A DNA stretch of 64,000 nucleotides from Ilyonectria destructans. Lineage: Eukaryota; Ascomycota; Sordariomycetes; Hypocreales; Nectriaceae. The position numbers and the translations under genes are program-made. Location of the stretch: assembly GCA_020740775.1 (NCBI GenBank), contig JAHEWK010000035.1, positions 186,001-250,000 on the forward strand, given 5' to 3'. Shown here piece after piece: positions 1 to 64,000 of the stretch (position 1 is its first letter; every line of letters begins with the position of its first letter). The notes beneath the pieces are model-generated. The model saw only the letters and a program-made list of their open reading frames with translations. It was not told where the DNA came from and searched no databases.

Positions 1-2
1 GC

Positions 3-902
3 ATGGTAGGCATGGGAGGTGTCGTACGAGACACGGCGATCAATAACGATGACGAGGTAGTGGCCAGCTACTCCATCACTCTCGGATTGACGGAGGAGCT
101 GAACCTATACATCGCCGAGCTAGGAGCTATAGAGATGGTATTGAGATGTATGCCGTCTGGACTCTGCCGGCGGGATATGACTGTCATGACGAGCAGCCGC
201 TCCGCACTAGAAGTCATACGGCGGCCACGACAACAATCCGGCCAACAGATCATACGGCAAATATACGACCATATCAAGCGTCTCGAAGACGAGGGCCACT
301 CTCTCCGGATGTTGTGGGTTCCAGCAGGAGAAGAGGATTTCGCGCTGGGAACAAAAGCCAAAGCAGCAGCGCGGAAGGCCACAGAAGGAGAATGCAGACC
401 AGACGTGCCACCACATCTAGCAAGATCCACAAGGATAAGACTAGCGATAACCAAGCAGCGGCAAACAAGAACACTACCAGAAAGAGTCGGGAAATACTCG
501 AAGCAGATAGACACGGCACTGCCAAGCAAGCATACCCGTACTCTATATGACCCGCTGAAGAGGAAGGAAGCAGACGTACTGTCGCAGCTCCGCACCGGAA
601 TGGCGAGACTTAACAGCTTTCTGTGCAAGATAGGAGCAATGGAATCGGACACTTGCGAATGCGGGCAAGCATCAGAGACAGTGGAACACTTCCTATTCCG
701 CTGCACAAAATGGACCGCGCAACGAGAAGGCATGCTGCGATGCTCACAGACAAAGATGGGAAACCTATCATACTTCCTGGGAGGAAAGGCGGCGTCTGAC
801 GGTGACAAATGGGCGCCAGACATGCGGGCAGTACGGGCGACGATCAAATTTGCCATTGCAACGGGGAGGCTTGACATGGACCAGAAGCCTCAGGCACACT
901 AA
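3..902 (+). CDS. 3' part of a Tad-like LINE ORF2 (RNase H and C-terminal zinc knuckle), 5' end outside window
   Basis: The open frame runs from the window edge to a stop at 902. It reads as the RNase H-like end of a non-LTR retrotransposon polymerase. Residues about 5-125 have the RNase HI layout: an AELGAIEMVL helix, a second strand ending TSSRSALEVI, and a WVPAGEED segment. A C-x-C-x7-H-x4-C knuckle follows at residues about 219-233, usual at the end of Tad/I-type ORF2. The acidic residues expected in the second and last RNase H motifs are not visible (TSS where TDN is usual; ALGTKAKAAA where GNE.AD is usual), so the nuclease is probably inactive. The reverse transcriptase domain would lie upstream of base 1. 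The start at 3 is only the first ATG inside the window. Confidence 0.75.
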   Translation: MVGMGGVVRDTAINNDDEVVASYSITLGLTEELNLYIAELGAIEMVLRCMPSGLCRRDMTVMTSSRSALEVIRRPRQQSGQQIIRQIYDHIKRLEDEGHSLRMLWVPAGEEDFALGTKAKAAARKATEGECRPDVPPHLARSTRIRLAITKQRQTRTLPERVGKYSKQIDTALPSKHTRTLYDPLKRKEADVLSQLRTGMARLNSFLCKIGAMESDTCECGQASETVEHFLFRCTKWTAQREGMLRCSQTKMGNLSYFLGGKAASDGDKWAPDMRAVRATIKFAIATGRLDMDQKPQAH

Positions 903-1167
903 CTATTCAGATTGAATCCTACTAACATCATACAGTCTCATTTTGGCAGACCGTGCTTCAGCTGCTGAGGATAGGATGCTGAACACTTGGAGAAATTGGC
1001 CTTCAAGCAGGCCTGTCACTGCATATACATCAGATTGGAACAGTCAGTAAAGTGAAATTGTGGGGCTTCGGGTGATTATGGAAGAACCGTACGAAACGAA
1101 AATAGCTTAGCGCAAAGGCCCTCTGGGGTGTGTCCCCCCGGGCGAAATAAAATCCATCCATCCATCC
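903..1167 (+). mobile_element. LINE 3' UTR with (ATCC)n-type tail
   Basis: This non-coding stretch follows the LINE ORF2 stop and ends in GAAATAAAATCC followed by ATCC repeats. Related sequence recurs at 7915-8090 and 28563-28655 (minus strand), 51661-51721 (minus), 51900-51990 (plus) and 54141-54376 (plus). It is therefore the 3' end of a multicopy LINE family that leaves 5'-truncated copies. Confidence 0.75.
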
Positions 1168-1751
1168 GGTGCTGGGCAGGGGCGCGTGTGATAGCGCTAA
1201 CAAACCTCATTCATTGGGTACCGATCTGATGGGTTGATCCACTCGAATTTGCTAGGGGTCGTTCAGTCCCCGCCCCGTGCTGACCAGATAGATGCTCATG
1301 TTCGTCTGTGGTACAGAGTCCGGGTTTCTGTTCCTGAACTCAGTACAATCCTTGAGCTCGGCACAGTTCCGCCCAAGACACCTCTGGACCCTGATACACT
1401 TCTGGACCCCAGGACACTTCTGGACCCCTGGCCATTTCAAGACGCTTGACCATAGTTGTAGGTATAAAAACAGTTTCAGAATTGCTGGCTGATGCAATAA
1501 GCAACCGTATTTTCTCCATAGCTTGTCTGAGAATCAATTTCAACATCACTAAAAGCCATGGAAAGAACCCACCCCCCGCAAACCTACCCCAAAGGGCCCG
1601 TGCAGCTCTGCTCCGAAACAGTCCGGCGATTACCGAAGGTGAGATCCTCCGCAGTCAGAAGAGCGGCACAGACCCCATCCTCGCCCCATAATGTGGCCCC
1701 CCACTGCTGCAGCCACAGAAGGAGCTTAGCACATCAATTCCCGGAGCCTGC

Positions 1752-2467
1752 ATGATCTCGACCTCTCCAGGAACCACCCTCCTATCTCAGTTGCAGAGCC
1801 AGCAAACTGACTCGCACGCGAACAGGCCGACGCACACAACGCCAAACGGCAGTCTTCGGAGCCTTCTGTTCCACATTCGACGAAACCGCCAAATAGTTCA
1901 CCCCCGGCCCCGCATTCTACGCAGGAATTCTCCCGCAGCTTCCTCCAATACTCGGACCAGGCCCTGTCCGGCAACCCTCCCTTGCCCGCCTCAAACAGAC
2001 TGTCCTACGCCGACATCATCGCGAACTGCTCCCAGGACCGCACCTTCCTTGCCGGAGCCGCAGTTCGCCGCCGCAGAACTACCACACGCCAACATCAAAA
2101 ATGGCAACAAACCCCCGTCGCCCGGCAAGGGAAGACCTCCGGGGTTTCGCCTGCCTGGAAGCTGAGTCTCCGGCCCGGAACATGGCGAACTAATTATGTG
2201 ATTCGGACCCACGTCGCCACAAAACTCGGGACTGACCTGCACCGGATCCCGCAGGCATCCCGAGTCAGAACTGGGTGGGCCATCCGCGCCGCCGATCTAA
2301 CAACCCGCGGCCTCCTGGTACAGAGACAAGCCGAATGGGCCACAGACATAGGACCTACCGCAGTCGAGATTAGCAAAAAATGGTTCACATACGTCGTCCC
2401 AGAATGCCCACGGAGACTCACCGACACTTTGTATACTCCCAGAAGCAGGGTGACGATACCTCAGTGA
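1752..2467 (+). pseudogene. LINE ORF1 (Tad-type gag-like) relic
   Basis: The frame 1982-2467 contains SYADIIANC near its start and, further on, AIRAADLTTRGLLVQRQAEW, then WFTYVVPECPRRLTD. This order (TRxLLxxRQAEWA, then WFTYVV.xxPRRL) is typical of ORF1 proteins of fungal Tad-like LINEs. Proline/serine-rich sequence in another frame (1752-2165) probably belongs to the same ORF1 before a frameshift near 2000-2165. No CCHC knuckles follow, so the gene is truncated at the 3' side. It is a separate copy from the LINE at 1-1167. Confidence 0.6.
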
Positions 2468-2724
2468 GATTCTTGCTAGCCTGTGATTTCGGTGACCCCG
2501 CATGGCAAAGACAGGATACGATCACTCGCCTCATCGTGATTGAGACCATGCTCAAATGGATCTATGACAACCAAATCAAGTTGCTCGAGAAATACATTAG
2601 CATCGAACAGATAATGGAGACCATGAAAAAGAGCCTCGACGAACAGGGAGACTGTATCAAGCGCTCCCTCGACCAGCTTCTTACGAATGGCGGGAGCATG
2701 GGGTGCGGAACTGAGGACATGTGA
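2380..2724 (+). CDS. hypothetical short reading frame
   Basis: This 114-codon frame overlaps the end of the LINE ORF1 relic in another frame. I do not recognise the product. Residues about 40-100 look helical and charged (TRLIVIETMLKWIYDNQIKL followed by a second amphipathic stretch), unlike random translation. It could be a scrap of a larger coiled-coil protein or chance. The first codon is ATG, but its first part shares DNA with the LINE relic, so the start is doubtful. Confidence 0.2.
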   Translation: MVHIRRPRMPTETHRHFVYSQKQGDDTSVRFLLACDFGDPAWQRQDTITRLIVIETMLKWIYDNQIKLLEKYISIEQIMETMKKSLDEQGDCIKRSLDQLLTNGGSMGCGTEDM

Positions 2725-4907
2725 GTCAAACAGAGTATGCTATTGGCGACGAAGATGACACAGACCCAAGCGAGGATGAGGCAGACAGGTTCACGGACGT
2801 GGCGCATCTAGGCAAGTATGCTTGTTGAGTGATCCGTGGGGGGGGGGGGGCGGATGGGTGAGGCTGATAACATGCGTGTTGTATCGTGTTTCTGTGCTTG
2901 AAAGTATCACTGTTTTAGAGAAATAAGACATTGGTCTGCTCAGTTGCTCATTCTCGGGGTCCACCCCCGGCCGGGAACAAGGCCGACAATGGAGCCTATG
3001 GTGACCCGCCAAAGCGTCACCGCTGAAGGTCTAGACCTTGAAGGCAGCCGAAAACTTTGTAAGTGTTGCTGAGATGACGAGCCCGCTGTGTTCGGTCTGT
3101 TTCGTCAAGGGCGCGGCACCCCGGAGCCTACTGAACGCTCCGGGCACCTGCAGGGCCGGTGCCTGAGGGGTTTTCGATGATTATAAGGGGGCGGCCTCGA
3201 TCCACTTGAAGCAATGAATGAAGCGGTCATTGATAACTGATGGTTGGGTCCCTGAGGGAGTTCACCCATTAGCTTAGCGGGGCTCTAGAGTTGGTTTGCG
3301 GGATTATTAGGATAAAACAGGACGCGACCTAGACACTAAGTAGCAAACTCAGACTACTAAGGCCCCAGCGAGGGGTCCTTCTGGAAAAAATACCTTGCGA
3401 TATAGCCATCGAAGGTTTAGCAGGGAGTCTCGGCGGGGGACACTCATGTCGACCCGTCGTTTGATATAGTAGACTTTTTAGCCTATAAACTCGGGCAGCG
3501 GGGATGGAAAGCCGGAGCCGTAGAGATAAAAGGGGATTAATTATTATTAGTCAATAGCAAGGGTGTGTGAGTATTGGAGTGTGTGAGCTGGAGATGAGTG
3601 GGTTATCCGTCTGTGTCATTAGAGGTTAGGGTGCATTAGTTTAAACGGTGGCGTGAGGCCGCAAAACCGAGTATGGATCGAGACGGCAACCGAGACACTA
3701 GATCAAATAAGGCGGTCACGGTCGTCAATCAGGTCCCTAGAAACCCCACAGCTCACCCTGCCCATCGGTACCACCAGCTCAGGCCAGGGGACGATCATCC
3801 CAGATGGCCGGACGATCAGAGGTTGATGAGCCACAGGGGACCTGGCGAGTGGAAGTGGGTCCCTCTCCCGTGGGATGCGCAAGAGAAGACACGCCAGCGA
3901 CGTCAGTTAAGTTATCTAGATGGGGATGTGATGAGCGCCTTCGCGCTGGGATAGAGATAAAATGCCTGGACCTTGGCTGCGGCATGCGAGCCGTGAGATG
4001 TGATGGCATCATTGTTACGGCTCAAGATTCGAGATGCGCAGCGGCCTTGGGGGCGGATGAGATGACCACGTCCTGGTCTGATCAACATAAGCATTTATGG
4101 GATACAGTATTCTGGCGGCTAACGCAACGCCTTTGCAGAAACCCATGCCCCAGTACATTGCATCCGGAAACGGAATACGGAAATGGCTCCGCTCGAACCC
4201 TGGCTCCTGAGCGCTTGGGCCAGCTCTTGTCCGGAACTCGGATGTGCCGAGGACCCGAGCGTCATCCCTTGCGTCCTTGATGCCGATCCCCCGCGGCCTC
4301 ACTCCTTCAGATGGTGAGACCGCCGCCTCCTGGGGGGTTCAGCGGGTCACCAACGGCAGACGTTCAGGGGAATGATTCAGTACCCGGCTCCTCGCAGGTC
4401 CTCCTTTGCCAAGAGTAACCTGGAGCAGGTCCTGTCGTACGCTCGATTCAGGTTGATCTGGGGTTGAGGTGGTACCAACTTACATGGCTTCCCTCCCCGA
4501 TGATCCGAAAGATACGAAAGGAGGAGGACGCGTGTTCACGTGCAAGAAAGCCTACATCAATACAGCTATACAGAAGTAGTTCAACGCCTCCTGCGAACAT
4601 CCTTCCTTCGACCCCAGCTGCCTGCCAGCTGCCTGTCGGTCAGCCGTCCAGCTCTCACCACACTCGCCCAGCTGCATTGTTTGCTTGCCACTGTGTTATC
4701 CGCTCCTTATTTGCATCTGCCCAGAACGCGTCCACTTCGATCTCGCTTCTCCTTCATTCAACACGCCATGCTACCCCCTTTGGATTCTCGATCCCCGACG
4801 ACATCAGCGCTCCTGGCCCCTGGTCGTACGACGCAACATCATCCGCGACGCAACTCCACCCGACCGCTAACCATCATCGTCGTGCCGTCGTAAGTCCGCT
4901 GACATAG
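2725..4907. other. Long non-coding stretch, probable old repeat plus promoter of the kelch gene
   Basis: I see no convincing gene. It contains a run of about 13 G at 2838-2851, the perfect 14-bp palindrome AAGGTCTAGACCTT near 3028, and two adjacent inverted repeats near 3117-3167. Reading frames at 3673-4280 have no recognisable domain. From about 4560 the sequence becomes C/T-rich on the + strand, as is common in fungal promoters and 5' leaders, and probably drives the gene starting near 4908-4950. Confidence 0.4.
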
Positions 4908-4949
4908 TTTTCGAGGTCGTTTTTGGTTGCTTTGGGAACTTCTGCTGCG

Positions 4950-7241
4950 ATGAGTTTGCCCAAGCCGCCGATGTCGCTGGACGGTTCATGCTCCGTCATC
5001 TACGAGAGCATCCTTTACTCTTTCACGCCCGAGGCCTTCTTGTCTCTGTCTTTGGAGGAAGGCGCAAAATGGAAGCAGCTGGAGATGGGAGAGAAGGTGT
5101 CGGGGGCCGTCTGTGTTGGGGCGACCCCCAATGATGCCGCTCAGGCTGGCCTCTTCGTCGTCGGTGGAACCGGCGGCTCGGATGGCTACACTGGGCTGCA
5201 AAAGTATACCTACTGGACCGGCAAGTGGACTACCATCACCCCCTCCGAGTTAATTACTAAAGATCGCCGGTGGCATGGCTCGACGTACATCAAGGCCGAC
5301 GATGCCATCCTTATCTATGCCGGCAGCCGAGACGGAGTCCCGGCCCCCTCGGGCGAAACCTTCACCATCCAGGCGTCCGAGCCCTACAGCGTTAACTCCC
5401 ATGGCCCTAGCTCTAGCCCCGGTGTCAGGCCTATCCTTCTCAACTGGTCCGATGCCGATGCTTGCTTGGTCGGCGGCGACACTGGAAATATCGCCGTTGC
5501 CTTGTTCAATCCGACTACAGGCTGGAGGGAATCTGGAGCCACCTTGGCGGAACCCCTGTCGAAGGACTCGAGTTCCATTCAGGAGATTGTGATGCCAGGG
5601 GATGATGGCTCCAAAAGCCTCTACACCTTCGATCTCTCACAATCCCCCAACCTGGTCCGCCGATTTGTTCTCCAGGACGCCTCCGGCGCGCCCGTTTCCA
5701 ACTCGGCCGCCGTCACCAATGAGAAGCGCGATCTGTCCCTGGACGACTGGCCAGAGTACAACTCGACGCTTGCACCAACCGCTACGCGGCAGAATTTTGC
5801 CGTTGCCCAAGGCGCAGACGGCAAGGTTGTCTTCTCTGGTGGTAATTCCGAAAAGCCTCTTGCCATCTTCGATGCTACCGAGAACTCGTGGCTCGATGCC
5901 ACCGAGGTGTTCGAGGTCAAGAAGCAAATGGTTCTGTCCGACAGCACATTGACCTCTTCGGCTTTCTCAACTACCGAGACAGCTAGCTCGACCAAGTCGA
6001 CCAAGTCAAGTTCTACCGAGACGAGGTCGTCGACCTCAGAGAACTCGGAGATGTCGTCGACCTCTGCGACCTCGACTATCTTGTCGACAGGCAGCTCAAC
6101 CGCTTCTCTGACAATATCCGAGGCCAGCGCCTCGGCCACGACAGGTGCTACAGGTGCGGCCGCTGACAGCAGTGACGATGATTCCGGTCTCAGCTCCAAC
6201 GTCATCCTGGGTATCATACTTGGATCAATCCTCGGATTCTTGGCCTTGCTTGGTCTGCTGCTGTTGCTCTGGTCGCGGCGACGCAAGGCTAGCGGAAACG
6301 GTAAGGAGGCTAGCAGCGCCAAGGACTTTCCCTCCGATGAGAAGGAGCCGGTAGCCTTTGGCAACGGCCCACGCCAGCCGCTCTCGCCCGGTCAGCTCCG
6401 CGGCCATAACGCCACGCTGTCTCAGGAATCCTACTCATCCATGGCTATTTTGATAGATCGCACCTGGAAGCAGAAGACCAGTCTAACCCGGAAGCCTACC
6501 AACGATACGACTGGAAACTCCGGCAGCTCTTTGCATAAGCAGCTGAAGGCCACCATCAGCAAGCCGATTCTGCAGGAGATGCCGTACCTTACTCTGCAGG
6601 AATACGACACCAGGGGCGTTGCTTTCGACCTAACCGTCGCAGAACACCGACCCCGTGCGGGACCCATAGAAGCCCAGGACGGCATGCGGAGAAGCTCTGG
6701 CTGGAACCGATACTGGTCCGGCGGCAGCGCATTGCAGATCCTCGGCTTCGGTGGTTCCAAGAGGACAACCGCTGGCTCCGAGCAGAGCTCCCGCTACTCT
6801 GTGGCCACGCACCATCGTAACACGAGGGCCACGCAGGACTCGTCAACTATTCCATCGCTGATCTTTGACTTCCGCCCCGAGATAAATCGGGTCAATTCAG
6901 GCAGCCTTGTGGCTGAGCGCAATAAGATCCCCTTTGAGGATGGAGTAGCCGGCAAGATCGAACGCCCCCCCTCGAGGACGTCGTCGTCGGGCTACTCTAG
7001 TGGCATCCCGGAGAGCGTCAATGAAGCCTGGGACCCTACCTTCAGCTCGAAGCCCTGGGGTGCTGACCGGGCGCCTAGTAGCTCCTATAACCCCAGCTCC
7101 TACTTCGGAACGCCGCTCTCCCCAAGCGTCGCGGGCCGGCGGAGCCCCCCTACAGGTGTGAGCAGCCAGCCTCAGCTTGCAATGGCCTCGACATCGTCAG
7201 ATATGAGCTGGCTGAATCTCAGTGACCGGTCGCGAGTGTGA
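4950..7241 (+). CDS. Kelch-like single-pass membrane protein with Ser/Thr stalk
   Basis: This is an intact gene of about 763 codons. The first ~310 residues form a kelch/beta-propeller-like ectodomain (LFVVGGTGGSDGYTGLQKYT, WHGSTYIKADDAILIYAG, FAVAQGADGKVVFSGG). A Ser/Thr-rich stalk follows, then one membrane segment (VILGIILGSILGFLALLG, near residues 417-440) stopped by RRRK, and a ~300-residue serine-rich cytoplasmic tail. Such proteins are widespread and uncharacterised in Sordariomycetes; a cell-wall or cell-surface role is inference. The frame is open back to 4908, right after ACATAG with an upstream CTGAC, which looks like an intron end. The codons from 4908 read as the end of a signal peptide (FLVALGTSAA), so a short first exon may lie upstream. 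The ATG at 4950 is the first in frame after that point. Confidence 0.7.
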   Translation: MSLPKPPMSLDGSCSVIYESILYSFTPEAFLSLSLEEGAKWKQLEMGEKVSGAVCVGATPNDAAQAGLFVVGGTGGSDGYTGLQKYTYWTGKWTTITPSELITKDRRWHGSTYIKADDAILIYAGSRDGVPAPSGETFTIQASEPYSVNSHGPSSSPGVRPILLNWSDADACLVGGDTGNIAVALFNPTTGWRESGATLAEPLSKDSSSIQEIVMPGDDGSKSLYTFDLSQSPNLVRRFVLQDASGAPVSNSAAVTNEKRDLSLDDWPEYNSTLAPTATRQNFAVAQGADGKVVFSGGNSEKPLAIFDATENSWLDATEVFEVKKQMVLSDSTLTSSAFSTTETASSTKSTKSSSTETRSSTSENSEMSSTSATSTILSTGSSTASLTISEASASATTGATGAAADSSDDDSGLSSNVILGIILGSILGFLALLGLLLLLWSRRRKASGNGKEASSAKDFPSDEKEPVAFGNGPRQPLSPGQLRGHNATLSQESYSSMAILIDRTWKQKTSLTRKPTNDTTGNSGSSLHKQLKATISKPILQEMPYLTLQEYDTRGVAFDLTVAEHRPRAGPIEAQDGMRRSSGWNRYWSGGSALQILGFGGSKRTTAGSEQSSRYSVATHHRNTRATQDSSTIPSLIFDFRPEINRVNSGSLVAERNKIPFEDGVAGKIERPPSRTSSSGYSSGIPESVNEAWDPTFSSKPWGADRAPSSSYNPSSYFGTPLSPSVAGRRSPPTGVSSQPQLAMASTSSDMSWLNLSDRSRV

Positions 7242-7914
7242 AGCAGCCGCAGCCTCGACGCATAGTTACGATGCCCAAGTCAAGTCCGTCTGCACTCACT
7301 TCTGACGAGCACCGATAACCCCCCTAATGTTCTCGGAAGCATCGTTCTTTCCGACCACAAACTTGCTAGAGCTGTAGATACCAGCATCGCCTGCGCAGTT
7401 CAAGATGAAGTTTCGACAAAAAAGCAAATCACTCGCTCTCTCTTTTCAACTCTCTACGCGCACATACAAGCACGGCACTCCCTCACACCCTCCCTGGGAC
7501 CTAGATCCCCGGAGGAGAGATATTTATTTTTCGTAGTCTCTTGACAACCACCGCATGACTCGGCATCGATACCTCAGTCTCGACCTAATCTGTCTCATAT
7601 TTTCTTTTTCTTACTTGCTGTACGTTCTAGACGCGGACTCGGGACTGGTCATTTTCTAGATCGATCGTTGTGTTCTTATGATACTACTATCTCCTGTTGT
7701 ATGTAATTGGCTAGAAGCACAGGTGGAGGAGGCTGAAAGAGAGAAGGGCGGGGGAGGGGGGAAGAGGGAGAAAAGACAGGGTGGTGTTGTAGCAGAAGAC
7801 GATGGGGGGGCGGCGGCAACCGGTTTTGTATGTACCATTGTATGTGGTGGAGAGAAGTCGATTTAGAGGACCAGGGAAAATAATATTATTCCACTAAGAA
7901 GCACGACTCTCTTC
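7242..7914. other. 3' flank of the kelch gene, no gene seen
   Basis: Presumed 3' UTR and spacer. It holds a purine-rich tract at about 7730-7815 with G runs. I see no coding frame with recognisable content. Confidence 0.4.
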
Positions 7915-8090
7915 CTGGTGCGCTAGGCTATTTACGGTTCTAAGTTTATCGTTCGCGTCTCCCAGAAGCCCCACATTCTTCCTCGTCCGCTGATCGGTCT
8001 CGCCTCGTTTGACTCTGTGACAGGCCTGCTTGAAGGCCAAGTTCTCCAAGTGTTCAGCATCCTATTCTCAGCAGCCGAAGCATGGTCTGT
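7915..8090 (-). mobile_element. LINE 3'-end fragment (reverse orientation)
   Basis: The reverse complement matches the LINE 3' UTR at about 945-1110, including the GAGGATAGGATGCTGAACA block and the GGCCTTCAAGCAGGCCTGTCA block. Only the 3' end is present, as expected of a 5'-truncated LINE insertion. Confidence 0.65.
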
Positions 8091-8566
8091 CAACTTGAGG
8101 CTGTTTGGTGTTAGTATCGCCCGGTTTGGTCAGAGCTTAAGACCTTTCGTACCGAAAGGCATATAAATGTTGATACGATAAGCAGCCCGCAATAGTCATA
8201 AATGCAACTGTCATATTGTCTCTTGTGATCCAATCATTGATTAGCCAAATTCATATCCAAGCAATCAATGATTGCAAGCACGATGTCACATTCAACGGGG
8301 GATTTTGATTGCGTTGAAGCTCTTGATTTCTCTCTAAATGAATGACTGAAGTTGGCCTGTTTTATCCAAGTTTGATCCTATGGGTCACACAGCCCGTGTG
8401 TCAAAGGAGCCTTAGTGATACGATGTGATACGATGTGACACACGAGGTTGTCACCATAAGCCCACCCCATAACTAGTACTTTGTCAGCAGTCTGCACTTT
8501 AAATGGGCAGGACTGGAAGAGAGAGGGTTACTTTTCCTTCGCGGCTCGGCGAACCTTGGCTACTGA
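8091..8566. other. Spacer with small repeats
   Basis: No gene is seen. There is a 7-bp inverted repeat CCTTTCG-TAC-CGAAAGG near 8143 and a short direct repeat GATACGATGTGA near 8417-8440. Confidence 0.35.
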
Positions 8567-9124
8567 TCAGCCGGTGATGATGATGGCTGGTTCGGTGAAG
8601 CCCGCAAAGGTGAGCGTGTACTCCTCGAAGCTCAACACGTTGCTGGTCACTTCCGCCATCCAGTTCGGGTTCGGGCAGGTGAAGGTTGCCAGGAACTCCA
8701 CATTGCTCGTGGTCTGCGCCGGGACGACGAGCCGGCCGTTCTTCGTCGAGGTGAGGTCTGATGAGGTGGTAGTCGTGTCTGACTCCGAGAACGGCTCGAC
8801 AACCTTCTTGTTGACCCCTGGGTTGTGACAGACGCCGCTGATGGTGGAGGTGACACTAAGTACAACTTTTGCGTTGGTGTTGCCCACCCCTGCAATCTCG
8901 GTACCAGTACAGGTAACACCGCTTACGGTGCAGACCGGTTCGCTGGCACCGTTGGCGTAGTGCGCGCCTGGGGGGCATTCCCGAAGTCGGTGGCCGCTTG
9001 GGCTGTTGTGGTGAATGTGTGGCTCTCTTGGTGTGCACCCGAATACTTGGTACTGGTAGGCGGAGGTATGTGAATAGTTAGAAATGTTCCCGAGTTGATG
9101 GTACAGCAAACAAGCGGGTGCCAC
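8567..9124 (-). pseudogene. Small secreted-type protein, apparently start-less
   Basis: The minus frame gives about 185 codons. The last ~130 residues look like a real beta-rich secreted domain: CPPGAHYANGASEPVCTVSG, a CTGTEIAGVGNTNA segment, KNGRLVVPAQ, FTCPNPNWMAEV and a final YTLTFAGF. Six cysteines lie in this part. There is a TATAAAAGG box on the minus strand at about 9127, but no in-frame ATG between it and the domain. The neighbouring frame carries SHTFTTTAQAATDFGNAPQ, which looks like the expected upstream part, so a frameshift near 8980 is likely. An unresolved intron is the alternative. It resembles fungal hypothetical secreted proteins of unknown role. Confidence 0.45.
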
Positions 9125-10048
9125 CTTTTATATTTCCACATATGTCCATATAGCGTCCGGCTTACAGCTCAGCTTAAGATGTGTGAGCGTCATGCAATCC
9201 AGCCATCAATCTAACAATTACGTAGTCTAGATGTCAATGGGTCATCCATCTTTCCTTTGATAGGGTGAGCAGACATTGAAACTGCTTTACATTTCACAAC
9301 ACGAGGTAAAGAAATTGCCTTGCATCCCTTTAGTAATCCTTCGCCACTGTTAAAAGGACAGGATGACAACCATGCATGTCAGAACTGGCTCTTGTGGGGT
9401 ATACTTTCCCCAGAATTAGAGTTACAGTCCCCAAGCCTATCAGAATTTCCCGGTGCGTTATCGTAGCAGCTACATCGCATGCAGCGTGCACGAACCTTCT
9501 CTTATCAGGCTAAACCGTCGATTCCCCGTTAGGGGAACTAAGGACTGACAGCCTTGTCATCGATTGCAAGATTTAGCATGTGAAAGAGAGAAAGTTCATA
9601 GAGGCAGTCGATATACTTTTTAACTCGCATGATGCTTGTTAAACCTCTCTTAAATGTCTGTACTGCTGCAAAGGGCGGTCAGCGAGAATAAAGTAGAAGA
9701 ACAACTTCAACGTTAGGGTCACTTCCGCCATCACAGGGCCCCTAATCATGTGCACGGCGCTACTACAATTTGGCTGAAACAGCTGCTCCCTCCCCATGCC
9801 GGTCGGCCGCCCGTGGCGGACAGGGGTGACCCTAGTAGTACTCAGGTGCTAGATTATACGAAGTACAAACTCAGAGAATACGTTTCGAGTAACATCGTAT
9901 TCATCCATATCAGGGCAAGGTCAAGTCAATGGTTATAACTATCCTAGAGTGCAGACCAACCATCCAATTGACCCCCAACAAATAGCTCTGAGGAACGGCC
10001 TCCGGGACGAGATCCGAGATTTTAGCCACCGGTAACTTTATTGGAGTT
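9125..10048. other. Gene-free stretch
   Basis: Apart from the TATA-like box at its left edge I see no coding, RNA or repeat structure that I can name. Confidence 0.35.
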
Positions 10049-10127
10049 TTGGGTCGCATCTCCCTTGGCCAGACCGAGATAGACCACTACATTCAACGGC
10101 TTCTTCCGTCCCAGCCCATTGCCCAAG

Positions 10128-10365
10128 AACTACGAATTTGTTGGGTGCAATCGCTGCCACCAAATATGGTCTGCGCAACGCCATGGAGGATCAAAATCGG
10201 CACCTCGACATGTTTTAACTTCCTTACTGCCGAGGTTTACCACCTGAAGACGCAACTATCGCAGCACACTGATTTCAGCTGCGTTCTTATTCAGAAATAC
10301 GTGGCCAATGAGGCGAAGAAATCAGTGGTCCAAATCATCAGAAGTCGCGGAGGGCATGTTTGACA
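10128..10365 (+). pseudogene. Relic of an ATF/CREB-type bZIP domain
   Basis: The frame 10049-10363 carries FNFLTAEVYHLKTQLSQHTD followed by CVLIQKYVANEAKKSV. This matches, position by position, the zipper and tail at the C-terminus of the NLR at 43 kb (FDSLTAEVYHLKTQLLAHTD...IRNEARKAC). The basic region lies just upstream in a shifted frame (10150-10215: NR.AATK.GLRNAMEDQN), so at least two small deletions have broken it. It is a dead copy of a bZIP factor or of the same fusion. Confidence 0.6.
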
Positions 10366-10715
10366 TGCCACTGGAGCCGTTCAAAAAAGCCCCAGTACCG
10401 GTCTCCAGCCAGCCCGTAGCAAGCGTGTCACCTCTTTCCAGATGCGAACCAGAGCTCTTTATTGGGATGGGACCACAACTTCAGCAAGCGGACGGGATGG
10501 CATGGGCCTCTTACTGGGAATTTTGTTGACATCGGCCACATTCGCGTGGTATTATGTCGCTTTTGGCTAGCGATGCGATCATTACATATCTGGTGGCACG
10601 AAGTTGACTGAACTGACTTACCCTTGCTGCCTGTCTCCTATCGGGAGCGCAAGCTTGGACCAAGTCCTCATTATTTGCTGTGTCCTGCGGGCACTACGAG
10701 GCCGGCCGGAACGGG

Positions 10716-10851
10716 AATATCAATAGGATACCATTGGCCGGGCGCCGTAGGCGGCGGGGCCCTGGATCAGCCGGTCGGCGCCACGCGCCGCCGCTGGGGT
10801 TGGCGTGAATCAGCGACGGCTCAGCGGCGCCGTGGATATCCTATTGATATA
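10716..10851. repeat. Short inverted-repeat element (MITE-like, about 136 bp)
   Basis: ATATCAATAGGATA at 10717-10730 is repeated inverted at 10837-10850 with a GC-rich centre. It sits at the 3' end of the OrsD-like gene, which loses homology exactly here, suggesting that the insertion truncated it. No clear target duplication could be assigned. Confidence 0.45.
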
Positions 10852-11781
10852 CCTCTTCCGAGTCACCCGCTTGAACCTGAAGTGGAAGGGCGTACTCCGC
10901 TCCTTATCGAGCTCCTTCCGATTGACCTTAAACAGTACGTTCCACGAGACAACGCTCGGCTTCGTGACAGCCATAGCACGGCGGATAAGACGCTTGACAG
11001 CGAAATGGATCTGCTGGAGCTCGGTGTCGTCATCGACCTCTGGATTCCCCGGATCGATGGTGTATTTGAGTGAAATTAGACCCCGTAGGAACTCCTTCTT
11101 CCCGCTGAATTCCTTCAGGTGGGTGGATGCTCCTAGCCTGCGGAGCCATGCATTCGGGGAAGCGAAATCGCCCTGCTCCTCGATATCCTCAGCCTCTTGC
11201 TTCCGGATGTATTTCGCCTTTGACTGGAAGGCTTCTAAGGCCTGCTGGATATTTGCCTCTACACCCTGTGCCTCAGCCCTCAAAGCATTAAGATCTTGGC
11301 CTCTTGCAACCTCAAAGTTTTCGCTGCGCGGACCCTTGGCGAAGAACTGTTGATAGAAGACTCCACTTCTCCACGGTGCATTGACCTGCTCCTCCTCGGC
11401 CTGAGCTGCTGATCGGCGGCCAGCTTTAAGCTTCTGATCCCATTTGTGAACCTCTTTGAGATGATGTCGGTTTCTCTTCAATTCAGGGCCTACAAACCGG
11501 CAGCTTGGCGTAAAGGTGCATCGAAACCCCCCAGTCTTCGGCTTTCCAAGTGCTTCAATTAGCATACTATCGTCGGGCAGGAACGGGATATCCCTGATTC
11601 CATCTTGTTCATGGATGATGTCGAGTGTAGCTGCCCACTGCTGTACCGGCTTGATCTGAGCCTTGAGTAGCTTGTGGGGTAGTGCCCGGAGATGTGATTC
11701 AATCCTGCACCCGATGATGATTGTCTCACAAGAGCGGCAACCAAGAACCCGGAGGTCTGGTAAATGAGTAAAGTATTCCAT
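10810..11781 (-). CDS. OrsD-domain (DUF3505) C2H2-like protein, C-terminally truncated
   Basis: The ATG at 11781 opens a 323-codon frame. The N-terminus reads MEYFTHLPDLRVLGCRSCET, the typical first zinc-finger half of fungal OrsD/DUF3505 proteins. A second finger (FRCTFTPSCRFVGPELKRNRHHLKEVH) follows at about residues 87-113. A charged central region ends with WLRRLGASTHLKEFSGKKEF and a helical stretch. The family has no firmly established function; members often sit in subtelomeric or repeat-rich regions and are often fused to, or next to, RecQ-like helicase segments. The last ~15 codons are read through the inverted-repeat element at 10716-10851, so the natural C-terminus is missing. Expression is possible but the protein is incomplete. 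Confidence 0.6.
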   Translation of the reverse strand: MEYFTHLPDLRVLGCRSCETIIIGCRIESHLRALPHKLLKAQIKPVQQWAATLDIIHEQDGIRDIPFLPDDSMLIEALGKPKTGGFRCTFTPSCRFVGPELKRNRHHLKEVHKWDQKLKAGRRSAAQAEEEQVNAPWRSGVFYQQFFAKGPRSENFEVARGQDLNALRAEAQGVEANIQQALEAFQSKAKYIRKQEAEDIEEQGDFASPNAWLRRLGASTHLKEFSGKKEFLRGLISLKYTIDPGNPEVDDDTELQQIHFAVKRLIRRAMAVTKPSVVSWNVLFKVNRKELDKERSTPFHFRFKRVTRKRYINRISTAPLSRR

Positions 11782-12915
11782 TGATAAACTGATTTTATTC
11801 AGGATCTAAACGCACCATGCCCAGCAGAGCATCGAATACTTCTTTACGCTCCTTTTACACTTCTCCTGAATCTCTCGTTGCTTTGTTCAGTTAATGAACA
11901 CGGATACAACTACTGCAGCCACTGCATCTTGTACTGCGCTCTGATTTGTTGGTCTGTGCATGCCACCCCTGTCACCCGACGAACATCAAAACTCAGGGTT
12001 ACAGTAAGATGCAATACAGCTCTATGAATACTATAGATTAAGAGAAAATAAATATGTAATTGGAATTGCATACGTGAGGTTAGTATCCTTACCAAGTTTC
12101 AGATCTACTGGATCTCTGGTGGTTAGGAAACAGCTAATTGCCACCTGCTCTATGAGTTAATTGACAGTTGCCCCATGTCATGCTAGCGCGTTTCGGTTTC
12201 CCACCTAAATTTAATTGACATCTACTAGATGTCGCAGCACATAGTCTCAGGGTCGTCTGCCATCATCAGAACGAGGAAGTTCTTGAGCAGGGTGTCACAG
12301 AATTGATGCAACCAGACGTGGATCTGGATGGGCCACGATCAATCGTGCAACACTCATAACGTTCCCCGACGCACTGCCGTCGCTAGCAGATAGCATGGCT
12401 GGTTCGGCAGGTGTCTCCCCGAAGCGCCGTGGCGCATCAGAAGGGCACTCAAAAGGTACCATGCAGGGTGCCATGTAGCGACGAGGTGTAGTGATTTGCT
12501 GGCTCACCATTTTTAGCTGATCAATCGTGGCATGCCTGCCCGACGCCAATCCCACTTGCGATTGATTGCGTTGTCAATTCTACAACCCGCGAGAAAGGAG
12601 CTGGTCGGCGTCCTGGAGCCGGGCTAAGTAGCGGGTGTCTCGTGTTCTGTCGTGGTCACATTGGCCTGGGCTCTTTGGTTATCGAGGAGTAACTAGGAAC
12701 ATTATTTTGGCTGACCCTGAGATATCGTTCTGTATGCGAGCGCTGTTATTGGGCGGTAAGGCCACCATTATCCGTGACATCGCTCCCAGTCAGCGGCATT
12801 CCGCGACCACACTCCTCCTCCGTCCAACATTGCCCAAATAGCGATGCACTTGGGCTATCATCGTCCTCTTTTGCGGCTTTCATAATCGTCGTGCCTTTTG
12901 GAGTTCGCTCTCACG
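11782..12915. other. Gene-free stretch upstream of two diverging relics
   Basis: A minus frame at 12295-12555 (86 codons) has no recognisable content. Otherwise I see only A/T-richer spacer that would include the promoter of the OrsD-like gene. Confidence 0.35.
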
Positions 12916-13298
12916 ATGGCCTTGGCGTGGAGATCGATGATTGGCTGGAGGGGTAGCGCTGGCGTGGCCGTAGTGGTGCTGCTGGCCACCTCACTCCATC
13001 CCATCGTCGCCAAGATTCGTCGACGCAGTGCCAAACCACGCTCTGGGACACTTGAAGTTCTCTCTGGCGGAGACGATGCCAAATTCGAGTTCGTTGGCAC
13101 TGCTCGTTCGAGCCGCACGCCTGGCTGACTCTGCTGCAGGATCATCGCTGTCCACGGCCTCGGTGCTGATCCAGATCACACATGGACTCAAGCTGTCCCC
13201 AAGGGCTCTGCCGATAGAACCCAAGAACCCGAAGCCGCCGTACATCGACCTGCAAAATCTCTGAGGAGGACCCACCTGCTTCGAGATTTACTCGCAGT
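12916..13298 (+). pseudogene. 5' fragment of an alpha/beta-hydrolase (lipase-like) NLR gene
   Basis: The ATG at 12916 gives a membrane-like segment (GVAVVVLLATSLHPIVA), then TLEVLSGGDDAKFE. A 51-nt intron (13089-13139; GTTCGT donor, GGCTGAC branch, CTGCAG acceptor) restores the frame to IIAVHGLGADPDHTWT and a RTHLLRDLL segment. IxxVHGLGAxPxHTWT is the start of the lipase/DUF676-like effector domain at the N-terminus of many fungal NB-ARC or NACHT proteins. Homology stops at about 13298, where an inverted piece of an NB-ARC gene begins. The catalytic serine region is absent, so this is a dead fragment. Confidence 0.6.
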
Positions 13299-13740
13299 AC
13301 TTGCCGTAGGGATTCATATGCGATACCGTCATAAGTGCTTCCCCACCGAATCGACCGATCGCGCCCCGGCTGGTGAGCCACTTACGCGTCACCAACTGCA
13401 CAAGGCGATGCATGTCGAAGCTGCCGTTATTCTTCTCCGTCACGAACGAGAAAGCTTTCAGGACACCTAACGCTTCTGTAAGCTCCATCTCGCTCCGCGG
13501 GCCCCCGTTCCGTTCGTGCTCGCCGTAATGCGATATAAACTGCGTCGGAATATCTTGACGATCGAGAATGCTCATGAATGAGAGGAGCTCGCTAGCTAAG
13601 GCGTGCTGCTGCTCAATCTGCTGGAACGAGAGAATCCACGTCTGCGCCACTGCCTGGGGAGCCTCGGAGTCTCGCCCGACCGTCTCGAACTCCTTACTGA
13701 GCAGGTGCACGATGTTCTTGTCTCCATCCGCGGCAAGTTG
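13290..13740 (-). pseudogene. Inverted fragment of an NB-ARC/TPR-type NLR gene (end of NB-ARC, start of TPR linker)
   Basis: The minus frame reads HLLSKEFETVGRDSE, AVAQTWILSFQQIEQQHALA, ELLSFMSILDRQDIPTQFI, ELTEALGVLKAFSFV, then FDMHRLVQLVTRKWL. This is the winged-helix part after NB-ARC in fungal NB-ARC/TPR proteins (often annotated as kinesin-light-chain-like). It stops at SHMNPYGKYCE, exactly where the + strand lipase fragment ends (about 13295). No P-loop or TPR units remain. Both pieces fit one lipase-NB-ARC-TPR architecture. Confidence 0.65.
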
Positions 13741-14177
13741 CAGTTTTCTGCAGGCGTACGTACGTCAAGCCCACCATCTAACAGCCTTGGCCCAGTGGTG
13801 AAGATCCCCCACGATTTCTTCAACCCATCTCGACAGGCAACACAGGCATGATAACAAATGAGGCAGCAGGTCAACGAGGGAGAGAGACCGCGTTCTTTAA
13901 AAGCCCAAGCTCCCTCCTTGTCTACGGAACCTGCCATTAGCTGAAATTACCACCAGCCAATATCAACTTCACGCTTGCCTTTTGCATTAAGAAATCATCG
14001 CTTTCTTTCACTCATTACACTGTAACGCCAACGCAATGAAGGTCCTCTTGGGACAGCTCAAATTGCTTCAAAGGGTCATCAATGACCCATGCGTTCCAGT
14101 ACTTTCGTTAATTGGAAATTCATTTTTATTTATTTTGCGTTCCCCGATGATTTAACATTCTATATTTCGGTCGAGAT
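13741..14177. other. Spacer downstream of the SulP gene
   Basis: No gene is recognised; it includes the A/T-rich 3' flank of the SulP transporter gene. Confidence 0.35.
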
Positions 14178-17100
14178 CTAACCCGCCGTCGTCAAGATGT
14201 ACGAGGTAATAGCGCTCATGCGCTCGCTAGTGAGCTTCAGGGACACCCTCAACAGTTCCCTACCAACCTCCGGCTGCTCGATTTGAATCTTGGCCCACTG
14301 CTCCCGGTCCATAAGCCAGACGACACAATCTCTCTCCACCACCGCAGTCGCCGTTCGATCAGTCTCGGAAAAGAAGGGGAGCTCGCCGCAGGTCGTGCCC
14401 GCCACGATGCTCTCGCAAAGCCATCCTGAGGGAGGTCGTATTCAGCCCGGATGATGCCCCGTTCCAACATGTAGAAGCCGTTCGCCGACTCTCCGCGCCG
14501 GAAAAGAATGGTACCGGCCGGATACTCGCGTCGGGTAAAGTATGAGGTTGCTGGGAACCAGAAGTTCTCGTTTCTTTCCTCGTTTCTTTCACTGAGGCCC
14601 TGGAAGATCTGGAGCATGAGCCTAAGAGGCTCTTTGAAGCTCATCCATCTGGATGGATGCTGCACGTCGACACTGCTCAGCGCATCCTGGGCAGCCTCGA
14701 CAAGATAGTTTCGCCGAGGTGAGTTGAAGGGCGGGTCGAATGAGGAGAACGCAGTCGAAGATCTCGCAGGGACATCCAAGTTCTGGACGGAAACTCGCTT
14801 CAAAGAAAGCTCCTCCTGTCTCGCATATAGGGTTTTTAGAAGCTCGTTCTCGCAGCTCTCCAATGCAGAGTTAAGATCGGGCACCATCATGACATCGATT
14901 CCATCGCTTCCTAATCCAACGGCCCTCAGGTTTCGACCAAGCTCACTGTCGCAGTCAACACCACTCAGGACAAAAACAACGTCCTTGTTGTTGAGAAGCC
15001 TACTGATGGTATTGAACGCTTCACCGGCCGAGTAATCAAGGCCAGAAACGTGCCACAAGTCCAATATTAGGAACTTGATGGGCTGCTTGGCAAATGCACT
15101 GTCCTCCAACAGGCCTCGAATCTTCTCCTCGACGCTCACAACGGTTCCGAAGAAGAGATACCCCGTGAGCTTCACAATATAAATCTGGCAGCCAACCCGG
15201 TGCAGGTAGTGATGCTGCCAGGGATTGCGCCTCACAGTGGAAGTGACAATATCACCAGAATAGTTTCCACGGATAGCTGACACCAGTGAAGTTTGTAGAA
15301 TGAGTGATGCGAAGGCTAGCAAGATGCCAACCCCGATACCCACCACAAAGTCGTGAATGCCCATGACGAGCACAATTACGACTACGGTTATGTACTCAGC
15401 GAGCTTGAGCTTCTTGCGGGGGAGCCATAGCGCCTCCAACATGAGCTCAAAGCCCAGATCAAAGATCAAAGTGCCCACCATCATGACCGGAATGAATCCG
15501 ATAAGTGATGGGCCAACAAGCATGACGCCGAAGGTGGCGGCAGCTAGCATGTAGCCTGCGAGACGTGTGTTTCCGCCTGACCGCATGAAAAACACGGTGT
15601 TCGCATAGACCAAATAGTTCTGGATGCTGCCAAAGCAACCAGACAGGAAATTGGAATAGCCATGAAGCCTCAGCTCCTTGTCGAGATCAGCGTGGTCTTC
15701 GCCGCAGTTCAGGGCCAAGGCAGGGACGTTGATCGGGACATGTAGGATACCGAAGAAGGTTAAGGCGAACATGGCAGGGATACATTCGACGACTGCATCC
15801 CAGCGCACAAGTTTGAACTCTGATGTGATTGTTAGAATGGTTGCCAAAGACATCTATAGAGAGTGAAAAGCACTTACGGTAGAGAGTGTAGAAATACCAC
15901 CACGGCTCCCAGGAGGGTGGCCCTTGGAAAATCCATCCTTGGTCACGCAATGTATCCACATCCAACACATCGAGAGCCAATACAAAAAAGTAAAAAACCA
16001 AGGGAATCGCCAAGATAAACAAAGGCAAAAAGAACTTGGAGGTAATTTTTGACTGCTCGTAGAAGAGAAGAATGGCCAGTATCAGGGGGACAACCCAGAG
16101 CGGTACGGTTGATGGGTTTATCAACTTCTTCAGCGTGTCAAGGTCATATTCCAGACTACCGTCGAGGCGAGCCGATACCTCGAACCCCGTAGCGACCAAG
16201 AACCATCCGACGCCACCTATACATCCAATCAAGATGTGCCGGGGGATGAACCCCACCATATATCCAACCTTGAATCGGCCCATGAGATAGAAGACGAGGC
16301 CGGTAATCATGGCACTTATGGAGTATGACACGATAGTGGTGGCAATGGTGGCGTCAGGGTTATTCTCTCCAACCGTATTGGTGATTCGGAACGCCATGTT
16401 GTGAAAGAACGGCACCACCTCGATCTGCGGCGTGTTAGTCAATGACGCCGGAATTGCGCCATACTACCTTATCAGAGACTCACCAATTCAGACCCCACGG
16501 CTCCCTTAAAGATACTGCCCGATGAGAATGTGATTTGTGACACGATGGTGCTGACATAGAAAACTGAGATACCGGCAGATCCTAGATGTGAAAAGATTGG
16601 CTTTCCCAGAGGAAAAAGAATCATGCCTGTTATCCGTCAGCGAATTGTATAAGCGCCCCATAACAGTTTAACGCACCGTAAGAGAGCGCATCTAGAATGT
16701 TGAGCAATACACCAACAGCCACGGCGGGCAAGCATGAGACGGGAGTAACCACCGTGTTGTGCCATATTGCCTTGCCATCCCAGCGGCGCAGATTGACGGC
16801 GACCGCAACGCTATGTGTCATTCGTTCTTCCACCTTGTGGCCTGCTTCTACCAAACCGCTTATCCAAGGACGCTTTGCGCGAGATTTCTGACCCTCAAGA
16901 TCCTCTGTGTAAGACCGCCTGCCGCCTGAAGTCACCCTCGACATCAGTGGCGTGCGCTCCGAACTGGCATCGGTATGGAAACGCGGCTCGGGCTGGTTTC
17001 GGTCCCCATCGTTTTCTTCATGTTCGGTCTCGGGAGGGTGATGTTGAGCCATCGACTGAGGAGGGGAGCCCTTGAGGAGGTTTGCAAGAACCGAGGGCCC

Positions 17101-17714
17101 GGCGGGCGCATGTGTGTCGCGCTCGGCCTCTGGCGACGGCGGCTCAGATACCTCTACAATCGTTGTCGAGTTGCGCGCATGGTCAGCTATGGAAGACTCG
17201 TCGCCGTAATCGGACACGGCGACTTCGTGGACGGATGATCGCGAGCGTAGGAATACGGGGCTTGGGGGAGCTTTTCCGTCTGAGAGGAGGTAGGTGGCAA
17301 GCTCCGCGGTGTCTTGACGAATGTTTCTCGCATTTTGAACACTATCTACCGGAACTAGTCCGCAGGAGTTAGCGATTTTGGATTGTCTTCAAATTTTTTT
17401 TATTTGGAAACAAAAGCTGGGTGTAAGCAGGCGATGGTGTGGAGATGATAAGGGCATTAAGCGCATTAACTAAACATACCCAGTAAGTCATCTCGCACAG
17501 AGCTGTGAATAAAGGATCGAATGGGCTCTCTATGGCTAGGCGCGGAGCTGATGGAAGTCGGGCGAGCTTGCGTAGTAGTAGTAGAAGTTTGGTGGGAACC
17601 GTGTGAAGGGCTGGAGCTGAAGCCGTCGGCAGGTTGGAGCTGCGGGGGATCGCGCTGCGAGGTCGAGCTCAATGCCCTCCTCCTCCATGGAGTGAAGCCG
17701 AGCGGCGAAGACAT
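14178..17714 (-). CDS. Vacuolar-type SulP/SLC26 transporter with STAS and cyclic-nucleotide-binding-like domains; suspected frameshift
   Basis: Five exons can be read on the minus strand: 17714-17480, 17354-16677, 16626-16484, 16424-15878 and 15819-14178. The introns (125, 50, 59 and 58 nt) have GT-AG ends and CTAAC/CTGAC-like branch sites. The product (about 1080 aa) has a long acidic/serine N-terminus, then SulP membrane helices (NILDALSYGMILFPLG, GRFKVGYMVGFIPRHILIG, FLPLFILAIPLVFYFFVLAL, PAMFALTFFGILHVPINVPA). A STAS domain (FLILDLWHVSGLDYSAGEAF) and a CAP/cNMP fold (EYPAGTILFRRGESANGFYM ... GTTCGELPFFSETDRTAT) follow. This order matches the yeast vacuolar protein Ygr125w/Vsb1 and fungal relatives, linked to vacuolar transport. 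Near 14411-14421 the frame must shift by one base (ending DLPQDGF, resuming ESIVAGTTCG), so the cNMP domain is broken unless this is a sequencing error. Confidence 0.8.
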
Positions 17715-18178
17715 TGGATCAGCTCAAAGCTCGGAACTGGCCGATGAAGCTCCAGGAGACAGCCGGAAAATGGGAGGGATTGGGCATAGTTATTAATATC
17801 GCATGTATGAGGACACGACAACGAAGAACGGAAAACATAGAGAAACTCAAACCACCACGAAAGGCAGAAGAAAAAGCATTCCAGACCTCAGATAGTGGAC
17901 AGACGGCGAGAGTTCGTGGGGAATGAAGTAACGAAACTCATTGACCGAGTCCTGGTGGGTCATGGCACCAGCGAGCGGGCGCAAGCTGTGGCAATAAGTT
18001 TGAATAACATATGGGTATCCTTTAATTTGTTGTCATGCCGCTTTAAAATCCACTCTGAACCACTTAACGACAGTAAACCTCCTCTGCAAGAAGAAGAGCT
18101 GAAACTTAAAAGCAGCATCATCGCTCTTCCTAATTAAGCTAAAACAATACGGCGGTACCTGATAATGATTCAAACTTA
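17715..18178. other. Promoter side of the SulP gene, no gene seen
   Basis: Spacer that should hold the SulP promoter. No coding content is recognised. Confidence 0.35.
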
Positions 18179-18399
18179 TTGCCACACACTGTAGGTAGTA
18201 CGTACGTGAACGCCCGTAAACTAGTCAACTCAAGAAAAACCTTGCTTTCGATTCCCTTGTCTGTTTTGCATGTGGGCTCGCCCCTCAACACTCACAGACC
18301 TGGCACCGAACTCGCCCCTGCAGAGGGGTTGCTAACCAGTGCTGTGCGCAGCCGTTTCATCGCACTCTTAGGGAACAAAAATCCCCAGACGTTGCTCGT

Positions 18400-18630
18400 T
18401 CACCCATCCTCACAACCATGTCCAATTCCCCTTCGTCCAACGCAGCCGTTGGCAGCGTGCCCTCCACAGCCGACGGCTCTGGTGAGCGATCCTGCCATCG
18501 TTGGCGCTGCCCCTCTTGTTCCTCAGCCTGACCCGCTCCGCCCGCCGATTTTGCCCCCAACCTGCCTACTGACCTTTCCAGTTAACACTGAGGCGCCCGC
18601 CAATTTCCCTCCTCGCCGAATGTGGTTCGG
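18400..18630 (+). pseudogene. Fragment of the 5' coding region of a C2H2 factor
   Basis: DNA at about 18530-18625 is closely similar to 29328-29440, the segment just upstream of the zinc fingers of the C2H2 relic at 29.4 kb (shared GACCCGCTCCGCCCG and AAGGCGCCCGCCAATTT-like blocks). Here it breaks off before the fingers. A frame starting ATG at 18420 (SNSPSSNAAVGSVPSTADGS) looks like a plausible N-terminus. It is therefore a 5' duplicate of a zinc-finger gene. Confidence 0.45.
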
Positions 18631-18679
18631 CATAACTGGCGAAGTAGATGCCACAGATGCCTCTGCGACTAGTGACTTA

Positions 18680-18945
18680 TGTACGGTAATGGCGCCAAGA
18701 TTGTAAGTAGGCGTGCATTACCTGGCTCAAACGATAGGTGAGATGCAAACCCAACGTGAACTGTCTGGACGCAGTCACCAGCGTCGGTGCGCCAGATCCG
18801 TACCGTCTGGTCCTCCGAGGCTGACGCTACGAGCTCCGAGTGAGAAGGCCACCGACCTAACGGAGCCGCTATGGCCCTTGAGTTCCTGGATGCAATCACC
18901 CGGGTTTGAGGATACAGGGGTGTCGGGCTGTTTGATAGCTCTTAT
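18680..18945 (-). pseudogene. WD40-repeat relic of a NACHT-WD40 (HET-E-like) NLR
   Basis: In one minus frame GDCIQELKGHSGSVRSVAFS is read; in the next, HSELVASASEDQTVRIWR followed by TDAGDCVQTVHVGFASHLSF. Together this is one WD40 blade plus the start of the typical last blade of fungal HET-D/HET-E family proteins (GHSxxVxSVAFSxDSxLVASASxDxTVxxW). A frameshift lies near 18850. No NACHT domain is nearby, so it is a small translocated 3' fragment. Confidence 0.6.
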
Positions 18946-18966
18946 CTTTTGCGACGCACGGTCCAT

Positions 18967-19539
18967 AATATCCCGAGCAAGTCATCAATTGACGCCTGAA
19001 AAAGACAATAAAATCGGTTCACAGCGCTGCATTATGAGAAGGGTAAGTCTATGAGATGAGCGATATTTTCGCTTTCAATTGATATAATTTTCTTGATCGA
19101 TATTGCTGTTGTTGATTTTTTGTAGAATATATTCCTCGCCACCATTTGCATCTGAAAACCACGAGACACCGGCCCAACCCTACCCCGAAACGAGCATTGG
19201 TGTGATTGGTGATTGATGATTGATGCAGCCAATCCATGCGACCAATCCATCCAGCCAACTGCAGAGAGTTGATATCATTCTGACCCCAAAATTCGCCAAC
19301 TATGACGGCATTTCCAAATCGGTGAAGAGGGGTATGATGGCCCTCATCGTTCTCAAATTGCGAGGCCGGCAGGGCCGCCTGTACACCACCCCGTCACTCC
19401 CCCAGGCCGTCTCTTCTCAGTCCTGCTTCCGCGAGGCTCATGAAATATGAAGCTCATTTAGCGGCTCCATTTTCGAGCCACACACGATCATACGAGTTTC
19501 CTTCCACAGAATCGGTCCCAGCTATCCTATGTATTTAAC
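18967..19539. other. Spacer upstream of the SCOC-like gene
   Basis: No gene is recognised. It includes the probable promoter of the gene at 19540 and a short repeat of ATTGGTGATTGATGATTGATG near 19204. Confidence 0.35.
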
Positions 19540-20018
19540 ATGACAAAGATGGACGGGCAACATCTCCTTCCTAGCTTTAGGCCCAACGATCCACATCCAG
19601 CCATGATCGGGTCGGTTGGCTGGCGAGGGCGCCTACCACATTCGTCCATTCGTGCTCCTAGCCAAGACACCAGCGAGCCTGTCGAGACAACAATTGAACC
19701 AGATGACTTGCGGGCCATGAGCCCGCGGATGACAAGCGAGGATGTTGAAGCGTTGGAGCGTGAAATGCATACTGAACTGCGCCGGTTAGTGAAGACTATG
19801 GGATCTGCCGTGAACGTTAGATGTGTCCGCGAGGGTGGCCATCTTGGGAACTGCTCACTGACGTTTGTTCCTGTGGATCTAGGCATGCGAAGGCGTTGCA
19901 GGACTCGTTACTCCTCATCTTTAACCGCGTTGAGGCAGTTAAGAAGGGACATGAGAAGTTAGACAGCAACAAGAAGTTACTGCAGAAGTATATTGGAGAT
20001 TTGACTAGCATGCCCTAG
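19540..20018 (+). CDS. SCOC-type short coiled-coil protein (DUF2205), two exons
   Basis: Exon 1 (19540-19784) and exon 2 (19883-20018) are joined by removing a 98-nt intron (GTTAGT donor, CACTGAC branch, ATCTAG acceptor), giving about 126 aa. The second half is the SCOCO coiled coil: MSPRMTSEDVEALEREMHTE, then AKALQDSLLLIFNRVEAVKK and NKKLLQKYIGDLTSMP to the stop. In animals SCOC is an Arl1/Golgi-associated coiled-coil protein; fungal members are small and little studied, so a Golgi/trafficking role is by family. The first ~55 residues are not conserved in appearance, and translation could instead start at the ATG of MSPRMTSED. It appears intact. Confidence 0.7.
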
Positions 20019-20584
20019 AACATGGCTTCGGGCAGCCACGAGCCAGCGCACATCTTACATTCAACTCCAGACCTGGTTGTTCTATCCCTGCTACCTCTAG
20101 AACTAGCTAGTCCTTGCTGCCTTCAGAAATGGATGCGCATCATCACATCCATGCAGCCTCCAAAACTGGCTTCTCCATTCCTTTACCATCTAGAAACGGC
20201 TCTTTGCCATCCAAACATAGCCTCCAACTACTTGTCACACAGAATTTCATCATCACAAGAGGCTTGAATTACACACCCCTTCTGTCCATCTACTGTGGTC
20301 TACGAGACGGAATTCGTTGGAGAGCTAACGGAAAGCAGGTTTCAAAAACCAGTTAAAGAATGCCAGTATACTACCAATAAGACAGAAGCGGCGACCGTCC
20401 AATGGGATATTGGATGGTAAGCAGCCGATGATAGGAGTCTAGCGACTGTTCGGCAGATTTAAGTAAGAGCACCGGGATCTGGCCTGATCTGCGTCGAGCC
20501 CATATTTGTCATCAACCGTCGCTATTTGTCGACGCTTGGTTTCTACCTGGCGACTCCGACAGGTACAGTGGGGGGCCAAAAGTT
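20019..20584. other. 3' flank of the SCOC-like gene
   Basis: I see no gene. The sequence continues without recognisable repeats up to the copia LTR at 20590. Confidence 0.35.
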
Positions 20585-20589
20585 ACGAC

Positions 20590-20771
20590 TGTCACGGGCC
20601 AGGGCCCATATCCTTGCGGCTGTGCCGCAAGACGTACTAGGCACGTGCGCGCCAGGGATGATAATCGTTCCACAGCTCAGGGGCACTTGGGAACTTCTTT
20701 CTTCTTCATCTTTGATGTAAATAGCATCCTGGACTAGATAGCTGGAATACAGTTACTAGAGGCCGTTCACA
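20590..20771 (-). repeat. Copia-type LTR
   Basis: This is 182 bp bounded by TGTCACGG...GTTCACA, that is TG...CA on either strand. It is nearly identical to the solo LTR at 38416-38602. On the minus strand it follows directly on the truncated reverse-transcriptase coding sequence at 20772. The flanking 5-mers (ACGAC and GAAGT) differ, so it is not a simple solo insertion. Confidence 0.7.
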
Positions 20772-23735
20772 GAAGTCAATTCCTTCCCTTTGCTCGAAAC
20801 CTCTCACGACAAAGCGGGCTTTGTACCGCAGAACCTCCCCATTTTCTCCTCGTTTGAGCTTGAACACCCATTTGCCTCGAAGGGCCTTTCGTCCTGGTGG
20901 AAGCGTAACTAGGGTCCAGACAGCATTCTCGATTAGAGATCCGTGTTCATCCTTCAGTCCTCTCCACCAGAGTCTTCCATGAGGACCCTGAGTGGCTTCC
21001 TTGAAGGCTCTTGGTTCTGACTGGCCGATGTCGCGAGCAACTAGGTACAATTGTCTTGCAATCGTTGCGAGGAAGGCGAAGTTTGTGCTAGCCAGTATGT
21101 ATCTCGATGGTAGCTGTCCTCTGGTCGATCTTTCGGGCAGCCGAGACTCTGCGTGTCGGTCTGTTGCTTCCGGTGACACTTCGTGCTCATCTGTGGCAAC
21201 ATGGATACTCGATCTGGTTGACTCTTGGTCAGGTTCCCATCCTGGATCTCCCACTGAGGACTCATCCGAGGTTGTCTCTCCACGGCCAATCACCTCGGTA
21301 CTATTTGCCTCTCCTGACGCAGTCGGAAGGGGAGACGGTTCTAGAACGATAGGGGTTTCCACGTCGGTATTCTGCTTTGTGTCTACCCGTCGTCGTTGCG
21401 ATGGTCTCTGGTCGCTCATCTGATGCGTGAAATTGTCGAGTGTTGGTTCGACACTTTTGATGTTTTCAGAGAAGACGACATTGTTAGACACAAAAACTCG
21501 TCCCCTTTCGTCAAGAAGGATATAGTTCGTACTACCCTGATAGCCGAGAAGCTGACAGGGAGTGCTCTTGGATTGCATCTTCTTTCGTTTAGAGGATGGA
21601 AGTAGAGCCCATCCTCGTGAGCCAAGGATTCGCAAGTGACTGAGATCAGGAGCATCTCCATACCAGGCTTGGTATGGAGTGGTGGAAATACTCGCCGTGG
21701 GACACAGATTTCGGATCTGGTTCACTGCCTTGAGGATGTATGGCCACCATTTCAAAGCAAGTCCGGATTTAAGCAATGTGGGCGTTAGTTTTTCCAGGAT
21801 GATTCGATTGAGAACCTCTGCCAATCCATTTTGTTCGTGTTGCTCTGTCGCCGTGTAGGAGAGATGAATTCCTCTGTCCCGGCAGAACACAATCAGGATG
21901 TGGCTTCGATTTTCTCCTCCTCGATCGAGATGCAGGAAGTGACATCGTCTTTCCGGTCTTTCGAACTGCTTCAATAGATGCTGGAAACATTCTTCGAACT
22001 CTGACTTTTCTTTGATTGGATATACCCAGGACATTTGAGTAAAGTCATCAATAAAGCAGGCCCAGTACCGGCTCCCGTCTACTCCCACTTCCGGGAATGG
22101 TCCAGCAATGTCCGCATGAATACACTCCAGGGGGTAAGTTCCTTTCTTGATTGGTCGAACGTGAGGGCATTCCTTGAGTTTGCCTTGCACGCAAGCTCCA
22201 CATGGGTTTGATGTAGACTGATCCGGTCGAATTCCAGTAGACATCTTCATCAGTCTCTTAATATTTCTCTCACCCAAGTGTGCGAGTCGTTCGTGCCAAA
22301 GATGCAGTCGATGGTCTCCCACTGAAAAGGAGGCCAAAGCGGTTTGAGAGTGATCTTCCTCAACTTCGTCGACCACATAGACGCCTGAGATCCTTGTTGC
22401 AGTGAGGACGACTTTTCCTTTGTTTGTGACCACTGCCTTCCCACTTCGAAAGAGAACTTCTGCCCCCTTCTTCTCCAGTGCTGACACGGACAGTAGGTTC
22501 GAGTATCCTTCCGGGACATACAGAGCGTTGTCAAGAGTAACATTCTGTGGCCCCGTGGGTCCTTGCACGCTGAGGGAGTAGGTTCCACGTCCTCCTGGCA
22601 TAACTGTTGCGTTTGCAATGCCATTGATAGGGAATCCCTGGTACTTGTGAAGAACTGTAAAGTTCGTAGGCCGGCAGAAAATATGCGAGGAGGCACCACT
22701 ATCCAAGACATGGATCCGTTCGAGGGCCCGAGCTTGGGGGGATGCCTGAGATCCAGAAAGTCCGAATGACGAGCCGACTAATCCAAGGTGACCTTGGAAG
22801 TCATTTTCCCAAAGAGCCAGTCTCGCTTGATCGGGTTGGATGTATACAGGAGTCGCAGCCGTAGCAGATTCCGGTTCATCAATCGTCTTCTCCTTTTCCT
22901 TCTCTCGTCTCTGCGTTTTTCGTTGTCGTCTCTCGTGACCCGTCTTTTCATGCTCTCTTCTGAGTTCCGGGTGAAGTTTCCAGCAAGTTGACTTGTTGTG
23001 TCCTTTTCTTCCACAGTGTCCACAGCCTGAGGTATCCTGGGCCAGCATGGCTCTATGTGCAATCCTTGCAGTGGCCCCTCTTTGTCTGTCCTCTTCTTGG
23101 GATGCAGCAAAGATGGCAGTTTCGAACGTAACGGCCTCTTTGAGAACAACGTTGTGATTGTTTGGATCTCGGATAGGAAGGATGTTATGGTTCTGGTTGA
23201 AAGCAGTGAGGAAGACTTCATAGTCTGGGCCAAGTCCGCAGAGGAACTTGTTGACAAAGTGTGGTTCCCCGATCTGACAGATTTCATCCATCTCCAAGAG
23301 TTCAGCCCTCACTTGACGAAGTTTGTTTGCATATTCCATAACCGAGTCACAAGAGTCAAGGGTGAGTTTTTGGTATTTCCGATCGAGTTCTTGAAAGATG
23401 GCGCTTCCAACGGGGCGATAACGGGTTTCAAGGTGATTAATCATGCCCTGGGCTGTTAGGATCCCCGTGGTGAACACTCGGGCGTTGTATCCGAGCCGAC
23501 TCCGGATGGCGCCGCATGCTCGATCCTGACGACTCCTCCAGGCTTCAATCTGTGTTGTGAGGTCGTTCCCTTCTGTTGGTGATTGAGAATTCCTAGTCAA
23601 AAGGTCTCCGTATCCGCACATGTCCAGCAGGTCGAGTACTTCTCTCTTCCAGGCCAGCCACTGGCTGGTTTGCTCCAGCTTTGGGATGGTGCTTGAATTG
23701 CTAACAAGGTTGAGCGATTCCTTGGAAAGGGACAT
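20772..23735 (-). CDS. Ty1/copia Gag-Pol, truncated inside reverse transcriptase
   Basis: The ATG at 23735 opens a long intact frame. Gag (MSLSKESLNL..., QWLAWKREVLDLLDMCGYGD) is followed by a CCHC knuckle (CGHCGRKGHNKSTCWKLHP), the aspartic protease signature (VLDSGASSHIF), then GAG_pre-integrase and an integrase with H-H-C-C finger (LWHERLAHLGERNIKRL...CGACVQGK) and DDE core (HADIAGPFPEVGVDGSRYWA; HLDRGGENRSHIL; NGLAEVLNRII). Reverse transcriptase begins (GKWVFKLKRGENGEVLRYKA) but ends after GFEQREGIDF, where the LTR begins and adds ~20 LTR-encoded residues. Most of RT and all of RNase H are missing, so the element is non-autonomous. The frame up to that point has no internal stop, suggesting it is fairly young. 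Confidence 0.85.
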
Positions 23736-24541
23736 GGCGAGTTTTCCGAGTGGTTGATAATCGAGGCACAGAGGGGACAGACAATTCTTCAACAGGTTTT
23801 AGGTCGAGCTTGTAGAGTCTTCTTGTCTTGGTTGGCCGGCGTCTGCCCCAAGAGTTTTATTGAGTCGAGGTCGTCCGACTCCTCCCCTGAGGGAGTAAGA
23901 TTGACAGCCATCACTCCCGCTGTCCGGGAAAGGGGGCGATGATCTGATTTCGACCGTCTCGCAGACCACCATCAGGCGGTCTTGGTCTGTGTCGGCCTGA
24001 GTGGGCTGGTTTTTCAGCTGTTGGCTCTCCGCCTCGTAATGTGAATAGCATTGTCGGGACGCGACGCGTCTTGACAGGCGAGTTTCGCGTCATGCCATTC
24101 ATTTCGAGTCAGGCCACCAGTCCTACCGTAGACCGCCCGACTGGGAGCTTCAACAATCCCAGACTGACAGACTCAGGGGCTGGCCCAGGTCTGCCAGTTG
24201 GTCAGCCAGACTGCAGTCTGAGAGTCCCTTAGTGATTTGGGATTGATGATTAAAATTCGGTGTCTTGGACGGAGGGGTCAAGGGCTCCTTCTGGAGATAT
24301 TTCTAGACATATCTTGTCAGCTGATTTGCAAGCTCCACAAAATATCCAAAGAAGGAGGTAGCTCCAGGTAAGCTGAATGTGTATGTGCAGTGGAAGGAAG
24401 TCTTTCGACTTCTTGTGCTGTCTAGGAAAAGTAGAGAGGAGGACAGAAAACACTCAGCTTTGCGGTTGGAGAAAGATGGTGCCCTCCGGGCTCATAACCT
24501 GATAAAGCGAATAGGTTACCAGTAATATTGAAAGGTGTAAG
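23736..24541. other. Leader/possible 5' LTR region of the copia element and spacer
   Basis: A 5' LTR matching 20590-20771 is not present. On the minus strand a stretch from about 24154 (TGTTGAAGCTCCC) to 23800, with an AATAAA near 23860, could be a different LTR-like leader. I cannot delimit it. The rest up to 24541 shows no gene. Confidence 0.3.
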
Positions 24542-24913
24542 TTGCATCTCTGGGTGAGGAGCACAGCTCACTACATAGTATCCACATCCCAGCCACCAGC
24601 AGATCGGACCACCTTAGTCATACGGTCTCAACACATGGATACATTTACTACAGCCCCCCACCGCACCCAGCCATCAGCCTTCCATGCAGACCACCGGGAT
24701 TTATGTAAGTGGTTTGCCTTGCTTTTCGTTTTCTTACCTTGCCTAATTTTTTCACTTCTGTCCATTTCGTTCATTTATTATTGTGTCGACCTCGGTTTCT
24801 AGCTCCACTTACATCCACCACCATCTCCCTCACCTCTTCACCACACTACAAAGCAGCCATCGACTACACTTATTTCACTACCTTATGCTATCCACACCGA
24901 CTTGAACGACATC

Positions 24914-27493
24914 ATGGCCACAAAGCACCCCTTGCGGAGGTCCTGTGCGTTTTGCCGGGCAAGGAAGATCAAGTGCTCCAATGAAACCATTTGCGAGGCT
25001 TGTCGTAGGTAGGGCGCCGACTGCATCTACGACTTCGAGCCCACACGACCCAAGACTCGGAACTTAAGCCAGGATAGCACCAAGTCGTCCTTGTCCGTCT
25101 ACCGTAATGGAGATGCAACCATGGGACTCACCCGCCAGCGGTCCACCTCTATTGATTCTCCCAACTCCACTCCCCCAAGCACCGAGGTCGGAGTCCCAGG
25201 GGAGGTTGGTGATACTGTTGCCATAGCTCTTGAGCAGAGATTCTTCGAGAACTTCTCTCAGGAAGCTGATGGACCTCGAAGCAGCCCTTGGCAAGAACGC
25301 ATCGCAGCATATCATCGGGCTCTTCAGAATAGTCTCCGTGACCGGCCCGAAAGTGCTGCCACCAAGTTCAGTCCCAAGAATGTTAGGTACACTGGCATCC
25401 TCTCCCTCTTGACACACGACATTGTTGGTCTCGTCACAGATCAGTTTGGGTCTCTGGGATGCCATCATGTCGAAGAAGGCGGTGCCCGTTTCTTCTTGTC
25501 TGGCCTAGCCAGCGACGATACCCAGACCATGTTCGACAACCCTCCCCTAGGCAGCAACCCCCTATCCGAGTATGGACAACGACAGCAAACGCAGCTGATC
25601 GACGTCTGGTATTCGGTACACCCCCTGTCGTTCCTTGTCTCCAAGACACTGCTTCTACGAGAACTCCGCGACGGCACCCACGACGAGATCTTGCTGGCCA
25701 CGATGCTGGCCGACGCGAACTTCAGCATTGGAGACGAAGTCGCCATCGCCCGTGGCCACATCCTCCTCCGATGGGCCATCGCCCAACTTCACACGAGACC
25801 TCTCCGACCAACACAAAATTCTCCCAACGGTGGCAGTTCGGGGATATCAACCAGGATATGCAGTGGCATTTCCACAGCACAAGCCCTTATGTTGCTAGCT
25901 TGGAACGGCCTGTGCTCGTTCCAGCTGCGCCGGGCAATCTGCTACATCGGACTTGCGGGCAGAATGGCCTCGGAAATCAAGGATCAGATATCGAGTACCT
26001 CTGCCCCAATGACATCCAGTCGCATCAATGGTATTGATGTGTTTGACGTGGGAAAGGAGATTGTGGCCTACCTCTACTGGACGACATATTCTCTTAGCCT
26101 GTGGGCATTTATTCAGATGGGCAACGGTCACTTTTCAGCACTACTACCCACATCCCTTACCTCCATTTTCCTCCCTGTCACAGAGGCTTCATCTGTCCTG
26201 ATTCAGTTGGACCTTGTCTCCGAAAACTTCAGCACATTGCAGAAGCAAAAGAGTGTCATCAGGGAGATGTGGCCACTGGCACATATTGCTAGCGTTGTCG
26301 CTTACATCTTTGCGCTCTACCCCCAAGATTCGGACCCAACAGAAACACCTACGGCCAGCTTCTGGCAAGAAGCCCCACTGCTCGCCCTGCAGCGGATACA
26401 GCAAGGGAAGCCCTCGAAAGACATTGCAAGTGTCTGCCGAGAGATCAATCGAGTGCTGACGGAGAGCATTCATATCCTCAATCGTCAAGTCACCGAGGCC
26501 TCGTCACGGAGTCTCGTCCTGGTCATATATCATGCCATGGCAATACAATTCCTATTTCCGGAGGCTCAGCCGATGCAACCTGAGGAAGTCATTACAGCTG
26601 AAGTTGACCGCTTCTGCTCGTCCTCAGAAGACATTCTTCAGCTCTTTGCAGCCACTGCGGAACAGCCACCCGATCTGTTTGGTCTCACTCCATCGCTCCG
26701 TGGGTCGTTCCCCGACGTTTTCTGCATGGCCCTAGATACCTGTGCTCGGGGCCTGAAGTCTATCCATCGAAAGTTCCATCCCAGCGACCCTTCTATGCTT
26801 CAGCTGTATGAGAGCAGACTTCCTATGCTGACAAGACGCCTCTACGATATGAGCCAGAGCGACTTCCTCAGCCAGGGCAACTCGATCCGCCATGTTCGGA
26901 GGAGTTTGAAGGCGTGTGTGCGAATGATGGGCGCAACATCGGGCCCTGGCTCCTCCGGCTCCTCATCTCCCGACCACAACCAAATGAGGTCTATCTCCGA
27001 TTCTCCCCAGCGAAGTCCCCACGGCCGTGCTACTTCGGATCCGGAGCATATGTCCGCCATTCCTAGGATCGCTATAGATTCGTCATCGCCTTACGGCTGT
27101 GCCGGCGATGCTTCAACCATGGCCTCAGCCATGCCGTCGTCGTCATCACGGTCCTCGTCTGGAACGTCCACTACGAACTCATTTACACCCTTTGATGATC
27201 TCGGGAAACCCGACTGGCAGCCAACCGACATGATGTTCAATGACGTCCTGGATCCCAATGCCCTAGGTGCTCCACCTGGGGAGTATCACATTAGCATTGC
27301 CGAGTTGGTGGATTTACAGAACGCGTGGTGCCCTCAGATGCCCACAATGATGGACTTCGACCTGACGGGCCCTAACCCTGTCCAGTGCGGCCAGTGGGAC
27401 TGGCCTGATCCCAACATGGACGCAGCCACAGCTTGCTCCGACATGGATTCCGTCTACTATTACTTCGATCGAAACAGCAAGCGGCCCGTGTGA
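24914..27493 (+). pseudogene. Zn2Cys6 fungal transcription factor with an in-frame stop in the zinc cluster
   Basis: From the ATG at 24914 the frame is open to 27493 (about 860 codons) except for one TAG at 25010-25012. The zinc cluster is C-x2-C-x6-C-x5-C-x2-C-x6-C (SCAFCRARKIKCSNETICEAC ... GADC), and the stop takes the third place after the fifth Cys, where Gln (CAG) would fit. The rest has the fungal_trans regulatory domain (EILLATMLADANFSIGDEVA, FDVGKEIVAYLYWTTYSLSL) and a serine-rich linker near residues 615-705. CAG-to-TAG is the change expected from RIP-type C-to-T mutation. As it stands the DNA-binding domain cannot be joined to the body. Initiation downstream (ATG at 25121) would give a protein without the zinc cluster. 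Target genes are unknown. Confidence 0.75.
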
Positions 27494-28133
27494 TGTTCTC
27501 TCATGAGCGTCACCTACAGAGAATGTAGCCAGAAAAAGAAACAAATTTTTCGAGTCGCATCAGCGGCAGTGTTTGGCTTTTGGCGTCTGGGATCATCTTG
27601 TTTTCTTCATGGTTTCGACGAGGCGGATTCTAGGGACGCAGCAAGCCTCAAGTATGAGCATGATGGGGACATGTACACGGTGTGAGGATGTTCGATGAGT
27701 GCAATTCGACTGGCTGGATGTCCGACTGCCCAGGCCCTTGAGGAATGTGCGGGGGCGAGCAGCAATGGCTGAATATTACGCTCTAAAATCGTTGGCAAAG
27801 TTCAGTTACCGAAGCGCTGCGCTAGTCGTCTGCCCGTGCGGGGTTCGCATTATTTTTAGCAACAGTGCTACGCCGAATAATTTCACCTCAACACCCGTCC
27901 TGCGAATCACGTTTAGTTGCTCGAGCTTGACCTTTCCAATGTTGACCAATCACTAACTGGTGATGATTTTGAGCGGCTATCGCCTGTTTGCTATGCTACC
28001 CATCTGTCCTGCGCATCTTCAGGGATTTGAGCTATGGCTGGCTGGGTGGGGCTGTACTGCCAAGATGCTGTGGCGGGGTGGGCACCAAACCGCCCCTCCA
28101 TCCATGGCGCACGGTTTTGGACCGCTTTGGAGA
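27494..28133. other. 3' flank of the Zn2Cys6 gene, no gene seen
   Basis: Spacer without recognisable coding content, ending at the tandem array that starts at 28134. Confidence 0.35.
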
Positions 28134-28440
28134 GGGATCTTAAGATATCTCGAGTCTGAGATTTCTCGTGCGAGATTTTGCGTACGAGAATATTCCAAGT
28201 GCGTCATTTATGACCCCAACCACCACAAATGTAAAAATAGAAAACTCAAGTACCACCTGAGGGATCTTAAGATATCTGGAGTCTGAGATTTCTCGTACGA
28301 GATTTTGCGTACGAGATTTTGCGTACGAGATTTTGCGTACGCCCCAACCAACTACCGCGAAGGTAAAAATAGAAAACTAGTACGAGAGATTCCTCGCACA
28401 CCTGAGAGGCCTGTGATGAGATTTCTCGTGCGAGATATAC
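28134..28440 (+). repeat. Two direct repeats (127 and 145 bp) with nested palindromic motifs
   Basis: Unit A (28134-28260) and unit B (28261-28405) both start GGGATCTTAAGATATCT, contain GAGTCTGAGATTTCTCGT, share AAAAATAGAAAACT and end in ACACCTGA or CCACCTGA. In unit B the 15-mer GCGTACGAGATTTTG is iterated about three times. A further partial unit (GAGATTTCTCGTGCGAG) follows to 28440. The motifs CTCGTACGAG and ATCTTAAGAT are self-complementary. Confidence 0.6.
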
Positions 28441-28562
28441 TAAACTAAAGCAGCCTTTTAGGTTTAGATAGCTACTTTTATTTTTAGAAATGATTGCCCG
28501 TATTATACTTCGAATAAATGAATAAAATTTATTCCGTTTGGGAGGACTAACCTTATAAGGCC

Positions 28563-28655
28563 AGGTGCGCTAAGCTATTTGCAGTTCTAAGTTTATCGTT
28601 CAGGTTTCCCAGAAGCCACACGTTCTTCCTCATCCGCTAATCAGTCTTGCCTCAC
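28563..28655 (-). mobile_element. LINE 3'-end fragment
   Basis: It shares the GCGCTA.GCTATTT, GTTCTAAGTTTATCGTTC and TTCCTC.TCCGCT.ATC blocks with the minus-strand LINE fragment at 7915-8000. It is a further 5'-truncated copy. Confidence 0.5.
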
Positions 28656-28731
28656 TTAACTTAAACTTAACCTATTTAGGAAGAGCGACGCGTACCCGTC
28701 GGCCTATTGGGCCCTTCCTTACGAATCTAGC

Positions 28732-28772
28732 GCACGGGCCACTAGCTGAACGACTCGGCTAGTGGCCCGTGC
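28732..28772. repeat. Perfect 15-bp hairpin with 11-nt loop
   Basis: GCACGGGCCACTAGC (28732-28746) and its exact reverse complement (28758-28772) flank TGAACGACTCG. No coding frame crosses it. It could be the tip of a foldback element, a terminator-like structure or a recombination remnant. Confidence 0.6.
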
Positions 28773-29320
28773 ACTCTATTGCGCCTGCCGCGTGACATGA
28801 GGTTTGCAAGGGGGCTGTGCGGGGATCGCGACGGATCGATAGTGTTAGAGATCACAAGTGTGAGGCGACCAAGTCGGTGGCAAAGGTGTGGAAGAAGGTG
28901 GAACATTCCACAGAGATCGTGCCTGTACATAAATAGTAGTTCTCCTACTATTTATTTAGTATGAATTAAGCAACTTGAATCTTCTCATTTCAACAGATAG
29001 TTATGGAGGGGCAATGGCATTTGTCGATGATTTCACGGCATGGGTTACAGGACACCGCTTGCATTCTCTCCTCCAGAACCGTTCTTGCGCCGTAATGCAA
29101 TAATATATTGATCAACGAAGGCCTCTATGTCCCGAACCCAGCGTCGCGCCACGCCCTTTTAACACCCCGTGATCGATGTAAAATTGAGCGTCATTATCTT
29201 CATGAACAAGCTTAAGGTCGAGGCCTCTTTCCCAACGAAAGGTCACGAGCCAGCTCGTAGTGTCTCTTCGGTTCCATTCCGCTAACTTTTGAGCACTGCC
29301 AGCCGTCCCAGCCACGCCCC
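28773..29320. other. Spacer before the C2H2 relic
   Basis: No gene is recognised. A small inverted repeat (TAGTAG..CTCCTACTA) lies near 28936. Confidence 0.35.
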
Positions 29321-29322
29321 TC

Positions 29323-30275
29323 ATGCTCGGCTTGACCCGCTCCGCCCGGGGATTCTGCCCGCTACACTGTGCACTGACCTTCCCAGCGTCCGCAATCATT
29401 GTCAACACTAAGGCGCCCGCCAATTTCTCTCCTCCCAAGACCGACAAGCCTCGCTCGTACGTTTGCGGCACCTGCCAGCGCTCCTTCGCCCGATTGGAAC
29501 ATCTCAAGCGACACGAGCTCACGCACACCAAGGAGAAACCCTTTGAGTGTCCTGTATGCAAACGACGCTTCGCCCGCCGCGATCTGCTGCTGCGTCACCA
29601 GCAGAAGCTGCACCAGACCCAAGCCGGAGACGAGCACCTTGAACGGCCTCAACTTCAGGCCCGGCCTGCGGACAGCGCTGCCGATGGCTCTCTTCAACGC
29701 CAAATTCCAGTTTGAGGGCCTCCTCTTCGGGCCAGGGTCGACGATAGACCCCAATGCTCTCCATTGCAATGATTCGCTGCAATGCATGGCCTTGGAGCAG
29801 GCCTCGCCATTTGCGCCGTCCATGAATGGGACGGCCTCAAGCCAAACCCTCGACGGTAGATTTGAATGGTTGACTGGTCTCGAGCATCAGATGTCCTTTC
29901 ACACGAACGAAAACGTGGTGGAATCTAGTCCGTCCGCCATCAGCACGACGAACCCGAGCGGGATAACCGATGTTATGTTGCATGATCCCGCGCCGGCCGG
30001 GACGAGTATCATGCAGCAATACTCGGTGATAGGCACTCCACAGGTGCCGAACCCGTTTGCGATGGATCTAGATGGTTCGATCATCCCGGATCTCTTGAAT
30101 GAGATCCCTTTGTCACCTCAGCCAACGTCTCAAAGTTTAATGATCACTTCTCTACACCTCCATCTTCGCTGAGCTCATTCAGGTCGTATCGGGACTGAGC
30201 ACGTAGAATAATAACCAGACCCTTGGCTTCAACGCCGGCTCGCAAGCCGCCTCCTCCCTCCACGGCGGAAACCAT
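29323..30275 (+). pseudogene. C2H2 zinc-finger transcription factor relic
   Basis: The frame 29323-29715 encodes two adjacent C2H2 fingers ([20 protein letters not shown] and [20 protein letters not shown] with linker THTKEKP), the usual pair in fungal finger proteins with a long regulatory tail. About 30 bp after the second finger the coding sense passes to another frame (29650-30172), which reads [57 protein letters not shown] and NPFAMDLDGS. After 30140 a further shift continues as TPPSSLSS... to about 30275. At least two frameshifts and a missing 3' end make it a pseudogene. Its 5' part is duplicated at 18.5 kb. Confidence 0.65.
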
Positions 30276-30468
30276 GGTAACCGCCAGTTGCCACGCGGAG
30301 TGCCGATTCAGCATTATTTTGGATTTTGGCCCCCCCCCCCCCTCTGATTTGGATGGTACCTATTTTGGGCCTACACGATTGGGTTGACGCTCCATAATAA
30401 ATGCGGCTACTAAACATTTCAAGCTAAATCACGACGCTCGCCATGTACCCTCATTTGACCAGTATTTC
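30276..30468. other. Spacer with a 12-bp C run
   Basis: Short spacer between the C2H2 relic and the solo LTR. It includes a poly-C tract near 30331-30342. Confidence 0.35.
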
Positions 30469-30897
30469 TGTCGGAAAGCTAGCGTGGCACTTGGGTGACT
30501 TGATCGTGTGTGTATTATGTATATGTCTCTCGGAGGTCTCCCGGCCGTAACTGCGTATGTGTTGCAATCACCACTAAAAGTGGGGGCCTGAGGTATCTGC
30601 ACCAATAGTCGGTCTCAACCCTGGAGGTCACCACGTGACCGCCCGATCAGGTGCTTTGTACTAGGGTTCCGTTTTTGACCGTCAAAAACGGTATTTGACG
30701 GTCAAATACCTAAAGGGGGTTTTTGGCAGTAATTTACGTCAAAAACCCTCCCATTTTAGGCTTAGTGCCTACCCGTGTTAGGACTAGTGTATGCACGGAA
30801 TAGGTTTAGTGCACCGTAAAATTACCGATGGGACGCACAAATCATCACCAAATTCCCATCTTCGGTGTTGAAAAGCAATGGACATGCGACTGTCACC

Positions 30898-31572
30898 ATG
30901 AGTAACAAAGGCGGTCGCCCTAAAACCCATGGTGTTCATGAACACTTTGCAGCAGCCCCAATTCCTCCAGGGGGTAAATTCACTCAATTTCGCGTTCGGT
31001 GCAAATACTGTTCTAAAACCATGGCCAAGCACGTCCAACGGCAACAGAATCACCTTGCCAAAGAGTGTCTTGGTTTCCAGCAAGCTGCAGGCCATGTTGA
31101 TCGCCAGCCTCGAATCACTACGGCTTTGTCCATAATGGATCGAAACTCTAAAGATCAACTCGATCGAGCCGCAGCCCTCGCCATCTTTAAGTCTGGCAAG
31201 CCATACACCATCTTCGAAGACTCTGGCATGGTTGAGTTCATCCAAATGCTCAACCCAGCGTACAAGCCCCCTAGTGGTGATCGAATTGCCTCCATACTTC
31301 CTGAGGTTTACCAAGATTACCGAGTCCAAGTCAAGGAGATCCTCGACGATGCCGATCATCTCAATGTCATCTTTGACGCATCTGACGACATAAGCAACAA
31401 CCGTATTGTCAACATTTCGATCTCAATTCCCAACTCGGTTACATTCTATTGGAAGACTGTTAATACACGGAACGAGGAACATACGGCCTTGAATACCATT
31501 CGCCTAATCCAGCCACTCTTGGAGAGGTATTCACGAAGGAAGGAGAGGACTTCCAGGATTTCTCTCGCATGA
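30898..31572 (+). pseudogene. hAT transposase, N-terminal part (BED-type finger)
   Basis: From the ATG at 30898 the product starts MSNKGGRPKTHGVHEHFAAA and has a BED-like zinc finger (VRCKYCSKTMAKHVQRQQNH...CLGF). The beginning of the RNase H-like fold follows (VIFDASDDISNNRIVNISIS). The frame is lost at about 31525, where LLE should pass to the EVFTKEGEDFQDFSRMNA reading of the next frame. One missing base explains it, so the element is probably dead. Confidence 0.75.
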
Positions 31573-32882
31573 ACGCTATCTGCACAGATACATGCTCGAC
31601 AATGCGGAAACTCCACGCTGAGATGAAGAATATGCCTGAGCTCAGGCATTGTTTCTTCATTTTGTGTGATTCCCATGGTCTTCAACTTCTAGTGAAAGAC
31701 ATCGTGGAATCGGAGAGATGGGCTTTAGTCCTTAAGAAAGTTACGAGAATTATCACGTTCTTTAAAAAGGCCAAGCTCCAACTCGCACAACTTCGTGCTT
31801 ATCAGCTTGAGTGTTACGGTAAACAGAAGGCTTTCATTACACCAGCCATCACTCGTTGGGGAACACAACTCGGAGCTGTTATGTCTTCACTGGCGAACAA
31901 AGATGCTCTTCGAGCATATGCACGTGACGCTATGGTCCTCAATTCCCTAAAAGCTAAGGCTATCAAAGGGGAAGAGGAGGAAGAGGAAGATCGACAAGTC
32001 CTAAGGGCAATACTCTCGTCCATTAACAACTTTGAGTTTTGGCATGATGTAGAGATGTTGGCTAAGATCCTTCGGCCTATCGAAAACGCACAACGTTGCT
32101 CGGAGCGAGATCACTCATGCGTTGGAGAGGTTATTCCCCGTTGGTTGACTATCCAGAGCAAATGGGATGCCCTTGAAGAGGCTAACCAAGATCCTCTTAT
32201 CAACTACTCAGAGCTGAGGCAATGGCGAGTCCAAAGGATGAAAGGTCAAACGACAGACATTCACCACTTCGCATTTGCCTTGGACCCACGGACAACAATA
32301 GGGGAGGGTCTTGGGCTTGACACTATGGAGAGAGCACATCGCTTCCTAGAAGAAAACACTAGTAACGAAGAGTACCAACAGCTCTTTGGGGAGTTTTGTC
32401 GATTCCGTGCTCGCGAAGGTGCTCTCTTTGGCCCAACCTCGCGGATCTATCGAGAACAGCCGAAGACTCCTCATACGCCTTCTCACTATTACGTCCTAAG
32501 CGCGTGGGGATACTTTGGGTCTATGGGAGTCAAGTTGGTTACATTGGCAAGGAGAGTTCTAGGATCCTTGGCGAACTCTGTTCCTTCAGAGCGTTCCTTC
32601 AGTGCTACGAACTACCTTCATTGTAAGCTTCGGAATCGGCTTAGTCCGCTTAGCACTGACAAGGTCACTTTCATCTATATGAACAGTCGGGTGCTCAAGA
32701 GGCTCAAGACGGTCAAAGATAATCCGGCAGAACCGATGGTTGTCAAAAACTGGGAGACAGTTGATGTTGCTCGGCTAGTAAAGATAGAAAACGCCTTCCA
32801 AGACTCTATTGTTGTCGATGGCTGGGGTTGGGAAGAGACCGATTTGGAAAATAGTGGAGATGATATGGACATCGGCCAATAA
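31569..32882 (+). pseudogene. hAT transposase, C-terminal part (catalytic core and dimerisation domain)
   Basis: The second frame continues the transposase: CTDTCSTMRKLHAEMKNMPE, CDSHGLQLLVKDIVES (the CxxH region of hAT), ITRWGTQLGAV, and the C-terminal dimerisation helix SVPSERSFSATNYLHCKLRN ... DKVTFIYMNSR. It ends at 32882, 100 bp before the right terminus. A closely related transposase lies at 62520-63690. Confidence 0.8.
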
Positions 32883-33005
32883 GAGGTTTTTGACATGTAA
32901 AATACCTAGAAGTTTCTGACGTCAAAAACTTTGGTCAGATAGGTAATTTACCGAATGGTAATTTACCTCGACGGAACCCTACTTTGTACATGATCCAATC
33001 TAACA

Positions 33006-33301
33006 ATATCACTTTAGCGCGTGATATCAAGTGGATATCTAGGGTAATTCACTAAGATGTGGTCTCAGGAACTGAGGCATGTGCTGGTTTCGAACTTTTA
33101 TTTCGGACATGGTCAATAAATCCTTCGCTCGACATTTAGCCTCTTTGAAAACTAGACTAGTATTGCCACCCTTTTACAAAGGCCGCTCCATGGAAACTAG
33201 ACAAAGGCTACCTATTTACGGATCCTGGCTGATAAATTCATCTCTGAAAGCTTTCTATTATATAACTACAGCACACAGTTCAACTGTAACTAGAATATGG
33301 A
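33006..33301. other. Short spacer between two hAT elements
   Basis: No gene is recognised. Confidence 0.35.
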
Positions 33302-36089
33302 CAGTGTGTCCAACAACCAAGTTACTTGACTTGGTTGGTTGGGATTGGTTGATTACGTAACAACCAAGTAAAGTAAAGATGGTCTTCAACCAAGCAAAGC
33401 AAGACCCTTTCGCTTACTTGGGGTTACTTGACTTACTCGACTACATTTCCGTTTTAGGCAAGGCGTTGCGAAACCCCCTTTTTCTGTTGAGGTCGCGACA
33501 GGAGGCTGCAGCCCGATCAATTTGTCCCATGTCTTTTGCTGCCAGAAAGTCTCGCACAGTCCAAATCCCAAGTCAATAATGCCTTCATATCCAATGTTTC
33601 AACCTCGGGGAAGGTTCGGAAAGGCTACACCCCCTAGGACTCCCTCTGAGCCGATCGATTCTGCTCAGTCCAGTACCCCTAGCTCCGTCTCAACTCCAAC
33701 GAGTGTGCCACTTCATGGCGCTTCTCCCGCAACCGTTTCCCACGAAAGAGAGGTGCCAAAAGCGTCTCAATGTCATTTCCCTATCGAGTGGGACAAAATC
33801 CGTTACGATGGGAAGCCAGTGCCATCCATCCGATATCGTCAGCCTCATAAGCGCACCATCAACTCCAAATCCCAACCCTCAGCAATCTACAGACACGGCG
33901 CACAGCTTACAACGGACGGAGACAATAAGTACTGGCTCTGCAAATACTGCCACGTTAGTGGCCATCACAATACTGCACTCTTTGCCAGTGAGAGCACGAC
34001 CAGCATTATATACCATCTGAAACATCAGCACAGGCTGGAAGAATTTGGCTACAAGGCAGCAGAATGCAACCCCTTCAGCATAGCCAAGGGCGCAACAAAT
34101 CTCACATCATACCTCGGAGGGTGGCGGTTGGTGTTCAACGACCTGCAATTTAAAGACGACTTTACCGACTGGGTGATTGATCTTGATCTCACCTTTCGTC
34201 AAGCAACCCATCAACGCACCTATGAGATTTTCACCAACTATCTGGAAGACAGCGGCAAGATTCTGCCCAAGAGCCCGTCAGCTCTTAGTAGCTGGGTCAA
34301 AGAGAAATGGTTTGGTGATGCTGGGAGACGTGTTTGGCTGAGGGAAAAGCTCCATCTCACGACAAGCAAGATTCACGTCTCGACGGATGCGTGGACATCT
34401 GAAGAAGGGACAAACTATCTAGCTGTTGTTGCTCACTTCTTGGATGAAGGACATAAGCTACAGACAGCTCTTCTGGATCTTCCCCCTCTGAAAGGCCCTC
34501 ACTCCGGCGAGAATATTGCCAAGGTGCTGTCAACAGTCATCGATTTCTACGATATCTCCCAAGTCATTGGCTTCTTTATGATGGACAACGCTAGCAATAA
34601 TGACACATGCATTCAGGAGCTAGCAAAGCAGTACCCTGCAATCAACCGTCAGAGTCGCCTTCGGTGCGTCGGCCATATGCTGAATCTCATCGTCAAAGCT
34701 CTCCTCTTTGGGCAGGGCGTTAGCAAGCTGGAGCAACGGCTCCGTGGCGCATCTGATGACGAGCGGTTTGAGATATGGAGGAAGCAAAGCTTTATCGGCA
34801 AGCTCCACAACTTCTGTACGTGGATCAACAGAAGCGACCAGCGACGAGAGAGACTGAAACAGTACGTTCTACAGGCGTACGACGAAGGCAGCATCGAGAA
34901 CCTCTACACTAGAGTCCTGGTCGATGGCGGGATCCGCTGGAACTCTGTATATTCCATGATTGAAAGAGCTCTGAAACTCCGCCACGCCATTGATCTATTC
35001 TTCCTCAACTACAACCATACCAACGGAGAATATGATATCTCACAGGATATCCTTACTCCACAAGATTGGACCGATCTGGGCCACTTCCTCGATATCTTAA
35101 AGCCCTTCAAAGATCTAACAAAGCGCATGGAAGGCCGGGCAAATAAAGCTGGTCTAGAAGGATCGCATGGCTCCCTCCACGAGACGATCGAGTCGCTTGA
35201 TGTCCTTTTCAAGAAGCTCCAGGAGGCTGGGAAGTTTGCAGATGATCACCCTGACGTGGTGTCAACATACTATTCCCATGCTATTGATGCTGCTCGCATC
35301 AAGCTTGAAGAATATTTTGGCCTCACAGATGCCACGCCTGCATACCGATGTGCAGTTGCCCTGCATCCGGCAAACAAATTTACCTACTTCGAGCTTGAAT
35401 GGAGTCACAACAAGCAATGGATCAGCGGGGCGAAGAGAGTGGTGCGGGAGGCTTATGCACAATACGAGGAAGCAGCTGCGGAAGTGGACCTAAGAGAAGG
35501 AGCACGACAGCAGGAGGAGGAGGAGGAGGAGGAGGAGGCTGTTGCTGATAACGGGGCGAGGCTTGATCCACTCCAGCAAGCTCGTAAGCGTCGTCAGAGG
35601 CTTGCTGCCATTGCGGCGTCAGCCACTCGAGGGAAGCGGACAAAACTGACATCTGAGTTGGATGAGTTTATGGCCAGGACTAATAAGGCTGATCTGGATG
35701 TTGAGGATCCTCTGGAGTGGTGGGTTCGCCATACATCTGACTACCCCATCCTGTCCAAGATGGCGTTTGACTTGTTCAGTTGCCCAGCAATGAGCGCCGA
35801 GTGTGAACGCGTTTTCTCACAGACAAAGAAGGTCATCACAGATGAACGAAATCGGCTTAATTCGGACACTGTAGCAGCGATTGAATGCCAAAAGCACCTG
35901 CTTCGAAGCGGTATGTTAGCATAGATCTACCACCGGAGCCACATAAGGAATGGAAAATAGTCGAGTAACGTCAACCAACCAAGCAAAGCAAGCCTCTCTA
36001 CCGAGTAAACCAAGTAAAGCAAGGGGGTCCCATCAACCAAGTCAAGTAGAGGGTCCAAATTTTGCTTTACTTGGTTGATGGACACACTG
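33302..36089 (+). mobile_element. Restless/Tfo-type hAT transposon (2788 bp), probably intact
   Basis: The ends are CAGTGTGTCCAACAACCAAG (left) and CTTGGTTGATGGACACACTG (right). Many AACCAAG(T/C)AAAG motifs in both subterminal regions are probable transposase sites. I could not match an 8-bp duplication (AATATGGA left, ATTATACC right), so one flank may have changed since insertion. The right end abuts the LaeA-like methyltransferase fragment. Confidence 0.8.
33579..35924 (+). CDS. hAT-family transposase (Restless/Tfo1-like), complete
   Basis: From the ATG at 33579 an uninterrupted frame encodes about 781 aa. It has a BED-like finger (YWLCKYCHVSGHHNTALF...HLKHQH), the RNase H-like core with HVSTDAWTSEEGTNYLAVVA (first catalytic Asp) and VIGFFMMDNASNNDTCIQEL (second), and RCVGHMLNLIVKALL (hAT CxxH). 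A GGIRWNSVYSMIERAL segment and the C-terminal dimerisation region (PLEWWVRHTSDYPILSKMAF ... SAECERVFSQTKKVITDERN) follow. A nine-Glu run lies near residue 650. No stop or frameshift is seen, so it is the best candidate in this window for an active transposase that could also mobilise the 1.3-kb element at 51722-53022, whose ends resemble it. Confidence 0.85.
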   Translation: MPSYPMFQPRGRFGKATPPRTPSEPIDSAQSSTPSSVSTPTSVPLHGASPATVSHEREVPKASQCHFPIEWDKIRYDGKPVPSIRYRQPHKRTINSKSQPSAIYRHGAQLTTDGDNKYWLCKYCHVSGHHNTALFASESTTSIIYHLKHQHRLEEFGYKAAECNPFSIAKGATNLTSYLGGWRLVFNDLQFKDDFTDWVIDLDLTFRQATHQRTYEIFTNYLEDSGKILPKSPSALSSWVKEKWFGDAGRRVWLREKLHLTTSKIHVSTDAWTSEEGTNYLAVVAHFLDEGHKLQTALLDLPPLKGPHSGENIAKVLSTVIDFYDISQVIGFFMMDNASNNDTCIQELAKQYPAINRQSRLRCVGHMLNLIVKALLFGQGVSKLEQRLRGASDDERFEIWRKQSFIGKLHNFCTWINRSDQRRERLKQYVLQAYDEGSIENLYTRVLVDGGIRWNSVYSMIERALKLRHAIDLFFLNYNHTNGEYDISQDILTPQDWTDLGHFLDILKPFKDLTKRMEGRANKAGLEGSHGSLHETIESLDVLFKKLQEAGKFADDHPDVVSTYYSHAIDAARIKLEEYFGLTDATPAYRCAVALHPANKFTYFELEWSHNKQWISGAKRVVREAYAQYEEAAAEVDLREGARQQEEEEEEEEAVADNGARLDPLQQARKRRQRLAAIAASATRGKRTKLTSELDEFMARTNKADLDVEDPLEWWVRHTSDYPILSKMAFDLFSCPAMSAECERVFSQTKKVITDERNRLNSDTVAAIECQKHLLRSGMLA

Positions 36090-36094
36090 ATTAT

Positions 36095-36710
36095 ACCGGG
36101 GGGGGGGGGCTGGCGTACCTCGGCATTGGGGTACTCCTCGCCGACGCAAATTGCCCCTGCGTCCGTAAGCATAAATCAGAATCAGACGTCAAAACACACA
36201 CATATGCCTGTCCCTGTGCCAATATCCAAAACCCTAGCCGATTTGTCAAGATCCACTGGAGCTAGGAACAATCTGTTGCCAATGCCCTTGGTCATGAGCA
36301 AGTGCATAAGGTCAAGTCGTTCGCTTTCAGCCTCGTCGTTGGGAAAGTTATAGGCTGCGACGTGTCAGAGTTACATCTAATTATGGTCAAAGCCTTACAG
36401 CCAGCATTGTACGCGTGATATCGTCGACCGAACTCGGTGGGGTAGTTGATGACGCTGGAGGTCAAAGACGCAGTATAAGTTGACCTGCCTCGGTAAGTAT
36501 CAAGCTCGACAACAGGGCTGACGACTTGCAGTTCACTACCGAAGGTCGAGTCGCCATCGTCCGCCTCGGGGAAGTTAGCTGGGTCGCGACAGTAGCGCAG
36601 AGGGGTTAAACAGGAGGTGCGTCCACTTCGACTGGCGCGGTATCGGCGGTGACTTCTGCTACATTGCTTCCCGGTGACTGCGGCGGATTGGTAGGACTAG
36701 AGCCGGTCAT
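36095..36710 (-). pseudogene. LaeA-like (TAM-domain) methyltransferase, N-terminal half only
   Basis: The ATG at 36710 starts MTGSSPTNPPQSPGSNVAEV. After a disturbance near 36600-36630 the sequence reads DPANFPEADDGDSTFGS, SVINYPTEFGRRYHAYNAGS, then across a 44-nt intron (36355-36398) YNFPNDEAESERLDLMHLLM and VLDIGTGTGI. Across a 45-nt intron (36157-36201) it reads WAICVGEEYPNAEV. VLDIGTGTGIWAI is SAM-binding motif I of LaeA-like methyltransferases, which in fungi include the global secondary-metabolism regulator LaeA and many paralogues. The sequence ends 5-20 bp before the hAT element at 36089 and is not found on its other side. This copy is truncated and lacks the rest of the SAM fold. Confidence 0.7.
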
Positions 36711-37398
36711 TGTGACGGATGCTATGGCGAGGAAGAGGATTGATGGGCAGCTGCTAAGGCGGTGAAGAGGGGAATCAGCGAGACGACTAACGAGGGTGTT
36801 GGGTTTCTCTTGAATAAGCGGGGTCTCTTTCTGGGAGGCAGACCCCTGGTGTCTCGCCATGCGGGCACGGGTGGGGGAGGAGAGCTTTAGCTACGCCATG
36901 AGCACGCCCGCGGAGACGGCAAGGACGGGAACTTGACTATTGAAGGTTAGCGACCTGAAAGCTTTGACTGCAGACCAATGATGATAGAGTGACAGGGACG
37001 CTGGGCGATAGGGGTCACCATTCAAGCTCCCTGTCAATTCCTTTTCGGCTTAGGCGTTTGCTCCTTAAGGCTAGCCATCCCCGCACTTCGTGTCAGCATG
37101 AGATAGGTACCGCGGACGAGCAGCCGGCCCACGCGGTTGCCTTCTGCCTAGTCCACTTAACAGCTCACACCATCTGGTGCATAAAGGTATTCCCTTGGCA
37201 CATCATTTACTGCCATACTGATGCGCACAATGCGATATCTAGAACTTGGTCCTGGCAAGCCGAATTGATCCTTCTAAAACGGCTTCCAGCGCAAGAATCA
37301 GCGACAGTAAACCGGGACGGGTTACCGCATATACGTCTTTCCAGCCTGCTCTCACACGCCGAGTGCTTGTTCCTATTTTGAGCCGCCACGCGCCCCAG
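36711..37398. other. Spacer, no convincing gene
   Basis: The + frame 36989-37381 has no recognisable content. The stretch may include the promoter of the methyltransferase relic. Confidence 0.3.
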
Positions 37399-37634
37399 TT
37401 ATGGCCCACAAACTGAAGGGATTTTGCCTCGAGGGTTTGGACAGGGACCATGACGAGCCCCCAGCGGATAGTGTACCGGTATAATAGCAGAAGCGGAGGA
37501 TCGTACTAGCAGCTGGATCGTTCGGTTTAACTTCCTGGCTGCTTGAAGACCAATCTGTAGACGACTCAGTGTCAGACTTATCATTGTCATCATCACTATC
37601 TCCATCGCTCCCTCCCTCCTCCTCCGTCTCCTCC

Positions 37635-37666
<32 letters not shown>

Positions 37667-39030
37667 ATATTCATCATCACTCTCTTCGTCTCCGCAGACT
37701 TGATCTGTATTGCGGAGTGGTTAACCCCTCTGCCTCCCAGATACAGTCTGACCAGAGCTGCATTAAAACCCGGCGCTGAGATCCGGATAATCCTCGCCCT
37801 AGAATCTCCCTTGCGATAGACGGCGATAACTGCAAAAGCCGAAGCCAAAAGCAGAGGCAACGCTTCAGTTCTTTCCTATAGAGACATTCGGAAGATTTCT
37901 TCGCAACCAGCTCGAAAGGCGCTTTATAAGGACGATCTGGAAACCTACTCCGAAGCCACCTCCTCAGGCAGACATCGGTACCCTTTACCGTTTCGCCACA
38001 CCGGTCCAAGAGACGGTCGAGTGCCTTCATCATTAACGCCAGCCTGCGCTCATCTCCTGCCGGGCTGTAAAGTATTTCTCCGCTGAGGTGCCCCAGTCGT
38101 AGAGGCCGATCAGGCGTGCGGAGAGGCAACTCGGCGAGCGAGATGAGGATATCGAGCCTTGCGTTTGCGAATGTCGTCTGCCAGCCAGTGCGCCGCATCC
38201 AGTTCGTCAACAGATCTGAGGATGCGGGTACCCCAGTATCGTACAGTCTCGGGGCGCCCTTTTGCCCTTCCAGCCGCTCGCGCTCTTCGGCAAATAGTTT
38301 CTGCGCAAAGTGTTTGATGGGATCGGGGCCTGCCTGTAGGAGAAGGCTATTGTGAACGAACCCTTGGCCGAGCTGCTTATTATGACAACAAGCCATGACC
38401 TCCGAACATATTTTGTGTCACGGGTCAGGGCCCATATCCTTGCGGCTGTGCCGCAAGACGCACTAGACTCGTGCGCGCCAGGGACGAGAAATCGTTCCAC
38501 AGCTCAGGGGCATTTGGGAACTTCTTTCTTTCTTCTTCATCTTTGATGTAAATAGCATCCTGGACTAGATAGCTGGAATCCAGCTACCAGAGGCCGTTCA
38601 CATTTTGCGGTCCAACTCTGAAACGCCAGGCCCTCTTTAATGTGATCTCGCAGCCAGTGGTGCTTCTGTTGTCCAGCAGCAAGCCGGATCTTATGGTGAT
38701 GGCAGGTCTTTAGGTGTGCTGCAAGGACTTTCTCGCTAGTGGAACGAAGACCACAGTGCTTGCAAGCAGAGCCTTTCTGGGTTTCCAGATATAGATGAGG
38801 ACTGGAGCCGTCAGGTCGTAAAGTGAGAGTGTTCGGTTCGGGAAGATCCAATGACCGGATAAGAGAATTGAGCCCTCGACGAGCACTTTTGGCGACGTTG
38901 TGGTTCTCTCCTAGATGTCTCGACACGCGGTCACTGCCAGGTTTCAGTGCAAATCCGCACTTACGGCAGAGAATTGCAAGCTCAGGCTCATTGAGATAGA
39001 GTAATATCTTCTGGAAGTAATAAACAGGGC
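37399..39030 (-). pseudogene. OrsD-domain / RecQ-associated large protein, N-terminal and middle parts, broken
   Basis: On the minus strand 39030-38608 reads VYYFQKILLYLNEPELAILC, CGFALKPGSDRVSRHLGENH and CKHCGLRSTSEKVLAAHLKT: the two zinc-finger halves of the OrsD/DUF3505 domain. A solo LTR (38416-38602) interrupts it. Reading continues (YVRRSWLVVIISSSAKG), shifts frame near 38330, and goes on as HFAQKLFAEERERLEGQKGA, DLLTNWMRRTGWQTTFANAR and ALDRLLDRCGETVKGTDVCL. It then enters an acidic Glu-rich segment (37610-37680) ending near 37399. This layout is seen in large fungal OrsD proteins that continue into RecQ-like helicase segments, which are absent here. No function can be claimed for this remnant. 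Confidence 0.55.
38416..38602. repeat. Solo copia LTR with 5-bp duplication
   Basis: 187 bp, TGTCACGGGT...GCCGTTCACA, flanked by TTTTG on both sides (38411-38415 and 38603-38607). It is the same family as the LTR at 20590-20771. Confidence 0.9.
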
Positions 39031-39505
39031 TAGCTGCAAGTCGACCGCCCGGGCGAAGTTACAAACCTGGAAGGCTATCTGTCCGCCAGCACCTTTGAAT
39101 CTCTTCGGGCATCCTGAAGGATGTCCCTCATCCGAGAATACAATGCTCTGTCCTCCCCCTCCCACCTTCCGCCATTCGGAAACACTATTTTCCGTAATCT
39201 GTTGACCCAAGGTGTCTAATGGTCGGTAATAGGAAGTGAAATTCTCCTCCGCGGTCCTGATGAAGGGTCACATCCAAACCCATCATTCTTTCAAATACTA
39301 TTTAATATACATCTCCATTGTATCCTTTTGGCTATTCATCCTACATCTATTATCAACCATCTGATTATATGCTCCTTCTTCCCTTCTGTCAATCTCACGA
39401 GCTCTTCCTTATGCTTGGGTGCTGCTGGTTGGTACTGCTGGTTGTGAGTATAAGTCTTCTTCCTAAATCGTCTGCTACCCTACTACTACTACTACTAAGT
39501 TACTG

Positions 39506-39536
<31 letters not shown>

Positions 39537-40883
39537 GTACAAAGGACCTGTCGTTTTCTGTCTCCAATCTGGAATTGTCCACAGGAAACCACATTTTCGT
39601 CCGTGCACCCTCTAAAAAAAGCAAGTTCATCCAACAACCACCGAACCTCTACCGTACCAGAATCAAGGGTCGTGCTCGTCCGCAATTCCTCGGATCCGAA
39701 TTTGAACTAGGCGGCTGATCCATATAGGGCCTCAGTGATTGTAACCCATAGTGATGAAATTCAATTCTACAATGAAGAACGAATCTCTGCGGGACCCTGA
39801 AGGCGTGCCTGAGAGTTGTATCGACCAAATAGGATTAGCTCAACTATCAAATTATGGTCTAGACTCGACCACGAAAAAACCTGATTGGCCCACCGGCTAC
39901 AAAGCGACAACGAGATTGACAACTTGCAAGCGCACTTTGATGCTCAAACCTGCAGCAACACCAAAGCTGTCATGCACTTTGCCATCCGAACTGCACGTTG
40001 CCTTGGTCGAGCTGAGGTGGCTTACTGGGGTGTTGGGGCGCGTGATCCGCCGTGATACGTTTGAGGTGGCCCGAGCGGTGATCAAATGACCCTCTTTATG
40101 TTGTTCAAGACGTGCATCCTAACGAGACATTGGATCAGGAAGGCAGACCATTCCGTCGTTATTGCGGCCTTACAGCCCCTGGTGTAACATGTTGTGGATC
40201 CTTATTGTGGATCAATCTCTGGGGTACGGGGCAATGAGGCCTGACTGCAAGTGGGGCCCAGATAACAACAGCGCATCCGCGATTACTTTTAAAGTTGACG
40301 CGGCGGGGTAATTGACTGTTCCAGATTTTGTGGCCAACTAAGCAAGCTTAGTTGGTTCGCCTTGGGCTTGCCCCACACATGAACCAACGGGTACTACTCT
40401 CTGAAACAGGGGGGTTGGTCGGTCACCCCTGGGTTTGGTCGTGCCAAAACAAATGCAGATTCAGACCCAAAAACACAGGCTAAAAAGAATAATAACTAAA
40501 GGATAATATTTTCACTACTCCTCTTTCTCCCATCCAACCTGGCTTAGTCTCTGAAACCCATCCAAGAGCCGTTGAAAGATCCTTACGATGCGTGGAACGG
40601 TCGAGTTCCCAATCCGGACCTGCTCTGCCATCCATTCCCGTGACAACTGGTTAAATTTCCCATCCCACCTTTTCTTCCCCATCTCTTCTTGAATGACCAG
40701 CTTTCCGAGCACGCCATTTGCGACAGTCAGCAATGCCGCAACAGTACGACATACTATTTCTACTCCGTTGCCACCACCACTGCCCTCATCTATCAGTTGG
40801 CAGGTATGATCATCATCATCATATTCTCCATCATCGATGCGAGTAAAACGGCATACTTGGGCCGGAAAGCGACAGTGCGGGCA
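39031..40883. other. Non-coding stretch with microsatellite and palindrome
   Basis: A (TAC)n/(CTA)n microsatellite lies at about 39480-39537. A 10-bp perfect inverted repeat CCAACTAAGC-AA-GCTTAGTTGG lies at 40334-40355. The + frame 39751-40089 and the minus frame 40515-40733 have no recognisable content. Confidence 0.35.
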
Positions 40884-42735
40884 TTACCCCGTCTCACTCT
40901 CCTCGCCCCCCTCACCTGGCCGAATGCCTGACCACTTGCGTAGCAGTGTGGTGGCAGCCTTCGATTCCTTATGCAATGTACACGTCCCCATATCATGAAG
41001 ATAGCAAGCTTCGTCCCAGTTGTACATCATACATACCTGGCAGCTAATGCCGCCCCTACGCCAGGCCCGGACACGAGCTCCTAGAGCAGAGTAGAAGGCA
41101 CTATCTCCCCAAACCCCAGATGTGCGTTCTTCTTCGTCCTCCGCTGCGTCGAGAGCCTGTCGGAGGGTAGATGCTAGATCCTGGCCCGAGGCGCCTCGCT
41201 CTGGTACTGCTGCTTTCTTGCTGTCCGGGCGCTGGGGTTGTTGCTTTTGGTGTTGTCGGATAAGGATATAGCCCTCCCGACTCGGAATCCGCAACTCGGC
41301 TCGACGCTTGTCTACCCCCTTCTCGATCCATAAATCTTCTACTACTATATCGAGTTGACAGAAGATACGTAGCATTACCATGACGTCTTGACGGCCCCAT
41401 GGCATCGGGGAGAGGAGCCAGCCATCTGTCCCCCAATTTTGGTTGAAACGGATGCGGCTACAGCCACGCCAATCCTCGATTTGGTCCCAGAAGGTGTCTG
41501 CATTGGTGTTATTATTGTCGCAATCACCAGTGGGGCCATCGCGCGAAATAATAGAGAATGCACTCATGGCCGAGACAGCATTGACAACCACCTCCCGGAA
41601 TTGGCATCGGCTCCCATCTCGGCGCGACCATGTTTTCGCCAGCCATGACCGACAGGCATGGTCATCTCCTCCTCCCCACACCCGAGGACGCGGTTCCCAA
41701 TCTGAGGCAGGTTCTGTTGCGTCCTGGCACGCCCACGCAGGGCAGCAAGACCGACGAAGACAGCAGTCTCCGCACCAAGGGACCGGGCCGTATCCTTCTA
41801 TCCCTTTTGCTTGAAGCTCTACCAACTCCTCCCCAAGACGGGCGCGGATAGAACGTGCCTGGCGTGCTTCGACTCGGGGGCAGAATGCGAGAGGATGCTG
41901 ATCGCAGGCGGGGTCTCGGTAGAGGAGGCAGAGCGCACATCGGACAGACCATCGCTCGAGTTGCTTCTGAACTTTGTCCTCGCTGATAAGGTCATCGCTT
42001 CGATCATCCTTCCAGTCGTCGCGCCAGCGCGTGGGGTCAGGGTATTCCCAGTTTCTTCTCTTCCCCCACAAGGATAGTTCTTGCTTCGACCAGGTTCCGA
42101 TGGGCTTGGTAGATCTCGATGAAGACTGATTGGTTCTCATTCAACACACGAGTGTGATACCGATGAAGTAAGGAACCGTCTAGCTGTACTTGAACAGTAT
42201 GGCGCGCTCGAGCCGACCGCGCGTCTAGAGTGGTGTGACGGCAGTCGCGTAGCCGAGCAGGCTCAGTATTGTGACGGGAGTGAGAACCTAGGCGGCGAAG
42301 AAGACGACTAAAGGGGGACTTGCGTGGGCGTGTAGTCCCCTCTTCTTCATCTATAGGCAAGAGCTCATCAACTGTCTTCTGATACCAGACCGCCCTTGAC
42401 CAGAGCACAAGTTGGCGTATCATCTCGATGCCTTCGATGCCTTTGAATGTGAATCCTTCAAGAAGGAATTCTGCTGCCGTCTCATCAATGACGGCTGTAG
42501 TTGATCTTTCCGAATCACGGTTCTTGTAATAATATAACCTCGCCACATCTTGGACGTGAAGCACGAATCGTGTCGCACCATGAGCGTAGAGCCCGGTGAT
42601 GGTATCGCGGAGTAGGTGCCGTCCAAACTGGCATGCCCACTCGGCTGGGTCGCTCTCGACCCAAACACCACCTTCGCTAGGCCGTGTCCATTTGGCGCAG
42701 AGATGCTTCGGCAGATAGCAGCGGTGGCATGCCAT
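40884..42735 (-). pseudogene. Cysteine-rich C-terminal segment of an OrsD/RecQ-like (TLH-type) protein, frameshifted
   Basis: Frame 1 (42735-42037) starts ACHRCYLPKHLCAKW and contains ACQFGRHLLRDTITGLYAHG. Near 42050 the sense moves to the next frame (PDPTRWRDDWKDD), continuing with RWSVRCALCLLYRD...HPLAFCPRVEA, GDCCLRRSCCPAW, CQFREVVVNAVSAMSAF and CQVCMMYNWDEACYLHDMG. Repeated CxxC...W.P..C.W modules followed by CQF...V are typical of the tail of fungal telomere-linked RecQ-like proteins. No helicase motifs are present. It has a frameshift and lacks the upstream parts, so it is a relic. Assignment to this family is by pattern only. Confidence 0.45.
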
Positions 42736-43077
42736 GTTCGGCTCGCTTTTCTCTGCGTAGATAGCCTTCCCAAACCGAATCTCTATGACCTTGGCACCCC
42801 CATGTGTGCATTCGCGCAGTTCATGAAGAACGGCTTGGTCTCGACGGCCACTGGCGAGGCAGTAGCTACACTTCCATCTCCATCATTCGATTGTTGCCAA
42901 CCACCTCTTGATGATGATGGCGGCTTTTTTATCCAATTGGTGGGCGGAGAAGTTCGGCCCGTAGTAATCACAGGGCAAGGAATATCAGGGTGGTCATCGA
43001 TAAGATCGATACGATAGAAGTTCGTTGCATGCTTTCCTCGCCTCATTCCTAATGTAGTCTCGAATCAGAATGCAGTC

Positions 43078-43281
43078 GCAATCGGTGTGGGCCAGCAGCT
43101 GAGTCTTGAGGTGATAAACCTCGGCCGTCAGGGAATCGAAATCTGATGAGAGGTACAGGTTGTAGTTCTCCATGGCCTGTTCAAAGGGGGTAAGGGCCGA
43201 CGCCTCATTGGGTTTGCGCAAACGGCATTCGGTTGCTGCGATCCTGTTACATTTGAGGATGCACCGACGGCGGGGATCCTT
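43078..43281 (-). other. bZIP domain coding segment (ATF/CREB type) fused to the NLR
   Basis: Encodes the basic region and zipper. N-R-I-A-A-T-E-C-R fits the bZIP N-x7-R rule and is close to the ATF1/CREB fungal consensus. The tail CxCILIRDYIRNEARKAC resembles the end of fungal Atf1-like proteins. A broken second copy of the same module lies at 10128-10365. Confidence 0.7.
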
Positions 43282-43287
43282 TGGAAA

Positions 43288-43303
43288 ATCGTCGTCGTCG
43301 TCA

Positions 43304-43335
<32 letters not shown>

Positions 43336-43338
43336 GTC
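43288..43338 (-). repeat. GAC/GAT microsatellite encoding 17 Asp
   Basis: An uninterrupted Asp run between the last NLR repeat and the bZIP basic region, encoded by GAC with two GAT. It may be a flexible acidic linker. Confidence 0.9.
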
Positions 43339-43362
43339 TCCTTGCCATCGTGCCTTTCCATC

Positions 43363-44163
43363 TTCCTTGTCAATTCTTCTGGTAATAAGAGCCACTGTCT
43401 CCTCTGTGATGGTGATCTCGTCTCCCCGCCGGTCAAGAAGCAGCTCCATCACTTCCTTCCCATACTCTTCATTTCCTGCCGCAGCCTTCACTACCTCCTC
43501 CGTGATGGCGATCTCATCTCCCCGCCGGTCAAGAAGTAGTGCCATTACTTCCCTACCATTTCCATAATTTCTTACCGCAGCCTTCACCACCGCCTCCGTG
43601 ATGGCGATCTCATCTCCCCGCCCGTCAAGAAGTAGTGTCATCACTTCCTTACCATTCCTATAATTTCCTGCCGCAGCCTTCACTACCTCCTCCGTGATGG
43701 TGATCTCATCTCCCCGTCGATTGAGAAGAAGTGACATCACTTGCTTATCAAAGCTTCTAGCAATTAGAGACACCACCTCCTCTGTAATAGTGACCTGGTC
43801 TCCTCGCTGTCGGTCAAGAAGCAGTGCGATCACTTCTTTGCCATACCCATAATTTCCTACTGCAGCCTTCACTACCTCCTCCGTGATGGTGATCTCATCT
43901 CCCCGCCGGTCGAGAAGCAGCTCCATCACTTCCTTCCCATACTCTTCATTTCCTGCCGCAGCCTTCACTACCTCCTCCGTGATGGCGATCTCATCTCCCC
44001 GCCGGTCAAGAAGTAGTGCCATTACTTCCTTACCATTTCCATAATTTCTTGCCGCAGCCTTCACCACGTCCTCCGCGATAGTGATTTGCTCGTCCCGCCG
44101 GTCGAACAACAGCGCCATCAACTCCTTGCCACTATTGCGATTCCCTGCCGCAGCCTGTGTCAC
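43363..44163 (-). repeat. Tandem 96-bp coding repeats (eight units) in the NLR
   Basis: Each unit encodes a 32-residue variant of (I/V)(A/T)ITEEVVKAAAGN followed by (E/Y)(G/E/R)(Y/N)GKEVMxLLLDRRGDE. Units of joined-frame residues about 698-857 (second half) are almost identical, one unit is shortened, and the first is degenerate. High identity between units is the mark of repeat shuffling seen in allorecognition NLRs. Confidence 0.85.
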
Positions 44164-45369
44164 TGGTGCGGTTACCTTCCCTCCCAAGTCCAGCAGGATA
44201 GAAACAACACTTGGATATCCGGACCTAGCAGCGCATTCGAGTGGCGTTACGCTGGAAGCATCGATGCAATCAACAAAACGGATTACCTCCCCTGCCTTAC
44301 GATGTTGATAGGCTGAGAGAGAGACATAATCCGCTAGAGCAGGAACCCCCCACCGTGCAGCTACATGCAAAATCGAGAATTGTTGTGGAATCTCTTCATA
44401 TAACCTGTTGAGGCGACGATATGATCTTAGCCAGTACTCCCGACATGGAGAATTAATTTCGAAGAACTCCGCTTGCGAAGCCTTGGCCTCGAATCTCGAC
44501 TGCGCCATGCGCGCATGAATGGCCCAATCTTGAATTGCATACTTTGAGAAGTGACTTTGTGATCGCTCCCCATCGTGGAATTGCTTGATGAGCACAGAAA
44601 CGCAGCGATACGCAAGGTGAGCATGTGCCTCGAGCCCATTGATGAAATGGCCAGCCCCAGCCCCTGCTAAAAAGTCCTTGGCGGACTGATGCAGTAAGAG
44701 CACCTTTTCATCCTGAATGATGACCATTAGGCGGCAGGATGCGATTTGCTCGCGCGTAAACTGAATTCGAGTCTCCAAATCCTCCTCATCCTCGTGCAGT
44801 TGGCAAGCCTCAGAGAGCTCTAACACGCTCAGTGGCCGCAGACACACGGCAACGAAGCTCAGAATACGTTGCACTTGGACTTCGTGGGCTGGGCCCCTCA
44901 CTTCAAGAGCTGTGTGAAGAAGTCTCTTGTATAGTGAATGAAGCCCCTTAGGCATATCCTGTAAGACTCGGACAACATCCATCGAAGGAACATCCTCGAG
45001 CTCTTTACAGGCCAAGCCAACCCAGAGAAAAGTACCGTCTGCTTTATCTCTGAGGATGTCGCTGACTTGTCTTTTGACTTTTCCAGTGTAGCTATTTCTC
45101 TCGGACATTTCTTCCACTTTTTCTTTGATACATTGATGAATGTCTTCGTTTGACTGGGGAAAGGAAGCCAAGTCCTTATTGGGGTATCTTTTCAGGTATC
45201 CGGATATTTCGGGGTACCATGCACCACCACCCTTTCGCCAACCCCACCCTTTCGCCAAGCAAAAGAAAAAACCCACCACCAAAACTCAACTATTTTACTT
45301 ACACAATATTCGGTCAAAATAGAAGCTATTGGCAAACGGTTGCCTCTTGTAAACATAAAATTGATGGAT

Positions 45370-46637
45370 CTATTGATTTCTAGGTCTTTTTACTAGCCTC
45401 CCAGATCGTGTGGTGCGCTGAGGTGGTGTGGTTTCCTCTCTGACCTCAATGACCGAAGCGGTCTCCGATTCTGACTCTGACTCCTCCGAATAGCCAGATT
45501 CCACCACAACAGGCCTATTCTTGCTTCCTTTTTCGTGAATGGCTTCTCCAGCGGCCAGAGTCTCGCTAAGCGTCATGAAGCGTCTATTGGGATTAGGGAT
45601 AGCCTTCCTCTTCTTCCCTCTCTTCAGACGGGCCAGTTCCTCCTCCAGGCTAGCAATTCTCACGGCATGCGCCGCTAACGTCTGCTGCTGAGTCTCAAAG
45701 CCTTTGGCTATCACGTTATACCGTCTCCGTGTCTTTGGTGTTTTGTTTAGCCCAAGGTCGCGAATTTGACGGCTGGTTTTTGGTGTATCATCCGAGCCAA
45801 AATAGGGCGCCTGGTCTGGAGTCCTTCTTGGGCTGTCATTCGGCCTATCCTTTTGGATTTCTGGGTGCCGCAGAGCTTTGGCTCGTGAAATTGGCCAATT
45901 GCCAGTAACTCTCCAGCCAGAGAGTATATTCTTCTCAGTCATTCCCACCTGACGAGCCTTGGCGTAGGCTCTGATGAAATTGACCTTGTCCATTGGAGTG
46001 GAATCAGTCAGGGAAGCGAACTTTCCCAACTCTTGTCGATATGCAGCTTTGGAGGCGTTAAATACTCCATTATCTAATGGCTGGAGGCCGTGAGAGCAGT
46101 GTGCTGGGAGATAGCAACAGTAAACGTTGTTCAAAAAGCATGTAGCCATCCATTCATCCTTCAGTTGGTTAGTAGTAATCCTGAACCAAATAAACCAAGA
46201 CCATACCGTTGCATGACTCCCGTGGCCATCTAGAATGATTAATCTGGCATCAGACTCGTCGGCAGGCTTGGTCTGAGGCAAATAGGCTCTTTCAAGCCAT
46301 TCAATACCAATATGGTCGTCAGTCCACCCGTTAGGCGAAGTTATGTAATACCAGTCTGCTACTTTCCTGAATTCCTCAAGGAACCACTGTTTTTGGAGTT
46401 CCTTTCCTTTGAATATTATGCCAGGAGTTAAGACACGGCCATCGGCAGTAATAGCTTCGATGAACGAAGTCCAACTTCGAGTTTGTGGTCCCTTAAGAAG
46501 AGCCTTTCGCTTTGGGTTCGCGCTTCCCACCACCAGGCTATCCAAGCCTAGTGAAACGAGTGTGGTTAGTAAAATTTCGTATAGAAAGGGAATACAGGAA
46601 TAGAGGCTTGCCAAATCCAATCATGATACCTCCTTCG
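45370..46637 (-). pseudogene. pogo-type transposase, 3' part (DDE_1 domain)
   Basis: After the solo LTR, the frame reads GGIMIGF and, across a 64-nt intron (46548-46611; GC donor, ACTAAC branch, CACTAG acceptor), GLDSLVVGSANPKRKALLKG. The DDE_1 core follows: SFIEAITADGRVLTPGIIFK, LIILDGHGSHATVWS (second Asp), and LPAHCSHGLQPLDNGVFN (third Asp at LDN). A basic C-terminus with a coiled-coil segment (RIASLEEELARLKRGKKRKA) and an acidic tail follow to the stop at 45370. The part is otherwise undamaged. Confidence 0.8.
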
Positions 46638-47068
46638 TGTAACGGTCGTGTTCTCTGGGCTGCCGTAGACGTGGTCTAGGGTAGGCGAGAGATTGGTTGC
46701 TGGTGGATAAACCGTAGGTTTATGTTAGCAGAGCGGTTAGGGCGTCACTTACAGAGTAAATGTTACGTCTGGTAATGGTCAAGCACAGTGATGCGTAGCG
46801 AGTCAAGGTGATTGAGGTAACCAAGTTGTATTGATAGCTGAGTAGCTGCCCATGGTGAATGTGCACTACTCGGTCGTCTATATACTAAGTGGATCACTTA
46901 TGATCATGAGGCCCGTTGGGTGATCCGTCGTGATCCCGTAGCCGATCACAGGTGGATCACCGTGGTCCCACAGTGATCCGGAGTGATCTGTCCTAATTGG
47001 TCCTGTACGTCCGGGTTCTGCCAGTCTTGACCGCCCGGTCCTGCCTGGGTCCGACATGGGTCGTGACA
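46638..47068. repeat. Solo LTR (431 bp) inside the pogo-type transposase
   Basis: It begins TGTAACGGTC and ends GTCGTGACA, flanked by the perfect 5-bp duplication CTTCG (46633-46637 and 47069-47073). On the minus strand a TATATAGACG motif suggests that this is the transcription sense. It belongs to a different LTR family from those at 20.6, 38.4, 30.5 and 54.5 kb. Confidence 0.9.
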
Positions 47069-47570
47069 CTTCGTCAACGTTGACAGTGTTTTCAGGCTTA
47101 ATCCAGCCATACTGGCCCTCCCTGATATCGAAGTACCAGTGAACCGCCTTAGGCGTAAAGGACTCAAACCTATTAGCTTCTTGACGTCTACCGATCTTAG
47201 TCTTCAGGTCTAGGCGGCGCTCAATGAATCTGGCTACCCAATTGCGTCCTAATTCCGGTTGTTCGCCTTGTTGTCTTAACAAGCCTATGACGCAAGCGCG
47301 AATCTGATTATGGGACGGGGCATACCCCAGAGATTCTTGACGGAGAATCCAGAAAGCCAATTTGTCTTCCTGATTCTGGGATAAACGCTGACCAGGCTGA
47401 ATTTGCTCTTTCATGGCTGTCTGACCGTTAAGTCTGTCGATTAGAGTCCTTCTAGGCACCCCCCGTCGCTGAGCGGCCTGAGGCGGTGAAAAGCCGTTAT
47501 CGGTGATATCCAATATAGCCTCGGCCATGTCGTCTTCTGTATATTTCCAACGAGGCCGCAATGAAGGCAT
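47069..47570 (-). pseudogene. pogo-type transposase, 5' part (HTH domains and first catalytic Asp)
   Basis: The ATG at 47570 begins MPSLRPRWKYTEDDMAEAIL. A Psq-type HTH (GFSPPQAAQRRGVPRRTLID) and a CENP-B/Tc5-type DNA-binding domain (NQEDKLAFWILRQESLGYAP ... NWVARFIERR) follow. It reaches ENTVNVDE, which carries the first catalytic Asp of the DDE triad. The next codon is split by the solo LTR. The stretch from ATG to that point is open. Confidence 0.8.
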
Positions 47571-47867
47571 TTTTATTGCGTTGTAAGAGACTGGCATGAG
47601 AAATGTTATGAAAGGGCGGTGAGGAATTTGGTGATTAAGTTGGTGATATTTCCTTACAACGGTTTGCATACATCGCGTGCCCCACGCATCTGCATGTGAC
47701 CGGAAAAATAAATTCCAATTAATTCTATATCTATGACAAGTGACCGTTTTGCAAACAACTTCCATTTTGGCCAAATTCAGTATAAGTGAAATAGTTGAGT
47801 TTTGGTGGTGGTTTTTTTTTTTTGCCTGGCGAAAGGGTGGGGTTGGCGAAAGGGTGGTGGTGCATGG

Positions 47868-48733
47868 TACGGCCGACTGGTGACCAATATCCGGATATTT
47901 GGCGGTGCATTTCCGCTCTGAAAGGTTTCTCGCAGCTGTCGCAATAGAATGCCCTGCGATTCTCGATCGCATTCATCCAGCGCGTCAATGATGCAGTATT
48001 TTCGACCGGTGTGCTGGTCTGCGACCGTGTCCATGAATATTGCCCAGAGAGCGTCGAAAGATTTGAACAGTTCCCTCCCGCGTTCGTTGTACTTTGGTAA
48101 GAGGTAGTCGAGAAGCTGCCGGTGCTGCCGGACGAGTTGGAGGAGAAGGCCTCTGACGATTGACGTAGCCGTCTTCCGATTTTCGAAGCCAGAGTCGCAG
48201 AAAAAGTATGCGAGGGTTTTCCCACCCTTGGCAAAGAAAGCTGTAGACAGCTCCTCGGTAAGAAATATGGCCATTGTGGACTTCCCCGTTCCCGGGTTGC
48301 CATGGAGCCATAAGGCATGGGTCGCGCCGCCCTCCTCCATGGTCTGCTCGGAGCCAAGCCAGGCAGTCAGCTCTTCAGTGCCGAGTATCCACTGGCAGGT
48401 GCCGCTAGCGCGGTCTCCCTTCTTGCGTTTCAATGCCTTCCTGTCCTCGGACGGGTCGGTTAGGAAGAGGTTGCGTAGACAGTCTTGGGCTTTATCGTTG
48501 GTCAATAAGGGGTTGGCCGTAGTAATGTTCAAGTCGCCGCTGATGTTGCAATCCCCATAGCCTGAGAGTTGAAGCCCCTGGCCATGAAACTTAGCTTTAA
48601 TGCCAGGTTCGCCCCGACCGTGGAGTGTGTCGCTCGTGTCATGGGGTAACTGGCGTGGTCGCTTGTCAGGACATTCAGCGGTCGCAAGGGGGAATTGCTC
48701 GCTTAGTCGGCGCTTCTTGTATCTGCTCTCCAT
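47868..48733 (-). pseudogene. NLR (NACHT) 5' part of the transposon-split gene
   Basis: The ATG at 48733 opens 288 codons before the insertion. A basic N-terminus (MESRYKKRRLSEQF) is followed at residues 48-71 by KFHGQGLQLSGYGDCN and ISGDLNIT. Then come the pre-NACHT linker (CLRNLFLTDPSEDRKALKRK, CQWILGTEELTAWLG) and the NACHT NTPase with P-loop GNPGTGKST (145-153), Walker B YCIIDALDECD (246-256) and sensor ILVTSRP, at which the transposon interrupts. The last residue before the break is completed with the TA duplication and the frame continues at 45216. Without the insertion the protein would be about 1028 aa. The residue 48-71 motif resembles the C-terminus of the divergent PNP-fold gene at 49.8 kb. 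Confidence 0.8.
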
Positions 48734-49816
48734 GAGTGGAGCTCCAAAGCCTTGGCTGACTCTCGTATAGCGAAAATAATCACGGTAGATCACCAAAAGT
48801 CGTGCGGTGGACTGGGAACTTTGCGGCGTCCTCTTCCTTCTGTGTCGCTAGGCAGTTCTTTGACAAGCGTGAGGCCCGGCAGTGGCGACGACGCAAAAGC
48901 AACCTCGATTCTGAACGTATGCTTGAACCAGGCAGGTCCATCAGCGGGCGCAAGTCTGCCGGGCGGACAGTGGTCATGAGGCACAATAGCAAGACACGGG
49001 CCGGCCGGGACCAACGTTGCTCCAAAGCCTACCAGCGCGTCCTCCCTCCTCACCGTTTCCAGTCATTTCACATGAAGCATAAATTTCTGCGCCATTGGGT
49101 CAGTGGCTTTTTGCAAAGCCACAGAATGTTTGGCTTGGTGGCTCGGCACATACATCTTGCATGGCGCTTAAGAACTGTCGGGACTGTACCAAGCTAACAC
49201 ATCCAAGCTAACACATCCAGCCCGCATTCCACAAAGGAGAGATGCAATAGACATGTAAACTGTGGCAGATGCATTGGTGCCCAACACTCGCCTGATATCG
49301 TCACACGGGCTAGCTTCGTGATGGCGTAGAGTCACGCGGTTCAGTTTGAACCCAATCGGGAGGCACGTAAGGCGCAGCAGTCACATCGCTATTTCAGTGC
49401 ATGTAGCCTCTAATCAATCCACACATTTTTGATCAGCCCAGACCCGCCGTGGAAGGCGCAGATCCCTGTGATAGCATTGCCTCGCGAGGCTGTGCTCTTC
49501 AGACTGAGCCACCTAAATATGTGTGTGTACAAAGGTAATAGCGCATTGATTTCGTGGCTTTCCTTACCCAGTTATGACTAGGTTAGTGTGCCACTAACTG
49601 CATAGTGCAGTATCTGCTTGTCCGCGAATGATGGCCCTGGTACGTTGAAGGGGATAGTGGTGTGCGGCTGCTTACTGTGTCAATATATGTACATATTGTC
49701 TGGTCAAGGGGAGATCTCACCAAAAAAGACCCTTCGCCAAACTGCGGCTTTTTGGCTTCACCGACTCCGCCGACCGCGCCGTACATTCGTAGCCTTCGAT
49801 CCTGGACAGAGCTGGC
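48734..49816. promoter_or_regulatory. Shared upstream region of the divergent NLR and PNP_UDP genes
   Basis: About 1.08 kb between two start codons on opposite strands. I recognise no gene here; frames at 48802-49197 and 49583-49930 lack family content. CAAGCTAACACATC occurs twice in tandem near 49193-49218. It presumably holds both promoters. Confidence 0.4.
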
Positions 49817-50887
49817 ATGATAGATCTCAAAAGTCAACATACAAGAAGTCATAATGACTACAATATCGCCGTAGTCTGTGCCATGACGTTTGAAATGAGC
49901 GCTCTTCGCTACATGCTCGATCAAGAACACCCTCGTCTACCTACCAAAGAAGGAGATCCTAATATCTACACCCTAGGCGAGCTCCACGGCCACCATGTGG
50001 TTCTAGCGTCTCTTCCTGGAACTCAAGGCAAAGGGTCTGCCGCGACTGTGGCTACCAATCTGGCCCGCACCTTTCCTTGCATCAAGTGGAGATTCCTAGT
50101 TGGCATCGGTGGAGGGGTTCCAAGCAAAAAGCACGATATTCGCCTAGGCGATGTTGTCGTGAGCATGCCTGAAGGGCAGTATGGGGGTGTCGTACAGTAT
50201 GACTTAGGGAAAGACACCGAGGAGGACTTCCACCTCAAAGGGTTTCTGATGGCGCCACCGAGTTCGCTCAGGAGTGCCGTGGAGACAATGAGGTCTGATC
50301 TCATGGTCAAAGAGAGTAGGATTGACGAGTTTATCTCTGCGATGATGAAGAAGGGACGTCGCCTTGCGGCCTATGCACGGCCCTCAGACGAGGCGGACAT
50401 CTTGTTTGACGCAGGATACTCTCACGAATCCAACGTGTCCTCGTGCGACCAATGCGATCGCTCAAGATGTGTTGAACGACCAACACGCGACTTTCATGAT
50501 CCCGAAATACACTACGGACTAATCGCCTCGGGAGATAGCGTGGTCAAAAGCCCAACAAGAAGGAATGCGATCATTCGTGAGGTTGGCGACGTCCTCTGTT
50601 TCGAGATGGAGGCTGCGGGGATTATGACTGAATTCCCTGGCATTGTTATTTGCGGTATTTCCGACTACGCGGATTCTCACAAGAACGATCGCTGGCATTA
50701 CTATGCGGCGGCAACTGCCGCCGCATGCGCCAAAGAGGTGCTTTCGTATCTCGACCCCGAAGAGGTCAAGTCGTCCAGGCTTCCATCTGACCATGAGTCT
50801 CGAGCCAGCAACGTTTTCAAAGGAAATGGGATTCAGCATACGGGTTCTGGGAGTTTTTCCGTTGGCAAGAATTTGAACATCTCTTGA
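49817..50887 (+). CDS. PNP_UDP-fold (nucleoside phosphorylase-like) NLR-type effector with C-terminal signalling-like motif
   Basis: This is an intact 356-codon gene with a true ATG at 49817. The fold is that of purine nucleoside phosphorylase/MTA-SAH nucleosidase as found at the N-terminus of fungal NLRs: NIAVVCAMTFEMSALRYMLD, FLVGIGGGVPSKKHDIRLGD, HYGLIASGDSVVKS, CFEMEAAGIMTEFPGIVICG and SDYADSHKNDRWHYYAAATA. Instead of continuing into NACHT it stops after VFKGNGIQHTGSGSFS and VGKNLNIS. That motif resembles residues 48-71 of the NLR transcribed divergently at 48733. In Podospora and Nectria, NLRs activate separately encoded effectors through matching amyloid motifs; whether this motif works that way is inference. 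The same fold in bacterial antiphage systems acts on nucleotides. The alternative is a PNP-NACHT gene that lost its NACHT half. Confidence 0.8.
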   Translation: MIDLKSQHTRSHNDYNIAVVCAMTFEMSALRYMLDQEHPRLPTKEGDPNIYTLGELHGHHVVLASLPGTQGKGSAATVATNLARTFPCIKWRFLVGIGGGVPSKKHDIRLGDVVVSMPEGQYGGVVQYDLGKDTEEDFHLKGFLMAPPSSLRSAVETMRSDLMVKESRIDEFISAMMKKGRRLAAYARPSDEADILFDAGYSHESNVSSCDQCDRSRCVERPTRDFHDPEIHYGLIASGDSVVKSPTRRNAIIREVGDVLCFEMEAAGIMTEFPGIVICGISDYADSHKNDRWHYYAAATAAACAKEVLSYLDPEEVKSSRLPSDHESRASNVFKGNGIQHTGSGSFSVGKNLNIS

Positions 50888-51660
50888 GTCTCTTATCTAT
50901 GAACTCGATGTTTTGACACACAAGCATTTCGGAGATGCAAAGGAGACGTATTTATTTCTTCGTCCTAGCAATATACACTACTCCCATGATTCCCGATGTG
51001 TAGAAAGTTATGGTCTTGCATAGAAGGTGGTATCTTCCATCCCTGGAAAAAAACATTTCCCTCGTACCCTATAACCCTCGGAGAACAAGGTGAAAGAAAA
51101 AAGACAGAGGGAAAGAATAGTTTATGACACGTTGCGGGATTTTTGTGCAGTGAGGCCTCTGCAGCTGAGAAAAAAAAGAGTACTCCTGTAGCAAGGCGCA
51201 GCTTGGGAGGCCAAGAAAATTGCAGAGTGATGGGATGCGTAGCCGCGCCAGGTCAATTGCAAGGGTTCTACAGTGGAAGCATAAGACAAAAAGCAGCCGT
51301 CCGTAGGTAAGGCGTGGGGCAGGTTACCCCGATCATCCACAATATGTGTTTCAAGGGTTGTGTCAAAGCCGCACCACATACCTCCACAAAGGGCATCAAT
51401 AGCAAGAGATGGCAAACGTGTAAGTCCGGAATGGATGGAGCAATATTGCTGTGGCTCAAGGCAAGGGTATAACGGATCAGATCGAGAACCTAGCCGAGTA
51501 TGTCACTATACAGGGTATGTCCGCGGTGCACCAGGAACCAGTACAGTAGGAGTAGATTTATTACGTCCGGGAGAACGGATCTCATAGGGCCATGGAATAC
51601 GCTATGCTATTTACATTTCTGCCACCTTCAATCCTGACCACAAAGTAAAGCCCCACTTTC
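50888..51660. other. 3' flank of the PNP_UDP gene, no gene seen
   Basis: Spacer without recognisable coding content. Confidence 0.35.
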
Positions 51661-51721
51661 TCTCCCTGCATTGCTTTCTTTTGGCCTCGCTTGACTCTTT
51701 CTGACAGGCCTGCTTGATTCA
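51661..51721 (-). mobile_element. LINE 3'-end fragment cut by a hAT element
   Basis: It shares GGCCTCGCTTGACTCT and GACAGGCCTGCTTGA with the LINE fragment at 7915-8090. Homology stops exactly where the hAT end begins at 51722. Confidence 0.5.
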
Positions 51722-51899
51722 CAGTGTGGCTAACAATCAAGCTCGAACTTGACAATTCTCAATCAAGTTCGACTTCTCGTCAAGTCAAGTTCTCAAGTCA
51801 AGTTTAAGGGTTGTCGTCAATCAATCAAGTTAAAGGAGTGTCAAGTTGTCAAGTACTTGACGTCAATAATTACCCGCTATAGGGTAGGCTGGATTTAGG

Positions 51900-51971
51900 T
51901 ACTACTTATTAGGAAGGCTAGGAGAGGGAAACGTAAACAGCTTAGCGCAATGGCCCTATGGGTGGTGTCCC

Positions 51972-52002
<31 letters not shown>

Positions 52003-52008
52003 AAAAAA
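51900..52008 (+). mobile_element. LINE 3'-end insertion with C(~25)-A(~16) homopolymer tail
   Basis: GTAAACAGCTTAGCGCAATGGCCCTATGGG parallels the LINE end at 1100-1130 (AGCTTAGCGCAAAGGCCCTC). Where that copy has CCCCCCGGGCGAAATAAAATCC, this one has a long C run followed by an A run. Confidence 0.5.
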
Positions 52009-52595
52009 CCTCCTCCTACTCCATCAAATATCTATCAACAACGTGTCGAATCGACGCGTTATTATGTCGCTACACGCGTTCTGGGGCCAAAGTCGGCCAT
52101 CAAGTACTCGAAGCTTATCTTCGATGTCTTCTTCGAAGCAATCTACCTATCTAAACGAGCCGATATCGTCGACCGAGCAAACGTCAGATGAAGAGCAACC
52201 TCTCCATCGATCTACCTGCCCTCCACACACTCTCTCGTTCCCAATTGACTAGGGAGTGCTTCGGCGGCTCGATGGCACGATTCTCAAGGGTATACAGTAT
52301 CGCATACGGGACAAGAGGAGCGTGGGCAAACGAGTAAAGGTCTCGTGGATTCAAGGAGAAGTGGTGGAAGCGAGAGGATTGGATAAAGACAGCAGAGAAG
52401 GAGCTCAGTGTATATTACGATCGTTTCGCTGCAGTCACGGTGGCCACTGAGCACGTCAACCAAGGCGAGACCTCTTCTCCTTCTTCCTCACCGACGATTG
52501 ATGACGAATATGATGCTTGGGGCCATACAACAGATCGACCACGCCGTGGCAAGAGGAGGAAGGTGGAGACTGAGTGGGAAATCTGGATAAAGTAG

Positions 52596-52880
52596 GTGCC
52601 GTCGAAGGATGACATGAGCGTTAAGAATCCTCTGGCGTGGTGGGTGGACCGACGCCACGCATGGCCTATTCTCAGCAAACTTGCTCTTAACATCTTCAGC
52701 ACGCCAGCGATGAGCACAGAGCCAGAGCGCGTATTCTCTGACGGTAGTGAGCTCATCACCGGCAAGCGCAACGGCCTCAGCGATGACACAGTTGAAGCTG
52801 AGATGATACAGAAGAACTGGATTACTTCAAAGATCTTGCGCGGGATTGCCACACCAAGAGGTCTATACAAAATTACCTGA
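52596..52880 (+). pseudogene. hAT transposase dimerisation-domain remnant
   Basis: NPLAWWVDRRHAWPILSKLA, then STPAMSTEPERVFSDGSELITGKRNGL, is the hAT C-terminal domain, with Glu-Pro where Glu-Cys/Arg is usual. It lies in the 1301-bp hAT element; upstream transposase sequence is missing or scrambled. Confidence 0.65.
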
Positions 52881-53022
52881 TTAGGCATAGTACATCAAGT
52901 ACTTGACAAGTTGTCAATCGAGGTCGCTGATTAGTCAAGTCAAGCTTCAATCGAGCCGAGATAGGTTCAATCAATCGAGTTTGAGGGCCAAAATTGAACT
53001 CGATTGATTGTTAGCCACACTG

Positions 53023-53130
53023 GGTGCGGTCGCAGCAGCCGACAGATTTGACTATCTCGTTAGTCGACAAGCCGCTCTCAATCATAGCATCGATCTGATT
53101 ATGTTGGGAGAGACTGAGCCGTGACGCCAT
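53023..53130 (-). pseudogene. Tc1/mariner-type transposase N-terminus (HTH only)
   Basis: The ATG at 53130 gives MASRLSLSQHNQIDAMIESG, then STNEIVKSVGCCDRT, the first helix-turn-helix of fungal Tc1-like transposases. It is cut by the hAT end at 53022. Confidence 0.55.
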
Positions 53131-53359
53131 GGTCACTGTTAGAAAGAGCTTGTTGCTGCTTTGTTGAAGCGAAGCCGCCGTAATCTGGGGCACAGAGCCA
53201 GGTTTGGCGTTGCAGTTGTGCCTTGCTGCCTGGCGTGCACTACGGCAGGCCATAGGGGTGACTGTTCAAAATCCACCACGCTAGTGTCGAAATGGGCTAG
53301 CGGTATGGACATCCCGCCCCGCAGTACATTGCTCCATGTAGACTGCTGGCGGAGGCGTA

Positions 53360-53918
53360 CGGTGGCACATTAGGCACGGTCCGCCAACGGTCGAAAACCC
53401 AAAATCGCAAATTTCCATCGCCTTTGAATATAGGGCTGCAGCCCCTATAGCCCGCTATAAGATACAGGGCTCTAGCCACTATAGCTCACTATAACCTGCA
53501 ATTTTTTCAGCAGGCTACAGTGGCTCCAGCTCCTAGCTTTATAGCAAGCTATATCTACACCAGCGAGCCTCCTACTAGATGCAGGGCTGTAGCTACTATA
53601 GCCCGCTGTATTAAAGAAGGCTGCAGCCAATGTATCCCTGTGCAAGAGGCAGGGCTGCGGCTGCTGTAGCCCGTTGCGTGGCCCATTGCAAGAGAGAGGG
53701 CTGCGGCTGCTAGGGCTTGCTATATTATAGTGGGTTATAGTGGGCGAGGTGCAGTCACTATAGCCCGCTATAAAATATAGGGCTCTGACCACTATAGCCC
53801 GCTATGAAAAATGCAGATTATAGTGGGCTATAGTGGCTGTAGCCCTATATTCGATTTTCTAGAAACTTTGCGGTTTTGGGTTTCCGACCGTTGGCGGACC
53901 GTGCCTAATGTGCCACCA
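53360..53918. mobile_element. 559-bp MITE with ~45-bp inverted ends and an internal CTATAGCCCGCTATA array
   Basis: The ends read GGTGGCACATTAGGCACGGT and CCGCCAACGGTCG in inverted orientation, flanked by TA on both sides (53358-53359 and 53919-53920), so it behaves as a Tc1/mariner-type non-autonomous element. Between 53440 and 53850 there are about ten variants of (C)TATAGC(C/T)CGCTATA(A) separated by GGGCTGYAGCCNCTATAG blocks in both orientations. No reading frame is meaningful. Confidence 0.8.
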
Positions 53919-54140
53919 TAGAGGCGGACTCTCAGAGAAGATCAACGCGCGGGCTCGCTGCTGGTCCGCAGTACATTTTCCATGGCGACCCGAAGTACTC
54001 GGATCACCACGGGGCGGGGCGCCTAGACGCAAAAGGGACTGACAACCAAATTTGCTATCGCGACAAACAGGCTCAATGCGGACCAGCGGTCATCGGCAAA
54101 CTAACCTCTAGCGTGCGATTATACTAACAAAAAGCAGCCT

Positions 54141-54376
54141 CAATTTGGCAGACCGTGCTTCAGCTGCTGAGGATAGGATGCTGAACACTTGCAGAATTTG
54201 GCCTTCAAGCAGGCCTGTCATGGAACAAGCAGCGACGAGGTTGAGCAGCAAGCGATGAGACGACGATCCGTGGGGCTTGGGGTGTCAGGGACCAAATGTT
54301 CTGAAATGTGAACTAGATTGTGTCAAGGCCCTATAGGGACTTCCCTCCGGGCGAAATAAAATCCATCCATCCACCC
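54141..54376 (+). mobile_element. LINE 3'-end copy
   Basis: Matches 940-1167: CAATTTGGCAGACCGTGCTT, GAGGATAGGATGCTGAACACTTG, GGCCTTCAAGCAGGCCTGTC and the terminal GGGCGAAATAAAATCC plus ATCC repeats. The central part differs. Confidence 0.75.
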
Positions 54377-54504
54377 TTACACCAACGGGTAATAAAATAG
54401 ACTAAATGGTCGCTTAAGTAATAGTGCTTAGACCAGCAGGCGGACAAAGCAGCGCCTTGTCCGACAGGGCCTAGCCCGTTACAGCCTTTCTCTGAGCCTC
54501 CAAC

Positions 54505-54695
54505 TGTCGGAAAGCTAGAACGGCACTTTTATGGTCATGATGTGTGTGTATTCTCCCTGTAGGAGGTGTCCTCCGTGATCGATCGAGTGTTCATCTCCCC
54601 CTAAACGCATCAGGCCATCCCCAGGCCCTGACGCGGCCTTTGGCGTCACCATGTGACCACCCTATCCAATGCTCTGTACATGATCCAATCTAACA
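54505..54695. repeat. Solo LTR (191 bp) with 5-bp duplication
   Basis: TGTCGGAAAGCTAG...CCAATCTAACA flanked by CCAAC at 54500-54504 and 54696-54700. It is the same family as the LTR at 30469-33005 and retains the site (GCTCTGTACATGATCC) that is occupied by a hAT element there. Confidence 0.9.
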
Positions 54696-54736
54696 CCAAC
54701 CCCTTCGTCGCCATTCGCAATATTAGGTCCTTGCCC

Positions 54737-56362
54737 TCACTCATTACGAGACGATGACTCGATTGGTACGACAATATTTTGAAAGAATTGAATCAAGCGA
54801 TTTCCTTCGTCTGACTGGTCTCCATAGGCACATCCACTGAGAAGCCGCCTTGTTGCCTCCTCATATTTTTCTCCCATGCGATGCGCCAAGTCCCCGCCGA
54901 GTTGATGTCTGAGGAGCCTGTCTCTGCTTTGAAGAGGTGTATAGTGGGATTTCAGGAAGCTGTCGATCGGCCTCCAATACCCGATTTCGAGAAGAACAAT
55001 GCCAAGACTGTACGCGTCAAAATTGGCGTTGTAACCTTGGCGAGGGTTTGAGACGATATCTGGATGCTGGTAGGGTAACTCCTCCGGGCAGATCGAGATT
55101 GGAAGAGATAGCGCCTGTGGTGATTCTTCTCGAGAGTATCCAAATCCACAGATATACTGATCGAGATACATGTCTTGGCTGTGCTGAGACCTGCAAGGGA
55201 GAATAATGTTGGCACTGCTGAAGTTCCTATGCAGCCATTTTGCAGCGTGGAACTGGAGCAGGCCGTTTGCGAGTGTACTTGCGAGCTGAAAGCGGTTATG
55301 CAATGTCGGTAGTGGTACTGCAGATTGTCGTCGGGATTGTAGCAGGTCTCGAAGGGTCATTGTCTCTGATATACCGCCCATTTGATCGGGTAAACGGAAG
55401 ATGAGGCCAATTCTCTCTCCAACTTCGTCATGACAGTATCCAATGCAGTCTAGCACGCGAAAGGACCGAGGCTTCGGCGTTCTGCCAAGGAGCGCTGCTA
55501 GGCCTTCCGCGCGGTCGAGAAGAAGGGAGACGGTATCCAGTGACTCGCAATTGTGCCTCCGCCACTCGAGGAGCACCGGGGTGGACCCCAGAACTCCAAT
55601 GGCTCTGGAACTCCCCTCGTTTGGAGAGAGGATGTTGATCGACGGCATTGGGATAAGACGCGCAGTGCCGTATCCAGCCTGCACACCAGGTAATCTGCTA
55701 GCCTGGAGCATTAACGAATGAAGGCGCTGGCCGGAGGCTTGGGAAAGATTGTCATATGCGCTTTGCGCTGCTTCTCGGATGACGCGCAAGGTGTTGGCGT
55801 TGTCAGTGGAAGTCGATTGAAGGGCCATCATCGCGAAATCCCGTCGGTAGTTGGTCATCTGGCCCTCCTGAAGCAGGGCATTCAGGCCGTTATTTAATCG
55901 CCGAAGGTCTTCAATTAGCTTCTCAAAGTTCTTTCGGTCAAAGAGCCATCTCACAGAAAGCCTGAAGGATTTGGAACTCTGCGGCCCTTGGATGTCTTGA
56001 TTGGGAAGTTCTGGAGCACCTAGGAGATAGCAGTTGGGCGCGCGACCCTCTGCATCTTTCTGTACAGTGTCGACTTTGAGCCCGTATCTTGCTTTGAGGG
56101 TGTCTGCGTCTTTAGTTATAACGTCAATCTGGCGGAGTGTGCTGATGACGGTGTCGAGGTCTCGAGCGGGGATCAGACAAGTGGCGTCAAGCAGGCCTGC
56201 GTTGCGGCCCCAAAGTACCAGTCTCTTCTCCTCAATCTCGAGACAGCAGGCAATCATGGCGGCCTCCTTGCCTTGGTCGCGGATGGTGCGCAGGGCTTCA
56301 TAGCCTTGGATGCAGCTCGAGAAGAGCGAAACAACACCGATCGTTAGACCCGCAGCTTCCAT
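54737..56362 (-). CDS. HeLo-domain pseudokinase (MLKL-like architecture)
   Basis: The ATG at 56362 opens 541 codons; earlier in-frame codons have no ATG. Residues 1-165 form a HeLo domain like that of HET-S: MEAAGLTIGVVSLFSSCIQG, LEIEEKRLVLWGRNAGLL, then VRWLFDRKNFEKLIEDLRRL and NNGLNALL. HeLo domains are membrane-active cell-death helical bundles related to the MLKL four-helix bundle. Residues about 250-535 form a kinase-like fold: HDEVGERIGLIFRLP (hinge), FHAAKWLHRNFSSANIIL (catalytic loop), YICGFGYSREES (DFG position) and NFDAYSLGIVLLEIGYWRPI. HRD is HRN, DFG is GFG, and no VAIK lysine is seen, so it is a pseudokinase. It is head-to-head with the kinase-ankyrin gene at 56724. Membrane killing regulated by the pseudokinase is inference. 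Confidence 0.8.
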   Translation of the reverse strand: MEAAGLTIGVVSLFSSCIQGYEALRTIRDQGKEAAMIACCLEIEEKRLVLWGRNAGLLDATCLIPARDLDTVISTLRQIDVITKDADTLKARYGLKVDTVQKDAEGRAPNCYLLGAPELPNQDIQGPQSSKSFRLSVRWLFDRKNFEKLIEDLRRLNNGLNALLQEGQMTNYRRDFAMMALQSTSTDNANTLRVIREAAQSAYDNLSQASGQRLHSLMLQASRLPGVQAGYGTARLIPMPSINILSPNEGSSRAIGVLGSTPVLLEWRRHNCESLDTVSLLLDRAEGLAALLGRTPKPRSFRVLDCIGYCHDEVGERIGLIFRLPDQMGGISETMTLRDLLQSRRQSAVPLPTLHNRFQLASTLANGLLQFHAAKWLHRNFSSANIILPCRSQHSQDMYLDQYICGFGYSREESPQALSLPISICPEELPYQHPDIVSNPRQGYNANFDAYSLGIVLLEIGYWRPIDSFLKSHYTPLQSRDRLLRHQLGGDLAHRMGEKYEEATRRLLSGCAYGDQSDEGNRLIQFFQNIVVPIESSSRNE

Positions 56363-56723
56363 GTCTCTTGGGTCGCGCAGCGTTTCCTGTCGGGGAAACG
56401 GCCAAGTGGTCTGCAGATGCCGCGTTGCTTGGATTCTCAAGTTGACATGCAAAGTTGGGGGGCCGGTATGAGAATTTGTTGGATCACTAGTGGACGCCAC
56501 TCTGGTCAAGTCACGCGGAGTCGGGCCTCGTTGCCCAAGTGGCTTAGACACGTCGGCTCAGCTGAGACACTCGACTACTTAAGGTGCCTATCGTCTTGCC
56601 ACAGTTGACAGACACAGCCTTCCCTCTAGATATCATCCTTGTCCTACACCGAAGATTTTGTCGCCAACTGCACCAGCAACACAACCTCGCGTGACCCGCG
56701 AAACACTCCCCTCAACGACCGAC
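56363..56723. promoter_or_regulatory. 361-bp bidirectional promoter of the HeLo-pseudokinase and kinase-ankyrin genes
   Basis: This is the whole interval between the two ATGs. The minus-strand frame stays open back to 56551 and the plus frame back to 56658 without ATG, so true leaders are short. No TATA box is clear. Co-regulation of the two genes is the natural reading. Confidence 0.5.
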
Positions 56724-59700
56724 ATGGACTCGTCGCATCAGCGCTACGAGTCATCTGTCAGAGAGAGCTCGGCCAGCTCCGACCCCCCGGGTGACACGCC
56801 TTGTACGCCAGTGGACTTTGCAATCACTCAGCTAATCATCTTGGGGACCTGGATGCACAAGTACAACCCGGAAATCTCGAATGGCACAGTGCTCTCGGAG
56901 ACTGGCTACAGGCTCGGTTCAGCCCCAGCTAACTCTCGGCCTATCGGCCATGGATTCACGGCATCAGTTAATAGCATGAACGTAATGATCGCCAATCCTA
57001 CGACGGCACGGAACCCAAGTGGCCTCAGCGTGGTCAAGCGAGTCAGAACCTGGCACGGAAACTCCCAGGAATCGGGAATGGCCATCCTCAGAGAGTTAAA
57101 GGTCTTGATCTCGCCCCTCACACGTCGCCATCCAAATATTGTCTCATTGGAGATGTACGCCTGGGAAGTTCTTGAGGGTGGCACCCCAGCAATCTCTCCT
57201 GTGCTCTATCTGGAGCGGGCAGCTGGCAGCCTGGCAGAGCTGCAAACTCAAGAGAAGCTACCATACTCCAGGAAAAGAGCCATCATGCTTGACATATCTC
57301 GTGGACTCTCTGCTCTTCATGCAGTTGGAGTTATCCACGGTGACCTGAAATCAGAGAACGTGTTAGTCTTCCAGAACGGCAACGGGTATCTCGCGAAACT
57401 TTGCGACTTCGGCTTCAGTATCATTCTTGCCGATATAGATGGATCAAAAGCTCGCCTTGTTGGGGGAACTGCTCTCTGGATGGCACCAGAGTGCTCCAAG
57501 CGAGACACAATCCCAGCCAGTCTTCTCAAGAAAACTGACTACTACCCCCTTGGGTTGCTGTTTTGGAGGATCCTCCTGGACGGCTACAACCCTTTCTGCA
57601 TCCCCAGGTTGACAGAGGGCCGTGAACCAGAAATGTTGAAACTGTCTGAACCATCACTGTTGGTGATTGCGCAGTTTTCTGTACTTCTTCTCGAGGACTA
57701 TGTGTCCAGTTATGAGGAGATATTCCGGTTGCTCGCTGCTACCATTCAGAAACGCCCTTGGCACCGAAGTCTTGGAGCCGCACTTATGATCCTTGGCGAC
57801 TCCAACTTTCCTGTTTCTGTCCCGGCGAGCGGTCGCGTAACTCTGAACCCCCACGACCTTTTGCACGACGAGCGTTGGGGATTTCATGTCCGTAACATTG
57901 AGCCCAGTCTCCGTCGCAAAGCCTTAAAGCATCTAATGGCGGGAGCAAAAGCTGTGGAACAGGCTGCAAAAAGCTCCTTCCCGGGCTTTTGTCCCGTGTC
58001 GAGCTCGCTGCTCTCCAACACTCTGGGCGATGGGGGCTTGGACGTCGACGATGACCCCGAAGGAGCATTGCGCTTGATGACAGAATGTGCAGAGAGGCAA
58101 TACGTACCGTTCCAGTCAATCTTGGTCCGAATGTATGACTACTTTGGCATACAAATGCCAGACAAGGTGGCCAAACGTGCGAACGAATTCCTCTGGAATG
58201 GTGTGGCTAACGGCTCTGTCACTGCTTGCCTGGATTACGCAACCTACTGGCCACGGTTGAAATATCAAACGCAGGGCGAACCGGATGTCGCTCTCTTCGG
58301 CCTGAGGACATTTTTCTCGGGCGGTATTGGGATACAAGTTGACTTCAGGGTAGGAGACTTGCGAGATAAAGCTCTTCTCGAAAAACGACTCGAAAGCGGT
58401 ACATACGACAAAGCTTCGTTGCAGGCACTATACGGACTAGAACGAGGTAATAATCTGCTCCATGGAGCTGCAATGCTGAATCTGCACCGGCTGCCTGAAA
58501 TGTTGATCAGGAAGTTCAAGGCAGACGTGAACGAGCAGAACAACGACAGAGACACCCCTCTGCTCCTAGCTTGCCGCCACGGCCACTTTCCATTAATCGT
58601 CAAGCTCCTGTCCAACGGAGCCCGCGCAAACATTGCCAACAAATACGGAGAAACGCCGCTTCATTGGGTCATCAACGTGCCTAACGAGCCGACGTCGGTG
58701 AATGGTCATCATATTCAGAGCGTTTTGGAAATGTCGATCATGATGTTGAGTGATACAGGGGACCTGGAAGCAAAAGCTCAGCTGTACTCGGCCGGAGGGG
58801 ACGATTTCACACGGTTGAAATGGGCGGCCGGCACGCCGCTGCACCGAGCGGTGTCCAGACGTAACCTTGCCGCAGCTAGGTACTTACTGAAGCAAGGAGC
58901 TGATCCTCTTGTCCTTGATGGATCACCTGAAGAGGACGCCGTGACACCCTTGGACCTGGCGATGCATCACCACAACGCCCCGATGCTCAAGCTACTCCTC
59001 GATGCGAGCCAATACGACATCAATAACATTGACAAATACGGAACAACGCTTTTCAGTCGAGCTATCTCAGCCGTCACGGTATTGGAGATAATTACTATCC
59101 ATGGAAAACGGTACCCGGAGGCCATCCATGACACAATGGAGCTACTCATGTCTCGCGGCCTGAACCTAAAGGTCGCCCAAGTCACTTCGGTTGTCGGCCA
59201 GCCTACGCCATTTAGGAAGAAAATACATCTTGGGAGGAGATCTAACTACTACGAATTCGATGGTCTCTACCTGGCTGTATACTTCGAAAAGCTTGCCTGG
59301 GTGCAGTTCATGTTGAACTCGGCGCAATGTATGTCATTCCTAGACATCAACCGCCATAATGGATCCATGGGCATGACTGCTTTGCATCAAAGCGTCATAG
59401 ACGGCCGAAAGTCAATCTTCAAGGCTCTGCTTGCGGCAGGAGCTGATCCCTCGAGCCGTTTCCACGCGTTTTTAGAGAACGTGAAGGGCTTCGAAAGCAG
59501 CATGACATGTCTCCATCTGGTCGCCACCCAAGGAGATGACGATCTTTTCTTCTCTAAGAGGCTGCTGGCATACGACTTGGATCTTGACGCTTGTGACCTT
59601 TATGGAACAACGCCATTCGCTCTAGCCGTTCTCGAAGGCCATTTCCATGTTGCGAATGCACTGCTGGAGGCTGGATCTGACATCGACAAATTGATGTGTA

Positions 59701-60320
59701 TTCAAACCGCGAGTCAAGGCCGTGGGGAAACAGTTCTGGAAAGGGTTCTAGCCCAGGGAGCCAATGGCCTCCAGAGATTGCAGTACCTTCTTTCCCGTGA
59801 AAGAAGCGCCGACGATGCTGCACAGGATAAGACAAAACCATGGCTTTCTCGCCCTGGGCAGCCTGCATCATTGCGTCTTGGACATGGCAGTACTACCCTC
59901 CATTACTTTCTTCACATCAACAAAGGCCGCACAGACTCGATGTTCGTGGCATGTTTTCGTACGATTCTCGACGCATGTGGTCCGTCCCTGCTGGACGACC
60001 TGGCTCTTCCAACACCGCGACTGGACGTCAACTGTAAGAGAGTAACCCCATTGCATATCGCCGTGGAAAATGCGGATCCAGTTGTAGTGCAAATGCTCTT
60101 GGACGCAGGAGCAGATCGCTGCGTCACCAACGAAGAGGGAATTCTGCCCTTGGACGTTGGGAGGCAGCAGCTAAAGCAGCGCGGCTTATCGCAGAAGTCG
60201 CGTAACATATACCGGGACGTCATTCGTATTTTAGAGGGAAATTTGGGCAGTCCTGCAGAGTTGGAAGGTCCCGATATGGGGGAGAGGCTCTCAAGTCGGC
60301 TGCGAGACCTAATGACTTGA
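56724..60320 (+). CDS. Protein kinase with C-terminal ankyrin repeats
   Basis: The ATG at 56724 opens 1198 codons without introns. The kinase domain (about residues 70-360) has a glycine-loop region (IGHGFTASVNSM), LSVVKRV with the ATP lysine at ~105, AILRELKVL (helix C Glu), catalytic loop VIHGDLKSENVLV, DFG (KLCDFGFSI) and MAPE. Catalytic Asp and Asn are kept, with HGD in place of HRD, so it is probably active. A Sel1/TPR-like middle (ALRLMTECAERQYVPFQSIL) leads to a long ankyrin region from about residue 590 to 1170 (NNLLHGAAMLNLHRLPEML, DTPLLLACRHGHFPLIVKLL, TPLHIAVENADPVVVQMLLD). Kinase-ankyrin order recalls RIPK4/ANKK1 and fungal immune kinases. Its divergent neighbour is a HeLo pseudokinase, suggesting a signalling pair; that is inference. 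Confidence 0.85.
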   Translation: MDSSHQRYESSVRESSASSDPPGDTPCTPVDFAITQLIILGTWMHKYNPEISNGTVLSETGYRLGSAPANSRPIGHGFTASVNSMNVMIANPTTARNPSGLSVVKRVRTWHGNSQESGMAILRELKVLISPLTRRHPNIVSLEMYAWEVLEGGTPAISPVLYLERAAGSLAELQTQEKLPYSRKRAIMLDISRGLSALHAVGVIHGDLKSENVLVFQNGNGYLAKLCDFGFSIILADIDGSKARLVGGTALWMAPECSKRDTIPASLLKKTDYYPLGLLFWRILLDGYNPFCIPRLTEGREPEMLKLSEPSLLVIAQFSVLLLEDYVSSYEEIFRLLAATIQKRPWHRSLGAALMILGDSNFPVSVPASGRVTLNPHDLLHDERWGFHVRNIEPSLRRKALKHLMAGAKAVEQAAKSSFPGFCPVSSSLLSNTLGDGGLDVDDDPEGALRLMTECAERQYVPFQSILVRMYDYFGIQMPDKVAKRANEFLWNGVANGSVTACLDYATYWPRLKYQTQGEPDVALFGLRTFFSGGIGIQVDFRVGDLRDKALLEKRLESGTYDKASLQALYGLERGNNLLHGAAMLNLHRLPEMLIRKFKADVNEQNNDRDTPLLLACRHGHFPLIVKLLSNGARANIANKYGETPLHWVINVPNEPTSVNGHHIQSVLEMSIMMLSDTGDLEAKAQLYSAGGDDFTRLKWAAGTPLHRAVSRRNLAAARYLLKQGADPLVLDGSPEEDAVTPLDLAMHHHNAPMLKLLLDASQYDINNIDKYGTTLFSRAISAVTVLEIITIHGKRYPEAIHDTMELLMSRGLNLKVAQVTSVVGQPTPFRKKIHLGRRSNYYEFDGLYLAVYFEKLAWVQFMLNSAQCMSFLDINRHNGSMGMTALHQSVIDGRKSIFKALLAAGADPSSRFHAFLENVKGFESSMTCLHLVATQGDDDLFFSKRLLAYDLDLDACDLYGTTPFALAVLEGHFHVANALLEAGSDIDKLMCIQTASQGRGETVLERVLAQGANGLQRLQYLLSRERSADDAAQDKTKPWLSRPGQPASLRLGHGSTTLHYFLHINKGRTDSMFVACFRTILDACGPSLLDDLALPTPRLDVNCKRVTPLHIAVENADPVVVQMLLDAGADRCVTNEEGILPLDVGRQQLKQRGLSQKSRNIYRDVIRILEGNLGSPAELEGPDMGERLSSRLRDLMT

Positions 60321-60403
60321 CTTCTACAGCGGGTGTTATGGGATGTCGTCAAGACGTGGCCTCGCTGGCTTATAAGGGATAGGAGCTTTACGATCGGTGA
60401 TTT

Positions 60404-60700
60404 ATATGCCAATAGTCTTTTCTCAAGACACCTATACCTCTTCTCGCTATTTTCCTCGGCCACAAGGCCGAAAGGTCTGTCGTGAAAATGTTGAAGTCTG
60501 GCGCTGAGAAGCCAACACAAGACAGTGCGACTAGTGTGACGGACCGTGTTTTCGCACCGATCGATAACCAAGTCTAATGCCCCCATGATGCATGATATCT
60601 TCTGCTCATCTTCCCTCGCGCTTATGATATCTGAGTCGCCATCGCAAGGGCCTTGGCCAATACAAAGTCCCTCATCAGAGAGCGGCGATCTGGCAATCAG
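60404..60700 (-). pseudogene. Fragment of the middle region of an OrsD/TLH-type protein
   Basis: The minus frame reads ISCIMGALDLVIDRCENTVR, then CWLLSARLQHF and RPFGLVAEENSEKRYRCLEK. This parallels the relic at 38 kb (ALMMKALDRLLDRCGETVK ... RPYKAPFELVAKKSSECLYR). It lies just beyond the stop of the kinase-ankyrin gene and has no flanking coding sequence. Confidence 0.45.
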
Positions 60701-60767
60701 TGCTCGCAATAGTCCAATCAGTCCGTCTAAACTCCCCAGACTGTCCATTTAGTCCGTCCGACTTGGT

Positions 60768-60835
60768 CAGACTAGACCAGCAGTCTAGCCGAGATGCCCA
60801 GACTAGACCAGCAGTCTAGCCGAGATGCCCAGACT
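60768..60835 (+). repeat. 31-bp tandem repeat, two copies, in a CAGACT-rich tract
   Basis: The unit CAGACTAGACCAGCAGTCTA plus GCCGAGATGCC occurs at 60768-60798 and 60799-60829, followed by a partial copy. The surroundings (60718-60905) are dense in GACTA/TAGTC motifs. This may be the subterminal region of the hAT relic to its right. Confidence 0.6.
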
Positions 60836-61077
60836 GGACTATTAGTCCGTCTGTCGCCTTTAGACCAGACTACAATACAGACTACAGTCTAGACTAATAG
60901 GCTAGACCTCATAAACGACGTCTAGCTCTCCCTTCTACCTCTGGCCCCAAGCTACCCAACACATAACTAATACACTATTGCCTGATCATGTCTTTTCCGC
61001 TAGCCTACCCACAAAGTTCCTAAACATCAGGCATAGCATCCGTAGCTGCCGGAGCAACGTAGCCATGCTAGAATTCA

Positions 61078-62172
61078 TTACTTAGAAAATGGTATGTACA
61101 CCTCACAGAATGCAAAACTTACTTCCGACTGGGCTATCAGAGCGCTCCTGTCCCAGGATCGTAGGCATTCCAAAAGATTCAAAGTTTCAATGTTCATAGA
61201 TCCTCGCTGGTCGGTGACTGTCAGTCTAGCTTTGGAGAAGAGTCGCTCTGTCTCAGCAGACATAGGCGGAATCGATAGAATGTCGATGGCCATCAAGGAC
61301 AGGTTAGGGAATCTTCTTCGCTGAGCCAGTTCGAGCCACCATTTCAAAGGATCCGATATCATCATCACAGGTTCGCGACACTATACTTCGTACTCGTCAT
61401 CATCCATGTTCAAAATCGTGGCCTTTTGCTCTTTCATCCAGATCTTGTATCCATTCAGCCGTCTCGTAGTGGGTTCTTGTGCACCGCTTTGACGGAGAAT
61501 GGGACTGGGTGTGGTTGGCTTGTATGTCTTGCTCCACAGCTGCTCTACACGGGCTTTAGCCTTCTCGATCCATTCATTCTTATCTTCCCAAGTCTTCTCC
61601 ATGTATGCCCACTTGAGCGAGGGATTTAAGACCGTTGCTGCTGAATACACTGGAGAATCCTCTGTCGCTTCATAATAGTCGGCTAGTTTGGCCCAGGCAG
61701 TCTCCATCATGGTCGCCAAGTGGGGGACCGCGGTGATCTCCCTGGACGTCTCAATGTGATGAAGAAGATAATCCATAGTTGGCAGAACGTCACATATGGA
61801 ATTTCGATTGCCTTCGTTGGCCATTGTGGCATCTTGAAACGGCTCGAGAAATTTGCAAGTCTCGGTCAAAGTTGCCCAGTCGGAAGGAGTCAGGATATCC
61901 TGTTGCAGAGCCGGCTCTTGCGCACAAAAGATGGTGATAGATTGCCTGACCTTAGACCTCAGAGCCCATTCGACCATTTTGTACCACGAATTCCAAGGAG
62001 TGTCATTATCACACCGTAACCTAAGACCGTCGCTAAGGATAGTGAACGCTTGAAGCCGCTGGGGGCTCCAAGTAATGTAGACGACGATATTATGAAGTTT
62101 GCCTATCGCCCCTCGCTTTCTCCATTGCTCAATTTCCTCGTCGGACGGTCCATGGTAGGAATCTGTTGTGGG
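61078..62172 (-). pseudogene. hAT transposase relic (Tfo1-like), 3' half, two frames
   Basis: The frame 62238-61381 carries EEIEQWRKRGAIGKLHNIVVYITWSPQRLQAF, the RCDNDTPWNSWYKMVEWAL segment and SAATVLNPSLKWAYMEKTWE, typical of Restless/Tfo1-like hAT transposases. A stop at 61381 separates it from DPLKWWLELAQRRRFPNLSL and SAETERLFSKARLTVTDQRG (61368-61078), the dimerisation domain. The upstream half is cut off at 62172 by another hAT element. Dead copy. Confidence 0.7.
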
Positions 62173-63690
62173 TAGGGATGCATCGAGGTAAATTACCAGG
62201 AGGTAAATTACCAAAACCCCTAGGTAAATGACGGTCATAAACCCGAGGTTTATGACGCGTCATTTATCACGTGCTTCCAGTACTATTTGGTGACTACGGA
62301 ACGGCGTCGGTGGAATGATATACGCACATACAGTTTGGTGTGCATTGGTATTCGTCGGGGATGAGGTACCGATCACACCAAAATCGGCTGTGCGGGTACA
62401 AGAGGTCCATACCCCCGTGCAACGGCTCCGTGTTCGTTTCTTCGTCAAAACTCCCAGACTTGCTACTTCAATATGACAGTATTATATTTCTCGAAAGCCA
62501 ACTTATTTACATTTCAACGTTAATAAACAGACTCTGTCTCTGCGTCCGTGCCTGCATCTACAAAAATGCAGTCCTGGAAGTCGTCCTCGAGCTCTAAGAG
62601 CAACTTCACGTCAGCCGTCTCCCAGGATTGGCCGCTCGGCATTCTCCAAGGTGTCTCTTGGGCTGTCTCAAGTTTTCTCAACACCCGACTATTCATATAT
62701 ATGAATGTCAATTTATTGGTGCTAGTGACAGTAAGACGATTGCGAATCTTGTTGTGGAGGAAATTGATGGAGGAAAAAGATCTCTCAGAAGGTACGGAAT
62801 TAGCCAAAGCGCCCAGTACTCGTTTGGCCAATGCAGCGAGTGATACATTCATAGAATGAAGATACCGCCAACTGTCAAGGACGTGTTGGTGGTGCGGAGT
62901 GCCCTCGGATGCTGCTCTGTATATGCGACTTCCTGGGCCAAAGAGGTTGCCCTCCCGAGCTCTAAATTGACAAAACTCCCGGAAGATATTGCCGTATTCC
63001 TCAGCGTTGGTGTTGTCCTCAAGAAAGTTGTGTGCTCTTCTGACAATGTCTGTGGTCAACAAATGGTGCTTCGGGTCGGTAGTGGCAGGGTCCAAAGCAA
63101 AGGCCATGTAGTGTATGTCGTCCGTTTGCACGTCAAACCGTTGCTTTCGTAATGCCTTCAGTTCTTGGTAGTTTATTAGTTGGTCCTGACCAGCCTCTTC
63201 CAATGCGTCCCATGAAGCCTGAATGGATAGCCAACGTGGAATGACCTCCCCAAGACCCGCGCGGTCGCGTTCTGAGTTGGCTTGGGCATGGCCAATCGGC
63301 TGAAGAACTTTGAATAACATTTCCAGATTGGCCCAAAATTCGAGATCGTTGATATATGATATCACCTGAGGTAGACTTGACTGTGTCACCTGTTCCTCCT
63401 CTTTGACAATTACCGGCTTCATTCCGTTGAGAATAACTGGATCGCGTGCGAAAGCTCGAAGGGCGTCTTTGTTGGCAAACACAGATTTAACAGCAGCAAG
63501 TTGTGTTCCCCAGCGTGTGATTGCAGCAGTAATGAACGCCTTGCGCTGCCCGTAGCATTCCTGCTGATGAATGCGAAGCCTTGACAACTGCAATTTGGCT
63601 TTCTTAAAGAAGGCAATGAGAAAAGTAATCTTCCCAAAGATTGGCATCCACCGCTTCGACTCCACAATGTCTTTGATAAGCAATTGAAAG
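62173..63690 (-). mobile_element. hAT element of the 30.7-kb family, 3' end present
   Basis: Its end at 62173 (TAGGGATGCATCGAGGTAAA, then TTACC repeats) resembles the right end of the element at 30662-32981 read on the other strand. It is inserted in the Tfo1-like relic at 61078-62172. The opposite end is missing because sequence of other origin starts near 63690. Confidence 0.6.
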
Positions 63691-63917
63691 ACGCTATGAA
63701 ATGTTGCGAGGTTTCCCTCTGGATGTTGATCGGTTGGAAGCTGGGTAGTGAAAACGCTGTGCACGTTATCATCATACTTCCGATTTGGCTTTGGTGTCCG
63801 GTCGCTCTTGCGAGTCGGTTGGTCACCGTAGAGTTCCTTTTGGCTGCGGCGCGTGCGCGTTGTGCCGCGAGCTTCAGGAGTTGTTTGGTCACCTGACGGC
63901 TGCTTGTCCGGTTGCAT
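62520..63917 (-). CDS. Chimeric frame: probable copia Pol segment fused to hAT transposase
   Basis: From the ATG at 63917 the frame is open for 465 codons. Residues 1-75 (RSQKELYGDQPTRKSDRTPK, PNRKYDDNVHSVFTTQLPTD) resemble the linker between integrase and reverse transcriptase of copia Pol. From residue ~77 it is hAT transposase: QLLIKDIVESKRWMPIF, ITRWGTQLAAVKSVFANK, IPRWLSIQASWDALEEAGQD, SVPSERSFSSINFLHNKIRN and TFIYMNSR. Close similarity to 31569-32882 is obvious by eye. The BED finger and first catalytic region are absent, so it is not a working transposase. A fused transcript could be made but there is no evidence for it. Confidence 0.6.
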   Translation of the reverse strand: MQPDKQPSGDQTTPEARGTTRTRRSQKELYGDQPTRKSDRTPKPNRKYDDNVHSVFTTQLPTDQHPEGNLATFHSVFQLLIKDIVESKRWMPIFGKITFLIAFFKKAKLQLSRLRIHQQECYGQRKAFITAAITRWGTQLAAVKSVFANKDALRAFARDPVILNGMKPVIVKEEEQVTQSSLPQVISYINDLEFWANLEMLFKVLQPIGHAQANSERDRAGLGEVIPRWLSIQASWDALEEAGQDQLINYQELKALRKQRFDVQTDDIHYMAFALDPATTDPKHHLLTTDIVRRAHNFLEDNTNAEEYGNIFREFCQFRAREGNLFGPGSRIYRAASEGTPHHQHVLDSWRYLHSMNVSLAALAKRVLGALANSVPSERSFSSINFLHNKIRNRLTVTSTNKLTFIYMNSRVLRKLETAQETPWRMPSGQSWETADVKLLLELEDDFQDCIFVDAGTDAETESVY

Positions 63918-64000
63918 GCTATTGCCTTCTGGGGAAGGTCACCGGCGTGGGTTCAGCGGTTGAACTACGATCGTGTCCCGGGTGACTCCTTCAGGACTAA
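63918..64000. other. Window edge, no feature assigned
   Basis: Too short to interpret. It may continue the copia-like sequence seen at 63690-63917. Confidence 0.3.

Follow-up and report, generated by a model that had tools for sequence, protein, structure and literature searches.

The pseudokinases HER3 and STRAD serve as allosteric partners or scaffolds of EGFR and LKB1, respectively, and in RIPK4 and ANKK1 an N-terminal kinase precedes ankyrin repeats at the C-terminus. According to a 2025 review (PMC12881547), the HET-S HeLo domain has been tested as a death domain that targets membranes and kills, and it is grouped with the four-helix bundle of MLKL; the review also mentions HELL-(pseudo)kinase proteins of fungi. 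A cognate kinase partner for the latter proteins was not found in the literature searched. The het-S and nwd2 genes are described as a conserved two-gene cluster in PMC10197012. In PMC5485727, amyloid is reported to assemble the kinases that phosphorylate MLKL in mammals, whereas in fungi it directly activates the executor, so that the RHIM-like motif of fungi acts at a step of the pathway that is not equivalent to that of its mammalian counterpart.

Here, we describe a head-to-head pair of genes from Ilyonectria destructans, one encoding a HeLo-pseudokinase and the other a kinase with ankyrin repeats. The window, that is, the whole stretch of DNA analysed, comprised 64,000 nucleotides. We estimate a probability of roughly 0.5 that the pair constitutes a two-gene fungal cell-death module working like RIPK–MLKL.

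Architecture of the divergent gene pair

The features of both genes are listed in Table 1; the 541 residues of the HeLo-pseudokinase are encoded at 54740–56362 and the 1198 residues of the kinase-ankyrin protein at 56724–60317. The minus-strand frame is open from a GTG at 56551, and its first ATG lies at 56362. The initial annotation had the reading frame and strand right; the extent, which had reached 56551, was amended to 54737–56362. It had also placed a HeLo domain at the N-terminus, where the PF14479 profile matched residues 5–179 with 103 bits against a curated cut-off of 23.2. This was the strongest domain match in the gene, and a whole-genome HeLo search placed the domain identically. 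Residues 267–470 matched DUF7580 (PF24476; 9.1e-9, 35.8 bits, cut-off 27), and the Pkinase profile stayed below its threshold (24.1 of 31.7 bits). The predicted structure (pLDDT 81.9, pTM 0.84) contained a full kinase fold behind the HeLo helices, as well as a helix over residues 2–30 at the extreme N-terminus; the N-terminal residues are similar in most close relatives in the alignment.

Table 1. Positions of the two genes and their parts in the window
Feature	Position	Strand	Description
HeLo-pseudokinase gene	54737..56362	-	single open frame, 541 aa, from ATG 56362
HeLo domain	55826..56350	-	residues 5-179; PF14479, 2.5e-29
Pseudokinase domain	54740..55666	-	kinase fold, about residues 233-541; DUF7580 at 267-470
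E266 replacing beta3 Lys	55565..55567	-	E/D in 34/34 aligned sequences
N380 replacing catalytic Asp of HRD	55223..55225	-	Asp in just 2/34; register from profile-profile alignment
G406 replacing DFG Asp	55145..55147	-	G in 34/34; register from profile-profile alignment
S419, candidate phosphorylation site in the putative activation segment	55106..55108	-	S in 19/19 close sequences
Intergenic stretch shared by both genes, ATG to ATG	56363..56723	.	361 bp
Kinase-ankyrin gene	56724..60320	+	1198 aa, ATG 56724
Protein kinase domain	56940..57617	+	about residues 73-298; K105, E124, HGD205-207, N212, DFG228-230, APE254-256
Linker	57759..58433	+	about residues 346-570, partly conserved, helical in low-confidence model
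Ankyrin-repeat region	58434..60131	+	about residues 571-1136

The residue register of the pseudokinase is supported by profile–profile alignment with the partner kinase. In the 19 close sequences, including that of the window, the beta3 lysine is replaced by E/D and the DFG aspartate by glycine without exception, and the HRD aspartate is kept in one of them (two of the 34 in the wide alignment). The proposed kinase fold devoid of key residues was thus confirmed, since both the beta3 lysine and the DFG aspartate are absent from all 34 aligned sequences. The position of S419 is occupied by S/T in 31 sequences of the wide alignment and by E/D in the other three; the residue could instead be structural.

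The partner protein gave a clear Pkinase match (3.1e-22; 79.7 bits, cut-off 31.7). The K/E/HGD/DFG motifs that the initial annotation had described as intact, namely K105, E124, HGD205–207, and DFG228–230, proved invariant in 14/14 kinase-ankyrin sequences, as did N212 and APE254–256. The ankyrin repeats expected behind the kinase were likewise recovered by Pfam at about residues 571–1136 (Ank_2, 9.9e-40), with the best stretches at residues 579–650 and 1108–1136. Pfam reported no match in linker residues 346–570, and NACHT and NB-ARC were absent among the eight families found at E <= 1. No repeat array was seen in the window's own ankyrin region. The structure model of this protein was poor (pLDDT 65 overall, the kinase part being worst) and carries none of the conclusions. 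Divergent transcription across 361 bp, measured from ATG to ATG, agreed with the earlier reading, including the strands. The region between the genes was also scanned for promoters of sigma-70 type, a result that was discarded because it has no meaning in a fungus.

Linkage in relatives and repeated pairing within the genome

Pairing in relatives, Aspergillus and Penicillium among them, was read from contigs of equal size and from locus tags, in searches that scored 7994, 7996, and 7995 candidates; orientation was read in the window's genome. Among the HeLo-pseudokinase relatives with at least 40% identity on contigs of at least 10 kb (n = 12), seven share a contig of exactly equal size with a kinase-ankyrin relative, and two of these seven, from two Penicillium angulare genomes, have consecutive locus tags. 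The linkage is present in two fungal classes. Among the approximately 7995 candidates scored, no kinase-ankyrin match fell on the same contig for the remaining five relatives and no HeLo-pseudokinase match accompanied six of the 13 kinase-ankyrin matches on contigs of at least 10 kb. The distances in the two families agree over eight pairs (r = 0.98), an agreement that shared descent alone predicts.

Within the window's own genome, the searches scored 39 of 273 candidates in one case and 124 of 295 in another. Of 23 profile matches, 18 loci reached the pseudokinase part, the other five aligning in the N-terminal part alone or duplicating a locus already counted. HeLo places were joined by hand to co-located pseudokinase places, and exon fragments of one kinase gene were merged by hand, which left 118 kinase places. 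At four of the 18 loci, counting the window, a kinase recognised by Pfam lies divergently no more than 2.5 kb away; no Pfam kinase in another orientation was found within that distance at any of the 18. Without the window, 3/17 loci are divergent (chance P = 5.8e-6 under a uniform-placement model that ignores gene density). Reading of the DNA raised the number of divergent pairs to six of 18 (the window and five further ones), plus one decayed pair. For 11 of the 18 loci, the upstream DNA covered was that of the short locus flanks. When the flanks of loci L001–L064 were surveyed with profiles, no further kinase partners emerged, the flanks being so short that the partners at C40 and C1 were missed too. 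The adjacency anticipated for related genomes was observed in the two P. angulare genomes and, repeatedly, as divergent pairs in the genome itself.

The members of these pairs vary. In three of the six (C40, C12, and C1), the whole-genome search gave no HeLo match in the paired pseudokinase gene, and for C40 and C1 a second search gave none either; because of this, the executor part is not constant. Two partner kinases deviate by eye from canonical motifs (DFD in C73 and WGD in C67). The C40 ankyrin units average 78% identity, which is below the 85% mark given in PMC4986451. At C73:1397, a kinase fragment that lacks the N-lobe and whose DFG is degraded lies head to head with a HeLo gene that has a stop in its pseudokinase part; it was rejected as a working pair and counted only as decayed. 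The genes at C67:1183029/1187475 were not counted, with gene L068 lying between them, and neither were the pseudokinase genes of C4 and C2, which share their strand with the kinases close to them and so form no pairs.

Fold searches and candidate function

Structures of the HET-s HeLo domain headed the matches of the HeLo-pseudokinase profile (2wvo, 1.2e-8). Among kinases, MLKL (4m68, 3.2e-7) and ribosomal S6 kinase alpha-5 tied for the best match; a second MLKL entry (4btf, 8.2e-7) ranked below three MAPK1 sequences. The MLKL match spans the kinase part only, with HRN and GFE at the places of HRD and DFG in the 4m68 alignment. Since MAPK1 chains score nearly equally, kinship to MLKL is weakly supported. 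In the fold searches, a rat MLKL pseudokinase stood at rank 30 among the best 50 Foldseek matches, and MLKL was not among the best 50 VIA matches; both results say only that the modelled domain is a kinase fold. EGFR/HER3 and LKB1–STRAD complex entries also appeared in the fold-search lists. For the partner kinase domain, CTR1 (1.2e-12), PAK4 (5.3e-12), and RIPK1 (8.3e-12) nearly tied in the profile search. On the present evidence, the kinase cannot be classed as a RIP kinase, nor can the effector be classed as MLKL.

The initial annotation had read the kinase as the switch of the HeLo-pseudokinase. Of this reading, the combination of a kinase that keeps its catalytic residues with a neighbour that has lost them is supported, and the switching is proposed to run as follows. 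The HeLo-pseudokinase would be the executor, kept inactive by its dead kinase domain, and the divergent kinase-ankyrin protein would be both sensor and activator, its repeats possibly taking in the signal by binding a ligand. An active kinase domain would then phosphorylate the pseudokinase, with S419 in the activation segment as the candidate site; the freed HeLo domain would oligomerise, permeabilise the plasma membrane, presumably through pores, and kill the hyphal compartment. The occasion may be non-self recognition or defence against parasites.

The same genes could be antagonists. The kinase-ankyrin protein would in that case restrain the HeLo-pseudokinase as a guard or antidote, and death would follow its loss, inhibition, or mismatch, as happens with incompatibility pairs or poison–antidote elements. 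The close divergent linkage, the presence of several paralogues, and the one decayed copy suit such a pair equally, and a linked two-gene allorecognition locus is reportedly described in PMC10890737; however, the catalytic residues, all kept in 14/14 sequences, and the S/T/acidic site fit switching on at least as well as holding off, and we regard restraint as unlikely. We also doubt, to a similar or slightly greater degree, that the pseudokinase serves the kinase as a scaffold or allosteric partner, with HeLo as membrane anchor or oligomeriser and a phosphorylation signal rather than direct killing as output. This would accord with fold searches that place the domain among kinases generally without singling out MLKL, and with the three of six paired genes that gave no HeLo match. 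It accords less well with the modelled helix at the extreme N-terminus, the similar N-terminal residues of most close relatives, and the rank of HeLo as the strongest domain in the window gene, the HeLo of HET-S being a killing domain according to PMC12881547.

Activation of the executor by an NLR/amyloid signal, as in HET-S/NWD2, with the kinase gene as an accessory, seems improbable. Pieces of NLR type, a NACHT domain (47780–48796) and a PNP_UDP_1 domain (49817–50884), do lie about 4–6 kb away in the window, and het-S/nwd2 is a conserved two-gene cluster according to PMC10197012; however, the neighbouring NACHT gene is interrupted by a transposon. Moreover, Pfam finds no nucleotide-binding domain in the partner, a pseudokinase stands behind the HeLo domain, and the linked gene of the relatives is a kinase. 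Divergent neighbours are common in fungi, and the two genes might be an ordinary pair with no common function; given that seven of 12 relatives show the linkage and that, in one genome, different paralogues repeatedly stand in divergent pairs, this is very improbable. We retain activation by the kinase as the preferred reading. A more far-reaching version of it, which we put forward tentatively and hold to be somewhat doubtful, is a complete fungal pathway from kinase to pseudokinase to HeLo-mediated death, equivalent step by step to RIPK3–MLKL and apart from the amyloid–NLR route. The divergent pair would be portable, duplicated, and re-partnered within one genome with other kinases or sensor tails (ankyrin or other); the pseudokinase would be constant, and the kinase-sensor could be exchanged, as could the executor domain at the N-terminus in some of the pairs.

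Comparison with known systems

If true, a fungal kinase–pseudokinase pair would supply the missing step, and ideas on how necroptosis arose and on how pseudokinases are used to switch on death would become testable in simple genetic hosts. Further fungal immune modules may also be sought by the rule that a pseudokinase gene of HeLo/DUF7580 type lies head to head with a kinase gene.

The HELL kinase/pseudokinase proteins differ in that neither a cognate kinase nor a head-to-head pair is named for them in the available part of PMC12881547. The HET-S/NWD2, HELLP/PNT1, and gasdermin–protease clusters differ in their activator, which here is a kinase with ankyrin repeats and not an NLR or a protease, and in the proposed phosphorylation in place of amyloid templating or cleavage; in comparison with HET-S/NWD2-type clusters, the window partner also has no nucleotide-binding domain in Pfam. 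Plant MLKL and Pm13 (PMC10951266) reportedly place an MLKL-type protein in immunity, a role similar to that proposed here, in a plant; we know of no linked kinase-ankyrin partner for them. The kinase-then-ankyrin order of RIPK4 and ANKK1 recurs in the window protein according to Pfam. MLKL retains the beta3 lysine, whereas here it is lost (E/D in 34/34). In common with RIPK3–MLKL, the pair combines a kinase that keeps its catalytic residues with a pseudokinase that lacks the HRD and DFG aspartates; for the N-terminal domain, the likeness is the grouping of HeLo with the MLKL four-helix bundle in PMC12881547. The linked divergent genes and the ankyrin repeats on the kinase belong to the fungal pair.

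Divergent genes and their catalytic residues

The window spans bases 186001-250000 of contig C29 (409,888 bp) in a genome of 71.7 Mb. Its HeLo-pseudokinase and kinase-ankyrin genes are separated by 361 bp between their ATGs; coordinates are compiled in the table. Comparison of 14 kinase-ankyrin sequences, including that of the window, demonstrated that K105, E124, HGD, K209, N212, DFG, and APE were kept in all of them. In the HeLo-pseudokinase, three catalytic positions were changed: among 19 close sequences, including that of the window, E occupied the beta3 Lys position in 16 and D in three, the DFG Asp was G in 19/19, and the HRD Asp was replaced by N (16), S (1), or H (1), with D in the remaining sequence. 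In a wider alignment of 34 pseudokinases, beta3 was E/D and the DFG position G in every case, and the HRD Asp was kept in two. A profile-profile comparison of both families aligned G406 with the DFG Asp of the partner and N380 with the Asp of its HGD. Thus, judging by these residues, the kinase-ankyrin protein carries the full active-kinase set, and its HeLo partner is a pseudokinase. In the activation segment of the latter, S419 was S in 19/19 close sequences; the wider set had S/T in 31/34 and E/D in 3/34. Such conservation is compatible with a phosphorylation site but is no proof of one.

The database record of the window kinase-ankyrin protein covers residues 1-726 only, and the frame (56724-60320, +) extends to residue 1198; the Thelonectria olida record (90% identity) holds the C-terminal 727 residues only. 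Both records look truncated.

Elsewhere in the window, an NLR-type gene (42994-48796, -) is interrupted at 45214-47870 by a segment that contains a DDE_1 transposase together with inverted repeats of 123 nt (89% complementary). Beyond it, the gene seemingly resumes with a winged-helix part and with ankyrin and DUF7104 repeats (42997-45282, -), where nine DUF7104 stretches and then a bZIP_1 match (1.4e-7) share a single frame. A protein with the PNP_UDP_1 nucleoside-phosphorylase domain (49817-50884, +), a usual N-terminal domain in fungal NLRs, lies between the split gene and the pair. A hAT-family transposase (33522-35924, +; Dimer_Tnp_hAT 1.4e-24) and three frames recognized by eye, of which two are hAT-like (31569-32882 and 61381-63917) and one is copia-like (20706-23792), place the pair in a transposon-rich stretch.

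Features of the window, further pairs in the genome (C, other contigs; L, loci read from them), and linked pairs in other fungi
Feature	Location	Strand	Basis
HeLo-pseudokinase, 541 aa	window 54737-56362, ATG at 56362	-	open frame
HeLo (PF14479)	residues 5-179	-	Pfam 2.5e-29
DUF7580	residues 267-470	-	Pfam 9.1e-9
Kinase-ankyrin, 1198 aa	window 56724-60320, ATG at 56724	+	open frame
Its kinase domain		+	Pfam 3.1e-22
Its ankyrin repeats		+	Pfam 9.9e-40
NPHP3_N/NACHT of split NLR-type gene	window 47780-48796	-
Divergent pair (L062/L063 set)	kinase C73:2678634; HeLo-pseudokinase 2676317-2677813	+; -	confirmed from DNA
Divergent pair (L062/L063 set)	kinase C67:2936733; HeLo-pseudokinase 2933896-2935440	+; -	confirmed from DNA
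Divergent pair (L064), kinase then ankyrin array; pseudokinase	C40	+; -	read from DNA
Divergent pair (L066), kinase then ankyrin array; pseudokinase	C12	+; -	read from DNA
Divergent pair (L065), kinase; pseudokinase	C1:3743000-3748600	-; +	read from DNA
Decayed pair (L067)	C73:1394500-1397300
Linked pair, Aspergillus varians	contig of 154,747		identical size
Linked pair, A. cavernicola	contig of 319,790		identical size
Linked pair, A. stella-maris	contig of 393,048		identical size
Linked pair, Penicillium angulare	contig of 3,761,614		tags N7456_001823/001822
Linked pair, second P. angulare genome	contig of 9,265,372		tags N7478_007011/007012
Two more linked pairs	contigs of 71,646 and 50,131		identical size

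Recurrence of the pair

A whole-genome search with the HeLo-pseudokinase revealed 23 places, 18 of which reached the pseudokinase part. Among the best 39 of 273 candidates found with the kinase-ankyrin query, two places besides the query itself matched the kinase part, and both adjoin HeLo-pseudokinase genes in divergent orientation. By eye, the HRD and DFG aspartates were absent from the pseudokinases of all five further pairs; the partner kinases kept DFG in C67, C40, C12, and C1 and had DFD in C73, and that of C67 had WGD instead of HGD. No ankyrin repeats were found beside the C1 kinase in the stretch read. A further candidate (C67:1183029/1187475, L068) was rejected, as another gene sits between.

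When Pfam kinase places only were counted, a divergent kinase lay within 2.5 kb of 4/18 pseudokinase loci, and the other orientation was seen at none; one same-strand neighbor joined the count within 4 kb. With the window left out (3/17 loci), the binomial chance under uniform kinase placement was 5.8e-6 for the 2.5-kb limit and 2.3e-5 for the 4-kb limit. HeLo was recognized in the pairs of the window, C67, and C73:2676, and at the decayed C73 locus. The whole-genome HeLo search gave no match at C40, C12, or C1; Pfam found no HeLo in the C40 and C1 pseudokinase proteins, with DUF7580 absent or sub-threshold.

The protein search identified at least 18 relatives of the HeLo-pseudokinase (40-62% identity), of which at least 12 came from contigs no shorter than 10 kb. 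Linkage was scored when a kinase-ankyrin relative lay on a contig of identical size, which applied to at least 7 of these 12 among the matches listed; five of the seven pairs have no positional tags, so that they indicate the same contig and not the gene spacing. No same-contig kinase-ankyrin gene was among the matches listed for A. karnatakaensis, P. steckii, A. unguis, A. heterothallicus, and A. oleicola. In the reverse direction, of the 13 kinase-ankyrin relatives listed from contigs of 10 kb or longer, six had no HeLo-pseudokinase counterpart among the matches listed; these came from Thelonectria olida, a metagenome, A. spectabilis, A. venezuelensis, P. pancosmium, and P. manginii. Aspergillus and Penicillium belong to the Eurotiomycetes; together with the window, their linked pairs therefore demonstrate that the pair occurs across Sordariomycetes and Eurotiomycetes. 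Pairwise distances of both families correlated over eight pairs, including the window (r = 0.98, reached by 3 of 40,320 permutations with the true order counted among them), a value that would be expected from shared species history alone. In our judgement, the pair is almost certainly a functional unit.

Proposed switch and known systems

In the kinase partner on C40, the ankyrin array (L064:4480-6001) consists of 15 units, each 33 residues long, with 78% mean pairwise identity, a 99-bp period in the DNA (88% matches), and 9/33 positions at which no residue reaches 70%. According to passages of PMC4986451, highly similar repeat arrays in fungi mark fast-evolving recognition receptors; the C40 array falls below the 85% mark set there. 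TRF detected no array in the window's own kinase-ankyrin gene.

Passages of PMC12881547 and PMC10197012 describe the HeLo of HET-S as attacking the plasma membrane via its N-terminal helix and group HeLo with the MLKL four-helix bundle. HeLo is quite probably the executor here as well. HET-S has a prion-forming tail, whereas the HeLo-pseudokinase has a dead kinase domain at the same place; since an intact kinase is encoded head to head with it, phosphorylation of the pseudokinase by this kinase would be the most economical switch. For the whole chain, in which the kinase-ankyrin protein would sense a signal and phosphorylate the pseudokinase, with S419 as candidate site, and the released HeLo would kill the cell, we estimate a probability of about 0.5.

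Both the architecture of the effector and the principle of such gene clusters have been described before. The literature listings and passages searched showed no linked kinase-ankyrin partner, which may nevertheless be in print elsewhere. We do not class the fungal effector as MLKL, because its beta3 Lys is lost, nor the kinase-ankyrin protein as a RIP kinase, because its kinase matches CTR1, PAK4, and RIPK1 almost equally well. The fungal pair is nevertheless proposed to work in a manner like that of the RIPK-MLKL system of animals.
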